Positions 1-35,630 of a DNA stretch of 35,630 bases are shown in pieces. The stretch is from the IMG/VR virus record IMGVR_UViG_3300027980_000073, positions 1 through 35,630 of that record; one strand, written 5' to 3'. The DNA comes from a virus. The notes beneath the pieces are model-generated. The model worked only from the letters and a program-made list of their open reading frames with translations. It did not search any database and was not told the DNA's origin. Position 1 is the stretch's first letter; every line of letters begins with the position of its first letter. Position numbers and translations under genes: made by a program.

Positions 1-70
1 CCAATTCATAACCAATTAAATATCCTACACCAAATGCACATGCAATTGTAATAAAAGCTAATACGTTCAT
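1..70 (-). CDS. Small single-TM membrane protein, cut by the window edge
   Basis: A leftward ORF starts at ATG 70 behind a strong GGAGG site and runs off the window after 23 codons. The visible part is hydrophobic and Gly-rich, consistent with one N-terminal transmembrane helix. If the two window ends are joined, the frame stays open for 16 more codons with a charged, Cys-containing tail. It then stops at 35581, overlapping the RHH gene start by 20 bases, which gives a 39-residue protein. Function unknown. Confidence 0.6.
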   Translation of the reverse strand, partial: MNVLAFITIACAFGVGYLIGYEL

Positions 71-79
71 ACTTACCTC

Positions 80-268
80 CTAATCAGCATCAAAATGCAT
101 TTCGAATTCTTTGTCACAACCGTCAACATCATCACAACGAAGATTATAAGTCGTTCCGCAACTATCCTTTTCGATCTCGTCCCATATAGCGCCACAGTAA
201 GGACATTCTACCTCAACACACGTTTGGTAAATTTTTAAATCCCTATATCCTCTGTATATTTTTTTCAT
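80..268 (-). CDS. Small zinc-ribbon-like protein
   Basis: This 62-residue protein has a CPYC knuckle near residue 22 and a second Cys pair (CDD..GC) near residues 45-51, a spacing typical of a zinc ribbon. The C-terminus is acidic. It lies in the leftward operon downstream of the helicase, with GGAGG upstream of the ATG. Zinc ribbons of this size are common in phage early regions and may bind DNA or partner proteins. No specific function can be assigned. Confidence 0.65.
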   Translation of the reverse strand: MKKIYRGYRDLKIYQTCVEVECPYCGAIWDEIEKDSCGTTYNLRCDDVDGCDKEFEMHFDAD

Positions 269-298
269 ACATCTTATCCTCCTATACCTCTACATAGT

Positions 299-505
299 CT
301 AAACTCCGATTGTATAAATAGCTTCCTTCTCATAAACTAAATTGTAATCATTATAAATAGTGTTTAACCCTTCTTCTCCTTGCTCTCTCAGATCAATTAA
401 AAAATCAAGTCTTTCTAACAGTGGCCTTCTTCCATCTGTGTGCCATAAATTATTCACAAACCAATTGTAATCTTTGCCTTTTGCATCTACTATTCTTCTG
501 TGCAT
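299..505 (-). CDS. Hypothetical protein downstream of helicase
   Basis: This ORF encodes 68 residues from ATG 505. That start is preferred over the upstream in-frame ATG 517 because the GGAGG site lies between the two and overlaps the end of the helicase gene. The protein is charged, with aromatic residues near the N-terminus, and has no signal peptide or membrane segment. It is probably translationally coupled to the helicase. I recognise no family. Confidence 0.6.
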   Translation of the reverse strand: MHRRIVDAKGKDYNWFVNNLWHTDGRRPLLERLDFLIDLREQGEEGLNTIYNDYNLVYEKEAIYTIGV

Positions 506-507
506 AT

Positions 508-1749
508 TTACCTCCATGGTTGAATTTCTTTAAACCTTAACTCGTCTTTAATGTGTCTGCATAAGTTATTCCCAACTATACCGTCGCGTTGCTTTGTTAC
601 ATTGACCTCCATTAGTTCAAATTTTTCCAGTGTTTCCTCGCTTATAACTCCACGCTTTACCCACTCTCTTATGTTATCTTCGTTAGGCTTGTGAAGGTAT
701 ACAGCGTTATCTGAATCTTGGTAAGGCGCTTTTGACTCCCTCACATCACGTTCTCCAGTAGGTCTATTGTCACCAGATGAATCGTTTAGCTGTGTTAATA
801 CAACAACAGGTATGTCAAACTCCAAAGCTATTTTTTTAAAGTGTCTACTTAACCATGCCACCTCACGTTCTCTCGAATTGTGCTTACCCTCAGACTCCAT
901 AATTTGTAGGTAGTCAACCACCAGGAGTTGTGCTTTAGTTTCGTACAACTTGCGCCTTATCTCGCTTATTGTTGATATTCTAGCATTAAGATACAAGTCT
1001 CTGCCTTTGAACATGCTGTTAACTCGTCTTATAGCTTTCCACTGTTCATCTGTGAACCGCTTTTCTCTGAAACATGTGTTGTCTATACCTGTTTCTCTTA
1101 CCAAAATACGTTTCCACAATGACTCGCTGCGCATTTCACGGGATATAAAAAGTGTTGTTAATTCCTCTGACCATTTACTAAGATTCTGCATAACAAATAA
1201 TGTTTTACCTACACCTGATCTTGCACCTACTAAGTTAAGTTCTCCTTTTCTCAACGTGCCCATGATACGGTTTAAGAATCCTAAGTCAGAATCAAACTTG
1301 TAATAGTCATACTCTTTTTCTAATGGTTTATGCATGTCTGCCATAAATGAATCTATAACGTGGTCTATGTGGTCTTTATCTATTTCGCTAGACTCTGCCA
1401 TGTCTAAAATATCTTGTGCGACTTGCACAGCGTTTAAATCCTTGTTGGTTATTACCTCGGCTATGTACCGTTTAACCTCTCTGCTTTCAAAGTCAGCTTT
1501 TAACTTAGTAAAGTGCGAATCGTTAACAATAGGGTTTTCTAAATATGCGTCAGTACACGTTGTCATCAACTCGTGGCTTATACCACTGTCTAGTAAGTTA
1601 ACCATGTCTATCGGCTTTCTATCGCCATCTAGCACTTTCATTACTTGGCATAATACAGCTAAGTCACCAGTAAAGTATTGAGGTTTAACTCTTAGTATGT
1701 CTTTATGGTTACATTGCATTATATGACCGAGTATTACCTTCTCTACCAT
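508..1749 (-). CDS. dnaB: Replicative DNA helicase, DnaB-like
   Basis: This 413-residue protein is a RecA-fold hexameric helicase that would unwind DNA at the phage fork. The Walker A motif GARSGVGKT lies at residues 175-183 and Walker B LLVVDY at 275-280, followed by LQIM. The VLTQLN segment near 317-322 matches the DnaB glutamine motif, and a RESK-type segment follows. The N-terminal domain is short, as in many phage DnaB proteins. The start overlaps the end of the replication initiator by 7 bases, so loader/initiator and helicase are coupled, the arrangement common in Gram-positive phages. The product class is well supported; the symbol follows the family. Confidence 0.93.
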   Translation of the reverse strand: MVEKVILGHIMQCNHKDILRVKPQYFTGDLAVLCQVMKVLDGDRKPIDMVNLLDSGISHELMTTCTDAYLENPIVNDSHFTKLKADFESREVKRYIAEVITNKDLNAVQVAQDILDMAESSEIDKDHIDHVIDSFMADMHKPLEKEYDYYKFDSDLGFLNRIMGTLRKGELNLVGARSGVGKTLFVMQNLSKWSEELTTLFISREMRSESLWKRILVRETGIDNTCFREKRFTDEQWKAIRRVNSMFKGRDLYLNARISTISEIRRKLYETKAQLLVVDYLQIMESEGKHNSREREVAWLSRHFKKIALEFDIPVVVLTQLNDSSGDNRPTGERDVRESKAPYQDSDNAVYLHKPNEDNIREWVKRGVISEETLEKFELMEVNVTKQRDGIVGNNLCRHIKDELRFKEIQPWR

Positions 1750-2498
1750 CCTTGTTCCTTCTTCCTCATTATTTCAGATATACGATCAACTGGTTTGTCT
1801 TGCTTATTGTCGTAATTGCCCTCTAGTATCTTTATAAAGTTATTAGGGTTAAATACCCAATCGTACTTGAACCAATTACCAGCACCCTTTACTAAAAAGT
1901 CAGATTGTTCAGCTTTGTCTAATACACTAATTACTTTTTCAAAACCGTAGTCTGTAATACGCGCATTAATTTCCTTCTTTCGCTTATCTGTCATTTTAGC
2001 AGCTTGTGGTAAACTCTTGCAGTTATCAGAGTAGTATTTTGCGACTTCTGCCACATAGTCTTTTTCTTGTTTATCATTGTTATCATTGTTGTTAGTATCC
2101 ATCGAGTGTTTCTTTAGTGTTTCTTTAGCGTTACCCTTGTCAACTTTTTCTTGATAGGATACCCAGTTTGCAATGGTTACGACTGTCCCATTACTGTTAC
2201 CCTCAACTGTTATCATTTGGTTACTTTCCATAAATTCTAGTATTGCTTTTATTGTTTTGGGATTCGGCTCCTTCCATTTCAACCCTTCATAATAACCTAC
2301 GCCTTTAGCGATTTGTCTATATGATGTTGCACGTTGTCCGGGCTGTATTGTTGTAAAACCTCCGTTTCTATTTGGTATCTTTACAGGTTTATGATTGACC
2401 GAATACTTTAGCCATTGCCATACCCTGTGATACATAGGTGGCATTAACCATATACTCGATTCTAATTCTTTTCTATGATCGGCAATCCACCCTGACAT
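1743..2498 (-). CDS. Replication initiator / replisome organizer, DnaD-like
   Basis: This 251-residue protein has an N-terminal winged-helix-type region (about 1-115, with SIWLMPP, IAKG and a helical segment ending in a VTIANWVSYQ strand). A low-complexity Asn/Lys/Asp linker follows at about 130-145. The C-terminal region (about 148-235) resembles phage DnaD/DnaB_2 domains that contact the helicase, with the typical WFKYDWVFNPNNFIKILEG ending. It should bind the origin and recruit the downstream helicase, with which it overlaps. The linker-coding DNA carries tandem repeats that may be the origin. The start is ATG 2498 with GAGGTG upstream. No gene symbol is given because phage homologues are named inconsistently. 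Confidence 0.82.
   Translation of the reverse strand: MSGWIADHRKELESSIWLMPPMYHRVWQWLKYSVNHKPVKIPNRNGGFTTIQPGQRATSYRQIAKGVGYYEGLKWKEPNPKTIKAILEFMESNQMITVEGNSNGTVVTIANWVSYQEKVDKGNAKETLKKHSMDTNNNDNNDKQEKDYVAEVAKYYSDNCKSLPQAAKMTDKRKKEINARITDYGFEKVISVLDKAEQSDFLVKGAGNWFKYDWVFNPNNFIKILEGNYDNKQDKPVDRISEIMRKKEQGW
2072..2127. repeat. Tandem direct repeats inside the initiator gene; candidate origin iterons
   Basis: Two short tandem repeats sit in the linker-coding part of the initiator gene. TATCATTGT occurs at 2072-2080 and 2081-2089. GTGTTTCTTTA occurs at 2106-2116 and 2117-2127. The 11-base unit is not a multiple of three, so it is not explained by a protein repeat, and its period is about one helical turn. 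Lambdoid and Gram-positive phages often place the origin inside the initiator gene. Origin function is inference. Confidence 0.4.
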
Positions 2499-2501
2499 GT
2501 G

Positions 2502-2663
2502 TTACACCTCGTTTTTAGGTACAAGCCATTCTATAACTTTATCGAGTTCGAACCTAATCAATCCAGTTCTAGTAGTTACTGATGGCATACCGTCTTTTCT
2601 ATATCGGTCAATTGTTCTCTCTGTAACTTTCAAGTGTTCTGCGATCTCTTTCTTGGTTAGCAT
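2502..2663 (-). CDS. Helix-turn-helix DNA-binding protein (HTH_17/MerR-like)
   Basis: This 53-residue ORF has AAGGAGGTG upstream of its ATG. It encodes a compact HTH: LTKKEIAEHLKVTERTIDRY at residues 2-21, then KDGMPS, a basic turn, and a C-terminal EWL helix. This pattern is typical of excisionase-like and MerR-type single-domain DNA binders. It is the first gene of the leftward unit, just downstream of the 2686-2714 promoter. It could regulate the divergent promoters or act with the replication proteins. The direct role is inferred. Confidence 0.75.
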   Translation of the reverse strand: MLTKKEIAEHLKVTERTIDRYRKDGMPSVTTRTGLIRFELDKVIEWLVPKNEV

Positions 2664-2685
2664 TTCGCCACCTCCTTATGTATAT

Positions 2686-2714
2686 ATCTTACTACCATGT
2701 CTAGACTTTGTCAA
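2686..2714 (-). promoter_or_regulatory. Leftward sigma-70/SigA promoter
   Basis: On the minus strand, TTGACA (2714-2709) is followed after exactly 17 bases by TAAGAT (2691-2686), about 23 bases ahead of the HTH gene start. It is well placed to drive the HTH, initiator and helicase genes and onward. If the genome is circular, its transcript could in principle run to the 10.26 kb terminator. Confidence 0.75.
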
Positions 2715-2803
2715 CAATATTTATAAATTTCTTACATTTTATTTTCTGCATGTCGCTCTTATAATGTAGGCTTAATTTTATTCGATTTATTTTGATTTAT
2801 GGG

Positions 2804-2842
2804 TTGACGGTATAACCATATGGTGCTACAATGGTATTACCA
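2804..2842 (+). promoter_or_regulatory. Rightward early promoter with overlapping operator-like palindromes
   Basis: TTGACG (2804-2809), 17 bases, then TACAAT (2827-2832) is a near-consensus promoter. The spacer holds the perfect palindrome ACCATATGGT (2815-2824). TGGTA-T-TACCA (2832-2842) covers the start-point region. These symmetric elements look like repressor sites, perhaps for the AbrB-like product encoded immediately downstream. AT-rich near-repeats at 2781-2800 upstream could act as an UP element. Promoter confidence is high; the operator identity is inferred. Confidence 0.75.
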
Positions 2843-2862
2843 GATGAACGAAAGGAGATCGC

Positions 2863-3003
2863 ATGGCAAAGCTAATTAAAAGAGGGAATAGTCTTACAGT
2901 AGCAATTCACCCATTCCAGTTACAAGCTGCTGGATTCGAAGAAGGTGACGAAATCAACATTCAAGTTAAAGGCAAGAAGTTAGTACTTACTAAGGAGGAC
3001 TAG
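2863..3003 (+). CDS. AbrB/MazE-like swapped-hairpin DNA-binding protein
   Basis: This 46-residue protein matches the short MazE/AbrB pattern: KRGNSLTVAI at residues 6-15, a helical turn, GFEEGDEI at 24-31, then a final strand KLVLTK. Such proteins dimerise through swapped beta-hairpins and bind DNA in promoters or act as antitoxins. Here it is the first gene after the rightward promoter with palindromes, with GGAG before its ATG, so autoregulation is plausible. No MazF-like toxin follows, so it is an orphan if antitoxin-derived. Confidence 0.75.
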   Translation: MAKLIKRGNSLTVAIHPFQLQAAGFEEGDEINIQVKGKKLVLTKED

Positions 3004-3279
3004 ATGATTACACTTAAATGTATTGAGGGACAAGTTGAAGACCTGGCACAAAAGGCTTACGATCTTAACGAATCATGTAGCATGACGGACGTGCGCTGTA
3101 GACTAGAAGTATCTGACACTTGCGATAATGTCGAAGCAAAACGCAACGAACTAATTGAAAGTATCGAATCGATGTTTGAACAGCTTAGAGAACTTAACGC
3201 TTGTACTACAGAAACATACAAAGCACTTGAGAACTCTGAGGGAAGTATTATTAAAAATCTAAAAGATATTATCTTATAG
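3004..3279 (+). CDS. Hypothetical coiled-coil protein
   Basis: The ATG directly follows the stop of the AbrB-like gene (TAGATG), so the two are coupled, and a GGAGG lies within the end of the upstream gene. The 91-residue product is acidic and mostly helical, with several Cys residues in its middle and a probable coiled coil at about 43-70. No family is recognised. Its position after a MazE-like gene invites comparison with a toxin, but it does not look like MazF. Confidence 0.65.
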   Translation: MITLKCIEGQVEDLAQKAYDLNESCSMTDVRCRLEVSDTCDNVEAKRNELIESIESMFEQLRELNACTTETYKALENSEGSIIKNLKDIIL

Positions 3280-3288
3280 GAGGTTAAC

Positions 3289-3411
3289 ATGGAAGAACTA
3301 GCAATGGAATTAATCAGGAATGATTGGTCACCAGAAGAAGTACAGGAAGTGTTGAACGAGTATTACGCAATGGACGAGTTAAGCCAAGCAGAATGTATGA
3401 ATTATGATTAG
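3289..3411 (+). CDS. Small acidic hypothetical protein
   Basis: A 40-residue ORF starts at 3289 with GGAGG seven bases upstream. The product is strongly acidic and helical, with a DWSPEEVQEVLNEY segment resembling a short UBA-like or helical bundle motif. It overlaps the next gene by 8 bases, supporting translation as part of the operon. Function unknown. Confidence 0.6.
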   Translation: MEELAMELIRNDWSPEEVQEVLNEYYAMDELSQAECMNYD

Positions 3412-3595
3412 CGTACTGGAATATCACGAGCAAATGTGTGAACGTTATTTAAACGACCTAGAAACGCTATACAACGCCCATACAGATAAGAACAACTTAA
3501 GCATGACAATTAGTATGATTAACAAAGCAAAGAGCCGTTACGAGCAACACAAGAGGTTTTGTGAGATAATTAGAGGTGAGATAGATGGACGATAA
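3404..3595 (+). CDS. Hypothetical helical protein upstream of the annealing protein
   Basis: This 63-residue ORF overlaps the preceding ORF by 8 bases and the Erf gene by 11 bases, consistent with a tightly packed recombination operon. The product is helical and charged, with no signal or membrane segment. I recognise no family. The usable ribosome site is weak, so translation probably depends on coupling. Confidence 0.6.
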   Translation: MISVLEYHEQMCERYLNDLETLYNAHTDKNNLSMTISMINKAKSRYEQHKRFCEIIRGEIDGR

Positions 3596-4226
3596 ACTAG
3601 CACTAAAGATTTTTAATGTAATGGAAGAAACAAAAGCGATTGAAAAAGATCAAACAGTCGGCAAAGGAAATAATCAGTATGAAGCTGTCAGCGAGTCGTC
3701 TGTACTAAATGAAATCAAACCGTTATTCAGAAAGCATAAATTAATAATGTTTCCTCATAAAACAAAAGCGGTAGAAATACAACACTCTTACCCAGACCCT
3801 TACGACAAGAACAAAACTAAACTTAAATCACTCACGCAATTAGTAATGACATTCTTACTTGTAGATGCAGAAACAGGCGAGTCGGTAGAAGTAGAGGTTT
3901 GTGGTAATGGTTATGACGCATTAGACAAAGGCGCTGGCAAAGCTTCAACGTATGCCTATAAGATAGCATTGCAAAAGACATTCATGTTGTTTAGTGGCGA
4001 AGATACAGACAATCACCACACACAAGATAGCTTAAATTCTCAAAGTGACACAAAAGAAGAACGCAAGGTTACTACTCAAATGCTTATTGATATGGCTGCA
4101 AAAGTAGGAGTAGACGAAGCTAAATTATGCAAATCTGGTAACGTTAGCGAAGTTAAATATATATCGCAAGAAAAGAAGCAACAGTGGTACGATGCGTATA
4201 AAGCTAAAGTTGATAAGGAGGGTTAA
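3585..4226 (+). CDS. erf: Erf-family single-strand DNA annealing protein
   Basis: This 213-residue protein matches the ERF family of single-strand annealing recombinases. The N-terminal part contains KGNNQYEAVSESSVL near 27-41 and LFRKHKLIM near 47-55. The family signature YDALDKGAGKASTYAYK lies at 110-126, followed by KTFML. It anneals complementary single strands during recombination-dependent replication and genome circularisation. Neighbours fit: HNH-like protein, SSB and RusA resolvase lie in the same operon. The C-terminal 70 residues are a variable charged tail. The stop overlaps the next start (TAATG). Confidence 0.9.
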   Translation: MDDKLALKIFNVMEETKAIEKDQTVGKGNNQYEAVSESSVLNEIKPLFRKHKLIMFPHKTKAVEIQHSYPDPYDKNKTKLKSLTQLVMTFLLVDAETGESVEVEVCGNGYDALDKGAGKASTYAYKIALQKTFMLFSGEDTDNHHTQDSLNSQSDTKEERKVTTQMLIDMAAKVGVDEAKLCKSGNVSEVKYISQEKKQQWYDAYKAKVDKEG

Positions 4227-4510
4227 TGCGTAAGACAATTAACGGTGAGTCGTGCTGGGTATGTGGTACGACTTACGGTTTAGAATATCACCATACTTTC
4301 TTTGGGAAGAAGGACCAAAAGGATTTTACAGATAAACATATGTTAGGGTTCTATCTATGCTCAGAACATCACCGTGGCAATTACAGCCCACATCATAACA
4401 GAGAGTTAGACTTAAAATTAAAAGTAATAGCACAAGAGAAGTACGAGGAAACACACAGTAGAGAGAGTTTCATGGACAATAAAACAGGTATAGGGAGGAA
4501 TTATTTGTGA
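4226..4510 (+). CDS. HNH-like zinc-binding protein, putative nuclease
   Basis: This 94-residue protein carries C10-x2-C13, a tandem HH at 22-23, C45-x2-HH at 48-49 and HH at 56-57. That distribution is seen in small phage HNH or NinG-like proteins placed next to recombination genes. It may be a treble-clef structure-specific nuclease, but the catalytic HNH residues cannot be assigned with certainty from the sequence. It starts on the Erf stop (TAATG) and its TGA overlaps the GTG of the next gene. Confidence 0.65.
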   Translation: MRKTINGESCWVCGTTYGLEYHHTFFGKKDQKDFTDKHMLGFYLCSEHHRGNYSPHHNRELDLKLKVIAQEKYEETHSRESFMDNKTGIGRNYL

Positions 4511-4716
4511 AAGATTCAGATTTAAAAATAGATGTTATTACTTATAAAAAACCTAACAATAAGCCTACAAATTTTAAAGGTTTTGTCAAAATAACTCACA
4601 AACCTAGTGGTATTGCATTAACTCAAAGGGTTATTGTCTCACAATTCGCAACAGCAGAAACAATAAAAAAACAATTAGAAATTATGGTGGGCCAATGGAA
4701 TGAAACTACTATTTGA
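4507..4716 (+). CDS. Hypothetical protein with weak release-factor-like segment
   Basis: The GTG start overlaps the upstream TGA (GTGA) and is preceded by GGGAGG. The 69-residue product contains KITHKPSGIALT at 28-39 and a following SQ. This resembles the ITHxPSGIxV...SQ stretch of class I peptide-chain release factors and the small phage RF-like proteins, but the catalytic GGQ loop is absent. The similarity is short and could be chance. Treat the function as unknown. Confidence 0.55.
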   Translation: MKDSDLKIDVITYKKPNNKPTNFKGFVKITHKPSGIALTQRVIVSQFATAETIKKQLEIMVGQWNETTI

Positions 4717-4745
4717 ATCCGCTCATATAACACAAGGAGGTTAAA

Positions 4746-5111
4746 GTGGACTATACACCGTTAGATATTATTAACAAGCTTATGAAAATAGACGATGAAC
4801 TTTGCCACTATTGCACTATGCTAGCTAACTTTACAGATGAATTAGCAGACCTAGAAGCAAGCTACGACAAAGCATTATCTATCGAACTAGTCAAAATGGA
4901 AAGCGAGGGGAAGGCCAAGACAACAGCAGAGAAGATAGCAAAGGGGCAAGATCATATTGTAGCACTGGCTATTAATCTTAAAGGTAAGAAAGAACAAATC
5001 AAGAATTTAAGACAACGTGTTGACGCTTGGAAGTCCAGGTTATCCGTTGGTCAATCTGTACTAAGTTGGATGAATCAGAAAGAGAAGTATGACAATTACA
5101 CAGGGAGGTAA
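4746..5111 (+). CDS. Hypothetical coiled-coil early protein
   Basis: This 121-residue ORF has a GTG start at 4746 with AAGGAGG upstream. The product is almost entirely helical with heptad-like leucines, in two long helices separated near residue 60. The pattern (short helix, Lys/Glu-rich centre, conserved KSRLSVGQSVLSW near 95-107) resembles a widespread family of uncharacterised proteins found beside recombination genes in Gram-positive phages. Role unknown; binding to SSB or the annealing protein is only a possibility. Confidence 0.7.
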   Translation: MDYTPLDIINKLMKIDDELCHYCTMLANFTDELADLEASYDKALSIELVKMESEGKAKTTAEKIAKGQDHIVALAINLKGKKEQIKNLRQRVDAWKSRLSVGQSVLSWMNQKEKYDNYTGR

Positions 5112-5112
5112 C

Positions 5113-5589
5113 ATGCAAACGTATTTTATTATAAATAACGAAGAAATCATAAAAGGATACAACAAGTACATGGATTTTGTTAATGGTGTTAACATTACTT
5201 TTAAACAACTAAAAGATGTTTTGTCTTTAGAAACGAATGTATACTACGAAAACGTTAATAGTCTATCCTTACAACTAACAGAAAAAGACATAGAATCTTT
5301 AGGTTCACAGTTGCGAAAGTATTCAAAGACAGACTTTAAGTCTAACTCTAAAACAGCCAAGTTGTGGTTTAAACTGTTAAAAGAAAATGGTATAGAAAAG
5401 CAAATAAGAAGGCCAGATTTAGGCTTTTATATAGGCAATCGTGGTGTAAGGTGGTCAAGCGCTGTATGGGATTACAAAGGTTTACACTATGGAACTTTTA
5501 AAACACAAGAGCCGCACACTTTACCAGATTGGGCCACAGAAATAAAAGCCAGCGAATACCACAAAATAGCTGAAGATATGAAAGGTTAG
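5113..5589 (+). CDS. Hypothetical protein
   Basis: I chose ATG 5113 (158 residues) because GGGAGG sits directly before it, whereas the longer frame from 5089 lies inside the upstream gene with no ribosome site. The product has a helical N-terminal half and a Trp/Tyr-rich C-terminal half (about residues 100-145, GFYIGNRGVRW and GLHYGTF) that may form a beta domain. No family recognised. Confidence 0.65.
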   Translation: MQTYFIINNEEIIKGYNKYMDFVNGVNITFKQLKDVLSLETNVYYENVNSLSLQLTEKDIESLGSQLRKYSKTDFKSNSKTAKLWFKLLKENGIEKQIRRPDLGFYIGNRGVRWSSAVWDYKGLHYGTFKTQEPHTLPDWATEIKASEYHKIAEDMKG

Positions 5590-5592
5590 CAA

Positions 5593-5739
5593 ATGAGTGT
5601 AGGGTTAACCAAAGAACAACTGGAATACATGGAATCAGAAGACACAGACCAATATACATGCGCTAAGTTGACTAAGATGGTCAAAGAATTAGATAAGCGT
5701 ATACGAGAGTTAGAAAAGGAGAATAGACTATGGGAGTAG
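5593..5739 (+). CDS. Small coiled-coil hypothetical protein
   Basis: A 48-residue ORF three bases after the previous stop. Its C-terminal half is a clear short coiled coil (KMVKELDKRIRELEKENRL). It overlaps the start of the Cys-rich gene by 10 bases, and its own end contains the AAAGGAGA ribosome site for that gene. No strong ribosome site precedes it, so coupling to the upstream gene is likely. Function unknown. Confidence 0.5.
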   Translation: MSVGLTKEQLEYMESEDTDQYTCAKLTKMVKELDKRIRELEKENRLWE

Positions 5740-6056
5740 ATTTTTTAGTTTGTAACAGTTGCGGGGAAACATTCCCAGATTGCGGTTCTTTTGTACGTTG
5801 CAATTGCGGAAACGTTTGGTGTTCCGAAGACTGCGCAGAGAGCGACGGACACAAGAACGAAAAGTTTGATACGTGCAACACGTGCGAATATTTAGAAGAA
5901 TGCGAAGATAATGAAGATTACGAGTGCGAAGAAGCGAATAGTTGCGATTACTGCAACGTTGTAAAAGTACACGATAGCGATTTATTAGATCACGTTATTA
6001 AAAAGCACTACAACGACAATAGAGAAGAATTAGTTAAAGAGTTTAAAGGAGAATAG
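5730..6056 (+). CDS. Cys-rich multi-zinc-finger protein
   Basis: This 108-residue protein carries many paired Cys. CNSC at 8-11, then a PDC, C-x-C and W-CS-x2-C block at 17-35, looks like two zinc knuckles. CNTC and further Cys at 49-58 and CDYC at 72-75 with a following HD..DH and KKH suggest a C2H2-type unit. The C-terminus is acidic. It lies just upstream of SSB (three-base gap) and shares its AAAGGAGAATAGACT leader with it. It probably binds nucleic acid or protein; the exact role is unknown. Confidence 0.65.
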   Translation: MGVDFLVCNSCGETFPDCGSFVRCNCGNVWCSEDCAESDGHKNEKFDTCNTCEYLEECEDNEDYECEEANSCDYCNVVKVHDSDLLDHVIKKHYNDNREELVKEFKGE

Positions 6057-6059
6057 ACT

Positions 6060-6548
6060 ATGAATCAGGTGGCAATTATCGGGAGACTTACGAAGGACCC
6101 TGAACTAAGATATATCTCAGGTAGTGGAACGGCAACGTGCCAATTCACTTTAGCTGTAGACAAACAACTATCCAAGCAGAAGAAACAGGAGTTTGAACAA
6201 GCTGGTAAGCCTACAGCCGACTTTATTCGTATTGTTGTGTGGGGTAAGCAAGCTGAGAACTGCGCTAATTACTTAGAAAAAGGTAGAAAGGTGGCAATTA
6301 ACGGTAGTATTAACGTATCGTCTTACAAGTCGAATACAGGTGAAACTAGATACAGCACAGATGTAGTAGCCAGTAACGTAGAGTTTATTGACTGGGGCGG
6401 GAAGAAGCCACAAGGAGCAACAGCGCAGAAGCCGTCAGGTAATTTCCAAGCTTTTGACGATGATTTTGCCAATGATTTTAAGGCAATTGAGGATGATTTT
6501 GCCAATGATTTTAAGGCAATTGAGGATGATGATGATATTCCGTTCTAA
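6060..6548 (+). CDS. ssb: Single-stranded DNA-binding protein
   Basis: This 162-residue protein has a canonical SSB OB-fold at about 1-110: NQVAIIGRLTKDPELRY, then FTLAVDK, FIRIVVWGKQAENCANYL and a KVAINGSI strand. A linker and the acidic tip DDDDIPF follow; this tip recruits partner proteins. It protects single strands at the phage fork and works with Erf and the helicase. An 11-residue unit before the tip is duplicated through a 33-bp tandem DNA repeat. The ribosome site AAAGGAG lies in the end of the upstream gene. Confidence 0.95.
   Translation: MNQVAIIGRLTKDPELRYISGSGTATCQFTLAVDKQLSKQKKQEFEQAGKPTADFIRIVVWGKQAENCANYLEKGRKVAINGSINVSSYKSNTGETRYSTDVVASNVEFIDWGGKKPQGATAQKPSGNFQAFDDDFANDFKAIEDDFANDFKAIEDDDDIPF
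6459..6524 (+). repeat. 33-bp perfect tandem duplication in ssb
   Basis: Bases 6459-6491 and 6492-6524 are identical. Each codes for DDFANDFKAIE in the acidic linker before the SSB tip. The identity at DNA level indicates a recent slippage or duplication event that lengthened the tail by 11 residues without breaking the frame. Confidence 0.9.
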
Positions 6549-6562
6549 TATGCAGTAACTAA

Positions 6563-6588
6563 AGACCGTGTAAAAGCGGTCTATTTTT
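6563..6588 (+). terminator. Rho-independent terminator after ssb
   Basis: AGACCG (6563-6568) pairs with CGGTCT (6577-6582) around an 8-base loop, followed by ATTTTTA. The stem is only 6 bp, so it may be leaky. A new promoter follows 25 bases later, so it divides the early region into two units. Confidence 0.6.
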
Positions 6589-6613
6589 ATGTTTATTTGT
6601 TTTACAAATAGTG

Positions 6614-6642
6614 TTGACTTGGTGTCAAGTTGGTGGTACAAT
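6614..6642 (+). promoter_or_regulatory. Promoter of the Arc-like gene with operator-like inverted repeat
   Basis: TTGACT (6614-6619), 17 bases, then TACAAT (6637-6642). An inverted repeat TTGAC-TTGGT-GTCAA (6614-6628) overlaps the -35 box, a position where a bound repressor would block polymerase. The Arc-like protein starts 29 bases downstream, so negative autoregulation is a natural reading. Confidence 0.75.
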
Positions 6643-6670
6643 GATATTAAGTTAAAGAGAGGAGGAATAT

Positions 6671-6802
6671 ATGAAACACGTGAACAGGTCAACAGTTAGA
6701 ATACCAGACGAGCTTTACAAGAAACTAGTTAAGTCGGCAGAAGAAAATCACAGATCAATCAACAGCGAGATTATTGCAGCAATTACAACGTGGGTTAAAT
6801 AG
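6671..6802 (+). CDS. Arc-like ribbon-helix-helix transcriptional repressor
   Basis: This 43-residue protein fits the Arc/Mnt fold. The strand STVRIPDEL at 7-15 would lie in the DNA major groove, helix A is at 14-26, and helix B contains HRSINSEIIAAI at 27-38. The dimer should bind palindromic operators. It is the first gene behind a promoter with a 5-bp inverted repeat on its -35 box, with GAGGAGG before the ATG, consistent with autorepression as for P22 Arc. Confidence 0.85.
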   Translation: MKHVNRSTVRIPDELYKKLVKSAEENHRSINSEIIAAITTWVK

Positions 6803-6815
6803 GAGGGTATAGAGT

Positions 6816-7217
6816 ATGAATGATATGTTTATAGCAATAGTGATCACATTTATTATTACATCAGCAGTAGTAGCTACTGGATTAATAACAGATCACAATA
6901 AGAGGATTAACAAGTTGAAAGAAACTCTAGCGAATGAACGTGTTTATAGCCAATCAGTTAACTATAAGAACACAGTTCAAAAGAAACAGATAGAAGAACT
7001 ACGCAAATGTGTAAAGTCGCTTAAATTGAGTGTTAAGACGCTTAGACGAGATAATGATCATTTAGAGAAAAGGGACTTACTTTTATTTGAAGCAGTTAAC
7101 ATTCTGCATGTAGTTACTGAAGTAACGAAGGATAAAACAGCCACAGTAATAGACGTTGAGGAGCAAGTTAAGAAGATAGCGCCGTTTATTAAGAAGGTTC
7201 AAGGTGGTGTAAAATGA
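6816..7217 (+). CDS. Membrane-anchored coiled-coil protein
   Basis: This 133-residue product has an N-terminal transmembrane helix (about 4-26) followed by a long Lys/Glu-rich coiled coil (about 30-85) and a short helical tail. The topology would place the coiled coil in the cytoplasm or outside, depending on orientation; the positive residues after the helix favour the cytoplasm. GGAGGG precedes the ATG. It is cotranscribed with the Arc-like gene and might be a membrane tether or host-interaction protein. No family recognised. Confidence 0.65.
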   Translation: MNDMFIAIVITFIITSAVVATGLITDHNKRINKLKETLANERVYSQSVNYKNTVQKKQIEELRKCVKSLKLSVKTLRRDNDHLEKRDLLLFEAVNILHVVTEVTKDKTATVIDVEEQVKKIAPFIKKVQGGVK

Positions 7218-7486
7218 GTATTTATGCGACTAGAGAGTTAGGGAAAGGTATACCAAGTTTAAAAGTTGAAGAAAAAATTAATCATAGATCAGAATGTAAG
7301 TGTTATAAAATTGACATTGAAATATTAAACAGGCTTTATCCGACCGTAAGATTTGCAAATCTTGATGCACAAAACAAGTTTCATAATAAAGTTAATGACG
7401 ATACAGTTTTATTAGCTGGGCGAACTGCTGGTAAAACAACGAAGGGTGGAGTGAATGAGCGCAAAACTATTACACGTTACTCGTAA
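7214..7486 (+). CDS. Hypothetical protein with Gly/Lys-rich C-terminus
   Basis: This 90-residue ORF starts on the stop of the previous gene (ATGA) with AAGGTGG upstream. The first 60 residues are of mixed charge with a CKC pair. The C-terminal part includes LLAGRTAGKTT, which superficially resembles a P-loop but is one residue too short between the glycines, and no other ATPase motif is present. It overlaps the next gene by 32 bases, unusually long here. Function unknown. Confidence 0.55.
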   Translation: MSIYATRELGKGIPSLKVEEKINHRSECKCYKIDIEILNRLYPTVRFANLDAQNKFHNKVNDDTVLLAGRTAGKTTKGGVNERKTITRYS

Positions 7487-7754
7487 GCAACTTGGAAAAC
7501 TTATCGAGGAGCACTCAGATGAAATAATAAACAAAGCAAGAGAAACAATCACAACTGAAATGGTGAACAAGTCTACGTTAGCGCTTATAAAGGTATTACA
7601 CGATGATTTAGGATATGGAAAGCTAAGAGTTGAACGGTTTATTAAATCTTACAACGAAGTATTTGAAGCTTTCTGCGAAGGGTATGTTGAGTTTGATGAT
7701 TTAGCTGAGTTAGCGAAAGAGATTGGAGTTGGAACATATGAACGTACATCATAA
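7455..7754 (+). CDS. Hypothetical helical early-region protein
   Basis: This 99-residue, largely helical ORF overlaps its upstream neighbour by 32 bases and has AAGGGTGGAGTG before its ATG. The layout (basic N-terminus, then ALIKVLHDDLGYGKLRVERF at 43-62, then an acidic end) resembles small proteins found in the early regions of many Gram-positive phages, none with a known function. Its end overlaps the next gene by 17 bases. Confidence 0.65.
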   Translation: MSAKLLHVTRKQLGKLIEEHSDEIINKARETITTEMVNKSTLALIKVLHDDLGYGKLRVERFIKSYNEVFEAFCEGYVEFDDLAELAKEIGVGTYERTS

Positions 7755-7890
7755 CATGACTATGAACGGTATGAAAGAAAGTAAAGTAAGAATGGATAAA
7801 TGCAACGGCTGCGAAGAATGGCTAAAGCTAGAGTGTGATTGTGTCAGTTGCTTAGAAGAGTTTAGGAGGTTACACGATGTTCGAAGATAA
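7738..7890 (+). CDS. Small Cys-rich zinc-finger-like protein
   Basis: This 50-residue ORF has two Cys pairs: C22-x2-C25 and, after a short linker, C33-x-C35-x2-C38. That suggests a single zinc site. It overlaps both neighbours, by 17 bases upstream and 14 bases downstream, and its end carries the AGGAGG site of the next gene. Function unknown. The exact start is uncertain because several in-frame ATGs follow. Confidence 0.5.
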   Translation: MNVHHNMTMNGMKESKVRMDKCNGCEEWLKLECDCVSCLEEFRRLHDVRR

Positions 7891-8011
7891 ATTGAAACAG
7901 TATGACGAACTAGAAAAGCATATTGATCACGAACGTAAACACGAGGACTTGCAAAACAGGATTGACCTTGCCGAAAGAGTATGGGGTATTAAACATGAAA
8001 ACATTACTTAG
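7877..8011 (+). CDS. Small coiled-coil hypothetical protein
   Basis: This 44-residue ORF has an ideal TTAGGAGG site before ATG 7877. The product is a highly charged helix rich in His, Glu and Lys (ELEKHIDHERKHEDL). It overlaps the methyltransferase start by 17 bases, so it may couple translation of that gene. No family recognised. Confidence 0.55.
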   Translation: MFEDKLKQYDELEKHIDHERKHEDLQNRIDLAERVWGIKHENIT

Positions 8012-8768
8012 GTATCCTGGTGGTAAAGCTAAAGCGGTGAAAAAAATAATAGAGTATTTCCCAAAAGATTTAACAGAAATGAATTCGGTGTTTTTCGGTG
8101 GCGGCGCAATAGAATTACACATGATGTCGGAAGGTGTTAAAGTTAATGGTTACGACAATTTTAGTCAGCTTGTTACTTTTTGGGATATGGTTAGCAATGA
8201 AACGGCTAAACAATGCGTGATTGATGAAATCAAAAAATATAGAGTAGGCACTATCGATAAAAAGACATTTAAAAAATTACAAACCGATTTAATATATAAC
8301 GACCTTACTAATATTGAAGTAGCATCGAAATTTTTTATAGTAAATAGATGTTCTTTTTCTGGCACTACGTTGTCGGGTGGTATGTCACCCAATACACCTA
8401 GATACACTGAATCAAGCGTTAATAAATTAAAAGCATTTGATGGTTCTTTATTAGACATAACGAAAGCAGATTTCGAAGATTCTTTAACTTTTTTTATAGG
8501 TAAAAATGACTTTAAATATTGCGATCCACCATATCTCATAGAGTCTAACTTGTATGGCATTAAAGGCAAAAGTCACAAGGAATTTGACCATGACTTGTTT
8601 GCCAATTGCATAAAAAAACATAGTAATTGGATAATTTCTTATAATGATTGTGATTGGGTGAGAGAATCTTACAAAGAGTACGAGATAAAAGAGTTGAAGT
8701 TTCAATATGGAACGAGCAAGAGTAAAACCGAGTTATTAATACTAAACATTAGGAGGAAACATGATTGA
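7995..8768 (+). CDS. D12-class DNA N6-adenine methyltransferase (Dam-like)
   Basis: I chose ATG 7995 (257 residues) because the family motif LLRYPGGKAK then falls at residues 4-13, its usual place; the longer frame from 7923 adds residues foreign to the family. The AdoMet-binding FFGGGAIEL is at 33-41, NRCSFSGT at 117-124, the catalytic DPPY at 177-180, and a TELLILN strand near the C-terminus. All core motifs are intact, so it should be active, probably protecting phage DNA from host restriction. Target specificity (often GATC in this class) cannot be read from sequence. No cognate restriction gene is present. The ribosome site is weak, suggesting coupling. Confidence 0.92.
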   Translation: MKTLLRYPGGKAKAVKKIIEYFPKDLTEMNSVFFGGGAIELHMMSEGVKVNGYDNFSQLVTFWDMVSNETAKQCVIDEIKKYRVGTIDKKTFKKLQTDLIYNDLTNIEVASKFFIVNRCSFSGTTLSGGMSPNTPRYTESSVNKLKAFDGSLLDITKADFEDSLTFFIGKNDFKYCDPPYLIESNLYGIKGKSHKEFDHDLFANCIKKHSNWIISYNDCDWVRESYKEYEIKELKFQYGTSKSKTELLILNIRRKHD

Positions 8769-8982
8769 GTTAATCTGTGTTGACTCTACAGGGTGTAGTG
8801 AACTAACTAACGGCCTTATACATAAAGTACGCTTACATGGCGATTATGTGCGGTATATGAATAGAGATTACAGAAGAACTAGGTTTAAACGAGTAAAGCC
8901 GTATCATGTGAAAGGTTTGGGACTAGTAACTAGAGAGTGGTTAAACGAAGCTAATAATATGGCTAACAGGAGGTTAACGTGA
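8761..8982 (+). CDS. Hypothetical basic protein
   Basis: This 73-residue ORF starts 8 bases inside the methyltransferase gene behind AGGAGG. The product is basic (pI clearly above 9 by inspection), with short beta-prone segments (GLIHKVRLHGDYV, RTRFKRVKPYHV) that could form a small SH3-like barrel. Its end supplies the AGGAGG site for the next gene. Function unknown. Confidence 0.65.
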   Translation: MIELICVDSTGCSELTNGLIHKVRLHGDYVRYMNRDYRRTRFKRVKPYHVKGLGLVTREWLNEANNMANRRLT

Positions 8983-9149
8983 TTGATTACATATATATAG
9001 CTGTAATAGTATACCTATCACTTGGGATAGTATGGGTATATGGCGCTAGAAAGGTAGAGGTTAATTTAAGGTTTGCTTATGTAGTCTTGTGGCTACCAGC
9101 GCTTATATACGCACTGTGGTGCTTGTGTGGTACGAAGGGTGGCAATTAA
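8979..9149 (+). CDS. Small two-TM membrane protein
   Basis: A 56-residue ORF starts with GTG 8979 immediately behind AACAGGAGGTTAAC. It encodes two hydrophobic helices (about 3-21 and 33-51) joined by a short basic loop (ARKVEVNLR), giving a hairpin membrane topology. Its stop overlaps the RusA start (TAATG). A holin-like or superinfection role is possible but unsupported, and the position is early rather than late. Confidence 0.6.
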   Translation: MIDYIYIAVIVYLSLGIVWVYGARKVEVNLRFAYVVLWLPALIYALWCLCGTKGGN

Positions 9150-9505
9150 TGAGATTTGAAATACCCGGCACGTTACCAAATTTAAACACATACACAAAAG
9201 AAAACAGGTCCAATAAGTACGCTGGCAACAACTTAAAGAAGGACACAGAGAAGTTAATAAGTCTGTACATACCAAAGTATAAGCCGTACGAAAAACCTGT
9301 TACAATCGAATTTCATTGGGTAGAACCTAATAAGCGTAGAGACCTAGACAACATTGCTTTCGCTAAAAAGTTTATACTCGATGCTCTTGTTAAGTCGGGA
9401 GTGTTGCAAGGGGACGGATGGCGACACGTTGAAGGTTTCACAGACAAGTTTAGTGTAGACAAGAAGAATCCGAGAGTTGAGGTGAGTATATATGAGGAAG
9501 ATTAA
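9149..9505 (+). CDS. rusA: RusA-family Holliday junction resolvase
   Basis: I chose ATG 9149 (118 residues), which overlaps the upstream stop and puts FEIPGTLPNLN at the N-terminus as in RusA. The acidic catalytic residues are visible: RRDLDN gives D65 and D67, and QGDGW gives D89, matching the RusA aspartates, with ILDAL between. It resolves Holliday junctions and branched DNA before packaging, acting with Erf and SSB of the same early region. The length matches the family. Confidence 0.92.
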   Translation: MRFEIPGTLPNLNTYTKENRSNKYAGNNLKKDTEKLISLYIPKYKPYEKPVTIEFHWVEPNKRRDLDNIAFAKKFILDALVKSGVLQGDGWRHVEGFTDKFSVDKKNPRVEVSIYEED

Positions 9506-9698
9506 ATTCATAGAAAGAGTTAAATTGTCATTGACCGTATTTGGTTTGTCATTTAATTCATTGCACCTGTGTTGTCCTAAGTGCGATTCGCTTATAAAAA
9601 AACAAATTACACATATTAATGACAATACAAAATACAGATACGAATTAGAGTGTGAGTGCGGAGCGAAAGGTATTTGTACTGAGGATTGGTCATTATGA
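9492..9698 (+). CDS. Small zinc-ribbon-like protein
   Basis: This 68-residue ORF overlaps RusA by 14 bases. It has a basic N-terminus, CCPKC at 27-31 and C-x-CG near 54-57, the two knuckles of a zinc ribbon, with beta-prone sequence between. Its first codons (MRKIK) and start-site bases are shared with the next ORF, suggesting local duplication of the start region. Function unknown. Confidence 0.6.
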   Translation: MRKIKFIERVKLSLTVFGLSFNSLHLCCPKCDSLIKKQITHINDNTKYRYELECECGAKGICTEDWSL

Positions 9699-9820
9699 GG
9701 AAGATTAGACCGTACAAGCACAGGGTTAAGTATGTAATAGGTAAAGAGGTTGTGGCTGAGGTGTTTACTACTAGGCCACAGGTAGGCATCAATCATACGT
9801 ATAATGTAATAGACGTGTAG
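9695..9820 (+). CDS. Small basic hypothetical protein
   Basis: This 41-residue ORF starts on the previous stop (ATGA). The product is basic and beta-prone, with no cysteine. The first 13 bases of the gene repeat those of the preceding gene start at 9492. No good ribosome site is seen, so translational coupling is assumed. Confidence 0.5.
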   Translation: MRKIRPYKHRVKYVIGKEVVAEVFTTRPQVGINHTYNVIDV

Positions 9821-9858
9821 TATTCCGTAAATAAGTATTTTGAGAAGAGGTTTAGATT

Positions 9859-10086
9859 ATGAAAAAATTAAGTAGTCACGAGTTAGCTAATAAGCTTTTA
9901 TCACTACCAGATGGTGAGTGCAAGATTATTACTGAACCATTTGCTACAAGAGGATTGGTTGAGGGTGACATATTCATTGTGGAACCTAAAGAAGAAGAAA
10001 TGCTTGATGTAGAGAATGGTGAAACGAAATCTAGGCAACGCGTACTAGGCAACCTAAATATCACTTATGGAGAAGTGTATATTTAA
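9859..10086 (+). CDS. Hypothetical protein, last gene of the rightward unit
   Basis: This 75-residue ORF has GAGAAGAGG upstream of its ATG. The product is acidic, with a helical N-terminus (SSHELANKLLSLPDG) followed by beta-prone sequence (CKIITEP, GDIFIVEP). It is separated from upstream genes by 38 bases and is followed 33 bases later by a strong terminator. No family recognised. Confidence 0.65.
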   Translation: MKKLSSHELANKLLSLPDGECKIITEPFATRGLVEGDIFIVEPKEEEMLDVENGETKSRQRVLGNLNITYGEVYI

Positions 10087-10118
10087 TATACCCTAAATGA
10101 ATCTTTAAAGAATAGAGT

Positions 10119-10149
10119 AAACCCCCAACCATAACGGAAGGGGGTTTTT
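10119..10149 (+). terminator. Strong Rho-independent terminator of the rightward unit
   Basis: AAACCCCC (10119-10126) pairs with GGGGGTTT (10140-10147), an 8-bp stem with five G-C pairs and a 13-base loop, followed by T residues. It ends rightward transcription just before the convergent leftward genes. Confidence 0.9.
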
Positions 10150-10164
10150 AGTGAGAGTATAAAT

Positions 10165-10191
10165 AGATAATCGAGTATGAGAAGATTATCT
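10165..10191. repeat. Inverted repeat between the two convergent terminators
   Basis: AGATAATC (10165-10172) and GATTATCT (10184-10191) are perfect inverted repeats around an 11-base loop. The gap 10150-10252 holds no convincing gene. The element lacks a T-run, so it is not a simple terminator; it may be a protein site or a remnant. Confidence 0.45.
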
Positions 10192-10252
10192 TGTTATTGT
10201 ATTAATACAGAAATCGACTTGGCGGAAGAGTCTGTATGTAGATTATACCAAT

Positions 10253-10277
10253 AAAAAAGCGCCCTGTCAAAGAGCGC
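10253..10277 (-). terminator. Rho-independent terminator of the leftward late genes
   Basis: On the minus strand GCGCTCT (10277-10271) pairs with AGGGCGC (10265-10259) around a 5-base loop with one G-T pair, followed by six T. It lies 7 bases after the holin stop and ends the whole leftward late transcript. Confidence 0.9.
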
Positions 10278-10283
10278 AATATT

Positions 10284-10484
10284 CTATTTTTTCTCTTCCT
10301 TATTAAAAAAGAACGCCATTACCATTGTAGCTAACGGTGCGTATACCTCAATAGGTACAAATTGATTAACAAACGCATATGTTAACGCTGTTATGACCAT
10401 GAGTGAAATAATTGATTTTATTTTAAACAAATTAGCCACATTTAAAACTAATGTTTCTAAAGCTTTAAGCAATACATCTTTCAT
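10284..10484 (-). CDS. Putative holin
   Basis: I chose ATG 10484 (66 residues): it overlaps the amidase stop (TAATG) and is preceded by GGAGGAAAT; an in-frame GTG at 10505 lacks that. The product has an amphipathic N-terminus (KDVLLKALETLVLNVANLFK) and two hydrophobic stretches (about 25-41 and 46-60), then a charged NKEEKK end. This topology, its last position in the operon and its place beside the amidase and XhlA-like gene fit a class II holin. No specific family motif is visible. Confidence 0.7.
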   Translation of the reverse strand: MKDVLLKALETLVLNVANLFKIKSIISLMVITALTYAFVNQFVPIEVYAPLATMVMAFFFNKEEKK

Positions 10485-11023
10485 TATTTCCTCCTTAGAT
10501 ACCACACAATGTCAGCAACTATTACATCAGCTACTCTTTGTTGGTATTCTTCTGTTTTCATCATGTTACGATCTGTTGAGTTGGTAAAAAATCCATTCTC
10601 AGTTAAAATACTAGGGTGTTTTACATCTTCTATAATTGCCAAGTCTGTCCACGTGCCGTCCTCATATAAGTGTATACCGTTGCCATGCAAGTCGAAACCG
10701 TTATCTTGCAAATGTTTAACATGTTGTTTGGCTAGTTCTGTTTGACTCCATACAAAGCAACAACACCCGTCTACAGACTCACTACCGCTTGCGTTACCAT
10801 GTATTGAGTAAACCAAATCGTATTCATTAGAGTTATATACCCACACACGTTCGTTAAGGTCTATTTCTTCGCTATGTGGTGATTGTAGGCAGTCATAATC
10901 TACACCTAGCTTATCTAACTTATCCATAACTTTAATAGCTACTTCAGAGTTAAACCAATGTTCCGAGAAATCCCCATATCCCTTGCCTGGGGTGTCAGTA
11001 CCATGACCTATATCAATAGCCAC
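10484..11023 (-). CDS. N-acetylmuramoyl-L-alanine amidase (Amidase_3), endolysin catalytic part
   Basis: The 179-residue frame from GTG 11023 contains the full Amidase_3 zinc and catalytic set: H7 in DIGHG, E27 in NSEVA, H75 in SIHGNAS and E142 in LTENGFF. It cleaves the amide bond between the stem peptide and muramic acid for lysis. No ribosome site precedes GTG 11023, and the frame is open upstream to the slippery heptamer GGGAAAG at the end of the S8/SLH gene. I therefore infer that the amidase is mainly made as a -1 frameshift fusion of 478 residues. Independent initiation at GTG cannot be excluded. Confidence 0.9.
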   Translation of the reverse strand: MAIDIGHGTDTPGKGYGDFSEHWFNSEVAIKVMDKLDKLGVDYDCLQSPHSEEIDLNERVWVYNSNEYDLVYSIHGNASGSESVDGCCCFVWSQTELAKQHVKHLQDNGFDLHGNGIHLYEDGTWTDLAIIEDVKHPSILTENGFFTNSTDRNMMKTEEYQQRVADVIVADIVWYLRRK

Positions 11024-11050
11024 AGTACCGACTAGGGGTGCTACTTTCCC
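10994..11050 (-). other. Probable programmed -1 ribosomal frameshift site
   Basis: At 11050-11044 the minus strand reads G GGA AAG directly before the TAG stop (11043-11041) of the S8/SLH gene. GGGAAAG fits X-XXY-YYZ and is the heptamer used in lambda gpG-T. After an 11-base spacer, GTCGGTAC (11032-11025) pairs with GTACTGAC (11001-10994). The 23-base interior pairs further (TGGC-TAT with ATA-G-GTCA around TGAT), giving a long, nearly continuous hairpin. A -1 slip joins the S8/SLH frame exactly to the amidase frame with seven linking codons before GTG 11023. Confidence 0.75.
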
Positions 11051-11919
11051 AAGTCTCTATCTCTTAATACAGCATACCTAGCAAGGGTTAACGGTTCGTT
11101 AGGGTGAATATTACCGTTTTCATCACCTTTTAAAATTCCATCGTTAACCATTCTTTGCAATGAATCTTGCGCCCACTCTGGAGCAGTGTGTAAATCTTTA
11201 GGAATCATGTATAACTCTCCTTCTCTATATTCGTAATAGCCTTTACCTGTTTTTAAATCAAAACCAAGTTCGCCAATGTCTGTTACATACTTATCTACCG
11301 TTGCTGTGATTTCCTTGCGTGTAATGTCACGACCAAACTTTCTAAAGAAGTCACTTGCCATATTCCAAACCATCGCTCCGTGCTGATCCACTGAGAACGA
11401 AGTTCCCTCTTTTACCCCTGTGACTTCTGTTGAGACTTTCCAATCGCCACCATCCCAGTACTCAATAGGTATGCCTGTAATACCAGAGTAAGTAACGGCG
11501 CCAAATCCCCAAGAACTATAGTCTTTATGTCGCATAGTAGGGGTAATTGCTGCTATTGCTGTCCAATATGGTTTTTTAGCTAGTGCTGTTTCACCTTCTG
11601 AGTCTTCATTACCAGCCGATGTGATCATATATATTTCACTTGAGTAGTCCTTTAACCAGAAGCTACCTCTTAAATCGCCAACGCTTGCACTTATAATGAG
11701 TACTTCTTGATGATGTTTAGATAAGTATTCTTTAAGGTGCATATATGGCACTGTGACAATGCGTATACGGCTTTTCTCCCAATGTCTTATAGTTCCTATG
11801 CTGTAGTTTAAATGCTTGCTAGACTTCAATCTGAGTCCGTTCTCAACGTCTATGTCATATGGTTTCTCAGCGTCATAACCTTCGCCATATTCTACCTTTA
11901 GGTATATGTGTCGCTTCAC
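11041..11919 (-). CDS. Degenerate S8 subtilase-like protein with SLH-like wall-binding segment
   Basis: This 292-residue protein has the C-terminal half of a subtilase fold: SAGN at 101-104 (oxyanion-hole Asn region), GTSFS at 172-176 (the Ser motif), then helices and DIGELGFDLKTGKG at 214-226, which matches the end of S8 domains. The Asp and His motifs are not recognisable in the shortened N-terminus, so proteolysis is doubtful. Residues 245-290 match an SLH repeat (PEWAQDSLQRMVNDGILKGD..G..HPN), usually a wall-polysaccharide binder. GTG 11919 has AAGGAGG five bases away and overlaps the HhH stop. The 3' end carries the frameshift heptamer that would append the amidase. Confidence 0.75.
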   Translation of the reverse strand: MKRHIYLKVEYGEGYDAEKPYDIDVENGLRLKSSKHLNYSIGTIRHWEKSRIRIVTVPYMHLKEYLSKHHQEVLIISASVGDLRGSFWLKDYSSEIYMITSAGNEDSEGETALAKKPYWTAIAAITPTMRHKDYSSWGFGAVTYSGITGIPIEYWDGGDWKVSTEVTGVKEGTSFSVDQHGAMVWNMASDFFRKFGRDITRKEITATVDKYVTDIGELGFDLKTGKGYYEYREGELYMIPKDLHTAPEWAQDSLQRMVNDGILKGDENGNIHPNEPLTLARYAVLRDRDLGK

Positions 11920-12173
11920 CTAAACCTCCTTTTCAATAACTCAATTGTTTTATCTCCTATCCCATTAACTAAAACTAATTCAGCCATTTCGGCGCCTGGG
12001 TTAGATTCTAAATAATCAAGTATCTTTGTCGCTTTTATATCACCTATCTCGTGTATACTTATTAATTCAAAATAATCAGCTTCATGTATGCTAGGTTTAT
12101 ATACCAAACTAATTATAATAAGTAATAGAGACAGGGATATAGCAGTTATAATTACAATATCCCTTCTCTTCAT
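11916..12173 (-). CDS. Membrane-anchored helix-hairpin-helix (ComEA-like) protein
   Basis: I chose ATG 12173 (85 residues) because AGGTGGG lies just upstream; the GTG at 12182 overlaps that site. The N-terminus has KRR and one transmembrane helix (about 6-26). The rest matches the tandem HhH of ComEA: ELISIHEIGDIKATKILDYL, then MAELVLVNGIGDKTIELLKR. In ComEA this domain binds double-stranded DNA outside the membrane during uptake. Its position between XhlA and the lysin genes is unexpected. It may bind DNA at the envelope during ejection or lysis, or act in superinfection exclusion (inference). Confidence 0.75.
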   Translation of the reverse strand: MKRRDIVIITAISLSLLLIIISLVYKPSIHEADYFELISIHEIGDIKATKILDYLESNPGAEMAELVLVNGIGDKTIELLKRRFR

Positions 12174-12174
12174 A

Positions 12175-12405
12175 TTACCCACCTACTACTAAGCCAAATA
12201 CAGTTAGTCCTATTGATACTATGATACCAACTAACAAACCATTGTTTTTTTGACCGTTAGAGTCAAGCCTAGCAACGATTTTATTAATGCCATCTTTCAA
12301 CTCTTGTATGTCTTCTTTCATCGTGGACGTTCTTTCCTCTAGTATCGACACTCGCTTATCTAGCTTATGCACCTCTGGACAATTACTGCAATCTTTTTCT
12401 GACAT
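12175..12405 (-). CDS. xhlA: XhlA-like holin-associated protein
   Basis: This 76-residue protein has a CSNCPE start, a coiled coil (about 12-48, HKLDKRVSILEERTSTMKED) and a C-terminal transmembrane helix (about 55-74). That is the layout of the XhlA/hemolysin family encoded beside holin and amidase in Bacillus phages and prophages. It likely assists the holin at the membrane during lysis. It overlaps the upstream TM peptide by 23 bases. Confidence 0.75.
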   Translation of the reverse strand: MSEKDCSNCPEVHKLDKRVSILEERTSTMKEDIQELKDGINKIVARLDSNGQKNNGLLVGIIVSIGLTVFGLVVGG

Positions 12406-12496
12406 GGAATTTACCCCACTTGTATAGTTTTTCTAGCGCTGTGCATATTACTAAGATTGAAAACACTGTCGTTATTATCCATACAGCATTAATCAT
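12383..12496 (-). CDS. Small single-TM peptide at the start of the lysis cassette
   Basis: This 37-residue ORF has GGGAGG before ATG 12496, which overlaps the stop of the internal virion protein (ATGA). One hydrophobic helix spans about 3-21, followed by a basic tail (KLYKWGKFHVRKR). It overlaps the XhlA-like gene by 23 bases in another frame. It could be a holin partner or antiholin, but nothing in the sequence proves it. Confidence 0.6.
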   Translation of the reverse strand: MINAVWIITTVFSILVICTALEKLYKWGKFHVRKRLQ

Positions 12497-15400
12497 TGAA
12501 ACCTCCCTTGTAATAACTCTTGTTTAGCTCGTTCGCCAGCTCTTTTCTTCAAGTCATTTAACACTTTAGAAAGTTGAATAGCTTTAGCTTCATTTTCTAC
12601 TTGTTTGCCTTTTAAAAACTCAGAGAATAATTCATTAACCACTTGACCTTCTGTTCTCTGCCATTGTTGTTTTTCGTCTTGTGTTAGTTCTAATTTATTA
12701 CCTCTAAATGTAATTACATTAGGCGGTTTCCTATCTGGGAATACTGACGTTTCACCACTTAACTCAGAAATCTTTCTAAGTTGTTCTCCAAACTCTGTTG
12801 GTTTAAATGTTGTTTGTGTCGCTGGGCTTAATAAGTTAGCAATAGGTCCCTCGGCCCTTTTCATTTCTTGACCTAATGGATCAATTTTAGCTGGTAGCTG
12901 TTGAGAAAGTCCGGGTATGTTAGCTTGGATTTTACCACCAACTTCTCCAAGTTGTTCTAAAACAGGTACTGTGGCTCCACCTCTTGGGTCCCTTACTACT
13001 GGGTCAAGAGTTTGCGCTGTTTGTCTAACTATAGAAGGTACAAAGCCCGGTAAAGCTTCTTGTACTGGAATAGCTGCCACTGAGTACGGCGTTGAATCTG
13101 ACTTCATCATTTCATAAAACATTTTGTTGATAGTGTACATCGAAGGCAAATCAATTGCTTGCTCAAATGTATTAACCGTCAAGTCTGATAATGCATCAGC
13201 ATTCATAGGAAGACCTTTTTCGGCTAATTGAGCGCCTACAGCTATAGGAGTAGTAACAGGCTGTAGCCAGTTATAGTTAACTATTTCATCCCCGGATTGT
13301 GCTGTTGTGTCCTCACCTCTAATCATTCGACCTAACGCGTCCATGTTTACTTTATAGTTACCTAGTCCTTCAGCGCGATCAAACGCCCCTTGGTCAAAGT
13401 CTCTTGATGTTGTTTCTCCACTTATCACACCTTTATTATACAACACTGCACCTAAAGAAAGCAAACCTGTGCCTGTTGTGGCTCTACCGAATGTCATAGC
13501 TATCTGTCTTTGCAATTCTGGTGTAAGCTCTTTTCCTGTCAAGGAACCCATGTCTTTCATAAACTTTAAATATCCAAGTGGTGAATATTCAAACCCACGA
13601 GTCATAATGTTACCCGGCACTCTAGTGTACTTTAGAATTAAATCACCTAAACCGAAGTCTTCTGTAAACACAGTTCCGGGCAACTTAGCAGTAGCTTCAT
13701 TAAGGAACTTTTTACCTCTTGAAAGAACGTTAGCTAAGTGTGAATCATTTTGGAACGTTGCAAACTTTGCTTCGTCTGCTGCCGTTTTAATTTCTTGTTC
13801 TGTCGCTTCTTGCATAACTTTATTAAAGTCCCAATCCTTAACCTGTTTTCCTAACCTAGCTTGTAATTGGTTGTATAAGCTATGAGCTTGGCTGTAACCT
13901 TTGAAAAATTCATCAGGTGTTTGTAATGACCACGCCAATACTTTCTCACCAGCTTTACCAACTTTAGATTTAAAAGAAGAACCAGCTAGTAAATCATATT
14001 TACCTTGTGGTACTCTATTGGCTCCGGCTTTGATTTCTAAGAATGAACGTCTCCCTTGTTCCCAACCGTTAGCAAGTTGCTTTAACGTATTTGGTGTAGT
14101 TGCTGCTACAGATTTATTCTTACTAAACGCACTAAGTAATAAGTCTGCAGGTTGTGCTGCTACTTGTGATACTTGCTCTGCTAATATTGACGCCGTATTA
14201 CCAACTATATTCCTTGAAAAAGTCCTAGCATTAAGTAAATGTGACATAGCTTGTACAGAAGAAAGCTTTTTAGCTTTAAGAATAGGTATTTTGTCAATAA
14301 CTTTCCTCATTGCTATGTTGGTGTTAAGTGCTTTTAATTCATCCATACTATAAAGACCTAACAAATCATCAGGTTTAGTACGCTTCCCAATCTGAGCAGC
14401 TACAAATTGGCCTAGTTCCTCCGGTGACATATCTTGCACAGTTCTTAAATTATCACCAATGTCAGCAATTAATTTTCTATCAAAGTCAACATTTGCTTCT
14501 TTCAAGGTTTTAGTGGCCCATTTTTGTACGCCTTCTGGTGTAGTCAAGGCCCATACTGAAGCAGATTGCACATCTTGGCCAGCTCTACGATACTTTTCTG
14601 CCATTTTTTCTATAATATTGACAGCATCATCATAACGGCCTTGGTCTTCTAGCTGTTTAATAACCCTTTTACCCATGAATGGCTCTATTGCAGAACTAAA
14701 TTGATCCCCTTCTTTAAGTAAAGTTACCGAGTTTTCAAAGTTATCAGTTAAAACTCTTTGTGCCACTAAATCTCTAGCTTCATTTGACGTTGTATCAAGT
14801 TCTAGTCTTTTTAACTCTTTCTTTAACTCAGGACTTGTCATATCAGAAGTTTTAACTGTTTCTACAAAACTAGCATCACTCACGCCAACTTTAGGAGTTT
14901 CTAACACTGAGTTAACAGCTTTAGAGTTAGTTGTAACACCTGGTGCTTCTTCTACAATACTATTTAACTGTTGTTTGGTCTGTTCTTGGCCTATTCGTTC
15001 TGTGAATGGTTGTCTTGCTCCTGGTTCTACAGGTCTAACTGGTTCTTGAGCTAAACTAACACGTTCTGACAATGGTTGTCTAGGACCTAAATCTGGCGTG
15101 TCTGGTCTAGCCACAAAATCAGGTGTAACAGCTTCTTTGGTTACAGGTGTTTCTACACTTTGTAGCTTAGTTCTAAACTCTTGTAGTAGTGCGTTGTCCC
15201 CATTATCCACAGCTTTAATAACTTCTTGTGGATTAATATCTGCTTGTTTTAGTGCTTGCTGTACTTCTTCGCCTTGGAATGCTCTTTTGAAGTCACCTGT
15301 TGCTCCACCAATAGCAGCGTTTAGTAATACGTCAATAGAACGGTTAACTAAGAAGTTGGTCGCTTGTTCGCCTATTGTTTGGTCTTCTTGAATACCTCTA

Positions 15401-16185
15401 ATAACCTCTTGTGGAGTTTGCAGTACAGTATCAACGAATAAATCTGCAGCTTGTTGTCCAGCTATTTGTCTACCAGCTGATGCACTAGCACCACCTAGTA
15501 TTCTTTGACCGATTTGAGTACCACGAAGTATAGGGGCTACACCTGTATACAGACCAGTTTGAAGCGCCGCACTACCCAATAATTCACCAGTCCTAAATTC
15601 TCTTGATTGTTCCGCTTCAGTTCTAGCGGCTCGAGCTTGTTCTCCCCTAGGTTGACCTATAGTACCAAGAGACAACGCGCTGAATATACCAGTTTCTCTT
15701 GCTTGTGCAATTTCTCTATTCGCTGCTTGCTCGCCCATTAGTCTTTTAGCTTCTTCAAAGTCACCCCTTTCCGATGCTTGCTTTACTAGTGGTTGTAGCC
15801 TTTCAATGTTTTCTCTAGCTTTCTTTACTCGATCAGACTCTACTTCTTTCCGTTCTTGTCGTTGTTCTTTACGTTGTAAAAGCAAACGTGATTCTGTTAA
15901 ACCATCATCTTCAGGCATAGTTAAAGGCTTACGCTCTGGTACTTGTGGTAAAGCTCTAAAACTTAACGCGTCTATTTCGCTTCTGCGCTCTTGTTCTCTT
16001 TGTTGTGTTGTTCTGTCTACAGCTCTGTCTATACTTGGACCTAAACCAAAATCCATTTCTCTACGACCAAGACCTAGTGGATCTTGTACACTAGGTCTTG
16101 TAGATGGTTGTCGTAGTCTTTGAGATAATGGCTGTCTACCTGTATTTGATTGTAGTCGTTGTGATAATGGTATTCTTGCCATCAT
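12493..16185 (-). CDS. Large internal virion (DNA ejection) protein, LPD38-like
   Basis: This 1230-residue, Gln/Arg-rich protein lies at the end of the structural region, where podoviruses encode internal or ejection proteins. A short motif recurs: IPLSQRL at 5-11, RQPLSQRL at 17-24, RQPLSERV at 369-376 and RQPFTERI at 391-398. Ala/Gly-rich, weakly hydrophobic segments lie at about 200-300. RTFSRNIVGN at 654-663 resembles the LPD38 region of large polyvalent phage proteins (family recalled, moderate certainty). Two ATGs (16185 and 16182) follow GGAGG; the second has better spacing. It probably forms or fills the channel through the cell envelope. Confidence 0.7.
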   Translation of the reverse strand: MMARIPLSQRLQSNTGRQPLSQRLRQPSTRPSVQDPLGLGRREMDFGLGPSIDRAVDRTTQQREQERRSEIDALSFRALPQVPERKPLTMPEDDGLTESRLLLQRKEQRQERKEVESDRVKKARENIERLQPLVKQASERGDFEEAKRLMGEQAANREIAQARETGIFSALSLGTIGQPRGEQARAARTEAEQSREFRTGELLGSAALQTGLYTGVAPILRGTQIGQRILGGASASAGRQIAGQQAADLFVDTVLQTPQEVIRGIQEDQTIGEQATNFLVNRSIDVLLNAAIGGATGDFKRAFQGEEVQQALKQADINPQEVIKAVDNGDNALLQEFRTKLQSVETPVTKEAVTPDFVARPDTPDLGPRQPLSERVSLAQEPVRPVEPGARQPFTERIGQEQTKQQLNSIVEEAPGVTTNSKAVNSVLETPKVGVSDASFVETVKTSDMTSPELKKELKRLELDTTSNEARDLVAQRVLTDNFENSVTLLKEGDQFSSAIEPFMGKRVIKQLEDQGRYDDAVNIIEKMAEKYRRAGQDVQSASVWALTTPEGVQKWATKTLKEANVDFDRKLIADIGDNLRTVQDMSPEELGQFVAAQIGKRTKPDDLLGLYSMDELKALNTNIAMRKVIDKIPILKAKKLSSVQAMSHLLNARTFSRNIVGNTASILAEQVSQVAAQPADLLLSAFSKNKSVAATTPNTLKQLANGWEQGRRSFLEIKAGANRVPQGKYDLLAGSSFKSKVGKAGEKVLAWSLQTPDEFFKGYSQAHSLYNQLQARLGKQVKDWDFNKVMQEATEQEIKTAADEAKFATFQNDSHLANVLSRGKKFLNEATAKLPGTVFTEDFGLGDLILKYTRVPGNIMTRGFEYSPLGYLKFMKDMGSLTGKELTPELQRQIAMTFGRATTGTGLLSLGAVLYNKGVISGETTSRDFDQGAFDRAEGLGNYKVNMDALGRMIRGEDTTAQSGDEIVNYNWLQPVTTPIAVGAQLAEKGLPMNADALSDLTVNTFEQAIDLPSMYTINKMFYEMMKSDSTPYSVAAIPVQEALPGFVPSIVRQTAQTLDPVVRDPRGGATVPVLEQLGEVGGKIQANIPGLSQQLPAKIDPLGQEMKRAEGPIANLLSPATQTTFKPTEFGEQLRKISELSGETSVFPDRKPPNVITFRGNKLELTQDEKQQWQRTEGQVVNELFSEFLKGKQVENEAKAIQLSKVLNDLKKRAGERAKQELLQGRFQ

Positions 16186-16191
16186 AACCTC

Positions 16192-17820
16192 CTATGGTCT
16201 AATTGTGTTTGTAGTAGATGGACTTAAATTATTTTCGATAGGGTTAGTCAATCTATTAACAGCTTGGTCCATTTCTTCCTCGCTTAACCCATATTCTATT
16301 TGTAATCTATCAGCTGTTGCATCATCAATTTGAGTCTGTGATAGTAAACCTATAATTTGGTCAGCTGCTGCAACTCTACGTTGTCTTTGCGCTGCTTCTA
16401 GTTCTGCGCCTTGAAGCGGTATGCCGAAATTACTTTCTAATGGTATTCTATCAACTAGGTTAGTTATACCACGCCTTGCAGAATCAATAGGTAATGTTTG
16501 TCCAGGCTGTCCTTCTAAACCAGCTTTAAACTCTGCCGTTTGACGTTGTTGTTGGCCTTGGAAACCAATCTGATTAATTCTATTAGCCGCACTTATTGCT
16601 TCTAACTCTTTGTTAATTTCTGCTTTCTGATTCATTAGTTGAGATTCTAAGTTAGCATTATTTATGTCTCTAGCTTGTTGTATCTGAGCGTCAACATCCC
16701 TCAAATCTAATGTAAATTGGTTTTGTCTATCTTGACGTTGTAAGTCTGTAAGCCTTGCGTATTCGTCACGTTTTTCTGTAAACGCTCTGTCAAGCTCTGA
16801 TTGTCCAGCTTGGAACTCTTGCTGTGATCCCAGTTTAATCATGTCGTTAGCGTTTCTATAAGCTTCCATTCCAAGCGCGAACTCTTCTTGCATTGCTTGT
16901 AACTCCATAGTTCTGTCAAAATCTCTTTGCGCTCTTGCTTCTTGAAGTTGAGCATTAATATTAGCCATTTGAATAGAGTAGTCTTGTAATCTTGCATCTC
17001 TTTGCTCTTGTGTAGCAGCTAGCGCTTCATCGCGTTGCAATGTAAACACTCTGTCAGCTTCGTCTCTGTTAAGTGTGAATGTTCTATCTAATGCTGATTC
17101 TTTAGATTGCCATGCCCTTTGTGCTTCTTCACGGCCTAAATTATACTTAGATGTTAAGTCTGCAATTTCTCTGTCAGCTTGCGCCTGTGTTTCTGCTAAC
17201 TGTATACCTCTTTCGGCTTGCGTTAAATCTCTACCTATTTGGCCTAATTGTTGTTGTTCTACTTGGCCTATTCTTCCTAGAGCGCCTTGAGTTAATATGT
17301 TTTGTGTAAGTTCTCTTTGTGACCTTGCCCCACTTGTTGCAAGTCCACCCACAGCTAATTGCTTTTCTAATCCAGAGCGCGCTTGCCTGTCTTGTATACC
17401 TTGTAGCCTACGTTGCTCTGACGCTTGCTCAGTAACCCCTGTTCTAGCTACATCGGCGCCTTCTCTTGCTCTTAGCAACTGTTCTTGGAGTGTAGCTTGT
17501 GTTTTGTTTAATTTAGCTTGATTTATCTTCGCTGCAAACTCTTGTGGAGTTATAGCGCTTGAGGTTGCTTGTTGTGTTTGTTGTTGAGCCATTGGTTGAG
17601 TTGTGGGTTGCGCCACCTTTGTTACAGGTGTGATCGGTTCTGGTTTAACAGCTCCACCAGCTTCTAATATTGGTTGTGGTTTATTCTGTTGTGGTAACAG
17701 AATCGGTTTGGGTATAATTTGTGAATCGTCAGACATTTTAGGTTGGGTGGGCAAAGCCATCACTTCACCCTTGCCCAATTTGTTTTTTATTATTCTAGCT
17801 GCTGCTTTATCTTTAGCCAT
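16192..17820 (-). CDS. Gln-rich coiled-coil internal virion protein
   Basis: This 542-residue protein has a Pro/Gln-rich N-terminus (about 25-90) and then a long coiled-coil body (about 90-430) with recurring segments such as LDRTFTLNRDEA, DRVFTLQRDEA and LDRAFTEKRDEY. These show an internal repeat of about 11 residues plus linkers. The C-terminus is a separate small helical domain. It sits between the tail appendage genes and the large ejection protein, which suggests an internal core or ejection role. It could alternatively be a scaffold-like tail protein. No enzymatic motif is present. Confidence 0.65.
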   Translation of the reverse strand: MAKDKAAARIIKNKLGKGEVMALPTQPKMSDDSQIIPKPILLPQQNKPQPILEAGGAVKPEPITPVTKVAQPTTQPMAQQQTQQATSSAITPQEFAAKINQAKLNKTQATLQEQLLRAREGADVARTGVTEQASEQRRLQGIQDRQARSGLEKQLAVGGLATSGARSQRELTQNILTQGALGRIGQVEQQQLGQIGRDLTQAERGIQLAETQAQADREIADLTSKYNLGREEAQRAWQSKESALDRTFTLNRDEADRVFTLQRDEALAATQEQRDARLQDYSIQMANINAQLQEARAQRDFDRTMELQAMQEEFALGMEAYRNANDMIKLGSQQEFQAGQSELDRAFTEKRDEYARLTDLQRQDRQNQFTLDLRDVDAQIQQARDINNANLESQLMNQKAEINKELEAISAANRINQIGFQGQQQRQTAEFKAGLEGQPGQTLPIDSARRGITNLVDRIPLESNFGIPLQGAELEAAQRQRRVAAADQIIGLLSQTQIDDATADRLQIEYGLSEEEMDQAVNRLTNPIENNLSPSTTNTIRP

Positions 17821-17830
17821 TTTTCACCTC

Positions 17831-18058
17831 TTAATACGTTTCTACAACTTGGTACTCGATAGTTGTAGACGTTGTTGTATTAGCGTCAAACCCTATTGTT
17901 GTGCTGTCTATAATCCTACTAGACATGCTAGTAAAGCCAGGACCAGCGCTTCTTTTACTAGCTATAATGTGCGATTTTGCTAAGTCAACACTTGCTATTG
18001 GTACAGTTTCTTCAGTAGTATTAGTCTTTAATTCCAAACTATGTTCGCACACATGCAT
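17831..18058 (-). CDS. Small Ser/Thr-rich putative structural protein
   Basis: I chose ATG 18058 (75 residues), eight bases after GAGAGGGTG; the codon before it is TTG. The sequence is beta-prone and rich in Ser/Thr (SSRIIDSTTIGFDANTTTST), like small decoration or appendage proteins. It lies between the appendage genes and the internal proteins. No family recognised. The 60 bases upstream (18059-18118) are AT-rich with a TATAAT on the minus strand but no matching -35 box. Confidence 0.55.
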   Translation of the reverse strand: MHVCEHSLELKTNTTEETVPIASVDLAKSHIIASKRSAGPGFTSMSSRIIDSTTIGFDANTTTSTTIEYQVVETY

Positions 18059-18118
18059 CAAAAAAACACCCTCTCTATATTTTATTTATGCTATTATAAT
18101 TACAATGTTATCGGCACA

Positions 18119-18229
18119 TTAAATTTGTTCGTAAAGCTTTCTCAATTCGTCTTGTAACAATGTCACATCATCACCGAGTAATTGCCCACGTCTTATTTGT
18201 TCCTCTAAGTCTGCAATCTCATATTCCAT
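18119..18229 (-). CDS. Very small helical hypothetical protein
   Basis: This 36-residue ORF is highly charged and helical (EYEIADLEEQIRRGQLLGDD then a second helix). It follows the 55-residue ORF after 6 bases. Only a weak AGG precedes its ATG. A small tail-associated chaperone-like peptide is possible; evidence is limited to frame, spacing and composition. Confidence 0.45.
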   Translation of the reverse strand: MEYEIADLEEQIRRGQLLGDDVTLLQDELRKLYEQI

Positions 18230-18235
18230 TTTTGC

Positions 18236-18403
18236 CTATACAAATTCTTTTTCTGTCATAACTTTTTCCGCCGATGATGATAATATAGTCTCTTTGCCGT
18301 CAACTACTTGACTTTTAATTATTTTAAATTCATAGATTGTATCTACTTCTAAACTTGCGTGTTGAGGGTCTCGCTCTAATACTTCTCTTCCTGTTATTCT
18401 CAT
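18236..18403 (-). CDS. Small hypothetical structural-region protein
   Basis: This 55-residue ORF has CGGAGG before ATG 18403, three bases after the upstream stop. The product begins MRITGREVLERD and continues with alternating beta-prone segments (YEFKIIKSQVVDG). Small proteins of this kind often follow tail-fibre genes. No family recognised. Confidence 0.55.
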   Translation of the reverse strand: MRITGREVLERDPQHASLEVDTIYEFKIIKSQVVDGKETILSSSAEKVMTEKEFV

Positions 18404-18405
18404 GT

Positions 18406-18951
18406 TTAATCCTCCGTATATACTGTTGTATTTTGAGTTGCTGTTGATGTACTGTGCAATGAGAACCCAGTTTCATAGAAAATATTTCTAAATGTAAATC
18501 CTATCGTGGACTCATTTCTGATTATTTGCCCATCTACAACTAATTGGCTTGACTGTGGCTGCGTGTATACTCTGTTTATATACCCTCTACCTGTTACACT
18601 TAAAGAAACTGGGTTCAAAGCGGCCGGTACCGAGTTCCCACTATATCCAATATCTAAATCATATTTATTGTTTCCGTTTTGAATAACCCAACACATGTTG
18701 TTCCCGCGTAATTCTAGCGAAGTGTTAAACGGTATATTTGAAATATTGTGATCAATTCCTAAACCACCAACATCGGAGCTATATACTATCACTCCATCAG
18801 CAAGTATTATCACTGGGCTGTTAGTGCTAATGTTTTTTAAAACACCATTACCTGTTACAGACTTCAGAGTTGTAAGAGTCTGCGAATCGGTGTATTGTGA
18901 TGTCGTTGTACCTCTGTAGCGAATACCTCCGCCTCTTAAATTACCGCCCAT
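18406..18951 (-). CDS. Putative tail appendage protein with internal beta repeat
   Basis: This 181-residue protein starts with a Gly-rich GGNLRGGGIRYRG segment. Two related halves follow: SVTGNGVLKN...IILADGVIVYS at about 31-58 and SVTGRGYINR...LVVDGQII at about 118-142. The pattern of a VTGxG turn followed by a DG-hairpin suggests a duplicated beta-sandwich, typical of fibre or receptor-binding components. It lies next to the larger fibre-like gene. Function by position only. Confidence 0.55.
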   Translation of the reverse strand: MGGNLRGGGIRYRGTTTSQYTDSQTLTTLKSVTGNGVLKNISTNSPVIILADGVIVYSSDVGGLGIDHNISNIPFNTSLELRGNNMCWVIQNGNNKYDLDIGYSGNSVPAALNPVSLSVTGRGYINRVYTQPQSSQLVVDGQIIRNESTIGFTFRNIFYETGFSLHSTSTATQNTTVYTED

Positions 18952-18961
18952 GTGTCACCTC

Positions 18962-20143
18962 CTATTTTTCAATAACATACTGCAATATAATATTTGACGT
19001 TGGTTGTGATTTCGAAAGGAAATATATAACACCATTATCAAGTGGATAAATAGTATTAGCCATTACCGAATCTTCCGCCATATCAATTGATTCGTAAAAC
19101 GCATCTGCATCAGCTGCGCCAAAACCTACCCTAAAATCTACATTATCATTTGCCACATAATCTAAATCAACCACACCGTAATACCATCTGTAATCCCTTG
19201 TGGGTTGTTCTATCCAGTTGTTTGCCAATAGTGTTACGGTCTTTTTCCCTTTATCAAGTGAAACCCTAGACGATGCACCACCAGCAATAGCCGCGGTTAG
19301 TGACGCGCCTTGTAATACTGTGCCGTTTGTAGATGATCCATAATACATGTTATTATCTGAACCCATTACTGCTACGTTTCTTTCAGTGCCACCAGTTTCT
19401 TTTGCGTTGATGTTTATATTGTTTTCAAATACTTGAGCGCCTGTCATTATGCCACCGGCTTTAGGCAAGTAGTCAGAAGGCGTGAGGTTGCCAGAGTGGT
19501 ATATAGTGTTAGAATTGTTATAAGTTAAATTTGTTCCTATTAAATTAGTTGGCTGAGTAGAAGAACCTAACACTATTCTATCAGAACTGTCTACAAACCC
19601 TACACTTTTATCTCCACCACCTGTCAACTCACCCCTTACTGCAATATTGTTAGGAAGTATAAGTGGTCCACTCATTGCTTCGCTACCGTCTTTAGGTAAT
19701 TTAGTTGCTATATCTGTGTCGTTACTGTCTATCCTGCCTACTAGTTCGTTGATAGCTGAAACTAAGTTGAGCTTTTGCGCAGTTGTCAACGATGCAAGCG
19801 AACCTACTTTGTTGTCTGTTGCTAACTTAGCATTTGTAATTGAACCGTCAGCCACTTCGCCAGCAATAAGATCATCAATCTGTTGTCTGACTTGGATAAG
19901 TGCGTCTGCTACATTATCAGCCGAGTACTGTGTAATTCCTAGACCTATGGCATGCGCACCGCTTTCGCCTAGTATTTCAGACGCCAATTCTACTAATAAT
20001 GTAAGGTTGTTGTAATCCTTCTGATTTTCGTTTGGGCTATCAAACAATTGTTTAAGTTCTTCAGGTGTATTAGTTGGTTGGTCAGGTAATGACCTGTGTA
20101 TATTAGTGCTATAGCCAGCACTGGTTAGTGTTTTTTTAGCCAT
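18962..20143 (-). CDS. Putative tail fibre / appendage protein
   Basis: This 393-residue protein has an N-terminal helical anchor (about 20-150) including the fibre-type pattern DGSITNAKLATDNKVGSLASL and a helix INELVGRIDSNDTDIATKLP. A beta-rich shaft with repeated Gly/Asn hairpins follows (TIYHSGNLTPSDYLPKAGG is a common phage fibre phrase), then a C-terminal beta domain (about 300-393) that could bind the host. It directly follows the nozzle gene, the usual place for podovirus fibres. No enzymatic motif seen. Confidence 0.8.
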   Translation of the reverse strand: MAKKTLTSAGYSTNIHRSLPDQPTNTPEELKQLFDSPNENQKDYNNLTLLVELASEILGESGAHAIGLGITQYSADNVADALIQVRQQIDDLIAGEVADGSITNAKLATDNKVGSLASLTTAQKLNLVSAINELVGRIDSNDTDIATKLPKDGSEAMSGPLILPNNIAVRGELTGGGDKSVGFVDSSDRIVLGSSTQPTNLIGTNLTYNNSNTIYHSGNLTPSDYLPKAGGIMTGAQVFENNININAKETGGTERNVAVMGSDNNMYYGSSTNGTVLQGASLTAAIAGGASSRVSLDKGKKTVTLLANNWIEQPTRDYRWYYGVVDLDYVANDNVDFRVGFGAADADAFYESIDMAEDSVMANTIYPLDNGVIYFLSKSQPTSNIILQYVIEK

Positions 20144-20152
20144 TTTACCCTC

Positions 20153-22042
20153 CTATCGTGAGTAACCTTGGGCTTGCGCTTGCATTTTTAAATTAAGTAC
20201 AGTTAATGTCTCGTCATTTGCAACGTTTTCAAATAAGACTTGCAAGTAAGTAAACTTTTTAACTTTCGCCTTTATCCTCAATGGTTGAGGGTTTCTATTT
20301 GTTTGATATGTGAAATCTGAATAATCCCATGAGCCATAATCAAACAATCTGTATTTAACTGTTGACGATTTGGCGCTTGCAGAATCTTCGTTTGACTTAT
20401 CTGTTAAAAACTTAATGTCTAATGATGTTTTACTTGCCGGGCTAATTGCAACCCATTCGTCACGCATCATTTTTCTAAACTCTAATTGTCCAAAGTCTGT
20501 AAAACCAAGGTACACCCTCATGTCTATATCAGTGCCTAAAACCTCACCATCTGCCGTGTAGGAGTCGTTAAAGTTTTCTATGGTAGTAGAACCTATATAA
20601 TATACTTGTCCGTCTACATCAAAGAATTTAGATGCTGATACGTTAGTGTATTTGTAAAATGTATCGTTTCCGTAGTTCCATAAGTAGACCACATCACCTA
20701 CGCATAACCAGTATTCTTTGTTATTCTTGTGATTAAATGTTACCGCAGTAGATAAATCCAACTCTTGAAGTGATTTTTTAATCTTATCACTGATAATCTT
20801 AGTGCCACGTTGGTTTTCTACTGAGGTGTCTGACCATAGCCACATGCTGTAAGCATCTAAACTTACCGGTGTGTCCTCTATTAATTGTACCATTTTCGGA
20901 GCAATGTTACCAACAGACTCATTAAGATCATAATATGGGAATTCGTATGGGTTTAGACCTTGATTGTTTGCAAAGCTTGGGTTAATGTTTGGCACTACTA
21001 TTCTTGTTGAATTTTCTTTAAATACTAACAATGTTTGTTGTTGGGCCTTCATGTCTGTGATACCAAATTCGTTTGAACCTACTATCACTTTGGAGTTAGA
21101 AGGGTAGTAATTGGCTTTGCCTACCATTGAGAATATAAAGGTGTTAGGTTCTAGTGTACTACCATACCAAAATATATTAGTGTCGTTACCTACTCCGAAA
21201 TCAACTTGATATTTATATGCTTGGAATTCTGCTAGCGTACCCGTGTCTTTAGTGTAAGTAATTAACACTTCTACACCTAAAGGTGGGGCAACGTTAAACG
21301 TAGGTTTTCCTGTTACTCTGTTTACAGTAAAGTCTATGTTTTCAACTTTTGCTACACCGTCAACAGTAGCCGTTACTAAATCAGCATCTATGTTTTGCTC
21401 AGGTAAAGTATACTCCGTGGTTCCGTCCGCTTCGAAATCTACTGTTTTAGAACCTGTTAACAAATTGATTTCTTCAAATGGAACACCACCTGTACCGTCA
21501 GGTTTAGCACCTGTAGACACGATTGGGATATATGGCGTTACATCTTCATAAGTCACACCATCCCAAGTTTTAAAACTTGTACCAGCTTTTAACCATAGCT
21601 TAGAATCAAAATAGAATATCTCACAGTACCCATCTGTTATAGCGCCTATTGTAATAACTGGCGGGTTTGCTGCTTCGTCCCATATCCCTGAATCGTCCCA
21701 TACATCTGAATCGTCCCAAGCGCCTTGAAGTAACGAAGACAGCTCTGTTTCAGAAGATACAACAGAGAGGTCTCTTTGATAAAGAAAACCCCCTGTGCTA
21801 AATATAATAACCTCTTTGTCGTTTAGCTCACCGTACCATCCACCATATATATTGTTTGTAGATGATATATACGTGTGATGGCCAGGTCTTTTCTGTAATT
21901 TAAAATTCTTTGTTACTCTTGCATTTTCTTGCCTAACAGATTCACCCAGCTTTATCTGTGTATTACCTACCGATTCATTTAGACCTAGGAAAGTATCTAT
22001 TTCAATCGGTGGTGACGGCTTGTATGTGCTTATACGTGCCAT
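20153..22042 (-). CDS. Tail nozzle / tubular protein B-like
   Basis: This 629-residue protein begins with IDTFLGLNESV and VRQENARVTKNFKLQKRPGHHTY, the N-terminal pattern of podovirus nozzle proteins (T7 gp12 / P22 gp10-like beta-propellers). Trp-, Gly- and Asp-rich beta segments follow throughout (YGGWYGELNDKEVIIF, FYFDSKLWLKAG, EYWLCVGDVVYLWNYG). Repeated WDDSDVWDDSGIWDE near 110-125 is an unusual acidic loop. It lies just downstream of the adaptor gene, as expected, and forms the distal tail tube through which DNA leaves. Confidence 0.8.
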   Translation of the reverse strand: MARISTYKPSPPIEIDTFLGLNESVGNTQIKLGESVRQENARVTKNFKLQKRPGHHTYISSTNNIYGGWYGELNDKEVIIFSTGGFLYQRDLSVVSSETELSSLLQGAWDDSDVWDDSGIWDEAANPPVITIGAITDGYCEIFYFDSKLWLKAGTSFKTWDGVTYEDVTPYIPIVSTGAKPDGTGGVPFEEINLLTGSKTVDFEADGTTEYTLPEQNIDADLVTATVDGVAKVENIDFTVNRVTGKPTFNVAPPLGVEVLITYTKDTGTLAEFQAYKYQVDFGVGNDTNIFWYGSTLEPNTFIFSMVGKANYYPSNSKVIVGSNEFGITDMKAQQQTLLVFKENSTRIVVPNINPSFANNQGLNPYEFPYYDLNESVGNIAPKMVQLIEDTPVSLDAYSMWLWSDTSVENQRGTKIISDKIKKSLQELDLSTAVTFNHKNNKEYWLCVGDVVYLWNYGNDTFYKYTNVSASKFFDVDGQVYYIGSTTIENFNDSYTADGEVLGTDIDMRVYLGFTDFGQLEFRKMMRDEWVAISPASKTSLDIKFLTDKSNEDSASAKSSTVKYRLFDYGSWDYSDFTYQTNRNPQPLRIKAKVKKFTYLQVLFENVANDETLTVLNLKMQAQAQGYSR

Positions 22043-22051
22043 AGATACCTC

Positions 22052-22648
22052 CTAATAATTAATGTTGTATACGTCTTCTATTTCTGTAGCTTGAGCCGGC
22101 TGTGGTTGCGCAGCCTGTAATAATAGTTCATTTGCTTCTCCTTCGAAGAAGTCTGCGTATTGTGGCAAGTCGGTTAGTGCAATTTTAGCAGCTACGAAAT
22201 TGATCATAAAATTTAACGCTAACGGATTCCTAACCGGTAACTCTGCCGACAAATCTGTAATTCTTGTTGGGTAGGGGTTGTATATTACTCTCAAAGTGCC
22301 TTCAAACCAATACGGAGTGTACAGTACATTTCCAACTTCAAGCTGTGTAATAGAGTCTATTTTGTAAGTGTCTGTATCTTCTACAATCTTAACTAGTTGA
22401 CCAAAATCACTAGGCATAGCGTTAGGTATCCACTTCCTAGCTTCTTTCTGTTCGTCTGTTGGAGTTAATGTTAATTCGTATGTGTTGTAATATTCGGCGT
22501 ACTTATATACTTTATTAAGTCCAGAAAACACGTATCTAACAGCATTGGTATCAGTTTCTGCTGTAGAACCTGAACTATTAACCACTCCGTCCGTGTTGTA
22601 ATCATCGACCAACGCTCTAGCGTCATATATTAAATCTTGTATAGTCAT
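22052..22648 (-). CDS. Head-tail adaptor protein (tubular protein A / gp4-like)
   Basis: This 198-residue protein starts with TIQDLIYDARALVDDY, a helix common to podovirus adaptor proteins. LNKVYKYAEYYNTYELTLTP and IPNAMPSDFGQLVKI follow, and a helical C-terminal region (LALNFMINFVAAKIAL) packs against the portal in this family. Size, order (upstream of nozzle) and pattern fit T7 gp11 / P22 gp4 homologues. Family assignment rests on pattern and order. Confidence 0.72.
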   Translation of the reverse strand: MTIQDLIYDARALVDDYNTDGVVNSSGSTAETDTNAVRYVFSGLNKVYKYAEYYNTYELTLTPTDEQKEARKWIPNAMPSDFGQLVKIVEDTDTYKIDSITQLEVGNVLYTPYWFEGTLRVIYNPYPTRITDLSAELPVRNPLALNFMINFVAAKIALTDLPQYADFFEGEANELLLQAAQPQPAQATEIEDVYNINY

Positions 22649-22655
22649 GTTTCAC

Positions 22656-23717
22656 CTACATTTCTGTGAAAATGAACGAAGCACCGCTTAAAATCGTAAC
22701 TGTACCAGTGTCGCGCTCTGCTATAAGTGTAATTTGATCGTACGGATCTAACGTGAACGATATATCAACAGGTACTGTTTTTGTATCATCATTACCAAAC
22801 TGCGCTATGATGGTAGACGTTGAGTCTTCATCTAACCCAGTAGAGAATCGTTTTATTCTTACTTTAACTTCAACTGAGCTAGTACCTCCACCTGTTCTAT
22901 TGATGGGTATTGAGCCTGACAATCTAAAATCTTGCTGTATGATAGATTGATACCTTAACCAATCCACTCCACCATCTGATACTAAATCAAAGCGTTTACT
23001 TTGAGGTAGTAAATCAACACTGCCAGCAGTTAAGATTTCAGCGTATGTTACTGTGTTAACAGGTAAATTAATATTGGTTTCTATAGAACCGTAACGCTTA
23101 ATATTTTCAAGTTCTAGTATGTCCCAGTGTGGCACTACTGTCTGGTGTGCTGTAAGCTCTACTAACTCATACTTGTATATTAGTTTACCCCATTTAAGAC
23201 CTCTTTGTCGCTGTAAACCTCTACATATAATGATTAAACCTTTATCGTTATTTGATAGCTCCAGGTATATTCTTGTGTAGTCTCTGTTGTTAATAGATGA
23301 CACATCAGGAAGAATGAGAGCTGCTTCGTTCGTCCTTACATCAAAACTTATTAAAGACGTCATGTCCTCAACTTCAAATGTTGACATTATTCTGTAACTA
23401 GCAAAAGTGTAACCAGCGTGATCATCATCAAAAGTCAACTTCGTTTGTGTATTTGACAATACCACAGCATAGTCTACTTCGCCAGCAACTGTAGTTAACT
23501 CCACCACGTAATCAATCCATTGGTCAGTAATGTAGTTTGCTATACCATCTGTAACGCTGTTTGATGTTTGAGAAGAGACAGGACCGGACGCGTTATCTGC
23601 TCCGGCTGTGTACTCGTATGGTTTAGTGGTCAGTGTTTCTTCAACCGTTAATGTATTATTGTTAATTCGTGTTCTTATATCAAATAAGCTTTCTCCATTG
23701 TTGAAAACATTACTCAT
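22656..23717 (-). CDS. Virion structural protein, beta-rich
   Basis: This 353-residue protein consists of successive beta segments without catalytic motifs. TNEAALILPDVSSINNRDYTRIYLEL at 128-153 is a phage structural type of strand region, and the C-terminal ~100 residues (SVEVKVRIKRFSTG, ISFTLDPYDQITLIAERD) look like a jelly-roll or Ig-like domain. It lies between the capsid accessory genes and the adaptor, so it could be a head fibre or a tail-collar component. Exact function unknown. Confidence 0.65.
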   Translation of the reverse strand: MSNVFNNGESLFDIRTRINNNTLTVEETLTTKPYEYTAGADNASGPVSSQTSNSVTDGIANYITDQWIDYVVELTTVAGEVDYAVVLSNTQTKLTFDDDHAGYTFASYRIMSTFEVEDMTSLISFDVRTNEAALILPDVSSINNRDYTRIYLELSNNDKGLIIICRGLQRQRGLKWGKLIYKYELVELTAHQTVVPHWDILELENIKRYGSIETNINLPVNTVTYAEILTAGSVDLLPQSKRFDLVSDGGVDWLRYQSIIQQDFRLSGSIPINRTGGGTSSVEVKVRIKRFSTGLDEDSTSTIIAQFGNDDTKTVPVDISFTLDPYDQITLIAERDTGTVTILSGASFIFTEM

Positions 23718-23727
23718 TTAACACCTC

Positions 23728-24072
23728 CTACGGTTCATTTGCTAAAATCTGCTTTAATTCATCAAATTTCAAAGGTATCATCGAGAAATCATTTGAAACT
23801 ATAGCTTTTAACCACATTCTTTGCATTTTGCCATTAGAAAACTCTAAGTGACGTATATACATTTTTGTGGCGACGCTGAAATCTGTTAGCTTTTTAACGT
23901 CCACTTTAGCATCTAACGCTTGCTTTATTAATTCATCGTCAATAGTTCTGAGTTTTTTGTATACCTTGTTGGCTTGTTTAATTTGAGAACATGTGCATAA
24001 CTCCTCAGCCGTTACACCGTTCTCGGCGAACTTTTCAACGGTAGCCACTTGATAATATTGTTCATAGTGCAT
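23728..24072 (-). CDS. Small helical structural-region protein
   Basis: This 114-residue protein is mostly helical with an early two-Cys segment (EELCTC), a basic middle (KQANKVYKKLRTIDDELI) and a C-terminal FDELKQIL. The all-helical profile in a run of virion genes suggests an assembly chaperone or small connector rather than a shell protein. No family recognised. The upstream ribosome site is strong (GGAGGTTTAT). Confidence 0.6.
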   Translation of the reverse strand: MHYEQYYQVATVEKFAENGVTAEELCTCSQIKQANKVYKKLRTIDDELIKQALDAKVDVKKLTDFSVATKMYIRHLEFSNGKMQRMWLKAIVSNDFSMIPLKFDELKQILANEP

Positions 24073-24081
24073 ATAAACCTC

Positions 24082-24444
24082 CTACACAGGTTCTGGCAAG
24101 TCTGCCGGGGCATAGAACATAGTAGAATCAAAGAACGCAGACCAAGAAAGGAATACGGCATCGTCTAGTGGTTCGTATTTGCCTGTTGGGTTATGTCCAG
24201 GTAGTGGACTGATATGACACCTACCAACTGCGCAATAATCTTTTGCGTTAATTGTAGTAGTGTAAAAACATTCTGCATATGTTTTAGTTGGATCACCCAA
24301 TGTTGCATCTAATAAAGTATCTTTAGTTAACCCTTTATCTGTTAGGCATACATAAACTAAATAGTTAGGTATTGTAGAACCTTCGGCAATGTTCATTTCC
24401 ATGTATGGTTTATTAGTTTTAAATTCCATTAAATACTCGCTCAT
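24082..24444 (-). CDS. Small beta-rich structural-region protein
   Basis: This 120-residue protein has beta-prone segments (IPNYLVYVCLTD, YCAVGRCHISPLPGHNP) and a C-terminal Trp/Phe-rich stretch (FLSWSAFFDSTMFYA). It starts behind GGAGG, 9 bases after the larger upstream gene. Position suggests a head decoration or neck component; no specific family is recognised. Confidence 0.6.
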   Translation of the reverse strand: MSEYLMEFKTNKPYMEMNIAEGSTIPNYLVYVCLTDKGLTKDTLLDATLGDPTKTYAECFYTTTINAKDYCAVGRCHISPLPGHNPTGKYEPLDDAVFLSWSAFFDSTMFYAPADLPEPV

Positions 24445-24453
24445 AGAATCCTC

Positions 24454-25812
24454 CTATGGTATTGATTGGTATTTTTTTGCCTTGCTTAAGCAAGGTTCGA
24501 TTAATGCAGTTTGGTAAAACCCGAATGATTGTTCTGTTGAGTTGTAGAACGACTGGTTATTTTCTATGCTTAACAATGTAGCGATCTCTTTAACCTTGTT
24601 CAAGTGACTTGTTTGGTCTATCCATATCTCTGCTTGGTCTGCTATGTGCATGTGGTTGTAGTCGTCTTCCAGGATTAGAGAGTTACCGACTACTATTGCG
24701 CCAGATGTTGGTAGTGGTGGGGTTTCTGTTACGTAGTCCCCTTCGTAAGTTCCAATGTGTGAAAACTCAACACTTTCACCATTTGGCACAGTGGCATTGA
24801 TGAAGAACTTTAATTCGTCATTTGTAATTGTAGAATCCGTTGTGAGAGTTCTTCTTTGTTGGTCTAACAAAGTGCCGTCAAACGAAACGAATCCGCCAAC
24901 GCCAGAAGATTGTAATCCGAACGTACCACTATTAAATGTCTTCGTTACATCAATTACAACTGTATAAACAGTAGATGTTTTAGTGATTCCAGTAGAGATC
25001 ATACCTATGAATGTATTCGTTGCATTACTTATAATTTCTACTGAATTAGAATTTATAAGTACGTTCGCTGGCGTAGATGTTTCCCATTTCCCATAATCAA
25101 CACCATTATCAACAACCCCATCAACAACCCTCTCATTAATACCTATCCTACCGCTATAATCAGGTGATGGTCTAACTCCGCCCACATAGCACTGTGGGAT
25201 GCCTAGGGAGTTAAGGAATATTAGTTGACCTATAGGTATAGTAATCAATCCAGCTTGGTCAAACGTCTGCGTTCCATCTGCTTCAATATATCCCTTTTCG
25301 TCATGAAAACTAGTTACAATATAGTTTCTCACCACTGGTTCGGCTGGTGCTAGGAACTGTTGCGCAAGTTTTGCTTCAACGTCTGCATCATCCCTAAACA
25401 GTTGAAATATACCATCACCATTTTTTGAGTTTAAGTCTAGCTTGAACACGTCACCGCTTATTGTAGTTTCAAACTCCCTTACTCCGTTAACTGGTGTGAA
25501 AAACCTACCGTTCGCGTCCCAAGTAGTATTAACCACGTTGCCTAGCCCATCTACGTACGTGATAGACTCATTGGCAGCACTAGCAAGCTCTAAATAGTTA
25601 CCGCTGCCTGTTGCAAGTGTATTGCCAGGTACAGCCACCCTACCCACTTGGTTACCGCTGCCTACCTTGTCAATCAGCACTCCGTCTGTTGAACCTTTTG
25701 AGTAGGAGAGTAGGCCGCATTTTTTAATTAAGTATTGTATTATACCACCACCGGTAGTAAACCCTATAGGATTAAAACCGAATCGTGGGAATCCTGTGTT
25801 TTTGAAGCCCAT
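24454..25812 (-). CDS. Putative head fibre or adhesin with carbohydrate-binding-like domain
   Basis: This 452-residue protein has a Phe/Gly-rich N-terminus (GFKNTGFPRFGFNPIGF) that may anchor it, then repetitive beta segments. At about 245-365 lies a stretch like the jelly-roll carbohydrate-binding modules of fibre proteins (WETSTPANVLI..., YTVVIDVTKTF, ELKFFINATVP..VEFSHIGTYEGD). The C-terminus (about 375-452) is helical. It is encoded just after the capsid terminator, suggesting a surface head fibre or early adhesin. Assignment is inference. Confidence 0.55.
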   Translation of the reverse strand: MGFKNTGFPRFGFNPIGFTTGGGIIQYLIKKCGLLSYSKGSTDGVLIDKVGSGNQVGRVAVPGNTLATGSGNYLELASAANESITYVDGLGNVVNTTWDANGRFFTPVNGVREFETTISGDVFKLDLNSKNGDGIFQLFRDDADVEAKLAQQFLAPAEPVVRNYIVTSFHDEKGYIEADGTQTFDQAGLITIPIGQLIFLNSLGIPQCYVGGVRPSPDYSGRIGINERVVDGVVDNGVDYGKWETSTPANVLINSNSVEIISNATNTFIGMISTGITKTSTVYTVVIDVTKTFNSGTFGLQSSGVGGFVSFDGTLLDQQRRTLTTDSTITNDELKFFINATVPNGESVEFSHIGTYEGDYVTETPPLPTSGAIVVGNSLILEDDYNHMHIADQAEIWIDQTSHLNKVKEIATLLSIENNQSFYNSTEQSFGFYQTALIEPCLSKAKKYQSIP

Positions 25813-25821
25813 AACGACCTC

Positions 25822-25989
25822 CTATTGTGGGTACCATTCGCCATTGTAATACACGTACCAAGTAGCTGTATCCACTACTAAAACTAAGTCTTTTTTGTCC
25901 GCATCTGATAACGTTGTAACTCCTACACCGCTCGGCGTAAACTCAGTAGCTAAAAATTTTTTATATCCATTGTCTCCTTGTACTACCAT
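25822..25989 (-). CDS. Small beta-rich protein after the capsid terminator
   Basis: This 55-residue ORF has AATAGGAGGTTACT before ATG 25989. The C-terminal half contains VVDTATWYVYYNGEWYPQ, a strand-hairpin rich in aromatic residues typical of small phage structural or fibre-associated peptides. It lies directly downstream of the hairpin that ends the capsid unit. No family recognised. Confidence 0.6.
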   Translation of the reverse strand: MVVQGDNGYKKFLATEFTPSGVGVTTLSDADKKDLVLVVDTATWYVYYNGEWYPQ

Positions 25990-26002
25990 AGTAACCTCCT
26001 AT

Positions 26003-26040
26003 TAAAAAGGGCAACACAACGTATATGTCATGTTGCCCTT
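26003..26040 (-). terminator. Intrinsic terminator / attenuator after the major capsid unit
   Basis: AAGGGCAACA (minus strand, 26040-26031) pairs perfectly over 10 bp with TGTTGCCCTT (26016-26007) around a 14-base loop, followed by TTTTTAA. It separates the scaffold/capsid genes from the tail genes and should lower downstream expression. Confidence 0.85.
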
Positions 26041-26050
26041 GGCTTGGACT

Positions 26051-26158
26051 TTATTTCTTTTTAGTTTCTTTTACAACTTCAAAACCGGCTCTAATAAATG
26101 CAGATACACAATTTTCATGCACCTCATGCACATATTCGCCTTTTTTCACTTTAACCAT
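26051..26158 (-). CDS. Very small basic protein after the capsid gene
   Basis: This 35-residue ORF has AGGAGG before ATG 26158 and follows the capsid stop by 9 bases. It starts VKVKKGEYVHEVHENC and ends in a Lys-rich tail, resembling the short Lys/Glu-rich peptides found beside some capsid genes and annotated as hypothetical. The ribosome site and tight spacing support translation. Function unknown; a minor capsid or cementing role is possible. Confidence 0.6.
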   Translation of the reverse strand: MVKVKKGEYVHEVHENCVSAFIRAGFEVVKETKKK

Positions 26159-26167
26159 ATTAACCTC

Positions 26168-26995
26168 CTACGCTGTTTTGTGAGCTGCACACGCATTCAC
26201 CTTTTGGGCAAACGTGAAGCAATCGTAAATCCAACGGCCTTCAAGTAGAGCGCCAGAGATACCAGGTGCATCTTCGTGCGTTTTAAGGTCAGACAGTTGT
26301 TGTGGCATACCGTTAGCTGATGGGTGTGTTAAGATCATAGCTGTATTCGCTGGGAATAGAACCGATGGAACTTTAACAATTTTTACACCGTCAATTTCAC
26401 CAATTTGACCGTTAATCAACATTTTCTGGGCCATGTCTGACGCCTTTACAAATGTGTCGTCTCTTTTAATTAAGTTACAAGTTGAAGGTGTAAGATATGC
26501 AATTCTACCCTTCATTGGTACTTTGTCCTCGTCAAGCAATTCTTGCAAATCAAGGAATTTTTCGTAAACGTTAGCGTTTGTCAATGCTGCTGTTTTAACA
26601 TGTGTTGCAGTTGTTGCAGATGCAAGCAAAACACCAAACGCGTAAGTATCTACCTCGGGAATGTATTGTTCGTCCATTTGAATTTTTGTGTATGCACCAA
26701 CTGTTTTCACAAGGTTTTGTTGTAAATAGTTACCTTTATCAATGCTTGAAGTAAATGATCTATCTTTTGTAATTGTATACTCTGCCACAGTGTCTTGAAC
26801 TTCGTTAACCGTTCCGTAACGACTTGTACCAGTTCTAGTATAGTCACCTAACACCTGTGAAGTTAGTGTGTATAGCTTAGCCGTGTTAACGCCTATAAAA
26901 TCAAATTTAGCCCCAAACGCTGACTTAGCAAGTGAACCCAATTCAAAACGTTGATCAATTTTTTTACCATACTTCGCTGCGTAATTAATAGCCAT
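26168..26995 (-). CDS. Major capsid protein
   Basis: This 275-residue protein lies directly after the scaffold gene. It has the profile of a small HK97-fold shell protein: an N-terminal arm (about 1-35), an E-loop/spine region around YGTVNEVQDTVAEYTITKDRSF, and DKGNYLQQNLV. Next comes a central domain with KGRIAYLTPSTCNLIKRD and IDGVKIVKVPS, then a C-terminal ILTHPSANGMPQQLSD..HED segment characteristic of this capsid family. Strong GGAG before the ATG, a dedicated upstream promoter and a terminator after it fit high expression. Confidence 0.85.
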   Translation of the reverse strand: MAINYAAKYGKKIDQRFELGSLAKSAFGAKFDFIGVNTAKLYTLTSQVLGDYTRTGTSRYGTVNEVQDTVAEYTITKDRSFTSSIDKGNYLQQNLVKTVGAYTKIQMDEQYIPEVDTYAFGVLLASATTATHVKTAALTNANVYEKFLDLQELLDEDKVPMKGRIAYLTPSTCNLIKRDDTFVKASDMAQKMLINGQIGEIDGVKIVKVPSVLFPANTAMILTHPSANGMPQQLSDLKTHEDAPGISGALLEGRWIYDCFTFAQKVNACAAHKTA

Positions 26996-27011
26996 GTTTT
27001 AATCTCCTTTT

Positions 27012-27812
27012 TTAAAGGAACTCTCCCAGGAAATCGTCTTTAACGCTATCGTCACCACCTTGAGTCTTTTTAACAACTGATGTTTTTTTATTATTGTTGT
27101 TTGTTTTATCTATAGACAACTGTTGTTGTAATTTCTCAATCTCTTGTTTTAAACCTTCAACCTCTGCATCTTTTTCACTTACCTTTTGATTGGTTAGATG
27201 TTCAGCGTATGAAGTGGAAAGGTCTTTACCGTCTAATTGATAAGATTGTAAGACAGACTCAGGTACATCTTCGATTTTAACGTCAGGGAATTTTTCAACA
27301 AATGAATCAATCATTCTTTGTTCTCGAGATTTATAACCTTCGTTGAACTCCTTTATAACGTCCTGTTCGTTCCTGTTTTGTTCTTCCGATATGTTTTTTG
27401 CCATCACGGTCAACAACGCTTCAGATAGTCCTTCTAATCCATCATATCCTAACTTGTCGCCGATAGTGGCTAGTCGATTTAACTTTTCACTAGACTCATT
27501 ATACTTATCTCTGAATCTTTGTGCATTCTTGCCGATTTCAATAGCTTCAACAATTTCGTTGTCGCTCATATCTCCGACTTTACCTTTTTCTTTTAGAAAC
27601 TTAAACTCTAAGTCAGCAATGTTTCTTGCTACTTCTTCCTCAGTTACCACTTCAGATTCATCGGTTTCGTCCGTCGATTCTTCCTTTGATTCCTCAGTTG
27701 TTTCTTTGGGCGACGTTTCTTCTTCTGTTCCTTCGTCCGTCGATTCAGGTACATCGTCAAAGAATTCGTCTGGCGTTACTTCAACTTGTTCATTGGCTGT
27801 GAACTCGTTCAT
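27012..27812 (-). CDS. Capsid scaffolding protein
   Basis: This 266-residue protein is strongly acidic (residues 10-60 are almost all Glu, Asp, Thr and Ser) and then coiled-coil, with a long helix at about 205-230 (KDAEVEGLKQEIEKLQQQLS) and a short C-terminal end (DDFLGEFL) that likely contacts the capsid. Low complexity, charge and its place between portal and capsid genes match scaffolds. It is the first gene behind the promoter at 27853-27881. Confidence 0.85.
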   Translation of the reverse strand: MNEFTANEQVEVTPDEFFDDVPESTDEGTEEETSPKETTEESKEESTDETDESEVVTEEEVARNIADLEFKFLKEKGKVGDMSDNEIVEAIEIGKNAQRFRDKYNESSEKLNRLATIGDKLGYDGLEGLSEALLTVMAKNISEEQNRNEQDVIKEFNEGYKSREQRMIDSFVEKFPDVKIEDVPESVLQSYQLDGKDLSTSYAEHLTNQKVSEKDAEVEGLKQEIEKLQQQLSIDKTNNNNKKTSVVKKTQGGDDSVKDDFLGEFL

Positions 27813-27852
27813 ATATTTATTCCTCCTTGGGTATGGCTGCCCTTATACATAT

Positions 27853-27881
27853 ATTATGCAAAATATTTTGCACATTGTCAA
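27853..27881 (-). promoter_or_regulatory. Capsid-unit promoter with a 16-bp perfect palindrome
   Basis: On the minus strand, TTGACA (27881-27876) overlaps the portal stop and is followed after 17 bases by CATAAT (27858-27853). The spacer is almost filled by the perfect palindrome TGCAAAATATTTTGCA (27872-27857), a likely regulator site. The scaffold gene starts 41 bases downstream. Confidence 0.75.
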
Positions 27882-29515
27882 ATTCCTGTAGCATTCATCA
27901 TCATTTCTTGTTGTTCTGGTTTCATGCTTAGATATTGATTTTGCGCTTCTGGTGTTAAAGCGGCTAATTCTTGTTGTCTTATAGATTCTTTTTCTTGCAG
28001 TTCTTTGCGTTTTTTTATCAATCCATTCTTATTACGAACAAACCCTTCTGGCAACCTGTCTAGGTACTCTATAAAGTCTATTTGTTCACGTTCTAGTAAA
28101 TTATCAAGTGTTTGTATTTCTGCAAGTTCTGACCAATAAGAAGATGGTCCTACGTCAACTTTTGGTGTTTTATACATTTCTTGAAGTTGGTCAAAGTCAT
28201 ACATCTGCATTTCTGCATTATCGCCATCCGTGATAGCTACAGGTCTTGTACCAAACTTATACGCGATCATATCTAAGAAGATACGCCCCAAATCCTCATA
28301 CCAATTATACATGTTTTGCATTGGTATCTCCAAAGGTATACCGGCTTGTTTTGATGCTGTAGCTATAGATGTGCCACTAGCTTGTTCTGGATTAACATTT
28401 CCAAGTAAAGCATCATTAGCACCTACGGCTTCTTGCATGTACGTCTTGGCTAGTTCTACCATGTTCATCAAATCACCACTCATATTAGCCGGAGCAATGT
28501 ATCCAGCAACATCATTTATGCTTTGACCAGGCCCTAAATTAACACCGTATTGCGCCGTAACTCTTGGGTCATAACCAGCGATCAAGCTAGGGTTGTAAAC
28601 GAATTTCGGGAAAGATTGTAGCATAGCGTGATACATAGCAGCCGAAAAAGCTTTGTTTATAAATATCTGTGTATCAACCAAACCTGTAACAAAGTTATGC
28701 CCATGATATGTGTTTCGCCTTTGTATCCAATTACCTAGCGATACAGGGTACATAGTACAACCAGTATCTATATTTTTATATACGTAGGCTGACTCAGTAC
28801 ATTTAGTTGCGTACACCTTGCCATCTTTCTTTCTGTAAGTGATAACATATGTCGCTTTCTTGCTATCTTCGCCCTCCATTTCAAGTTCACCATAATGACC
28901 AATTTGTTCATCGTCATTATTATCTTCGCTTATCTCCTCATTAAGTTCCCCGACTTCTTTCTGTTCTTCTTTTAAGTCTGAAACTAAAGCTCTCCCGACA
29001 ACTTGTATATACTTTTGTCCTTGTACGTCATTAGTATTTGCGTTAGCCATGTAAAAATTAGTAGGACTCACTAACTCAAAATCAATCTGTCCATCAGTTC
29101 CGCCATATTTACCGTCGTAAGGTTTCTTTGCTACATCAAAAATCATATGACCGATGTAGTCACCTGTAACGCAACCATCCCATAAAGCTTCACTCGCTTT
29201 TTGTGACAACTTTACTCTGTCTGCAAATTCGTCCCATACTGAGTTAATAATAGCGTCCGTATCATCTGTATCATCATCAACAACAGATGCAAATTTAACC
29301 TTTGGGTTACTGGACATAATTGAAGCTATGAAAAACGTAGCAAATCTATTTAAGTAGTTAAATACTGGAGCTGGCTTGTCAGAGTCTAACTTAGCGTTAC
29401 GCCATTGCTTCGAGTAGACGAAATCCCAATTACAATCAACCTCGTCATAAAAAGAAGGTTCTAAAGAATTGTTATAAGCCACTCCGTTTTGATATAATTC
29501 ATATTCTTTAATCAT
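27878..29515 (-). CDS. Portal protein
   Basis: This 545-residue protein has the podovirus portal profile. The N-terminal part is EPSFYDEVDCNWDFVYSKQW; the core contains the family-like segments NRFATFFIASIMSSNPKVKF, FELVSPTNFYMANANTND and YPVSLGNWIQRRNTYHG. Then comes a long helical stem with LVDTQIFINKAFSAAMYHAM and GNVNPEQASGTSIATASKQA. The C-terminus is Gln/Glu-rich helical (LTPEAQNQYLSMKPEQQEM). It lies between terminase and scaffold, the standard order. It forms the dodecameric DNA channel. Confidence 0.88.
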   Translation of the reverse strand: MIKEYELYQNGVAYNNSLEPSFYDEVDCNWDFVYSKQWRNAKLDSDKPAPVFNYLNRFATFFIASIMSSNPKVKFASVVDDDTDDTDAIINSVWDEFADRVKLSQKASEALWDGCVTGDYIGHMIFDVAKKPYDGKYGGTDGQIDFELVSPTNFYMANANTNDVQGQKYIQVVGRALVSDLKEEQKEVGELNEEISEDNNDDEQIGHYGELEMEGEDSKKATYVITYRKKDGKVYATKCTESAYVYKNIDTGCTMYPVSLGNWIQRRNTYHGHNFVTGLVDTQIFINKAFSAAMYHAMLQSFPKFVYNPSLIAGYDPRVTAQYGVNLGPGQSINDVAGYIAPANMSGDLMNMVELAKTYMQEAVGANDALLGNVNPEQASGTSIATASKQAGIPLEIPMQNMYNWYEDLGRIFLDMIAYKFGTRPVAITDGDNAEMQMYDFDQLQEMYKTPKVDVGPSSYWSELAEIQTLDNLLEREQIDFIEYLDRLPEGFVRNKNGLIKKRKELQEKESIRQQELAALTPEAQNQYLSMKPEQQEMMMNATGI

Positions 29516-29676
29516 TCTGATCTCCTATAGGCTTGATTCTTTCCGTAGTCCATCATCGTTTGCAAATGTTTTAACATCGGATCTTCTTTCTGCTCAACTT
29601 CTTTAGATGGCTTTTTCTTGTCGTACAAAATATAAGCAACCAATAAAATGTTTGTTACAAGTAAGATATACTCCAT
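29512..29676 (-). CDS. Small single-TM protein between terminase and portal
   Basis: This 54-residue ORF (ATG 29676 behind TTGGAGG) has one N-terminal transmembrane helix (about 2-18) followed by a Lys/Glu-rich helix and an MLKHLQTMMDYGKNQAY tail. Its stop overlaps the portal start (ATGA), so it may tune portal translation. No family recognised. Confidence 0.6.
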   Translation of the reverse strand: MEYILLVTNILLVAYILYDKKKPSKEVEQKEDPMLKHLQTMMDYGKNQAYRRSE

Positions 29677-29679
29677 GCT

Positions 29680-31143
29680 TTACCTCCAATTCATCATAGT
29701 GTTAATGTAGTTATCTTCTGCGCGCGGTTTTACATCTACCTTTTCGCCAAAGTAATATACCATTTGACTTATAGCTTGCGTCATTGCGTCAACGTTATCA
29801 TCATTCGCACCATTAGGAAACGCATACCATTCTTCTAGCACATGCCCAGTAAACTCTTCACGTGGCACCTTTACATTTCCACCAGCTAAATAAGGCAACA
29901 CCGATTGAACTCTTGATTCTTTTCCGCCTAATGGGTTTACAGGTACTATTCCAGTTATCTCTCGTGACAAAGTGTTTATTATAGCTGAACCATTTGCCTT
30001 ATCCTCTATGAATATAAAGCCTATATTATACCTTTGCCTCATAGTTCTTATCGCTTGTAATGTGGTTAAAAAATCGTATCTGCCTGTCATTACATCGATC
30101 AAATAAAAATCTATTCCTATTTTTCCCCACACATGAATAGCCACTTTATCACTTTTAGCTGTATCTTTAAAAGTTGCGTCTACAGATAAACAAACGCTAA
30201 CCATTTCTGAAATTTTATCCTGAGTTTTGATATACCAATTGCCAGGGTTTTCAAACCATTCCCTTTTTATCAAGTTACCTTCTGCTGCCGTTGGCCTACC
30301 CTGGTAAAGTGCGTTGAAGTCGCGCGGATACTGCTTTCGTTCTTCTATAAAATCATAACCGTATCTATCTGGCCAAAGCGGTACACCTATAGCTCTGCCC
30401 AATAAATCGTGCTCTTCTGCTTCTAATGGTAAGTTAACAATGTCCCATGGGTATGGGTTGCCATGCTCGGGATTTAGAAGTCTGCCTATTAGATCATCTT
30501 CGTGCCACCTTGTCATAATCACAATAACAATCGCCGGCGGCTCTATCCTTGTACTTAGTGACGATACCCATTCTTGCCATATTTTTTCCCTCGTCGTCTC
30601 TGAATTGGCTTCTTCTGCCGTTTTAATAGGGTCGTCTATAATCAATAAGTTAGCACCAAACCCTGTAATACCACCCAATATACCAGCTTTACGGATAACC
30701 GAACCGTTTGACAACCTTGTAAAATTTTGATTATTCGATTCTACCGTAACGCCAAATATATCATGCACTTTTAACTTGTTCGCGTTAGACCTTGCAAAGT
30801 TATTTGCTAAATCTATACTATAAGCTGTCATTATCACTTTAGCGTTAGGCTCTCTTGCGCAAAAGTAAGATGGCAAAGTCTCGGATATCGTCATTGATTT
30901 ACCGTGCCTTGGCGGCATAGAAACCATCAGATACTGCTTAGCTGGTTCCAATTCCCCTTTTAACATCAAATCCCTATTACTAATCATCTTGTCGATTTTA
31001 TCAGTTAATAGGGTTGAATGTGGTAACTTTATATAATTATCATTAGTGTACTCGACATACGAAGCGTAACTTTTAGTGGCCCTGTCTTTGTATTCAGCTT
31101 CAAGAAGTTCTAACAATTCCTTTTCTTCTTGGTTATTCAGCAT
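29680..31143 (-). CDS. terL: Terminase large subunit
   Basis: This 487-residue protein packages DNA. The ATPase Walker A MPPRHGKS lies at 76-83, Walker B LLIIDD at 166-171, and TRWHEDD at 211-217, a signature of phage large terminases. The RNase H-like nuclease domain follows with LSVDATFKD (about 318-326) and FIEDKANG (about 375-382), the acidic metal ligands. Length and motif order match functional terminases. Gene order (small, large, TM protein, portal) is standard. The ribosome site AAGGTGG precedes the ATG. Confidence 0.96.
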   Translation of the reverse strand: MLNNQEEKELLELLEAEYKDRATKSYASYVEYTNDNYIKLPHSTLLTDKIDKMISNRDLMLKGELEPAKQYLMVSMPPRHGKSMTISETLPSYFCAREPNAKVIMTAYSIDLANNFARSNANKLKVHDIFGVTVESNNQNFTRLSNGSVIRKAGILGGITGFGANLLIIDDPIKTAEEANSETTREKIWQEWVSSLSTRIEPPAIVIVIMTRWHEDDLIGRLLNPEHGNPYPWDIVNLPLEAEEHDLLGRAIGVPLWPDRYGYDFIEERKQYPRDFNALYQGRPTAAEGNLIKREWFENPGNWYIKTQDKISEMVSVCLSVDATFKDTAKSDKVAIHVWGKIGIDFYLIDVMTGRYDFLTTLQAIRTMRQRYNIGFIFIEDKANGSAIINTLSREITGIVPVNPLGGKESRVQSVLPYLAGGNVKVPREEFTGHVLEEWYAFPNGANDDNVDAMTQAISQMVYYFGEKVDVKPRAEDNYINTMMNWR

Positions 31144-31195
31144 TTATTCACCACCTTTTAATATATCGCCGTATATTTTAGCACTTGTTGCATAA

Positions 31196-31675
31196 TTATT
31201 CGTTTAATTTGGATTCTAATTCGGTTATTCTCTTTCTTCTTTCCTCCGGTGTAAGATCATTTGTCGCATCTACTGTAGTTTGTTCAATTTCTTGCTTCTC
31301 TTTCCAACCTTTAAAGTTGTTTGTCAAATTAAACCTTGCGCCATTTGACACATTTGTGAACAACATACCCTCTGCATATTCCTCAACTTTAGACTTAGCG
31401 CGTGTAACCGTGTCAATGAACTGATCTTTCGCTTGATAATTTAAAAGTGCCTGTCTGCTAGTAAATCCAAGCGATAAAGCCAATCCCGTAATAGTTGGCG
31501 GTTTTTCATTTTCTTTTACCACTTTACCAAACCTATTAATAACTGGGTTGCCTTCTTTGTCTAATACTGTTTGACCTTCGCACTCTTTAAAGTATGCATC
31601 AATTTTCTTTTTCATTTCTTCTGGCTTCTTATACATTGGTGGCGCACCACCTGGATGTTTTTCTTTCTTACTCAC
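31196..31675 (-). CDS. terS: Terminase small subunit
   Basis: This 159-residue protein starts at GTG 31675 with GGGAGGGG upstream. PGGAPPMYKKPEEMKKKIDAYF at the N-terminus and TITGLALSLGFTSRQALLNY at about 61-80 form the DNA-binding helix-turn-helix of phage small terminases. A coiled region and a charged C-terminus (LTPEERRKRITELE) follow. It recognises the packaging site and activates the large subunit encoded 52 bases downstream. No pac/cos site can be named from sequence alone. Confidence 0.9.
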   Translation of the reverse strand: MSKKEKHPGGAPPMYKKPEEMKKKIDAYFKECEGQTVLDKEGNPVINRFGKVVKENEKPPTITGLALSLGFTSRQALLNYQAKDQFIDTVTRAKSKVEEYAEGMLFTNVSNGARFNLTNNFKGWKEKQEIEQTTVDATNDLTPEERRKRITELESKLNE

Positions 31676-31862
31676 TCACAACCAACCCCTCCCAATAATG
31701 CTCTTTGTACAACTCATAGACACCAGTTACTTTATACATCTCTTCGTATATTTGCGGATACATATTGCCAAAATCCTCGTCATGCATCACAATCGGCGCG
31801 TCTTGATCCAGTTTCTTTAGTTCTTCTATAAACTCTTTTACTGTTAGTATATGTTTACTCAC
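31668..31862 (-). CDS. Hypothetical small acidic protein
   Basis: This 64-residue ORF uses GTG 31862 and overlaps the small terminase by 8 bases. The N-terminus TVKEFIEELKKLDQDAPIVMHDED resembles the start of the protein at 33513-33710 (TVGELKEMLEGVSDDCKVFINN); both share a helix-then-strand pattern seen in small uncharacterised phage proteins. The GTGAGTAA start-site bases are repeated at the small terminase start. Confidence 0.6.
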   Translation of the reverse strand: MSKHILTVKEFIEELKKLDQDAPIVMHDEDFGNMYPQIYEEMYKVTGVYELYKEHYWEGLVVSE

Positions 31863-31877
31863 TCATTCATCACTCCT

Positions 31878-32045
31878 TTATTTCATTTTATCTTTGCATA
31901 ATAGTGTATCTATCTTTTTTATTGGTAACTCCAAAGTTAATCTACCAATATCTTCAATATCTTCTTTTAGAGTATAACCAGTTACTTGAATTTCTGCGCC
32001 GTTGAGATAAACTTTTCCATCACTTCTTATTTCAAATTTGTTCAT
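31878..32045 (-). CDS. Hypothetical small beta-prone protein
   Basis: This 55-residue ORF has GAGGTGATGGT before ATG 32045. It starts MNKFEIRSDGKVYLNGAEIQVTGYTL, a beta-rich opening common to small proteins in Bacillus-type phages that resemble tail or regulatory peptides, and ends basic. It lies just upstream of the terminase operon. Function unknown. Confidence 0.6.
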   Translation of the reverse strand: MNKFEIRSDGKVYLNGAEIQVTGYTLKEDIEDIGRLTLELPIKKIDTLLCKDKMK

Positions 32046-32049
32046 ACCA

Positions 32050-32187
32050 TCACCTCATAAACCTACCGAACAGCTTGCCCAGTAGTCTCCTTTTTACTCT
32101 CTTACCTACTCTATTCTTAGCTACTGCGTTTAGATCGTTTCTTACCCTTAGTAGCTTGTATATAGCGCTAATCATTGCAATACTCAT
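32050..32187 (-). CDS. Small very basic protein
   Basis: This 45-residue ORF is strongly basic (about one third Lys/Arg, ending KRVKRRLLGKLFGRFMR), so it may bind nucleic acid or membranes. It overlaps the upstream gene by 20 bases. No good ribosome site precedes ATG 32187; the internal ATG 32175 (four codons later) is an alternative. Uncertain but consistent with the dense packing of this region. Confidence 0.45.
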   Translation of the reverse strand: MSIAMISAIYKLLRVRNDLNAVAKNRVGKRVKRRLLGKLFGRFMR

Positions 32188-32365
32188 TGAAATTAGAGTG
32201 GTCTGTCTTCATAGACTTCGTAACACGCACCGTTCCGCATTGGAGTTGCTCCATATTCCAGTATATTTCACTGGCATTAAATTTTATTTCGTACTGCACA
32301 ACTTCATCTTCTTCATGTAACGCTTTGTACAATTCCCACATAGCTTGTTTGGTTCTTTTATTCAT
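32168..32365 (-). CDS. Hypothetical small protein
   Basis: This 65-residue ORF has GGGAGGTAGAGA before ATG 32365. It has a helical start (KRTKQAMWELYKALHEEDEV) and then beta-prone sequence. Its beginning resembles that of the ORF at 32590-32769 only loosely. It overlaps both neighbours by 8 and 20 bases. No family recognised. Confidence 0.6.
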   Translation of the reverse strand: MNKRTKQAMWELYKALHEEDEVVQYEIKFNASEIYWNMEQLQCGTVRVTKSMKTDHSNFNEYCND

Positions 32366-32567
32366 TCTCTACCTCCCACACTCTTACATGTATTGAATAA
32401 CAATCTGGTCTTATGTGTGTAAGATGTCTAAATACTTGGCTACCTGCCTTGTATTCCCCTTTTATGTTTTGATCGTTAACTATTTTTTCAATCATCAATC
32501 TTTTGATTTGCTCTCTGTTTTCCCACTTATCATTATTTACCTCGTACTCTAAAGAAAAGTCTTTCAT
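32358..32567 (-). CDS. Hypothetical small protein
   Basis: This 69-residue ORF has AGAGGGGTGAGTA before ATG 32567. The sequence is charged, with a helical centre (NREQIKRLMIEKIVNDQNIKG) and a beta-prone end (YSIHVRVWEVENE). It overlaps the next gene by 8 bases. No family recognised; likely cotranscribed from the promoter at 32781-32809. Confidence 0.6.
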   Translation of the reverse strand: MKDFSLEYEVNNDKWENREQIKRLMIEKIVNDQNIKGEYKAGSQVFRHLTHIRPDCYSIHVRVWEVENE

Positions 32568-32589
32568 TACTCACCCCTCTTGTAAACTT

Positions 32590-32769
32590 CTAACGTCTCG
32601 ACATTCTATTAACCTTGCTGTTTTCTAAACCGTTTATATGAGAATGAAAACCGAAAGCATCTATTTGCACAATTATCCTTGATAATATTCTACACTGTCT
32701 GTAATTGCCGTAACCATGTTCTATGTGGTCTTTTGTGGTTTTGTGTACTGCTTTTTGAAACTTGTTCAT
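32590..32769 (-). CDS. Hypothetical small His/Lys-rich protein
   Basis: This 59-residue ORF starts at ATG 32769 behind GGAGGTAGAGA. The product is basic with several His. A promoter -10 box lies only 1 base upstream of its GGAGG, so transcripts from that promoter would start at or inside the ribosome site and be almost leaderless for this gene. It may be translated mainly from longer upstream transcripts. No family recognised. Confidence 0.55.
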   Translation of the reverse strand: MNKFQKAVHKTTKDHIEHGYGNYRQCRILSRIIVQIDAFGFHSHINGLENSKVNRMSRR

Positions 32770-32780
32770 TCTCTACCTCC

Positions 32781-32809
32781 ATTATACCATACCCTTGGTT
32801 TAGTGTAAA
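32781..32809 (-). promoter_or_regulatory. Internal leftward promoter with extended -10
   Basis: On the minus strand TTTACA (32809-32804), 17 bases, then TATAAT (32786-32781) preceded by TGG, an extended -10. It follows a weak hairpin and would add transcripts for the small genes, terminase and beyond. Confidence 0.65.
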
Positions 32810-32826
32810 AGAGCCTTGTTAAAGGC
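32807..32826 (-). terminator. Weak intrinsic terminator
   Basis: GCCTT (32826-32822, minus strand) pairs with AAGGC (32817-32813) around a 4-base loop, followed by TCTTTTA. The stem is only 5 bp, so it is probably leaky. It lies just after the stop of the 70-residue gene and before a new promoter. Confidence 0.45.
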
Positions 32827-32828
32827 CA

Positions 32829-33041
32829 TTACTTTGCATTGCGACTCATAGTATTTTTATCAGGATAATACTTGTTGTATAATTCTTCGCAATATCCATC
32901 TTCCACTACATCAAATCGTTGCTTGTGCTTTTTGTGTACATATTTCGAATAGCCTTCTTTATCTGACTTAAAAATATCCTCTCCTGTATCAATGTCGTCA
33001 AGTAGTTTATATAACTCATATATTATTTTGTCTTTATCCAT
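32829..33041 (-). CDS. Hypothetical small acidic/basic protein
   Basis: This 70-residue ORF has TAAGGAGGTAAGGGT before its ATG. It starts with an acidic helix (DKDKIIYELYKLLDDIDTGED) and turns basic and Tyr-rich (KYVHKKHKQRF, ELYNKYYPDKN). It is followed by a weak hairpin. No family recognised. Confidence 0.6.
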   Translation of the reverse strand: MDKDKIIYELYKLLDDIDTGEDIFKSDKEGYSKYVHKKHKQRFDVVEDGYCEELYNKYYPDKNTMSRNAK

Positions 33042-33053
33042 ACCCTTACCTCC

Positions 33054-33323
33054 TTAAAATATCAATTCTATAGCATAAACAACAACTAATATCAGTGCAG
33101 TAATTGCCATATATTTATTCCTTGCTTTCTTCTCTATCTCATCCCACTTAATACTTCTTTTCGTTACTTCCATTTCACATTTTAGCGCTAATTCCTCGTA
33201 TTCTCTCTGACTATTTTCACCTTCTAGTCTATACCTTTTGTGTAACTTGTCGTATTCATCTTTCCACTTGGTATCTACGTCTTTCTTGTACACCTCATAG
33301 TCCATTGTTATTGTTTTACTCAT
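33054..33323 (-). CDS. Tail-anchored coiled-coil membrane protein
   Basis: I chose ATG 33323 (89 residues), preceded by GAGGTG; the longer frame begins at GTG 33329. The product is a long charged coiled coil (about 10-70) with one C-terminal transmembrane helix (AITALILVVVYAIELIF). The coiled coil would face the cytoplasm. The layout is mirror-like to the early protein at 6816-7217 (N-terminal TM plus coiled coil). Function unknown. Confidence 0.65.
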   Translation of the reverse strand: MSKTITMDYEVYKKDVDTKWKDEYDKLHKRYRLEGENSQREYEELALKCEMEVTKRSIKWDEIEKKARNKYMAITALILVVVYAIELIF

Positions 33324-33325
33324 AC

Positions 33326-33508
33326 TCACACCTCGGCTCTGTATCTATTTGTTTCTATCAATCTCATAGTTCCAATTATCAGAGAAACAATTTCTTCATG
33401 TTTATCTTTTGTAGATATAGAAGTTTCTATTTCGGCTTTTAACACATTGAAATTTTTCCTATGCAGTTTTCGGTTTTTATTTAACACCTTTCTCTTATGA
33501 TAGTTCAT
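33326..33508 (-). CDS. Hypothetical small basic protein
   Basis: I chose ATG 33508 (60 residues); the longer frame to 33544 runs back into the upstream gene. A GAGGAA lies about 10 bases upstream. The N-terminus is very basic (NYHKRKVLNKNRKLHRKN), then a helical part (KHEEIVSLIIGTMRLIETN). No family recognised. The start is uncertain. Confidence 0.5.
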   Translation of the reverse strand: MNYHKRKVLNKNRKLHRKNFNVLKAEIETSISTKDKHEEIVSLIIGTMRLIETNRYRAEV

Positions 33509-33512
33509 ACTC

Positions 33513-33710
33513 TTATTCCTCACTCTCGACCACATCGGCATCAATTATAAATTCTTGAGAGTACCCCGAGAAATTACCATGCCTTGCGTTCCAACTACAA
33601 TCAATTGGTACAATAACATAATCTAAATCACCATTATTAATAAATACTTTACAATCATCTGAAACACCTTCTAACATTTCTTTTAACTCACCTACAGTTA
33701 ATCTATTCAT
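33513..33710 (-). CDS. Hypothetical small protein (helix plus strand pattern)
   Basis: I chose ATG 33710 (65 residues) with GAGGAAGACA upstream. It has NRLTVGELKEMLEGVSDDCKVFI at the start and DLDYVIVPIDCSWN next, a pattern shared with the protein at 31668-31862 and with several unnamed phage proteins. It ends in ESEE, part of the repeated gene-junction sequence described below. Confidence 0.6.
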   Translation of the reverse strand: MNRLTVGELKEMLEGVSDDCKVFINNGDLDYVIVPIDCSWNARHGNFSGYSQEFIIDADVVESEE

Positions 33711-33894
33711 TGTCTTCCTCACTCTCTTGTATAGCTTGTAATTTGTTTTCTAAGTCTCTTATTCTTTTCAAATAAGTTTCATTCTTTGCGGCGCACAGCT
33801 TCCAATGTTTAACAGCTTCTTCAAATTGGGATTGCAACTTTAATATTATTCCCTCTTTGACTTGGATGTCTTTGATTAGTTCCTCTCTAGTCAT
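33703..33894 (-). CDS. Small coiled-coil protein of the MTREE junction family
   Basis: This 63-residue ORF starts at ATG 33894 overlapping the upstream TGA. It is a coiled coil from end to end (IQVKEGIILKLQSQFEEAV, LKRIRDLENKLQAIQ). Its start MTREEL and its end AIQESEED are shared with the neighbouring gene because the junction DNA is repeated. It overlaps the next gene by 8 bases. Function unknown. Confidence 0.6.
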   Translation of the reverse strand: MTREELIKDIQVKEGIILKLQSQFEEAVKHWKLCAAKNETYLKRIRDLENKLQAIQESEEDNE

Positions 33895-34072
33895 AATCTA
33901 TCTTCCTCACTCTCTTGTATAGCTTTGTCTAAATACTCTTCTACAAATTTGCTTCTTAAAGCTTGCATGTTAAATATTTCGCACGTTTTCATTCTTTTGG
34001 GGCTATTCTTCAAACCTTTAGTTAGTTTATCCAAATATTTTAGTTCCTCTCTAGTCATAATCTATCTTCCTC
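33876..34072. repeat. Direct repeats at successive gene junctions
   Basis: A perfect 33-bp repeat occurs at 33876-33908 and 34040-34072, each covering a gene end, the overlapping ATGA and the next gene start (encoding EEDRL stop / MTREEL). A second perfect 25-bp repeat, coding AIQESEED, occurs at 33901-33925 and again at 33713-33737, outside this span. The units flank small unrelated genes, suggesting duplication or recombination at gene borders. Confidence 0.85.
33891..34058 (-). CDS. Small basic protein of the MTREE junction family
   Basis: This 55-residue ORF has GAGGAAGATAG upstream of ATG 34058 and overlaps both neighbours by 4 bases. Between the shared ends (MTREEL and AIQESEED) its middle is unique and basic (KLTKGLKNSPKRMKTCEIFNMQ). 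Function unknown. Confidence 0.6.
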   Translation of the reverse strand: MTREELKYLDKLTKGLKNSPKRMKTCEIFNMQALRSKFVEEYLDKAIQESEEDRL

Positions 34073-34207
34073 TCTACCAGATATACCTATAGGTTGTTTA
34101 ATTGGTGAATAATCAGCGCCAGGAGTTGCAATCTTACATATCTGCTTAGCTATCTCCTTTTCATCGTACCCAGTGTAGTTGTCTATTACTACCTTCTCTC
34201 TAGTCAT
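34055..34207 (-). CDS. Small protein of the MTREE junction family
   Basis: This 50-residue ORF starts at ATG 34207 with AGGAGTAGGGT upstream and ends in the shared EEDRL. Its middle (KEIAKQICKIATPGADYSPIKQPIG) is unlike the neighbours. It begins MTREK, so only its first codons match the family start. Function unknown. Confidence 0.55.
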   Translation of the reverse strand: MTREKVVIDNYTGYDEKEIAKQICKIATPGADYSPIKQPIGISGREEDRL

Positions 34208-34223
34208 ACCCTACTCCTCTTTC

Positions 34224-34667
34224 CTATTGTCGTGTATAGCAAATGCAACCCATCATATCGCATCCACATTCTAACTTTTCTTCTTCGTCTTCCTTGTCGT
34301 GTATTGTTCCTATTACCTCTTTCTCCTCGTTGTGATACCCTAAATTGTCCCAAATATAATGACCGCCACAATTGCTGTTTAAGTTTTTCCCGCGAAAAGC
34401 TCCGCTTACAAATTCCACTCGATAGAGATGGCATTCAGGTCTCCATTTGTATATGTCACCCTTGTATATCTCCTTACCATTCTTGTCTAGTAGTCCTGTC
34501 CATGGCATAAATACAACATTATCACCAACAAATAGCTTAGGATAAACCTTTACTTCACTCACGTCATTTTCTAAATGCGCAGACACTATTTCACCAGTGC
34601 AATCCCAATCAATAGCTACTACAGTCCACATTTGATTTTCATACCATGCTCTTATTTTTAGATTCAT
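34224..34667 (-). CDS. YopX-family protein
   Basis: This 147-residue protein matches YopX-type phage proteins: MNLKIRAWYENQMW at the N-terminus, then VVFMPWTGLLDKNGKEIYKGDIY at about 51-73 (the family signature is FxxxTGLKDKNGKEIYEGDI), and YRVEFVSGAF. A Cys-rich end (LECGCDMMGCICY) follows and is unusual for the family. YopX-family function is unknown. The start overlaps the stop of a 10-codon remnant (ATGA). Confidence 0.85.
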   Translation of the reverse strand: MNLKIRAWYENQMWTVVAIDWDCTGEIVSAHLENDVSEVKVYPKLFVGDNVVFMPWTGLLDKNGKEIYKGDIYKWRPECHLYRVEFVSGAFRGKNLNSNCGGHYIWDNLGYHNEEKEVIGTIHDKEDEEEKLECGCDMMGCICYTRQ

Positions 34668-34696
34668 ACCCTCTTACCTCTAAACTTATATCTCAT
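34664..34696 (-). pseudogene. Ten-codon remnant resembling a YopX-family N-terminus
   Basis: ATG 34696 behind GGAGGG starts MRYKFRGKRV and stops at TGA 34666-34664, overlapping the YopX gene start. Many YopX-type proteins begin MREIKFRGK, so this looks like the start of a deleted paralogue, or a tiny leader that couples translation to YopX. No product function is claimed. Confidence 0.4.
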
Positions 34697-34698
34697 TG

Positions 34699-35133
34699 TT
34701 AACCCTCCAGTAGTTGTTTAACGTTATAAGGTTCTTCGTCTTCCCATTTGATGAATTGGAATAGGTGGTTAAGCGCAGTCAAACTGCCACACTCATTATA
34801 ATCATCCCAGCACGAAAAGCTTTTGCTCGGTTTATTTTTGTACACGTCCACGTCACCATCTTTATCTCTAGCAATCCATTCAAACTTTAATTCACTTAGT
34901 ATTGCTCTTTCGTTAGGTGTTAGAGTGATAGTGGGGATTAGTTTAAAATCATCAACTATTAATTGCCCAGCAAGTGGATAATCAACATTGCCTTTCGTAT
35001 TAAACAGCATCCCATTTTTTATAAAATACACGAATTCATTTACTCTTTTTCCGCTTCTGTGACATAACTTATAACTCTTACCTACCTCTAACCCTAGTAT
35101 TTCTTCGTATACTCTTTTAAGATTATTACTCAT
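34699..35133 (-). CDS. Hypothetical phage protein
   Basis: I chose ATG 35133 (144 residues) with GAGGGGAAGT upstream; the longer frame to 35172 would start in the leader hairpin. The N-terminal half is beta-prone (GKSYKLCHRSGKRVNEFVYFIKNGML). The second half holds LTPNERAILSELKFEWIARDKDGDVDVY and LFQFIKWEDEEPYNVKQLL, a pattern seen in uncharacterised phage proteins in this genomic position. Function unknown. Confidence 0.65.
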   Translation of the reverse strand: MSNNLKRVYEEILGLEVGKSYKLCHRSGKRVNEFVYFIKNGMLFNTKGNVDYPLAGQLIVDDFKLIPTITLTPNERAILSELKFEWIARDKDGDVDVYKNKPSKSFSCWDDYNECGSLTALNHLFQFIKWEDEEPYNVKQLLEG

Positions 35134-35147
35134 ACTTCCCCTCTCTC

Positions 35148-35180
35148 TATGCACTATGTGCATATACTTCACACATTATA
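35148..35180 (-). promoter_or_regulatory. Putative promoter with 17-bp palindrome in the leader
   Basis: TATAAT (35180-35175, minus strand) overlaps the upstream gene's stop; the -35 is poor (TTAAAA at 17 bases). Downstream, TATGCAC-ATA-GTGCATA (35164-35148) is a perfect 7-bp inverted repeat next to the ribosome site of the following gene. It may be an operator or a 5' hairpin. Confidence 0.45.
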
Positions 35181-35472
35181 CCTCGTTTTCAACATATTTT
35201 AATGCTTCAAATAAGCAGTCGCACAGTTCGTCGGCTTGATGTTGTTGAATTTTGGTTGTTTTTATAACCCATTGTCTCCCTTTTTCTATTGTTATTAATT
35301 CTTTTTTGTTTAAAATCTCTATCATTTTACCTATTGTTAAATCTAAACTCAGCAATGCAATTTTAAAGTGTCGAGAACACCATTCTTTATTTGGGAAACA
35401 AATACTAAATAGTTTTTCTATTAATTCATTGCTCAATCTAGCTAGTTCTTTTTCTGTTACGTGCTGTTTCAT
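35176..35472 (-). CDS. Hypothetical helical protein
   Basis: This 98-residue ORF has GAGAGGGTGGGAGA before ATG 35472, overlapping the RHH stop. It is helical with WCSRHFKIALLSLDLTIGKMIEILNKKELITIEKGRQWVIKTTK, which could be a winged-helix-like segment (helix, helix, beta wing). Coexpression with a RHH protein is consistent with a regulatory pair, but no family is recognised. Confidence 0.6.
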   Translation of the reverse strand: MKQHVTEKELARLSNELIEKLFSICFPNKEWCSRHFKIALLSLDLTIGKMIEILNKKELITIEKGRQWVIKTTKIQQHQADELCDCLFEALKYVENEV

Positions 35473-35600
35473 TCTCCCACCCTCTCTGCTAATACCATGC
35501 TAATATATGCCGATCTTGATAAAAATAACTTCTCTGCTGCTTTGTCTACCTTCTCCAGTAAACCGATGTCTACTGTAATATTAATCTTTTTCGTTGCCAC
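35469..35600 (-). CDS. Ribbon-helix-helix (CopG/Arc-type) DNA-binding protein
   Basis: This 43-residue ORF starts at GTG 35600 with AGGTGCGAGA upstream. KKINITVDIGLLEKVDKAAEK at the start and RSAYISMVLAERV at the end match the strand, helix A and helix B of CopG-like repressors. It is the second RHH protein of the window, the other being Arc-like at 6671. If the window is circular it directly overlaps the end of the truncated ORF at base 1. Confidence 0.8.
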   Translation of the reverse strand: MATKKINITVDIGLLEKVDKAAEKLFLSRSAYISMVLAERVGE

Positions 35601-35630
35601 TCTCGCACCTCTTTTCTATACATCTATTAT

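Follow-up and report, generated by a model that had tools for sequence, protein, structure and literature searches.

The endolysin of a podovirus-like phage is probably expressed by −1 programmed ribosomal frameshifting, with an amidase frame joined to the end of an upstream gene that carries a single SLH domain. The phage is known from metagenome sequence, and the window, that is, the whole stretch of DNA analysed, covers 35,630 nt (IMGVR_UViG_3300027980_000073, positions 1 to 35,630). Its late operon lies on the minus strand and includes recognisable genes for the terminase, a P22-like portal and the major head protein, of which the portal is about 26% identical to that of Bacillus megaterium Page-type phages. 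At the 3' end of the operon the order is an HHH-motif gene, a gene for a 292-residue protein, the amidase frame, a 66-residue gene and a terminator-like hairpin (Table 1). The 66-residue gene overlaps the amidase stop, and no family match was found for its product, a candidate holin.

Table 1. Coordinates of the features at and around the frame junction.
Feature	Position	Strand	Details
HHH-motif gene	11916-12182	-	listed start GTG 12182
0-frame gene, 292 residues, subtilase (S8)-like region plus single SLH	11041..11919	-	GTG start, strong SD AAGGAGG
S8 (subtilase)-like region, residues 71-229	11233..11709	-	hhalign profile similarity
Candidate internal start ATG 11208-11206, SD AAGGAG 11222-11217, 8-nt spacer	11206..11222	-	0 frame, just before SLH
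SLH domain, residues 245-278	11086..11187	-	Pfam PF00395 E=1.3e-5
-1 frame open region, Amidase_3	10484..11056	-	Pfam PF01520 E=2.5e-25; PHROG 435 endolysin E=2.5e-30
Slippery heptamer G_GGA_AAG	11044..11050	-	0-frame stop TAG 11043-11041 directly after
Branched RNA structure	10972..11038	-	closed by CCCC 11038-11035 / GGGG 10975-10972
15-bp stem, 9-nt loop, holding GTG 11023	10994..11032	-	-19.3 kcal/mol alone
66-residue gene with membrane segment, candidate holin	10284..10484	-	called from sequence and position only; strong SD
Intrinsic-terminator-like hairpin with T tail closing the late operon	10249..10277	-

Two further features of this operon end were observed. An SD is almost absent at the listed start of the HHH-motif gene (−1.5 kcal/mol; 12175-12182, minus strand), and ATG 12173, which lies nine bases 3' of it and is preceded by GGTGGG, is the likelier start. 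A perfect consensus promoter (TTGACA, 17 nt, TGnTATAAT, 12/12) at 10242-10277 on the minus strand overlaps the terminator-like hairpin of the lysis cassette.

At the junction the 0 frame reads GAC TTG GGA AAG TAG. A TAG closes the −1 frame as far as 11057; beyond it the frame runs AGA CTT GGG AAA GTA GCA (CCC...) into the amidase. The two frames overlap at 11056-11041 (15–16 nt), and GGGAAAG is the sole slippery site inside this overlap and stands in phase. Phase-correct X_XXY_YYZ sites occur at 24 of 6384 late-gene codon positions, and GGGAAAG at exactly one of them, which favours frameshifting. Plain GGGAAAG has three occurrences in the window, matching chance expectation, so it is the phase and place of the heptamer that carry the weight. 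With about five phase-correct positions in the overlap, the estimated probability of a chance occurrence is about 2% for a heptamer of this type and lies below 0.1% for GGGAAAG itself. No SD-like stimulator was found upstream of the heptamer, which counts against frameshifting, and Rfam returned no family. Transcriptional slippage was dropped as an explanation, since runs of three bases are too short for it. G_GGA_AAG has been described as highly shift-prone in E. coli (PMC5009743).

The amidase itself is intact. Its match to PF01520 covers positions 1-170 of 174, and the conserved H, E, H and E are retained in the alignment with relatives. The frame contains no ATG, and GTG 11023 is its sole start codon, with an SD energy of only −2.6 kcal/mol versus about −6 to −15 kcal/mol at nearly all other starts in the window. 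This GTG is also buried within the 15-bp stem. An SD supports the start of at least 71 of 80 Amidase_3 relatives (23–34% identity), and most of the others have an ATG. An intact amidase without such a start, and with its GTG in a stem, therefore argues for frameshifting. The protein has no binding domain of its own beyond the catalytic domain, which points the same way. These results bear out the earlier note on the heptamer (11050-11044, before TAG), on an amidase frame open back to the junction and on the missing ATG and ribosome site; they also confirm its fusion length of 478 residues (292+186).

The RNA downstream of the heptamer is unusually stable. The outer 4-bp CCCC/GGGG helix of the branched structure begins 5 nt from the heptamer, and the main 15-bp stem 11 nt from it. 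Stimulatory structures usually begin 5–8 nt downstream (PMC4066793), and the distance of the main stem counts against frameshifting. The folding energy of the 80-mer 11043-10964 is −30.6 kcal/mol; of the 7110 80-mers taken from both strands, none is more stable except one that overlaps it. Dinucleotide shuffles of the stretch after the heptamer gave z=−2.7. When the 27 residues were recoded synonymously with the phage's own codons, the mean was −17.0 and the observed stability was reached in 2/5000 recodings; when the seven codons before the GTG were kept, it was reached in 37/5000. A structure that starts 5 nt away and is more stable than nearly all 80-mers and 4998/5000 recodings favours frameshifting. 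The earlier note had the stem in the right place (11032-10994) but described it as 8 bp with a long interior hairpin; with 15 bp and a 9-nt loop it is stronger than that.

The main competitor is translational coupling, in which ribosomes that have terminated at TAG 11043 start again 18 nt further on, at GTG 11023, and make a separate 179-residue amidase, the heptamer being fortuitous. This is a real though lesser possibility. The Amidase_3 domain begins exactly at this GTG, and another phage amidase (L056) has an ATG at the equivalent spot (MKIDLGHG), showing that so short an N-terminus can occur; both points weigh against frameshifting. A stand-alone amidase would also be viable, as 23/77 relatives consist of little more than the catalytic domain. 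Coupling is made less attractive by the weak SD energy of the GTG, when nearly all other genes in the window have an SD. Moreover, the stem that encloses the GTG is stronger than the protein sequence requires, and for reinitiation the termination event 18 nt upstream would need to open it.

A recent indel could instead have split an in-frame ancestral fusion, or the amidase could otherwise have been disabled in one lineage, leaving a remnant that decays or is leakily rescued. The arrangement was indeed found in one lineage only, and the searches gave little to compare it with. Searching 50,697 phage records, plasmid records, IMG/VR and GTDB genomes turned up neither a diverged 292-residue protein nor a diverged junction; the junction searches (tblastn against phages and plasmids, IMG/VR, GTDB) returned near-identical contigs or general SLH, CHAP and Amidase_3 proteins only. 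Conservation, usually the principal test for programmed frameshifting, thus lacks comparison material, as does covariation, and has not failed. The frameshift arrangement was seen in 0/80 of the Amidase_3 relatives. Pattern scans for GGGAAAG or AAAAAAG just 5' of the amidase I-D-x-G-H-G motif (56 and 61 stretches) found it only in the window's own lineage, most other hits being SD-like sequences or unrelated genes. The missing diverged junction homologue and the missing second case among these amidases count against frameshifting. Nevertheless, decay is unlikely: the full amidase domain and its active-site residues are intact, the end of the upstream protein looks like a natural SLH terminus, the junction holds the window's most stable fold, and the proteins scanned included no other recognisable intact lysin. 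Still less likely is a sequencing or assembly error, which is conceivable for a metagenome-derived record. There is no long homopolymer at the junction, and contig IMGVR_UViG_3300005589_000094 has the same junction. Over the 6736 nt around the junction that contig matches the window exactly, and 3 SNPs separate the two in another 17,750 nt, indicating that it is a separate assembly. The identical junction in this second contig also favours frameshifting. Taken as a whole, the frameshift interpretation is likely, and the sequence signals for it are strong.

The upstream gene provides the domain to which the amidase would be attached. Its GTG 11919 has an SD energy of −13.4 kcal/mol. Residues 71-229 matched a profile of 21 clostridial S8 sequences with a probability of 90.7 (P=1.3e-6, hhalign), versus 1.9 for the best of 30 shuffled versions; Pfam HMMER did not detect an S8 domain in the 292-residue protein. 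The oxyanion AGN (N104) and GTS (S174) motifs are present. The catalytic Asp was not found in this region, so protease activity is uncertain, and the assignment of the catalytic His is a guess. AlphaFold without an alignment reached a pLDDT of only 36 for the 292-residue protein. The SLH match is firmer, with 25.5 bits versus a Pfam cut-off of 20.8. The S8 and SLH calls made previously are thus upheld. The conserved SLH motifs are Trp, GIIxG and TRAE (PMC12285257), of which EWAQ and GILKG are present here and TLAR stands in place of the TRAE ligand motif. This degenerate ligand motif was counted against the SLH-amidase reading.

The end of the 292-residue protein does not look like an accidental break. 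Phage lysins that end in one SLH domain include a Moorella amidase, a Parageobacillus protein and a Paenibacillus amidase, and the C-terminal LRDRDLGK of the 292-residue protein aligns with LDRLGLLK of SLH-terminated lysins. TAG 11043 therefore looks like a natural terminus, and an interrupted single gene is disfavoured because the 0-frame stop sits where such lysins normally end.

A second decision may be made upstream of the SLH domain. With an SD energy of −10.0 kcal/mol, ATG 11208 shares second place among the 261 internal start codons that are in frame. From this candidate start, ribosomes that do not slip would make a free SLH domain of 55 residues, and those that slip an SLH-amidase of 241 residues. 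The earlier note missed this start and took the 478- and 292-residue proteins as the product pair. Its −1 frameshift fusion keeps strong support in cis, but the 241-residue SLH-amidase with the free 55-residue SLH is at least as likely as that pair.

In the proposed mechanism, ribosomes would start at GTG 11919 or ATG 11208 and reach G_GGA_AAG. The branched RNA 5 nt downstream, perhaps together with a slow stop codon after the heptamer, would cause a fraction of them to slip back by one base and enter the amidase frame, producing fusions of SLH and amidase that are 478 or 241 residues long. The remaining ribosomes, presumably most of them, would terminate at TAG, with the 292-residue S8-SLH protein or the free 55-residue SLH domain as their product. 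One SLH domain could then serve as the wall anchor for both the protease-like and the amidase modules. Around the fusion, free SLH subunits may make up the rest of an SLH trimer, comparable to the free binding domains in Lys170 and CTP1L. That a minority SLH-amidase would assemble with free SLH is proposed from the shift-prone heptamer, the spacing of the structure, the trimer of LysBT1 and the free domains of Lys170 and CTP1L. A fuller version is rather doubtful, namely that the proportions of four products (292, 478, 55 and 241 residues) forming mixed SLH trimers depend on two recoding decisions, with the SLH common to a subtilase-like protease and a frameshifted amidase and the protease perhaps clearing the host S-layer.

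Several known systems resemble parts of this arrangement. Two-polypeptide endolysins from one gene include Lys170, LysIME-EF1, CTP1L, CD27L, 2638A and Ms6, and in the Lys170 and CTP1L type free binding domains from an internal start complete the enzyme (PMC9430671, PMC4777826). The candidate internal start here would likewise give a free binding domain beside the full enzyme, and it lies between a protease-like and an amidase module, much as two catalytic domains flank the start in 2638A-like cases. In the known two-polypeptide endolysins, however, both forms share one frame and the short one is the C-terminal part, whereas here the binding domain lies N-terminal to the amidase, whose attachment would depend on the frameshift. 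LysBT1, a Brevibacillus prophage endolysin, similarly pairs an amidase with a single SLH binding domain, and its SLH trimerises (PMC12285257). It differs in having one frame, the amidase first, a conserved TRAE and an amidase fold similar to XlyA, PlyL and T7 lysozyme. The nearest Amidase_3 in named phages is the Anoxybacillus phage A403 endolysin (MG969427; 33–36% identity), which differs in having its own ATG start and a C-terminal extension, with no SLH seen in its sequence.

Concerning the shift itself, G_GGA_AAG is listed as the shift site of the tailed archaeal virus HCTV-5 (PMC5009743). The case is like the tail-assembly frameshifts of lambda G/GT and HCTV-5 (PMC5009743) in its heptamer, its −1 direction and its predicted C-terminally extended minor product, and unlike them in gene function and in the strong downstream structure and the stop right after the heptamer. 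For lysins known to contain a frameshift, PRFect's authors cite a study of a lysin specified by two overlapping frames (via PMC10885494, PMC4777826). As far as these citations describe it, that lysin likewise uses two overlapping frames. The earlier view that a two-form lysin would be unusual is consequently withdrawn: endolysins made as two polypeptides are common, and there is already a report of a frameshifted lysin. With such precedents the arrangement adds a variant, not a new category. What appears to be new, judging from the sequence, is an N-terminal binding domain, an amidase attached by frameshifting and possibly an internal start. If this is true, ribosomal slippage and not gene fusion sets the share of lytic enzyme with a wall anchor, and the same module also makes free anchor. 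Lysis would join the functions for which tailed phages are known to use −1 frameshifting, with a concrete and testable site, and annotation pipelines would miscall such amidases as stand-alone genes.

Other observations were made on the window and on the sequences compared with it. Contig IMGVR_UViG_3300005920_000031 bridges both ends of the window (1-2446 and 35630) via about 1.44 kb that is missing from it (L005 2447-3885). The genome is therefore circular or circularly permuted, with a length of about 37.1 kb. Extra 33-bp exact BLAST matches of sister contigs suggest short direct repeats in the early region, at 33876-33908 and 34040-34072. The 1230-residue late protein at 12493-16185 on the minus strand had no match in Pfam, PHROGs or phage tblastn. 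A D12-class adenine-specific DNA methyltransferase is encoded at 7923-8768 on the plus strand, and near it are an ERF annealing protein (3585-4226), an SSB (6060-6548) and DnaB/DnaD-like genes (508-2498). Finally, the gene that directly follows the holin of Monoglobales phage CHVD 5762 (L065 2677-3465) is unannotated; it encodes a CHAP protein with an SLH-like tail, probably an unrecognised endolysin.

Follow-up and report, generated by a model that had tools for sequence, protein, structure and literature searches.

What controls the genes that follow the portal gene on the minus strand of this phage? The DNA analyzed here, called the window, is a stretch of 35,630 nucleotides from a virus (IMG/VR record IMGVR_UViG_3300027980_000073), in which the earlier note had proposed, at 27853-27881, a capsid promoter with a palindromic spacer where a dimeric regulator could act. 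The minus-strand gene order is TerS (phrog_606), TerL (phrog_38), portal, scaffold-like gene and major capsid, and the site is located in the 65-nt gap between the portal and the scaffold-like gene, extending into the portal stop. The features are as follows, scaffold X being the scaffold family analyzed below:

27878..29515, minus strand: portal protein (P22_portal, PF16510; phrog_156)
27876..27881, minus strand: -35 hexamer TTGACA, which overlaps the stop codon of the portal gene
27857..27872, no strand assigned: perfect 16-nt palindrome TGCAAAATATTTTGCA, without counterpart in six divergent relatives
27853..27858, minus strand: -10 hexamer CATAAT, with a predicted transcript start at about 27846-27848
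27829..27842, minus strand: leader hairpin GGG-CAGCCATA-CCC, 11-24 bases past the -10, apparently a degenerate member of the CAACCAUA-loop family
27822..27827, minus strand: Shine-Dalgarno sequence AGGAGG, one base after the hairpin
27012..27812, minus strand: scaffold-like protein of 266 aa, with relatives at the same place and a scaffold-X profile match
26168..26995, minus strand: major capsid protein (phrog_422)

First, we found that the TTGACA and CATAAT hexamers were present on the minus strand as claimed, matching the consensus at 11 of 12 positions with a spacing of 17 nt, within the 16-18 nt expected of a sigma-70 promoter. The first gene downstream is scaffold-like and the major capsid gene comes second. 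In the region 20000-35630, promoter-like sites were not in excess (47 observed versus 52.6 +/- 7.4 in shuffles). The closest divergent relative with sequence here (L123, also L003; coat 62% identical) has a promoter-like site as well (10/12, TATAAT, TG before it), and in both phages the predicted start falls a few bases 5' of the leader hairpin. These two were the only ones of 31 distinct leaders that scored at least 10/12 as promoter, compared with 1/31 in the control. Terminator-like hairpins were found in 24/31 distinct leaders versus 5/31 in the control; the two leaders that carry promoter-like sites, those of the window phage and L123, had none. The L123 site lends modest support to the promoter reading, in which transcription probably begins at TTGACA/CATAAT in the window phage. 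A second strong promoter-like site (TTTACA-17-TATAAT, TG before the -10, 11/12) was observed on the minus strand at 32781-32809.

Second, the palindrome is perfect over 16 nt, as had been noted, although it does not fill the spacer: the 17-nt spacer consists of ATG plus the first 14 palindrome bases, and the remaining CA already forms the beginning of the -10. Four perfect 16-nt palindromes were observed in the window versus 0.8 on average across 400 first-order Markov windows (four or more in 1%); the other three, of different sequence, are at 7348-7363, 21564-21579 and 24480-24495. At least one such palindrome occurred somewhere in 54% of the simulated windows, and none of the 400 had one over the spacer of a promoter scoring at least 10/12. 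The coincidence of palindrome and promoter is therefore unlikely a priori, yet it was chosen after the fact. The check that had been suggested, a search for the palindrome in related phages, was run. L001 and L002 (99.98-100% identity) represent one and the same phage and hence provide no test of conservation, and all six divergent relatives with sequence there (L003, L004 and L006-L009) were without it. No second copy within 1 mismatch was present in the record; a single 3-mismatch match was observed at 33968. The exact 16-mer occurred in 107 IMG/VR stretches (216 oriented matches), and a promoter of at least 10/12 accompanied it in two, both with the identical 29-mer. A site for a dimeric regulator should be kept in relatives or repeated at other promoters, and the palindrome was neither. 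Given its absence from these six relatives and the lack of a near copy elsewhere in the record, the regulator idea runs into its own refutation test.

No DNA-binding regulator was recognized by Pfam among ten early or flanking proteins, which instead gave helicase, ERF, SSB and YopX-type matches, and no dimeric regulator could be tied to the site. A conserved operator was rejected on the conservation data. An intrinsic terminator was also rejected, as there is no T run and TAATATATG comes next; the L121 leader contained no terminator-like site. An operator used in this phage only, where a dimeric phage or host regulator would time the scaffold-capsid promoter, appears improbable: the perfect palindrome over a strong promoter match, unmatched in the simulations, argues for it, whereas its absence from six divergent relatives, the lack of a second near copy and the occurrence of the 16-mer elsewhere in IMG/VR without promoter association argue against it. 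By sequence, the palindrome seems to be a separate feature, so far found in the window phage alone. Regulation of the scaffold and capsid genes at this spot was supported, via the RNA hairpin downstream and not via the palindrome as a regulator site.

Third, a hairpin just 5' of the scaffold gene is common to many phages, mostly with a stem of 4-5 bp and an 8-nt CAACCAUA loop. Examples from the same gap of relatives, directly 5' of the ribosome-binding site, are GGG-CAACCATA-CCC, GCT-AAACCATA-AGC and GCCC-CAACCATA-GGGC. When the coat-protein search was widened, 63 viral and 7 genome loci were obtained. Selection was by loop and Shine-Dalgarno sequence with the stem ignored: among 66 loci, 4 were short upstream and 16 had no loop match, leaving 46 of the 62 with enough upstream sequence, or 33 distinct stretches. 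In these, Watson-Crick pairs counted outward from the loop numbered 31, 32, 32, 31 and 25, and then 3, a sharp stop after the fifth pair. In an alignment of 31 distinct leaders (A3; L131 and L152 re-registered by hand), whose counts are inflated by related sequences, 94.8% of the stem cells were paired versus 55.4 +/- 3.0 after shuffling (0/500), and the covariation score was 0.988 versus 0.222 (0/500). Double changes were present in all 5 pairs, but 183/500 shuffles did likewise; 14 further pair types were seen, a count reached in 77/500 shuffles. When the partner was slid by 1-3 columns, pairing fell to 30-46%.

A further alignment (A4) omitted the window, L123, L152 and L180, and two models were built, R1 with the window hairpin and R2 without the window and its nearest relative. 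We also scanned IMG/VR with the pattern CCAACCATAG-N2-9-GGAGG, which fixes the loop, the first pair and GGAGG and ignores the rest of the stem. At least 120 matches were obtained, and 31 of the 120 listed had a stem of at least 4 bp, compared with about 1.9 expected at equal base frequencies. In alignment A6, L343 was added, and identical 22-mers were excluded along with L287, which is from the L151 contig. In a second set of 27 rows picked by scaffold and not by stem (26 from the scan plus phage Page), pairing reached 98.1% versus 60.1 +/- 3.6 shuffled, and covariation 0.892 versus 0.156 shuffled. No Rfam family reached its cut-off on the hairpin in the window, 15 relatives and 12 further loci, and among the matches listed in a search of literature titles and abstracts, no report of the CAACCAUA hairpin was found.

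The position of the hairpin is also conserved. In the 31 leaders, the distance from the stem end to the Shine-Dalgarno sequence is -2 to +5 nt, and that to the parsed start codon is 12-18 nt in 28/31 (in the layout table, L167 scored 0 pairs since G-U was excluded). Additional copies were found inside the gene: 16 in the first 150 nt (13/62 distinct loci) versus none in the other 40,374 nt. These copies are read in two frames, one giving ANHS and the other LQPY or LPQS, which points to selection on the RNA.

We then asked which gene family the hairpin accompanies. Among 82 coat-selected loci, which were not dereplicated, 52 had scaffold X and an untruncated leader, 20 had another scaffold and 10 were truncated. 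The hairpin with its 8-nt loop was present in 48 of the 52, and the other 4 had a 6-nt-loop version. In contrast, it was found in 0/20 loci with other scaffolds, the threshold of the locus scan being at least 3 bp near scaffold X and at least 4 bp where the scaffold differs; R1 likewise gave no match there at E<=2. Eleven statuses in this table were set by hand, namely L150, L181, L158 and L189 (hairpin beyond the scanned stretch), L167-L169 (G-U pair in the stem) and L126, L127, L135 and L138 (6-nt loop); the rows of L150, L181, L158, L126, L135 and L138 were re-read. In two of these loci, L181 (78 aa) and L158 (211 aa), the gene downstream of the hairpin is truncated.

The IMG/VR scan showed the same link: 28 of the 31 listed matches with at least 4 bp had a scaffold-X profile match, including two contigs already in the training set (L257 and L287). 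The remaining three were L232 (a terminase small subunit-like gene), L306 (a cut ORF) and L308 (chance-looking). Scaffold X was also found with three of the 89 listed matches that have shorter stems: L234 and L243 form three pairs, and the stem of L261 contains a G-U pair. Hairpin and scaffold X occur together with the coat families phrog_422, phrog_1357 and phrog_267, which are remotely related, as indicated by additional matches of the window coat to phrog_267 (7.5e-18) and phrog_1357 (1.5e-5). Among named phages, the scaffold X search led to Bacillus megaterium phages (28.9-32.0% identity). R2 found the hairpin before the ribosome-binding site in 3/3 fetched Pagevirus phages, all unseen by R2 (Page, Pascal and Palmer; E 9e-7), which amount to one observation because the 22-mer is identical in all three, and also in L158 (E 0.00037). 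In L232, the 5 bp CAACCATA hairpin at 1562-1583, before the terminase small subunit-like gene, may reflect chance or a wider use of the operator.

The window protein is, judged by its sequence, a divergent member of scaffold X. It resembles the same-place proteins of L009 (28.5%, E 4.8e-10) and L007 (25.9%, E 5.5e-7), and it matches the scaffold-X profile at E 3.9e-44, the training set of which included the identical L121 protein. It also aligns with scaffold X, where 16 of the 22 aligned members match phrog_14606, one matches phrog_3760 (head scaffolding protein) and two weakly match a tape-measure PHROG; the window protein itself had no PHROG family at E<=0.001. A sequence search returned weak matches only (best E 0.016) and no NCBIfam family. 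The AlphaFold model was of moderate quality (mean pLDDT 73.3, pTM 0.42), with no PDB fold match at E<=0.001, and neither sequence nor fold searches recognized an RNA-binding fold or domain. We call the 27012-27812 product scaffold-like on the basis of its position, the single phrog_3760 match among 22 and the long-helix model.

The copy in the window shows the features by which the family is defined, i.e. an 8-nt loop close to CAACCAUA, a stem of at least 3 bp and contact with the Shine-Dalgarno sequence of the gene that precedes the coat gene. It has a 3 bp stem and a loop that agrees at 7/8 positions (one base changed). R1, which includes it, found 27829-27842; R2, built without the window and nearest relative, did not report it at E<=10 and had its best window match elsewhere (12229-12262, E 0.22). 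The L123 copy was not significant with R2 either (14.2 bits, E 0.27). The predicted fold of the window leader (-3.7 kcal/mol, z 0.25) was no better than shuffles, the fold predicted for L123 differed from the hairpin, and a longer, read-through transcript of the window was predicted to fold in a way that breaks it. The thin stem, the CAGCCATA loop and the failure of R2 would fit a chance match or a decayed relic, in a phage where only the promoter matters. However, we regard this as rather unlikely, considering that 0.0006 hairpins with 3 bp and a loop within 1 mismatch would be expected in the 65-nt gap, that the only one in the window is found exactly there, that it lies one base from the Shine-Dalgarno sequence as in the relatives, and that L123 has GGG-CAACCATA-CCC at the same place. 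Its position, its loop and this counterpart suggest a degenerate family member, which may or may not act like the others.

How could such an element work? The site may be the promoter-plus-leader of the scaffold-capsid genes, so that a short hairpin at the mRNA 5' end would immediately precede the Shine-Dalgarno sequence. We infer that a protein would read the loop and block ribosome entry on the scaffold mRNA, and that copies after the start codon would strengthen this block. Since many phages keep the hairpin just before the scaffold start, it is a probable switch for tuning the amount of scaffold; since it goes with the scaffold family, the scaffold is the first candidate binder, and free scaffold outside procapsids would then shut off its own synthesis. 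It appears reasonably probable, from sequence comparison, that the hairpin is a translational operator that sets scaffold output with the scaffold protein as its most likely binder. Against this reading stand the weak window copy, the failure to recognize an RNA-binding fold in the scaffold, the remote kinship of the three coat families, the 6-nt loops in 4/52 loci and the hairpins of this kind at other sites (L232, L144, L010 and L126). A host protein as the binder is possible. Binding by a host factor (an RNase, a ribosomal or another RNA-binding protein), or mere stabilization of the mRNA 5' end, in either case without autoregulation, seems rather unlikely. The strong conservation of the loop across phages with three coat families is compatible with it, and the upstream terminator-like hairpins in most leaders would fit mRNA processing; however, mere stabilization does not need a conserved loop, the element tracks the scaffold family and is missing from the coat-related loci with other scaffolds, and copies lie within the start of the gene. 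A protein-free pseudoknot, in which CAU of the loop would pair with AUG around the start codon, is very improbable. Although CCAU in the loop is complementary to AUGG, the fully complementary UAUGG context was found at 1/31 starts only, which gives this idea no support, CUACCACA loops (L146 and L180) still go with AUG starts, and the in-gene copies come after the start codon.

The translational operator may be part of a more general pattern. It is a plausible, if tentative, proposal that scaffold X proteins are sequence-specific RNA-binding autoregulators, which would read the CAACCAUA hairpin before or after the start codon of their own gene, or at both places, and couple their synthesis to procapsid assembly. 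Hairpin and scaffold would move jointly between coat families, and other scaffolds would use GP20-b or AGAGAA loops.

Leader RNAs before scaffold genes are already known, and the CAACCAUA hairpin adds a variant. GP20-b RNA (Rfam RF03003, type Cis-reg) is located in phi OH2 directly before the GP20 scaffold gene (L192 2841-2904); this phage has a related coat (42.9%), a GP20 scaffold, and GP20-b instead of the CAACCAUA hairpin, which belongs with a different scaffold family. The GP20-b covariance model gave no match above its gathering cut-off in the window or 15 relatives and one in 12 further loci (phi OH2), and at E<=10 it gave 0/15 in the IMG/VR records behind the relatives. A further GP20-b search returned just two sub-threshold matches (E 1.5 and 1.7). 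Such weak matches prove little, because sub-threshold matches occurred in 9/14 control genomes too. No match to PF06810 (GP20) was found in the window scaffold at E<=0.1. With no match at the cut-off and a scaffold that is not PF06810, membership of the CAACCAUA hairpin in GP20-b was rejected.

Two other systems are comparable. Control of the P22 scaffold is post-transcriptional, and to our knowledge the RNA site behind its autoregulation is not generally defined. The coat operators of RNA phages of the MS2/R17 type are short hairpins with a conserved loop and a free stem sequence beside the ribosome-binding site. The CAACCAUA hairpin is similar in being short, with a conserved loop and a free stem, near a ribosome-binding site; in contrast, it has another loop, belongs to tailed DNA phages, and its proposed binder is the scaffold and not the coat protein. 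A regulatory role of the P22 scaffold, with autoregulation, was reported in 1985 (Wyckoff and Casjens, as cited in PMC5744158). The likeness to P22 is that the window portal is of P22 type and the scaffold gene is the proposed controlled gene; a difference is that, in the present case, the RNA element is what has been observed, and action of the protein is proposed. The hairpin represents a small candidate operator whose consensus is strict and which has a likely protein partner, and the Bacillus megaterium phages Page, Pascal and Palmer could serve as test systems. If the scaffold binds, RNA and protein would make a transferable pair and illustrate clearly how assembly can act back on translation.

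Several other hairpins were observed. About 25-40 nt 5' of the main one, a second upstream hairpin with an 8-nt loop like CUUAGCAU or CUGAAUAU, often followed by GUUAAA, was present in 15/34 scaffold-X leaders versus 0/34 controls (L132, L141, L142, L145, L146, L149 and others; the L161 copy looks like chance). It was also found in three of six GP20-type phages (L193 2838, L196 1656 and L199 1830), and in two phages it lies inside sub-threshold GP20-b matches (Staphylococcus phage 80, L196, E 0.447; Javan645, L193, E 0.0116). After the portal gene, a hairpin with the related loop CCACCATA occurs in L147 (2582, terminator-like), L152 (1250) and L156 (2183), hinting that the same factor might control termination. 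Hairpins with a AAACCATA loop follow the coat gene in L144 (915-936, R1 E 0.59; L010 918) and L126 (about 965 nt from the coat start). Tandem hairpins, two or three per locus, with an AGAGAA/AGAGAC loop and varied stems precede the gene before the coat gene in L157 (2869-2907), L163 (1606-1696) and L165 (2494-2533), where the scaffold belongs to a different family; they are perhaps a parallel operator. Finally, L191 (PP511318.1, Dulem virus 31) is filed under Microviridae, a label that looks wrong because the record is 35.8 kb long and has portal, tail sheath and tail tube genes.
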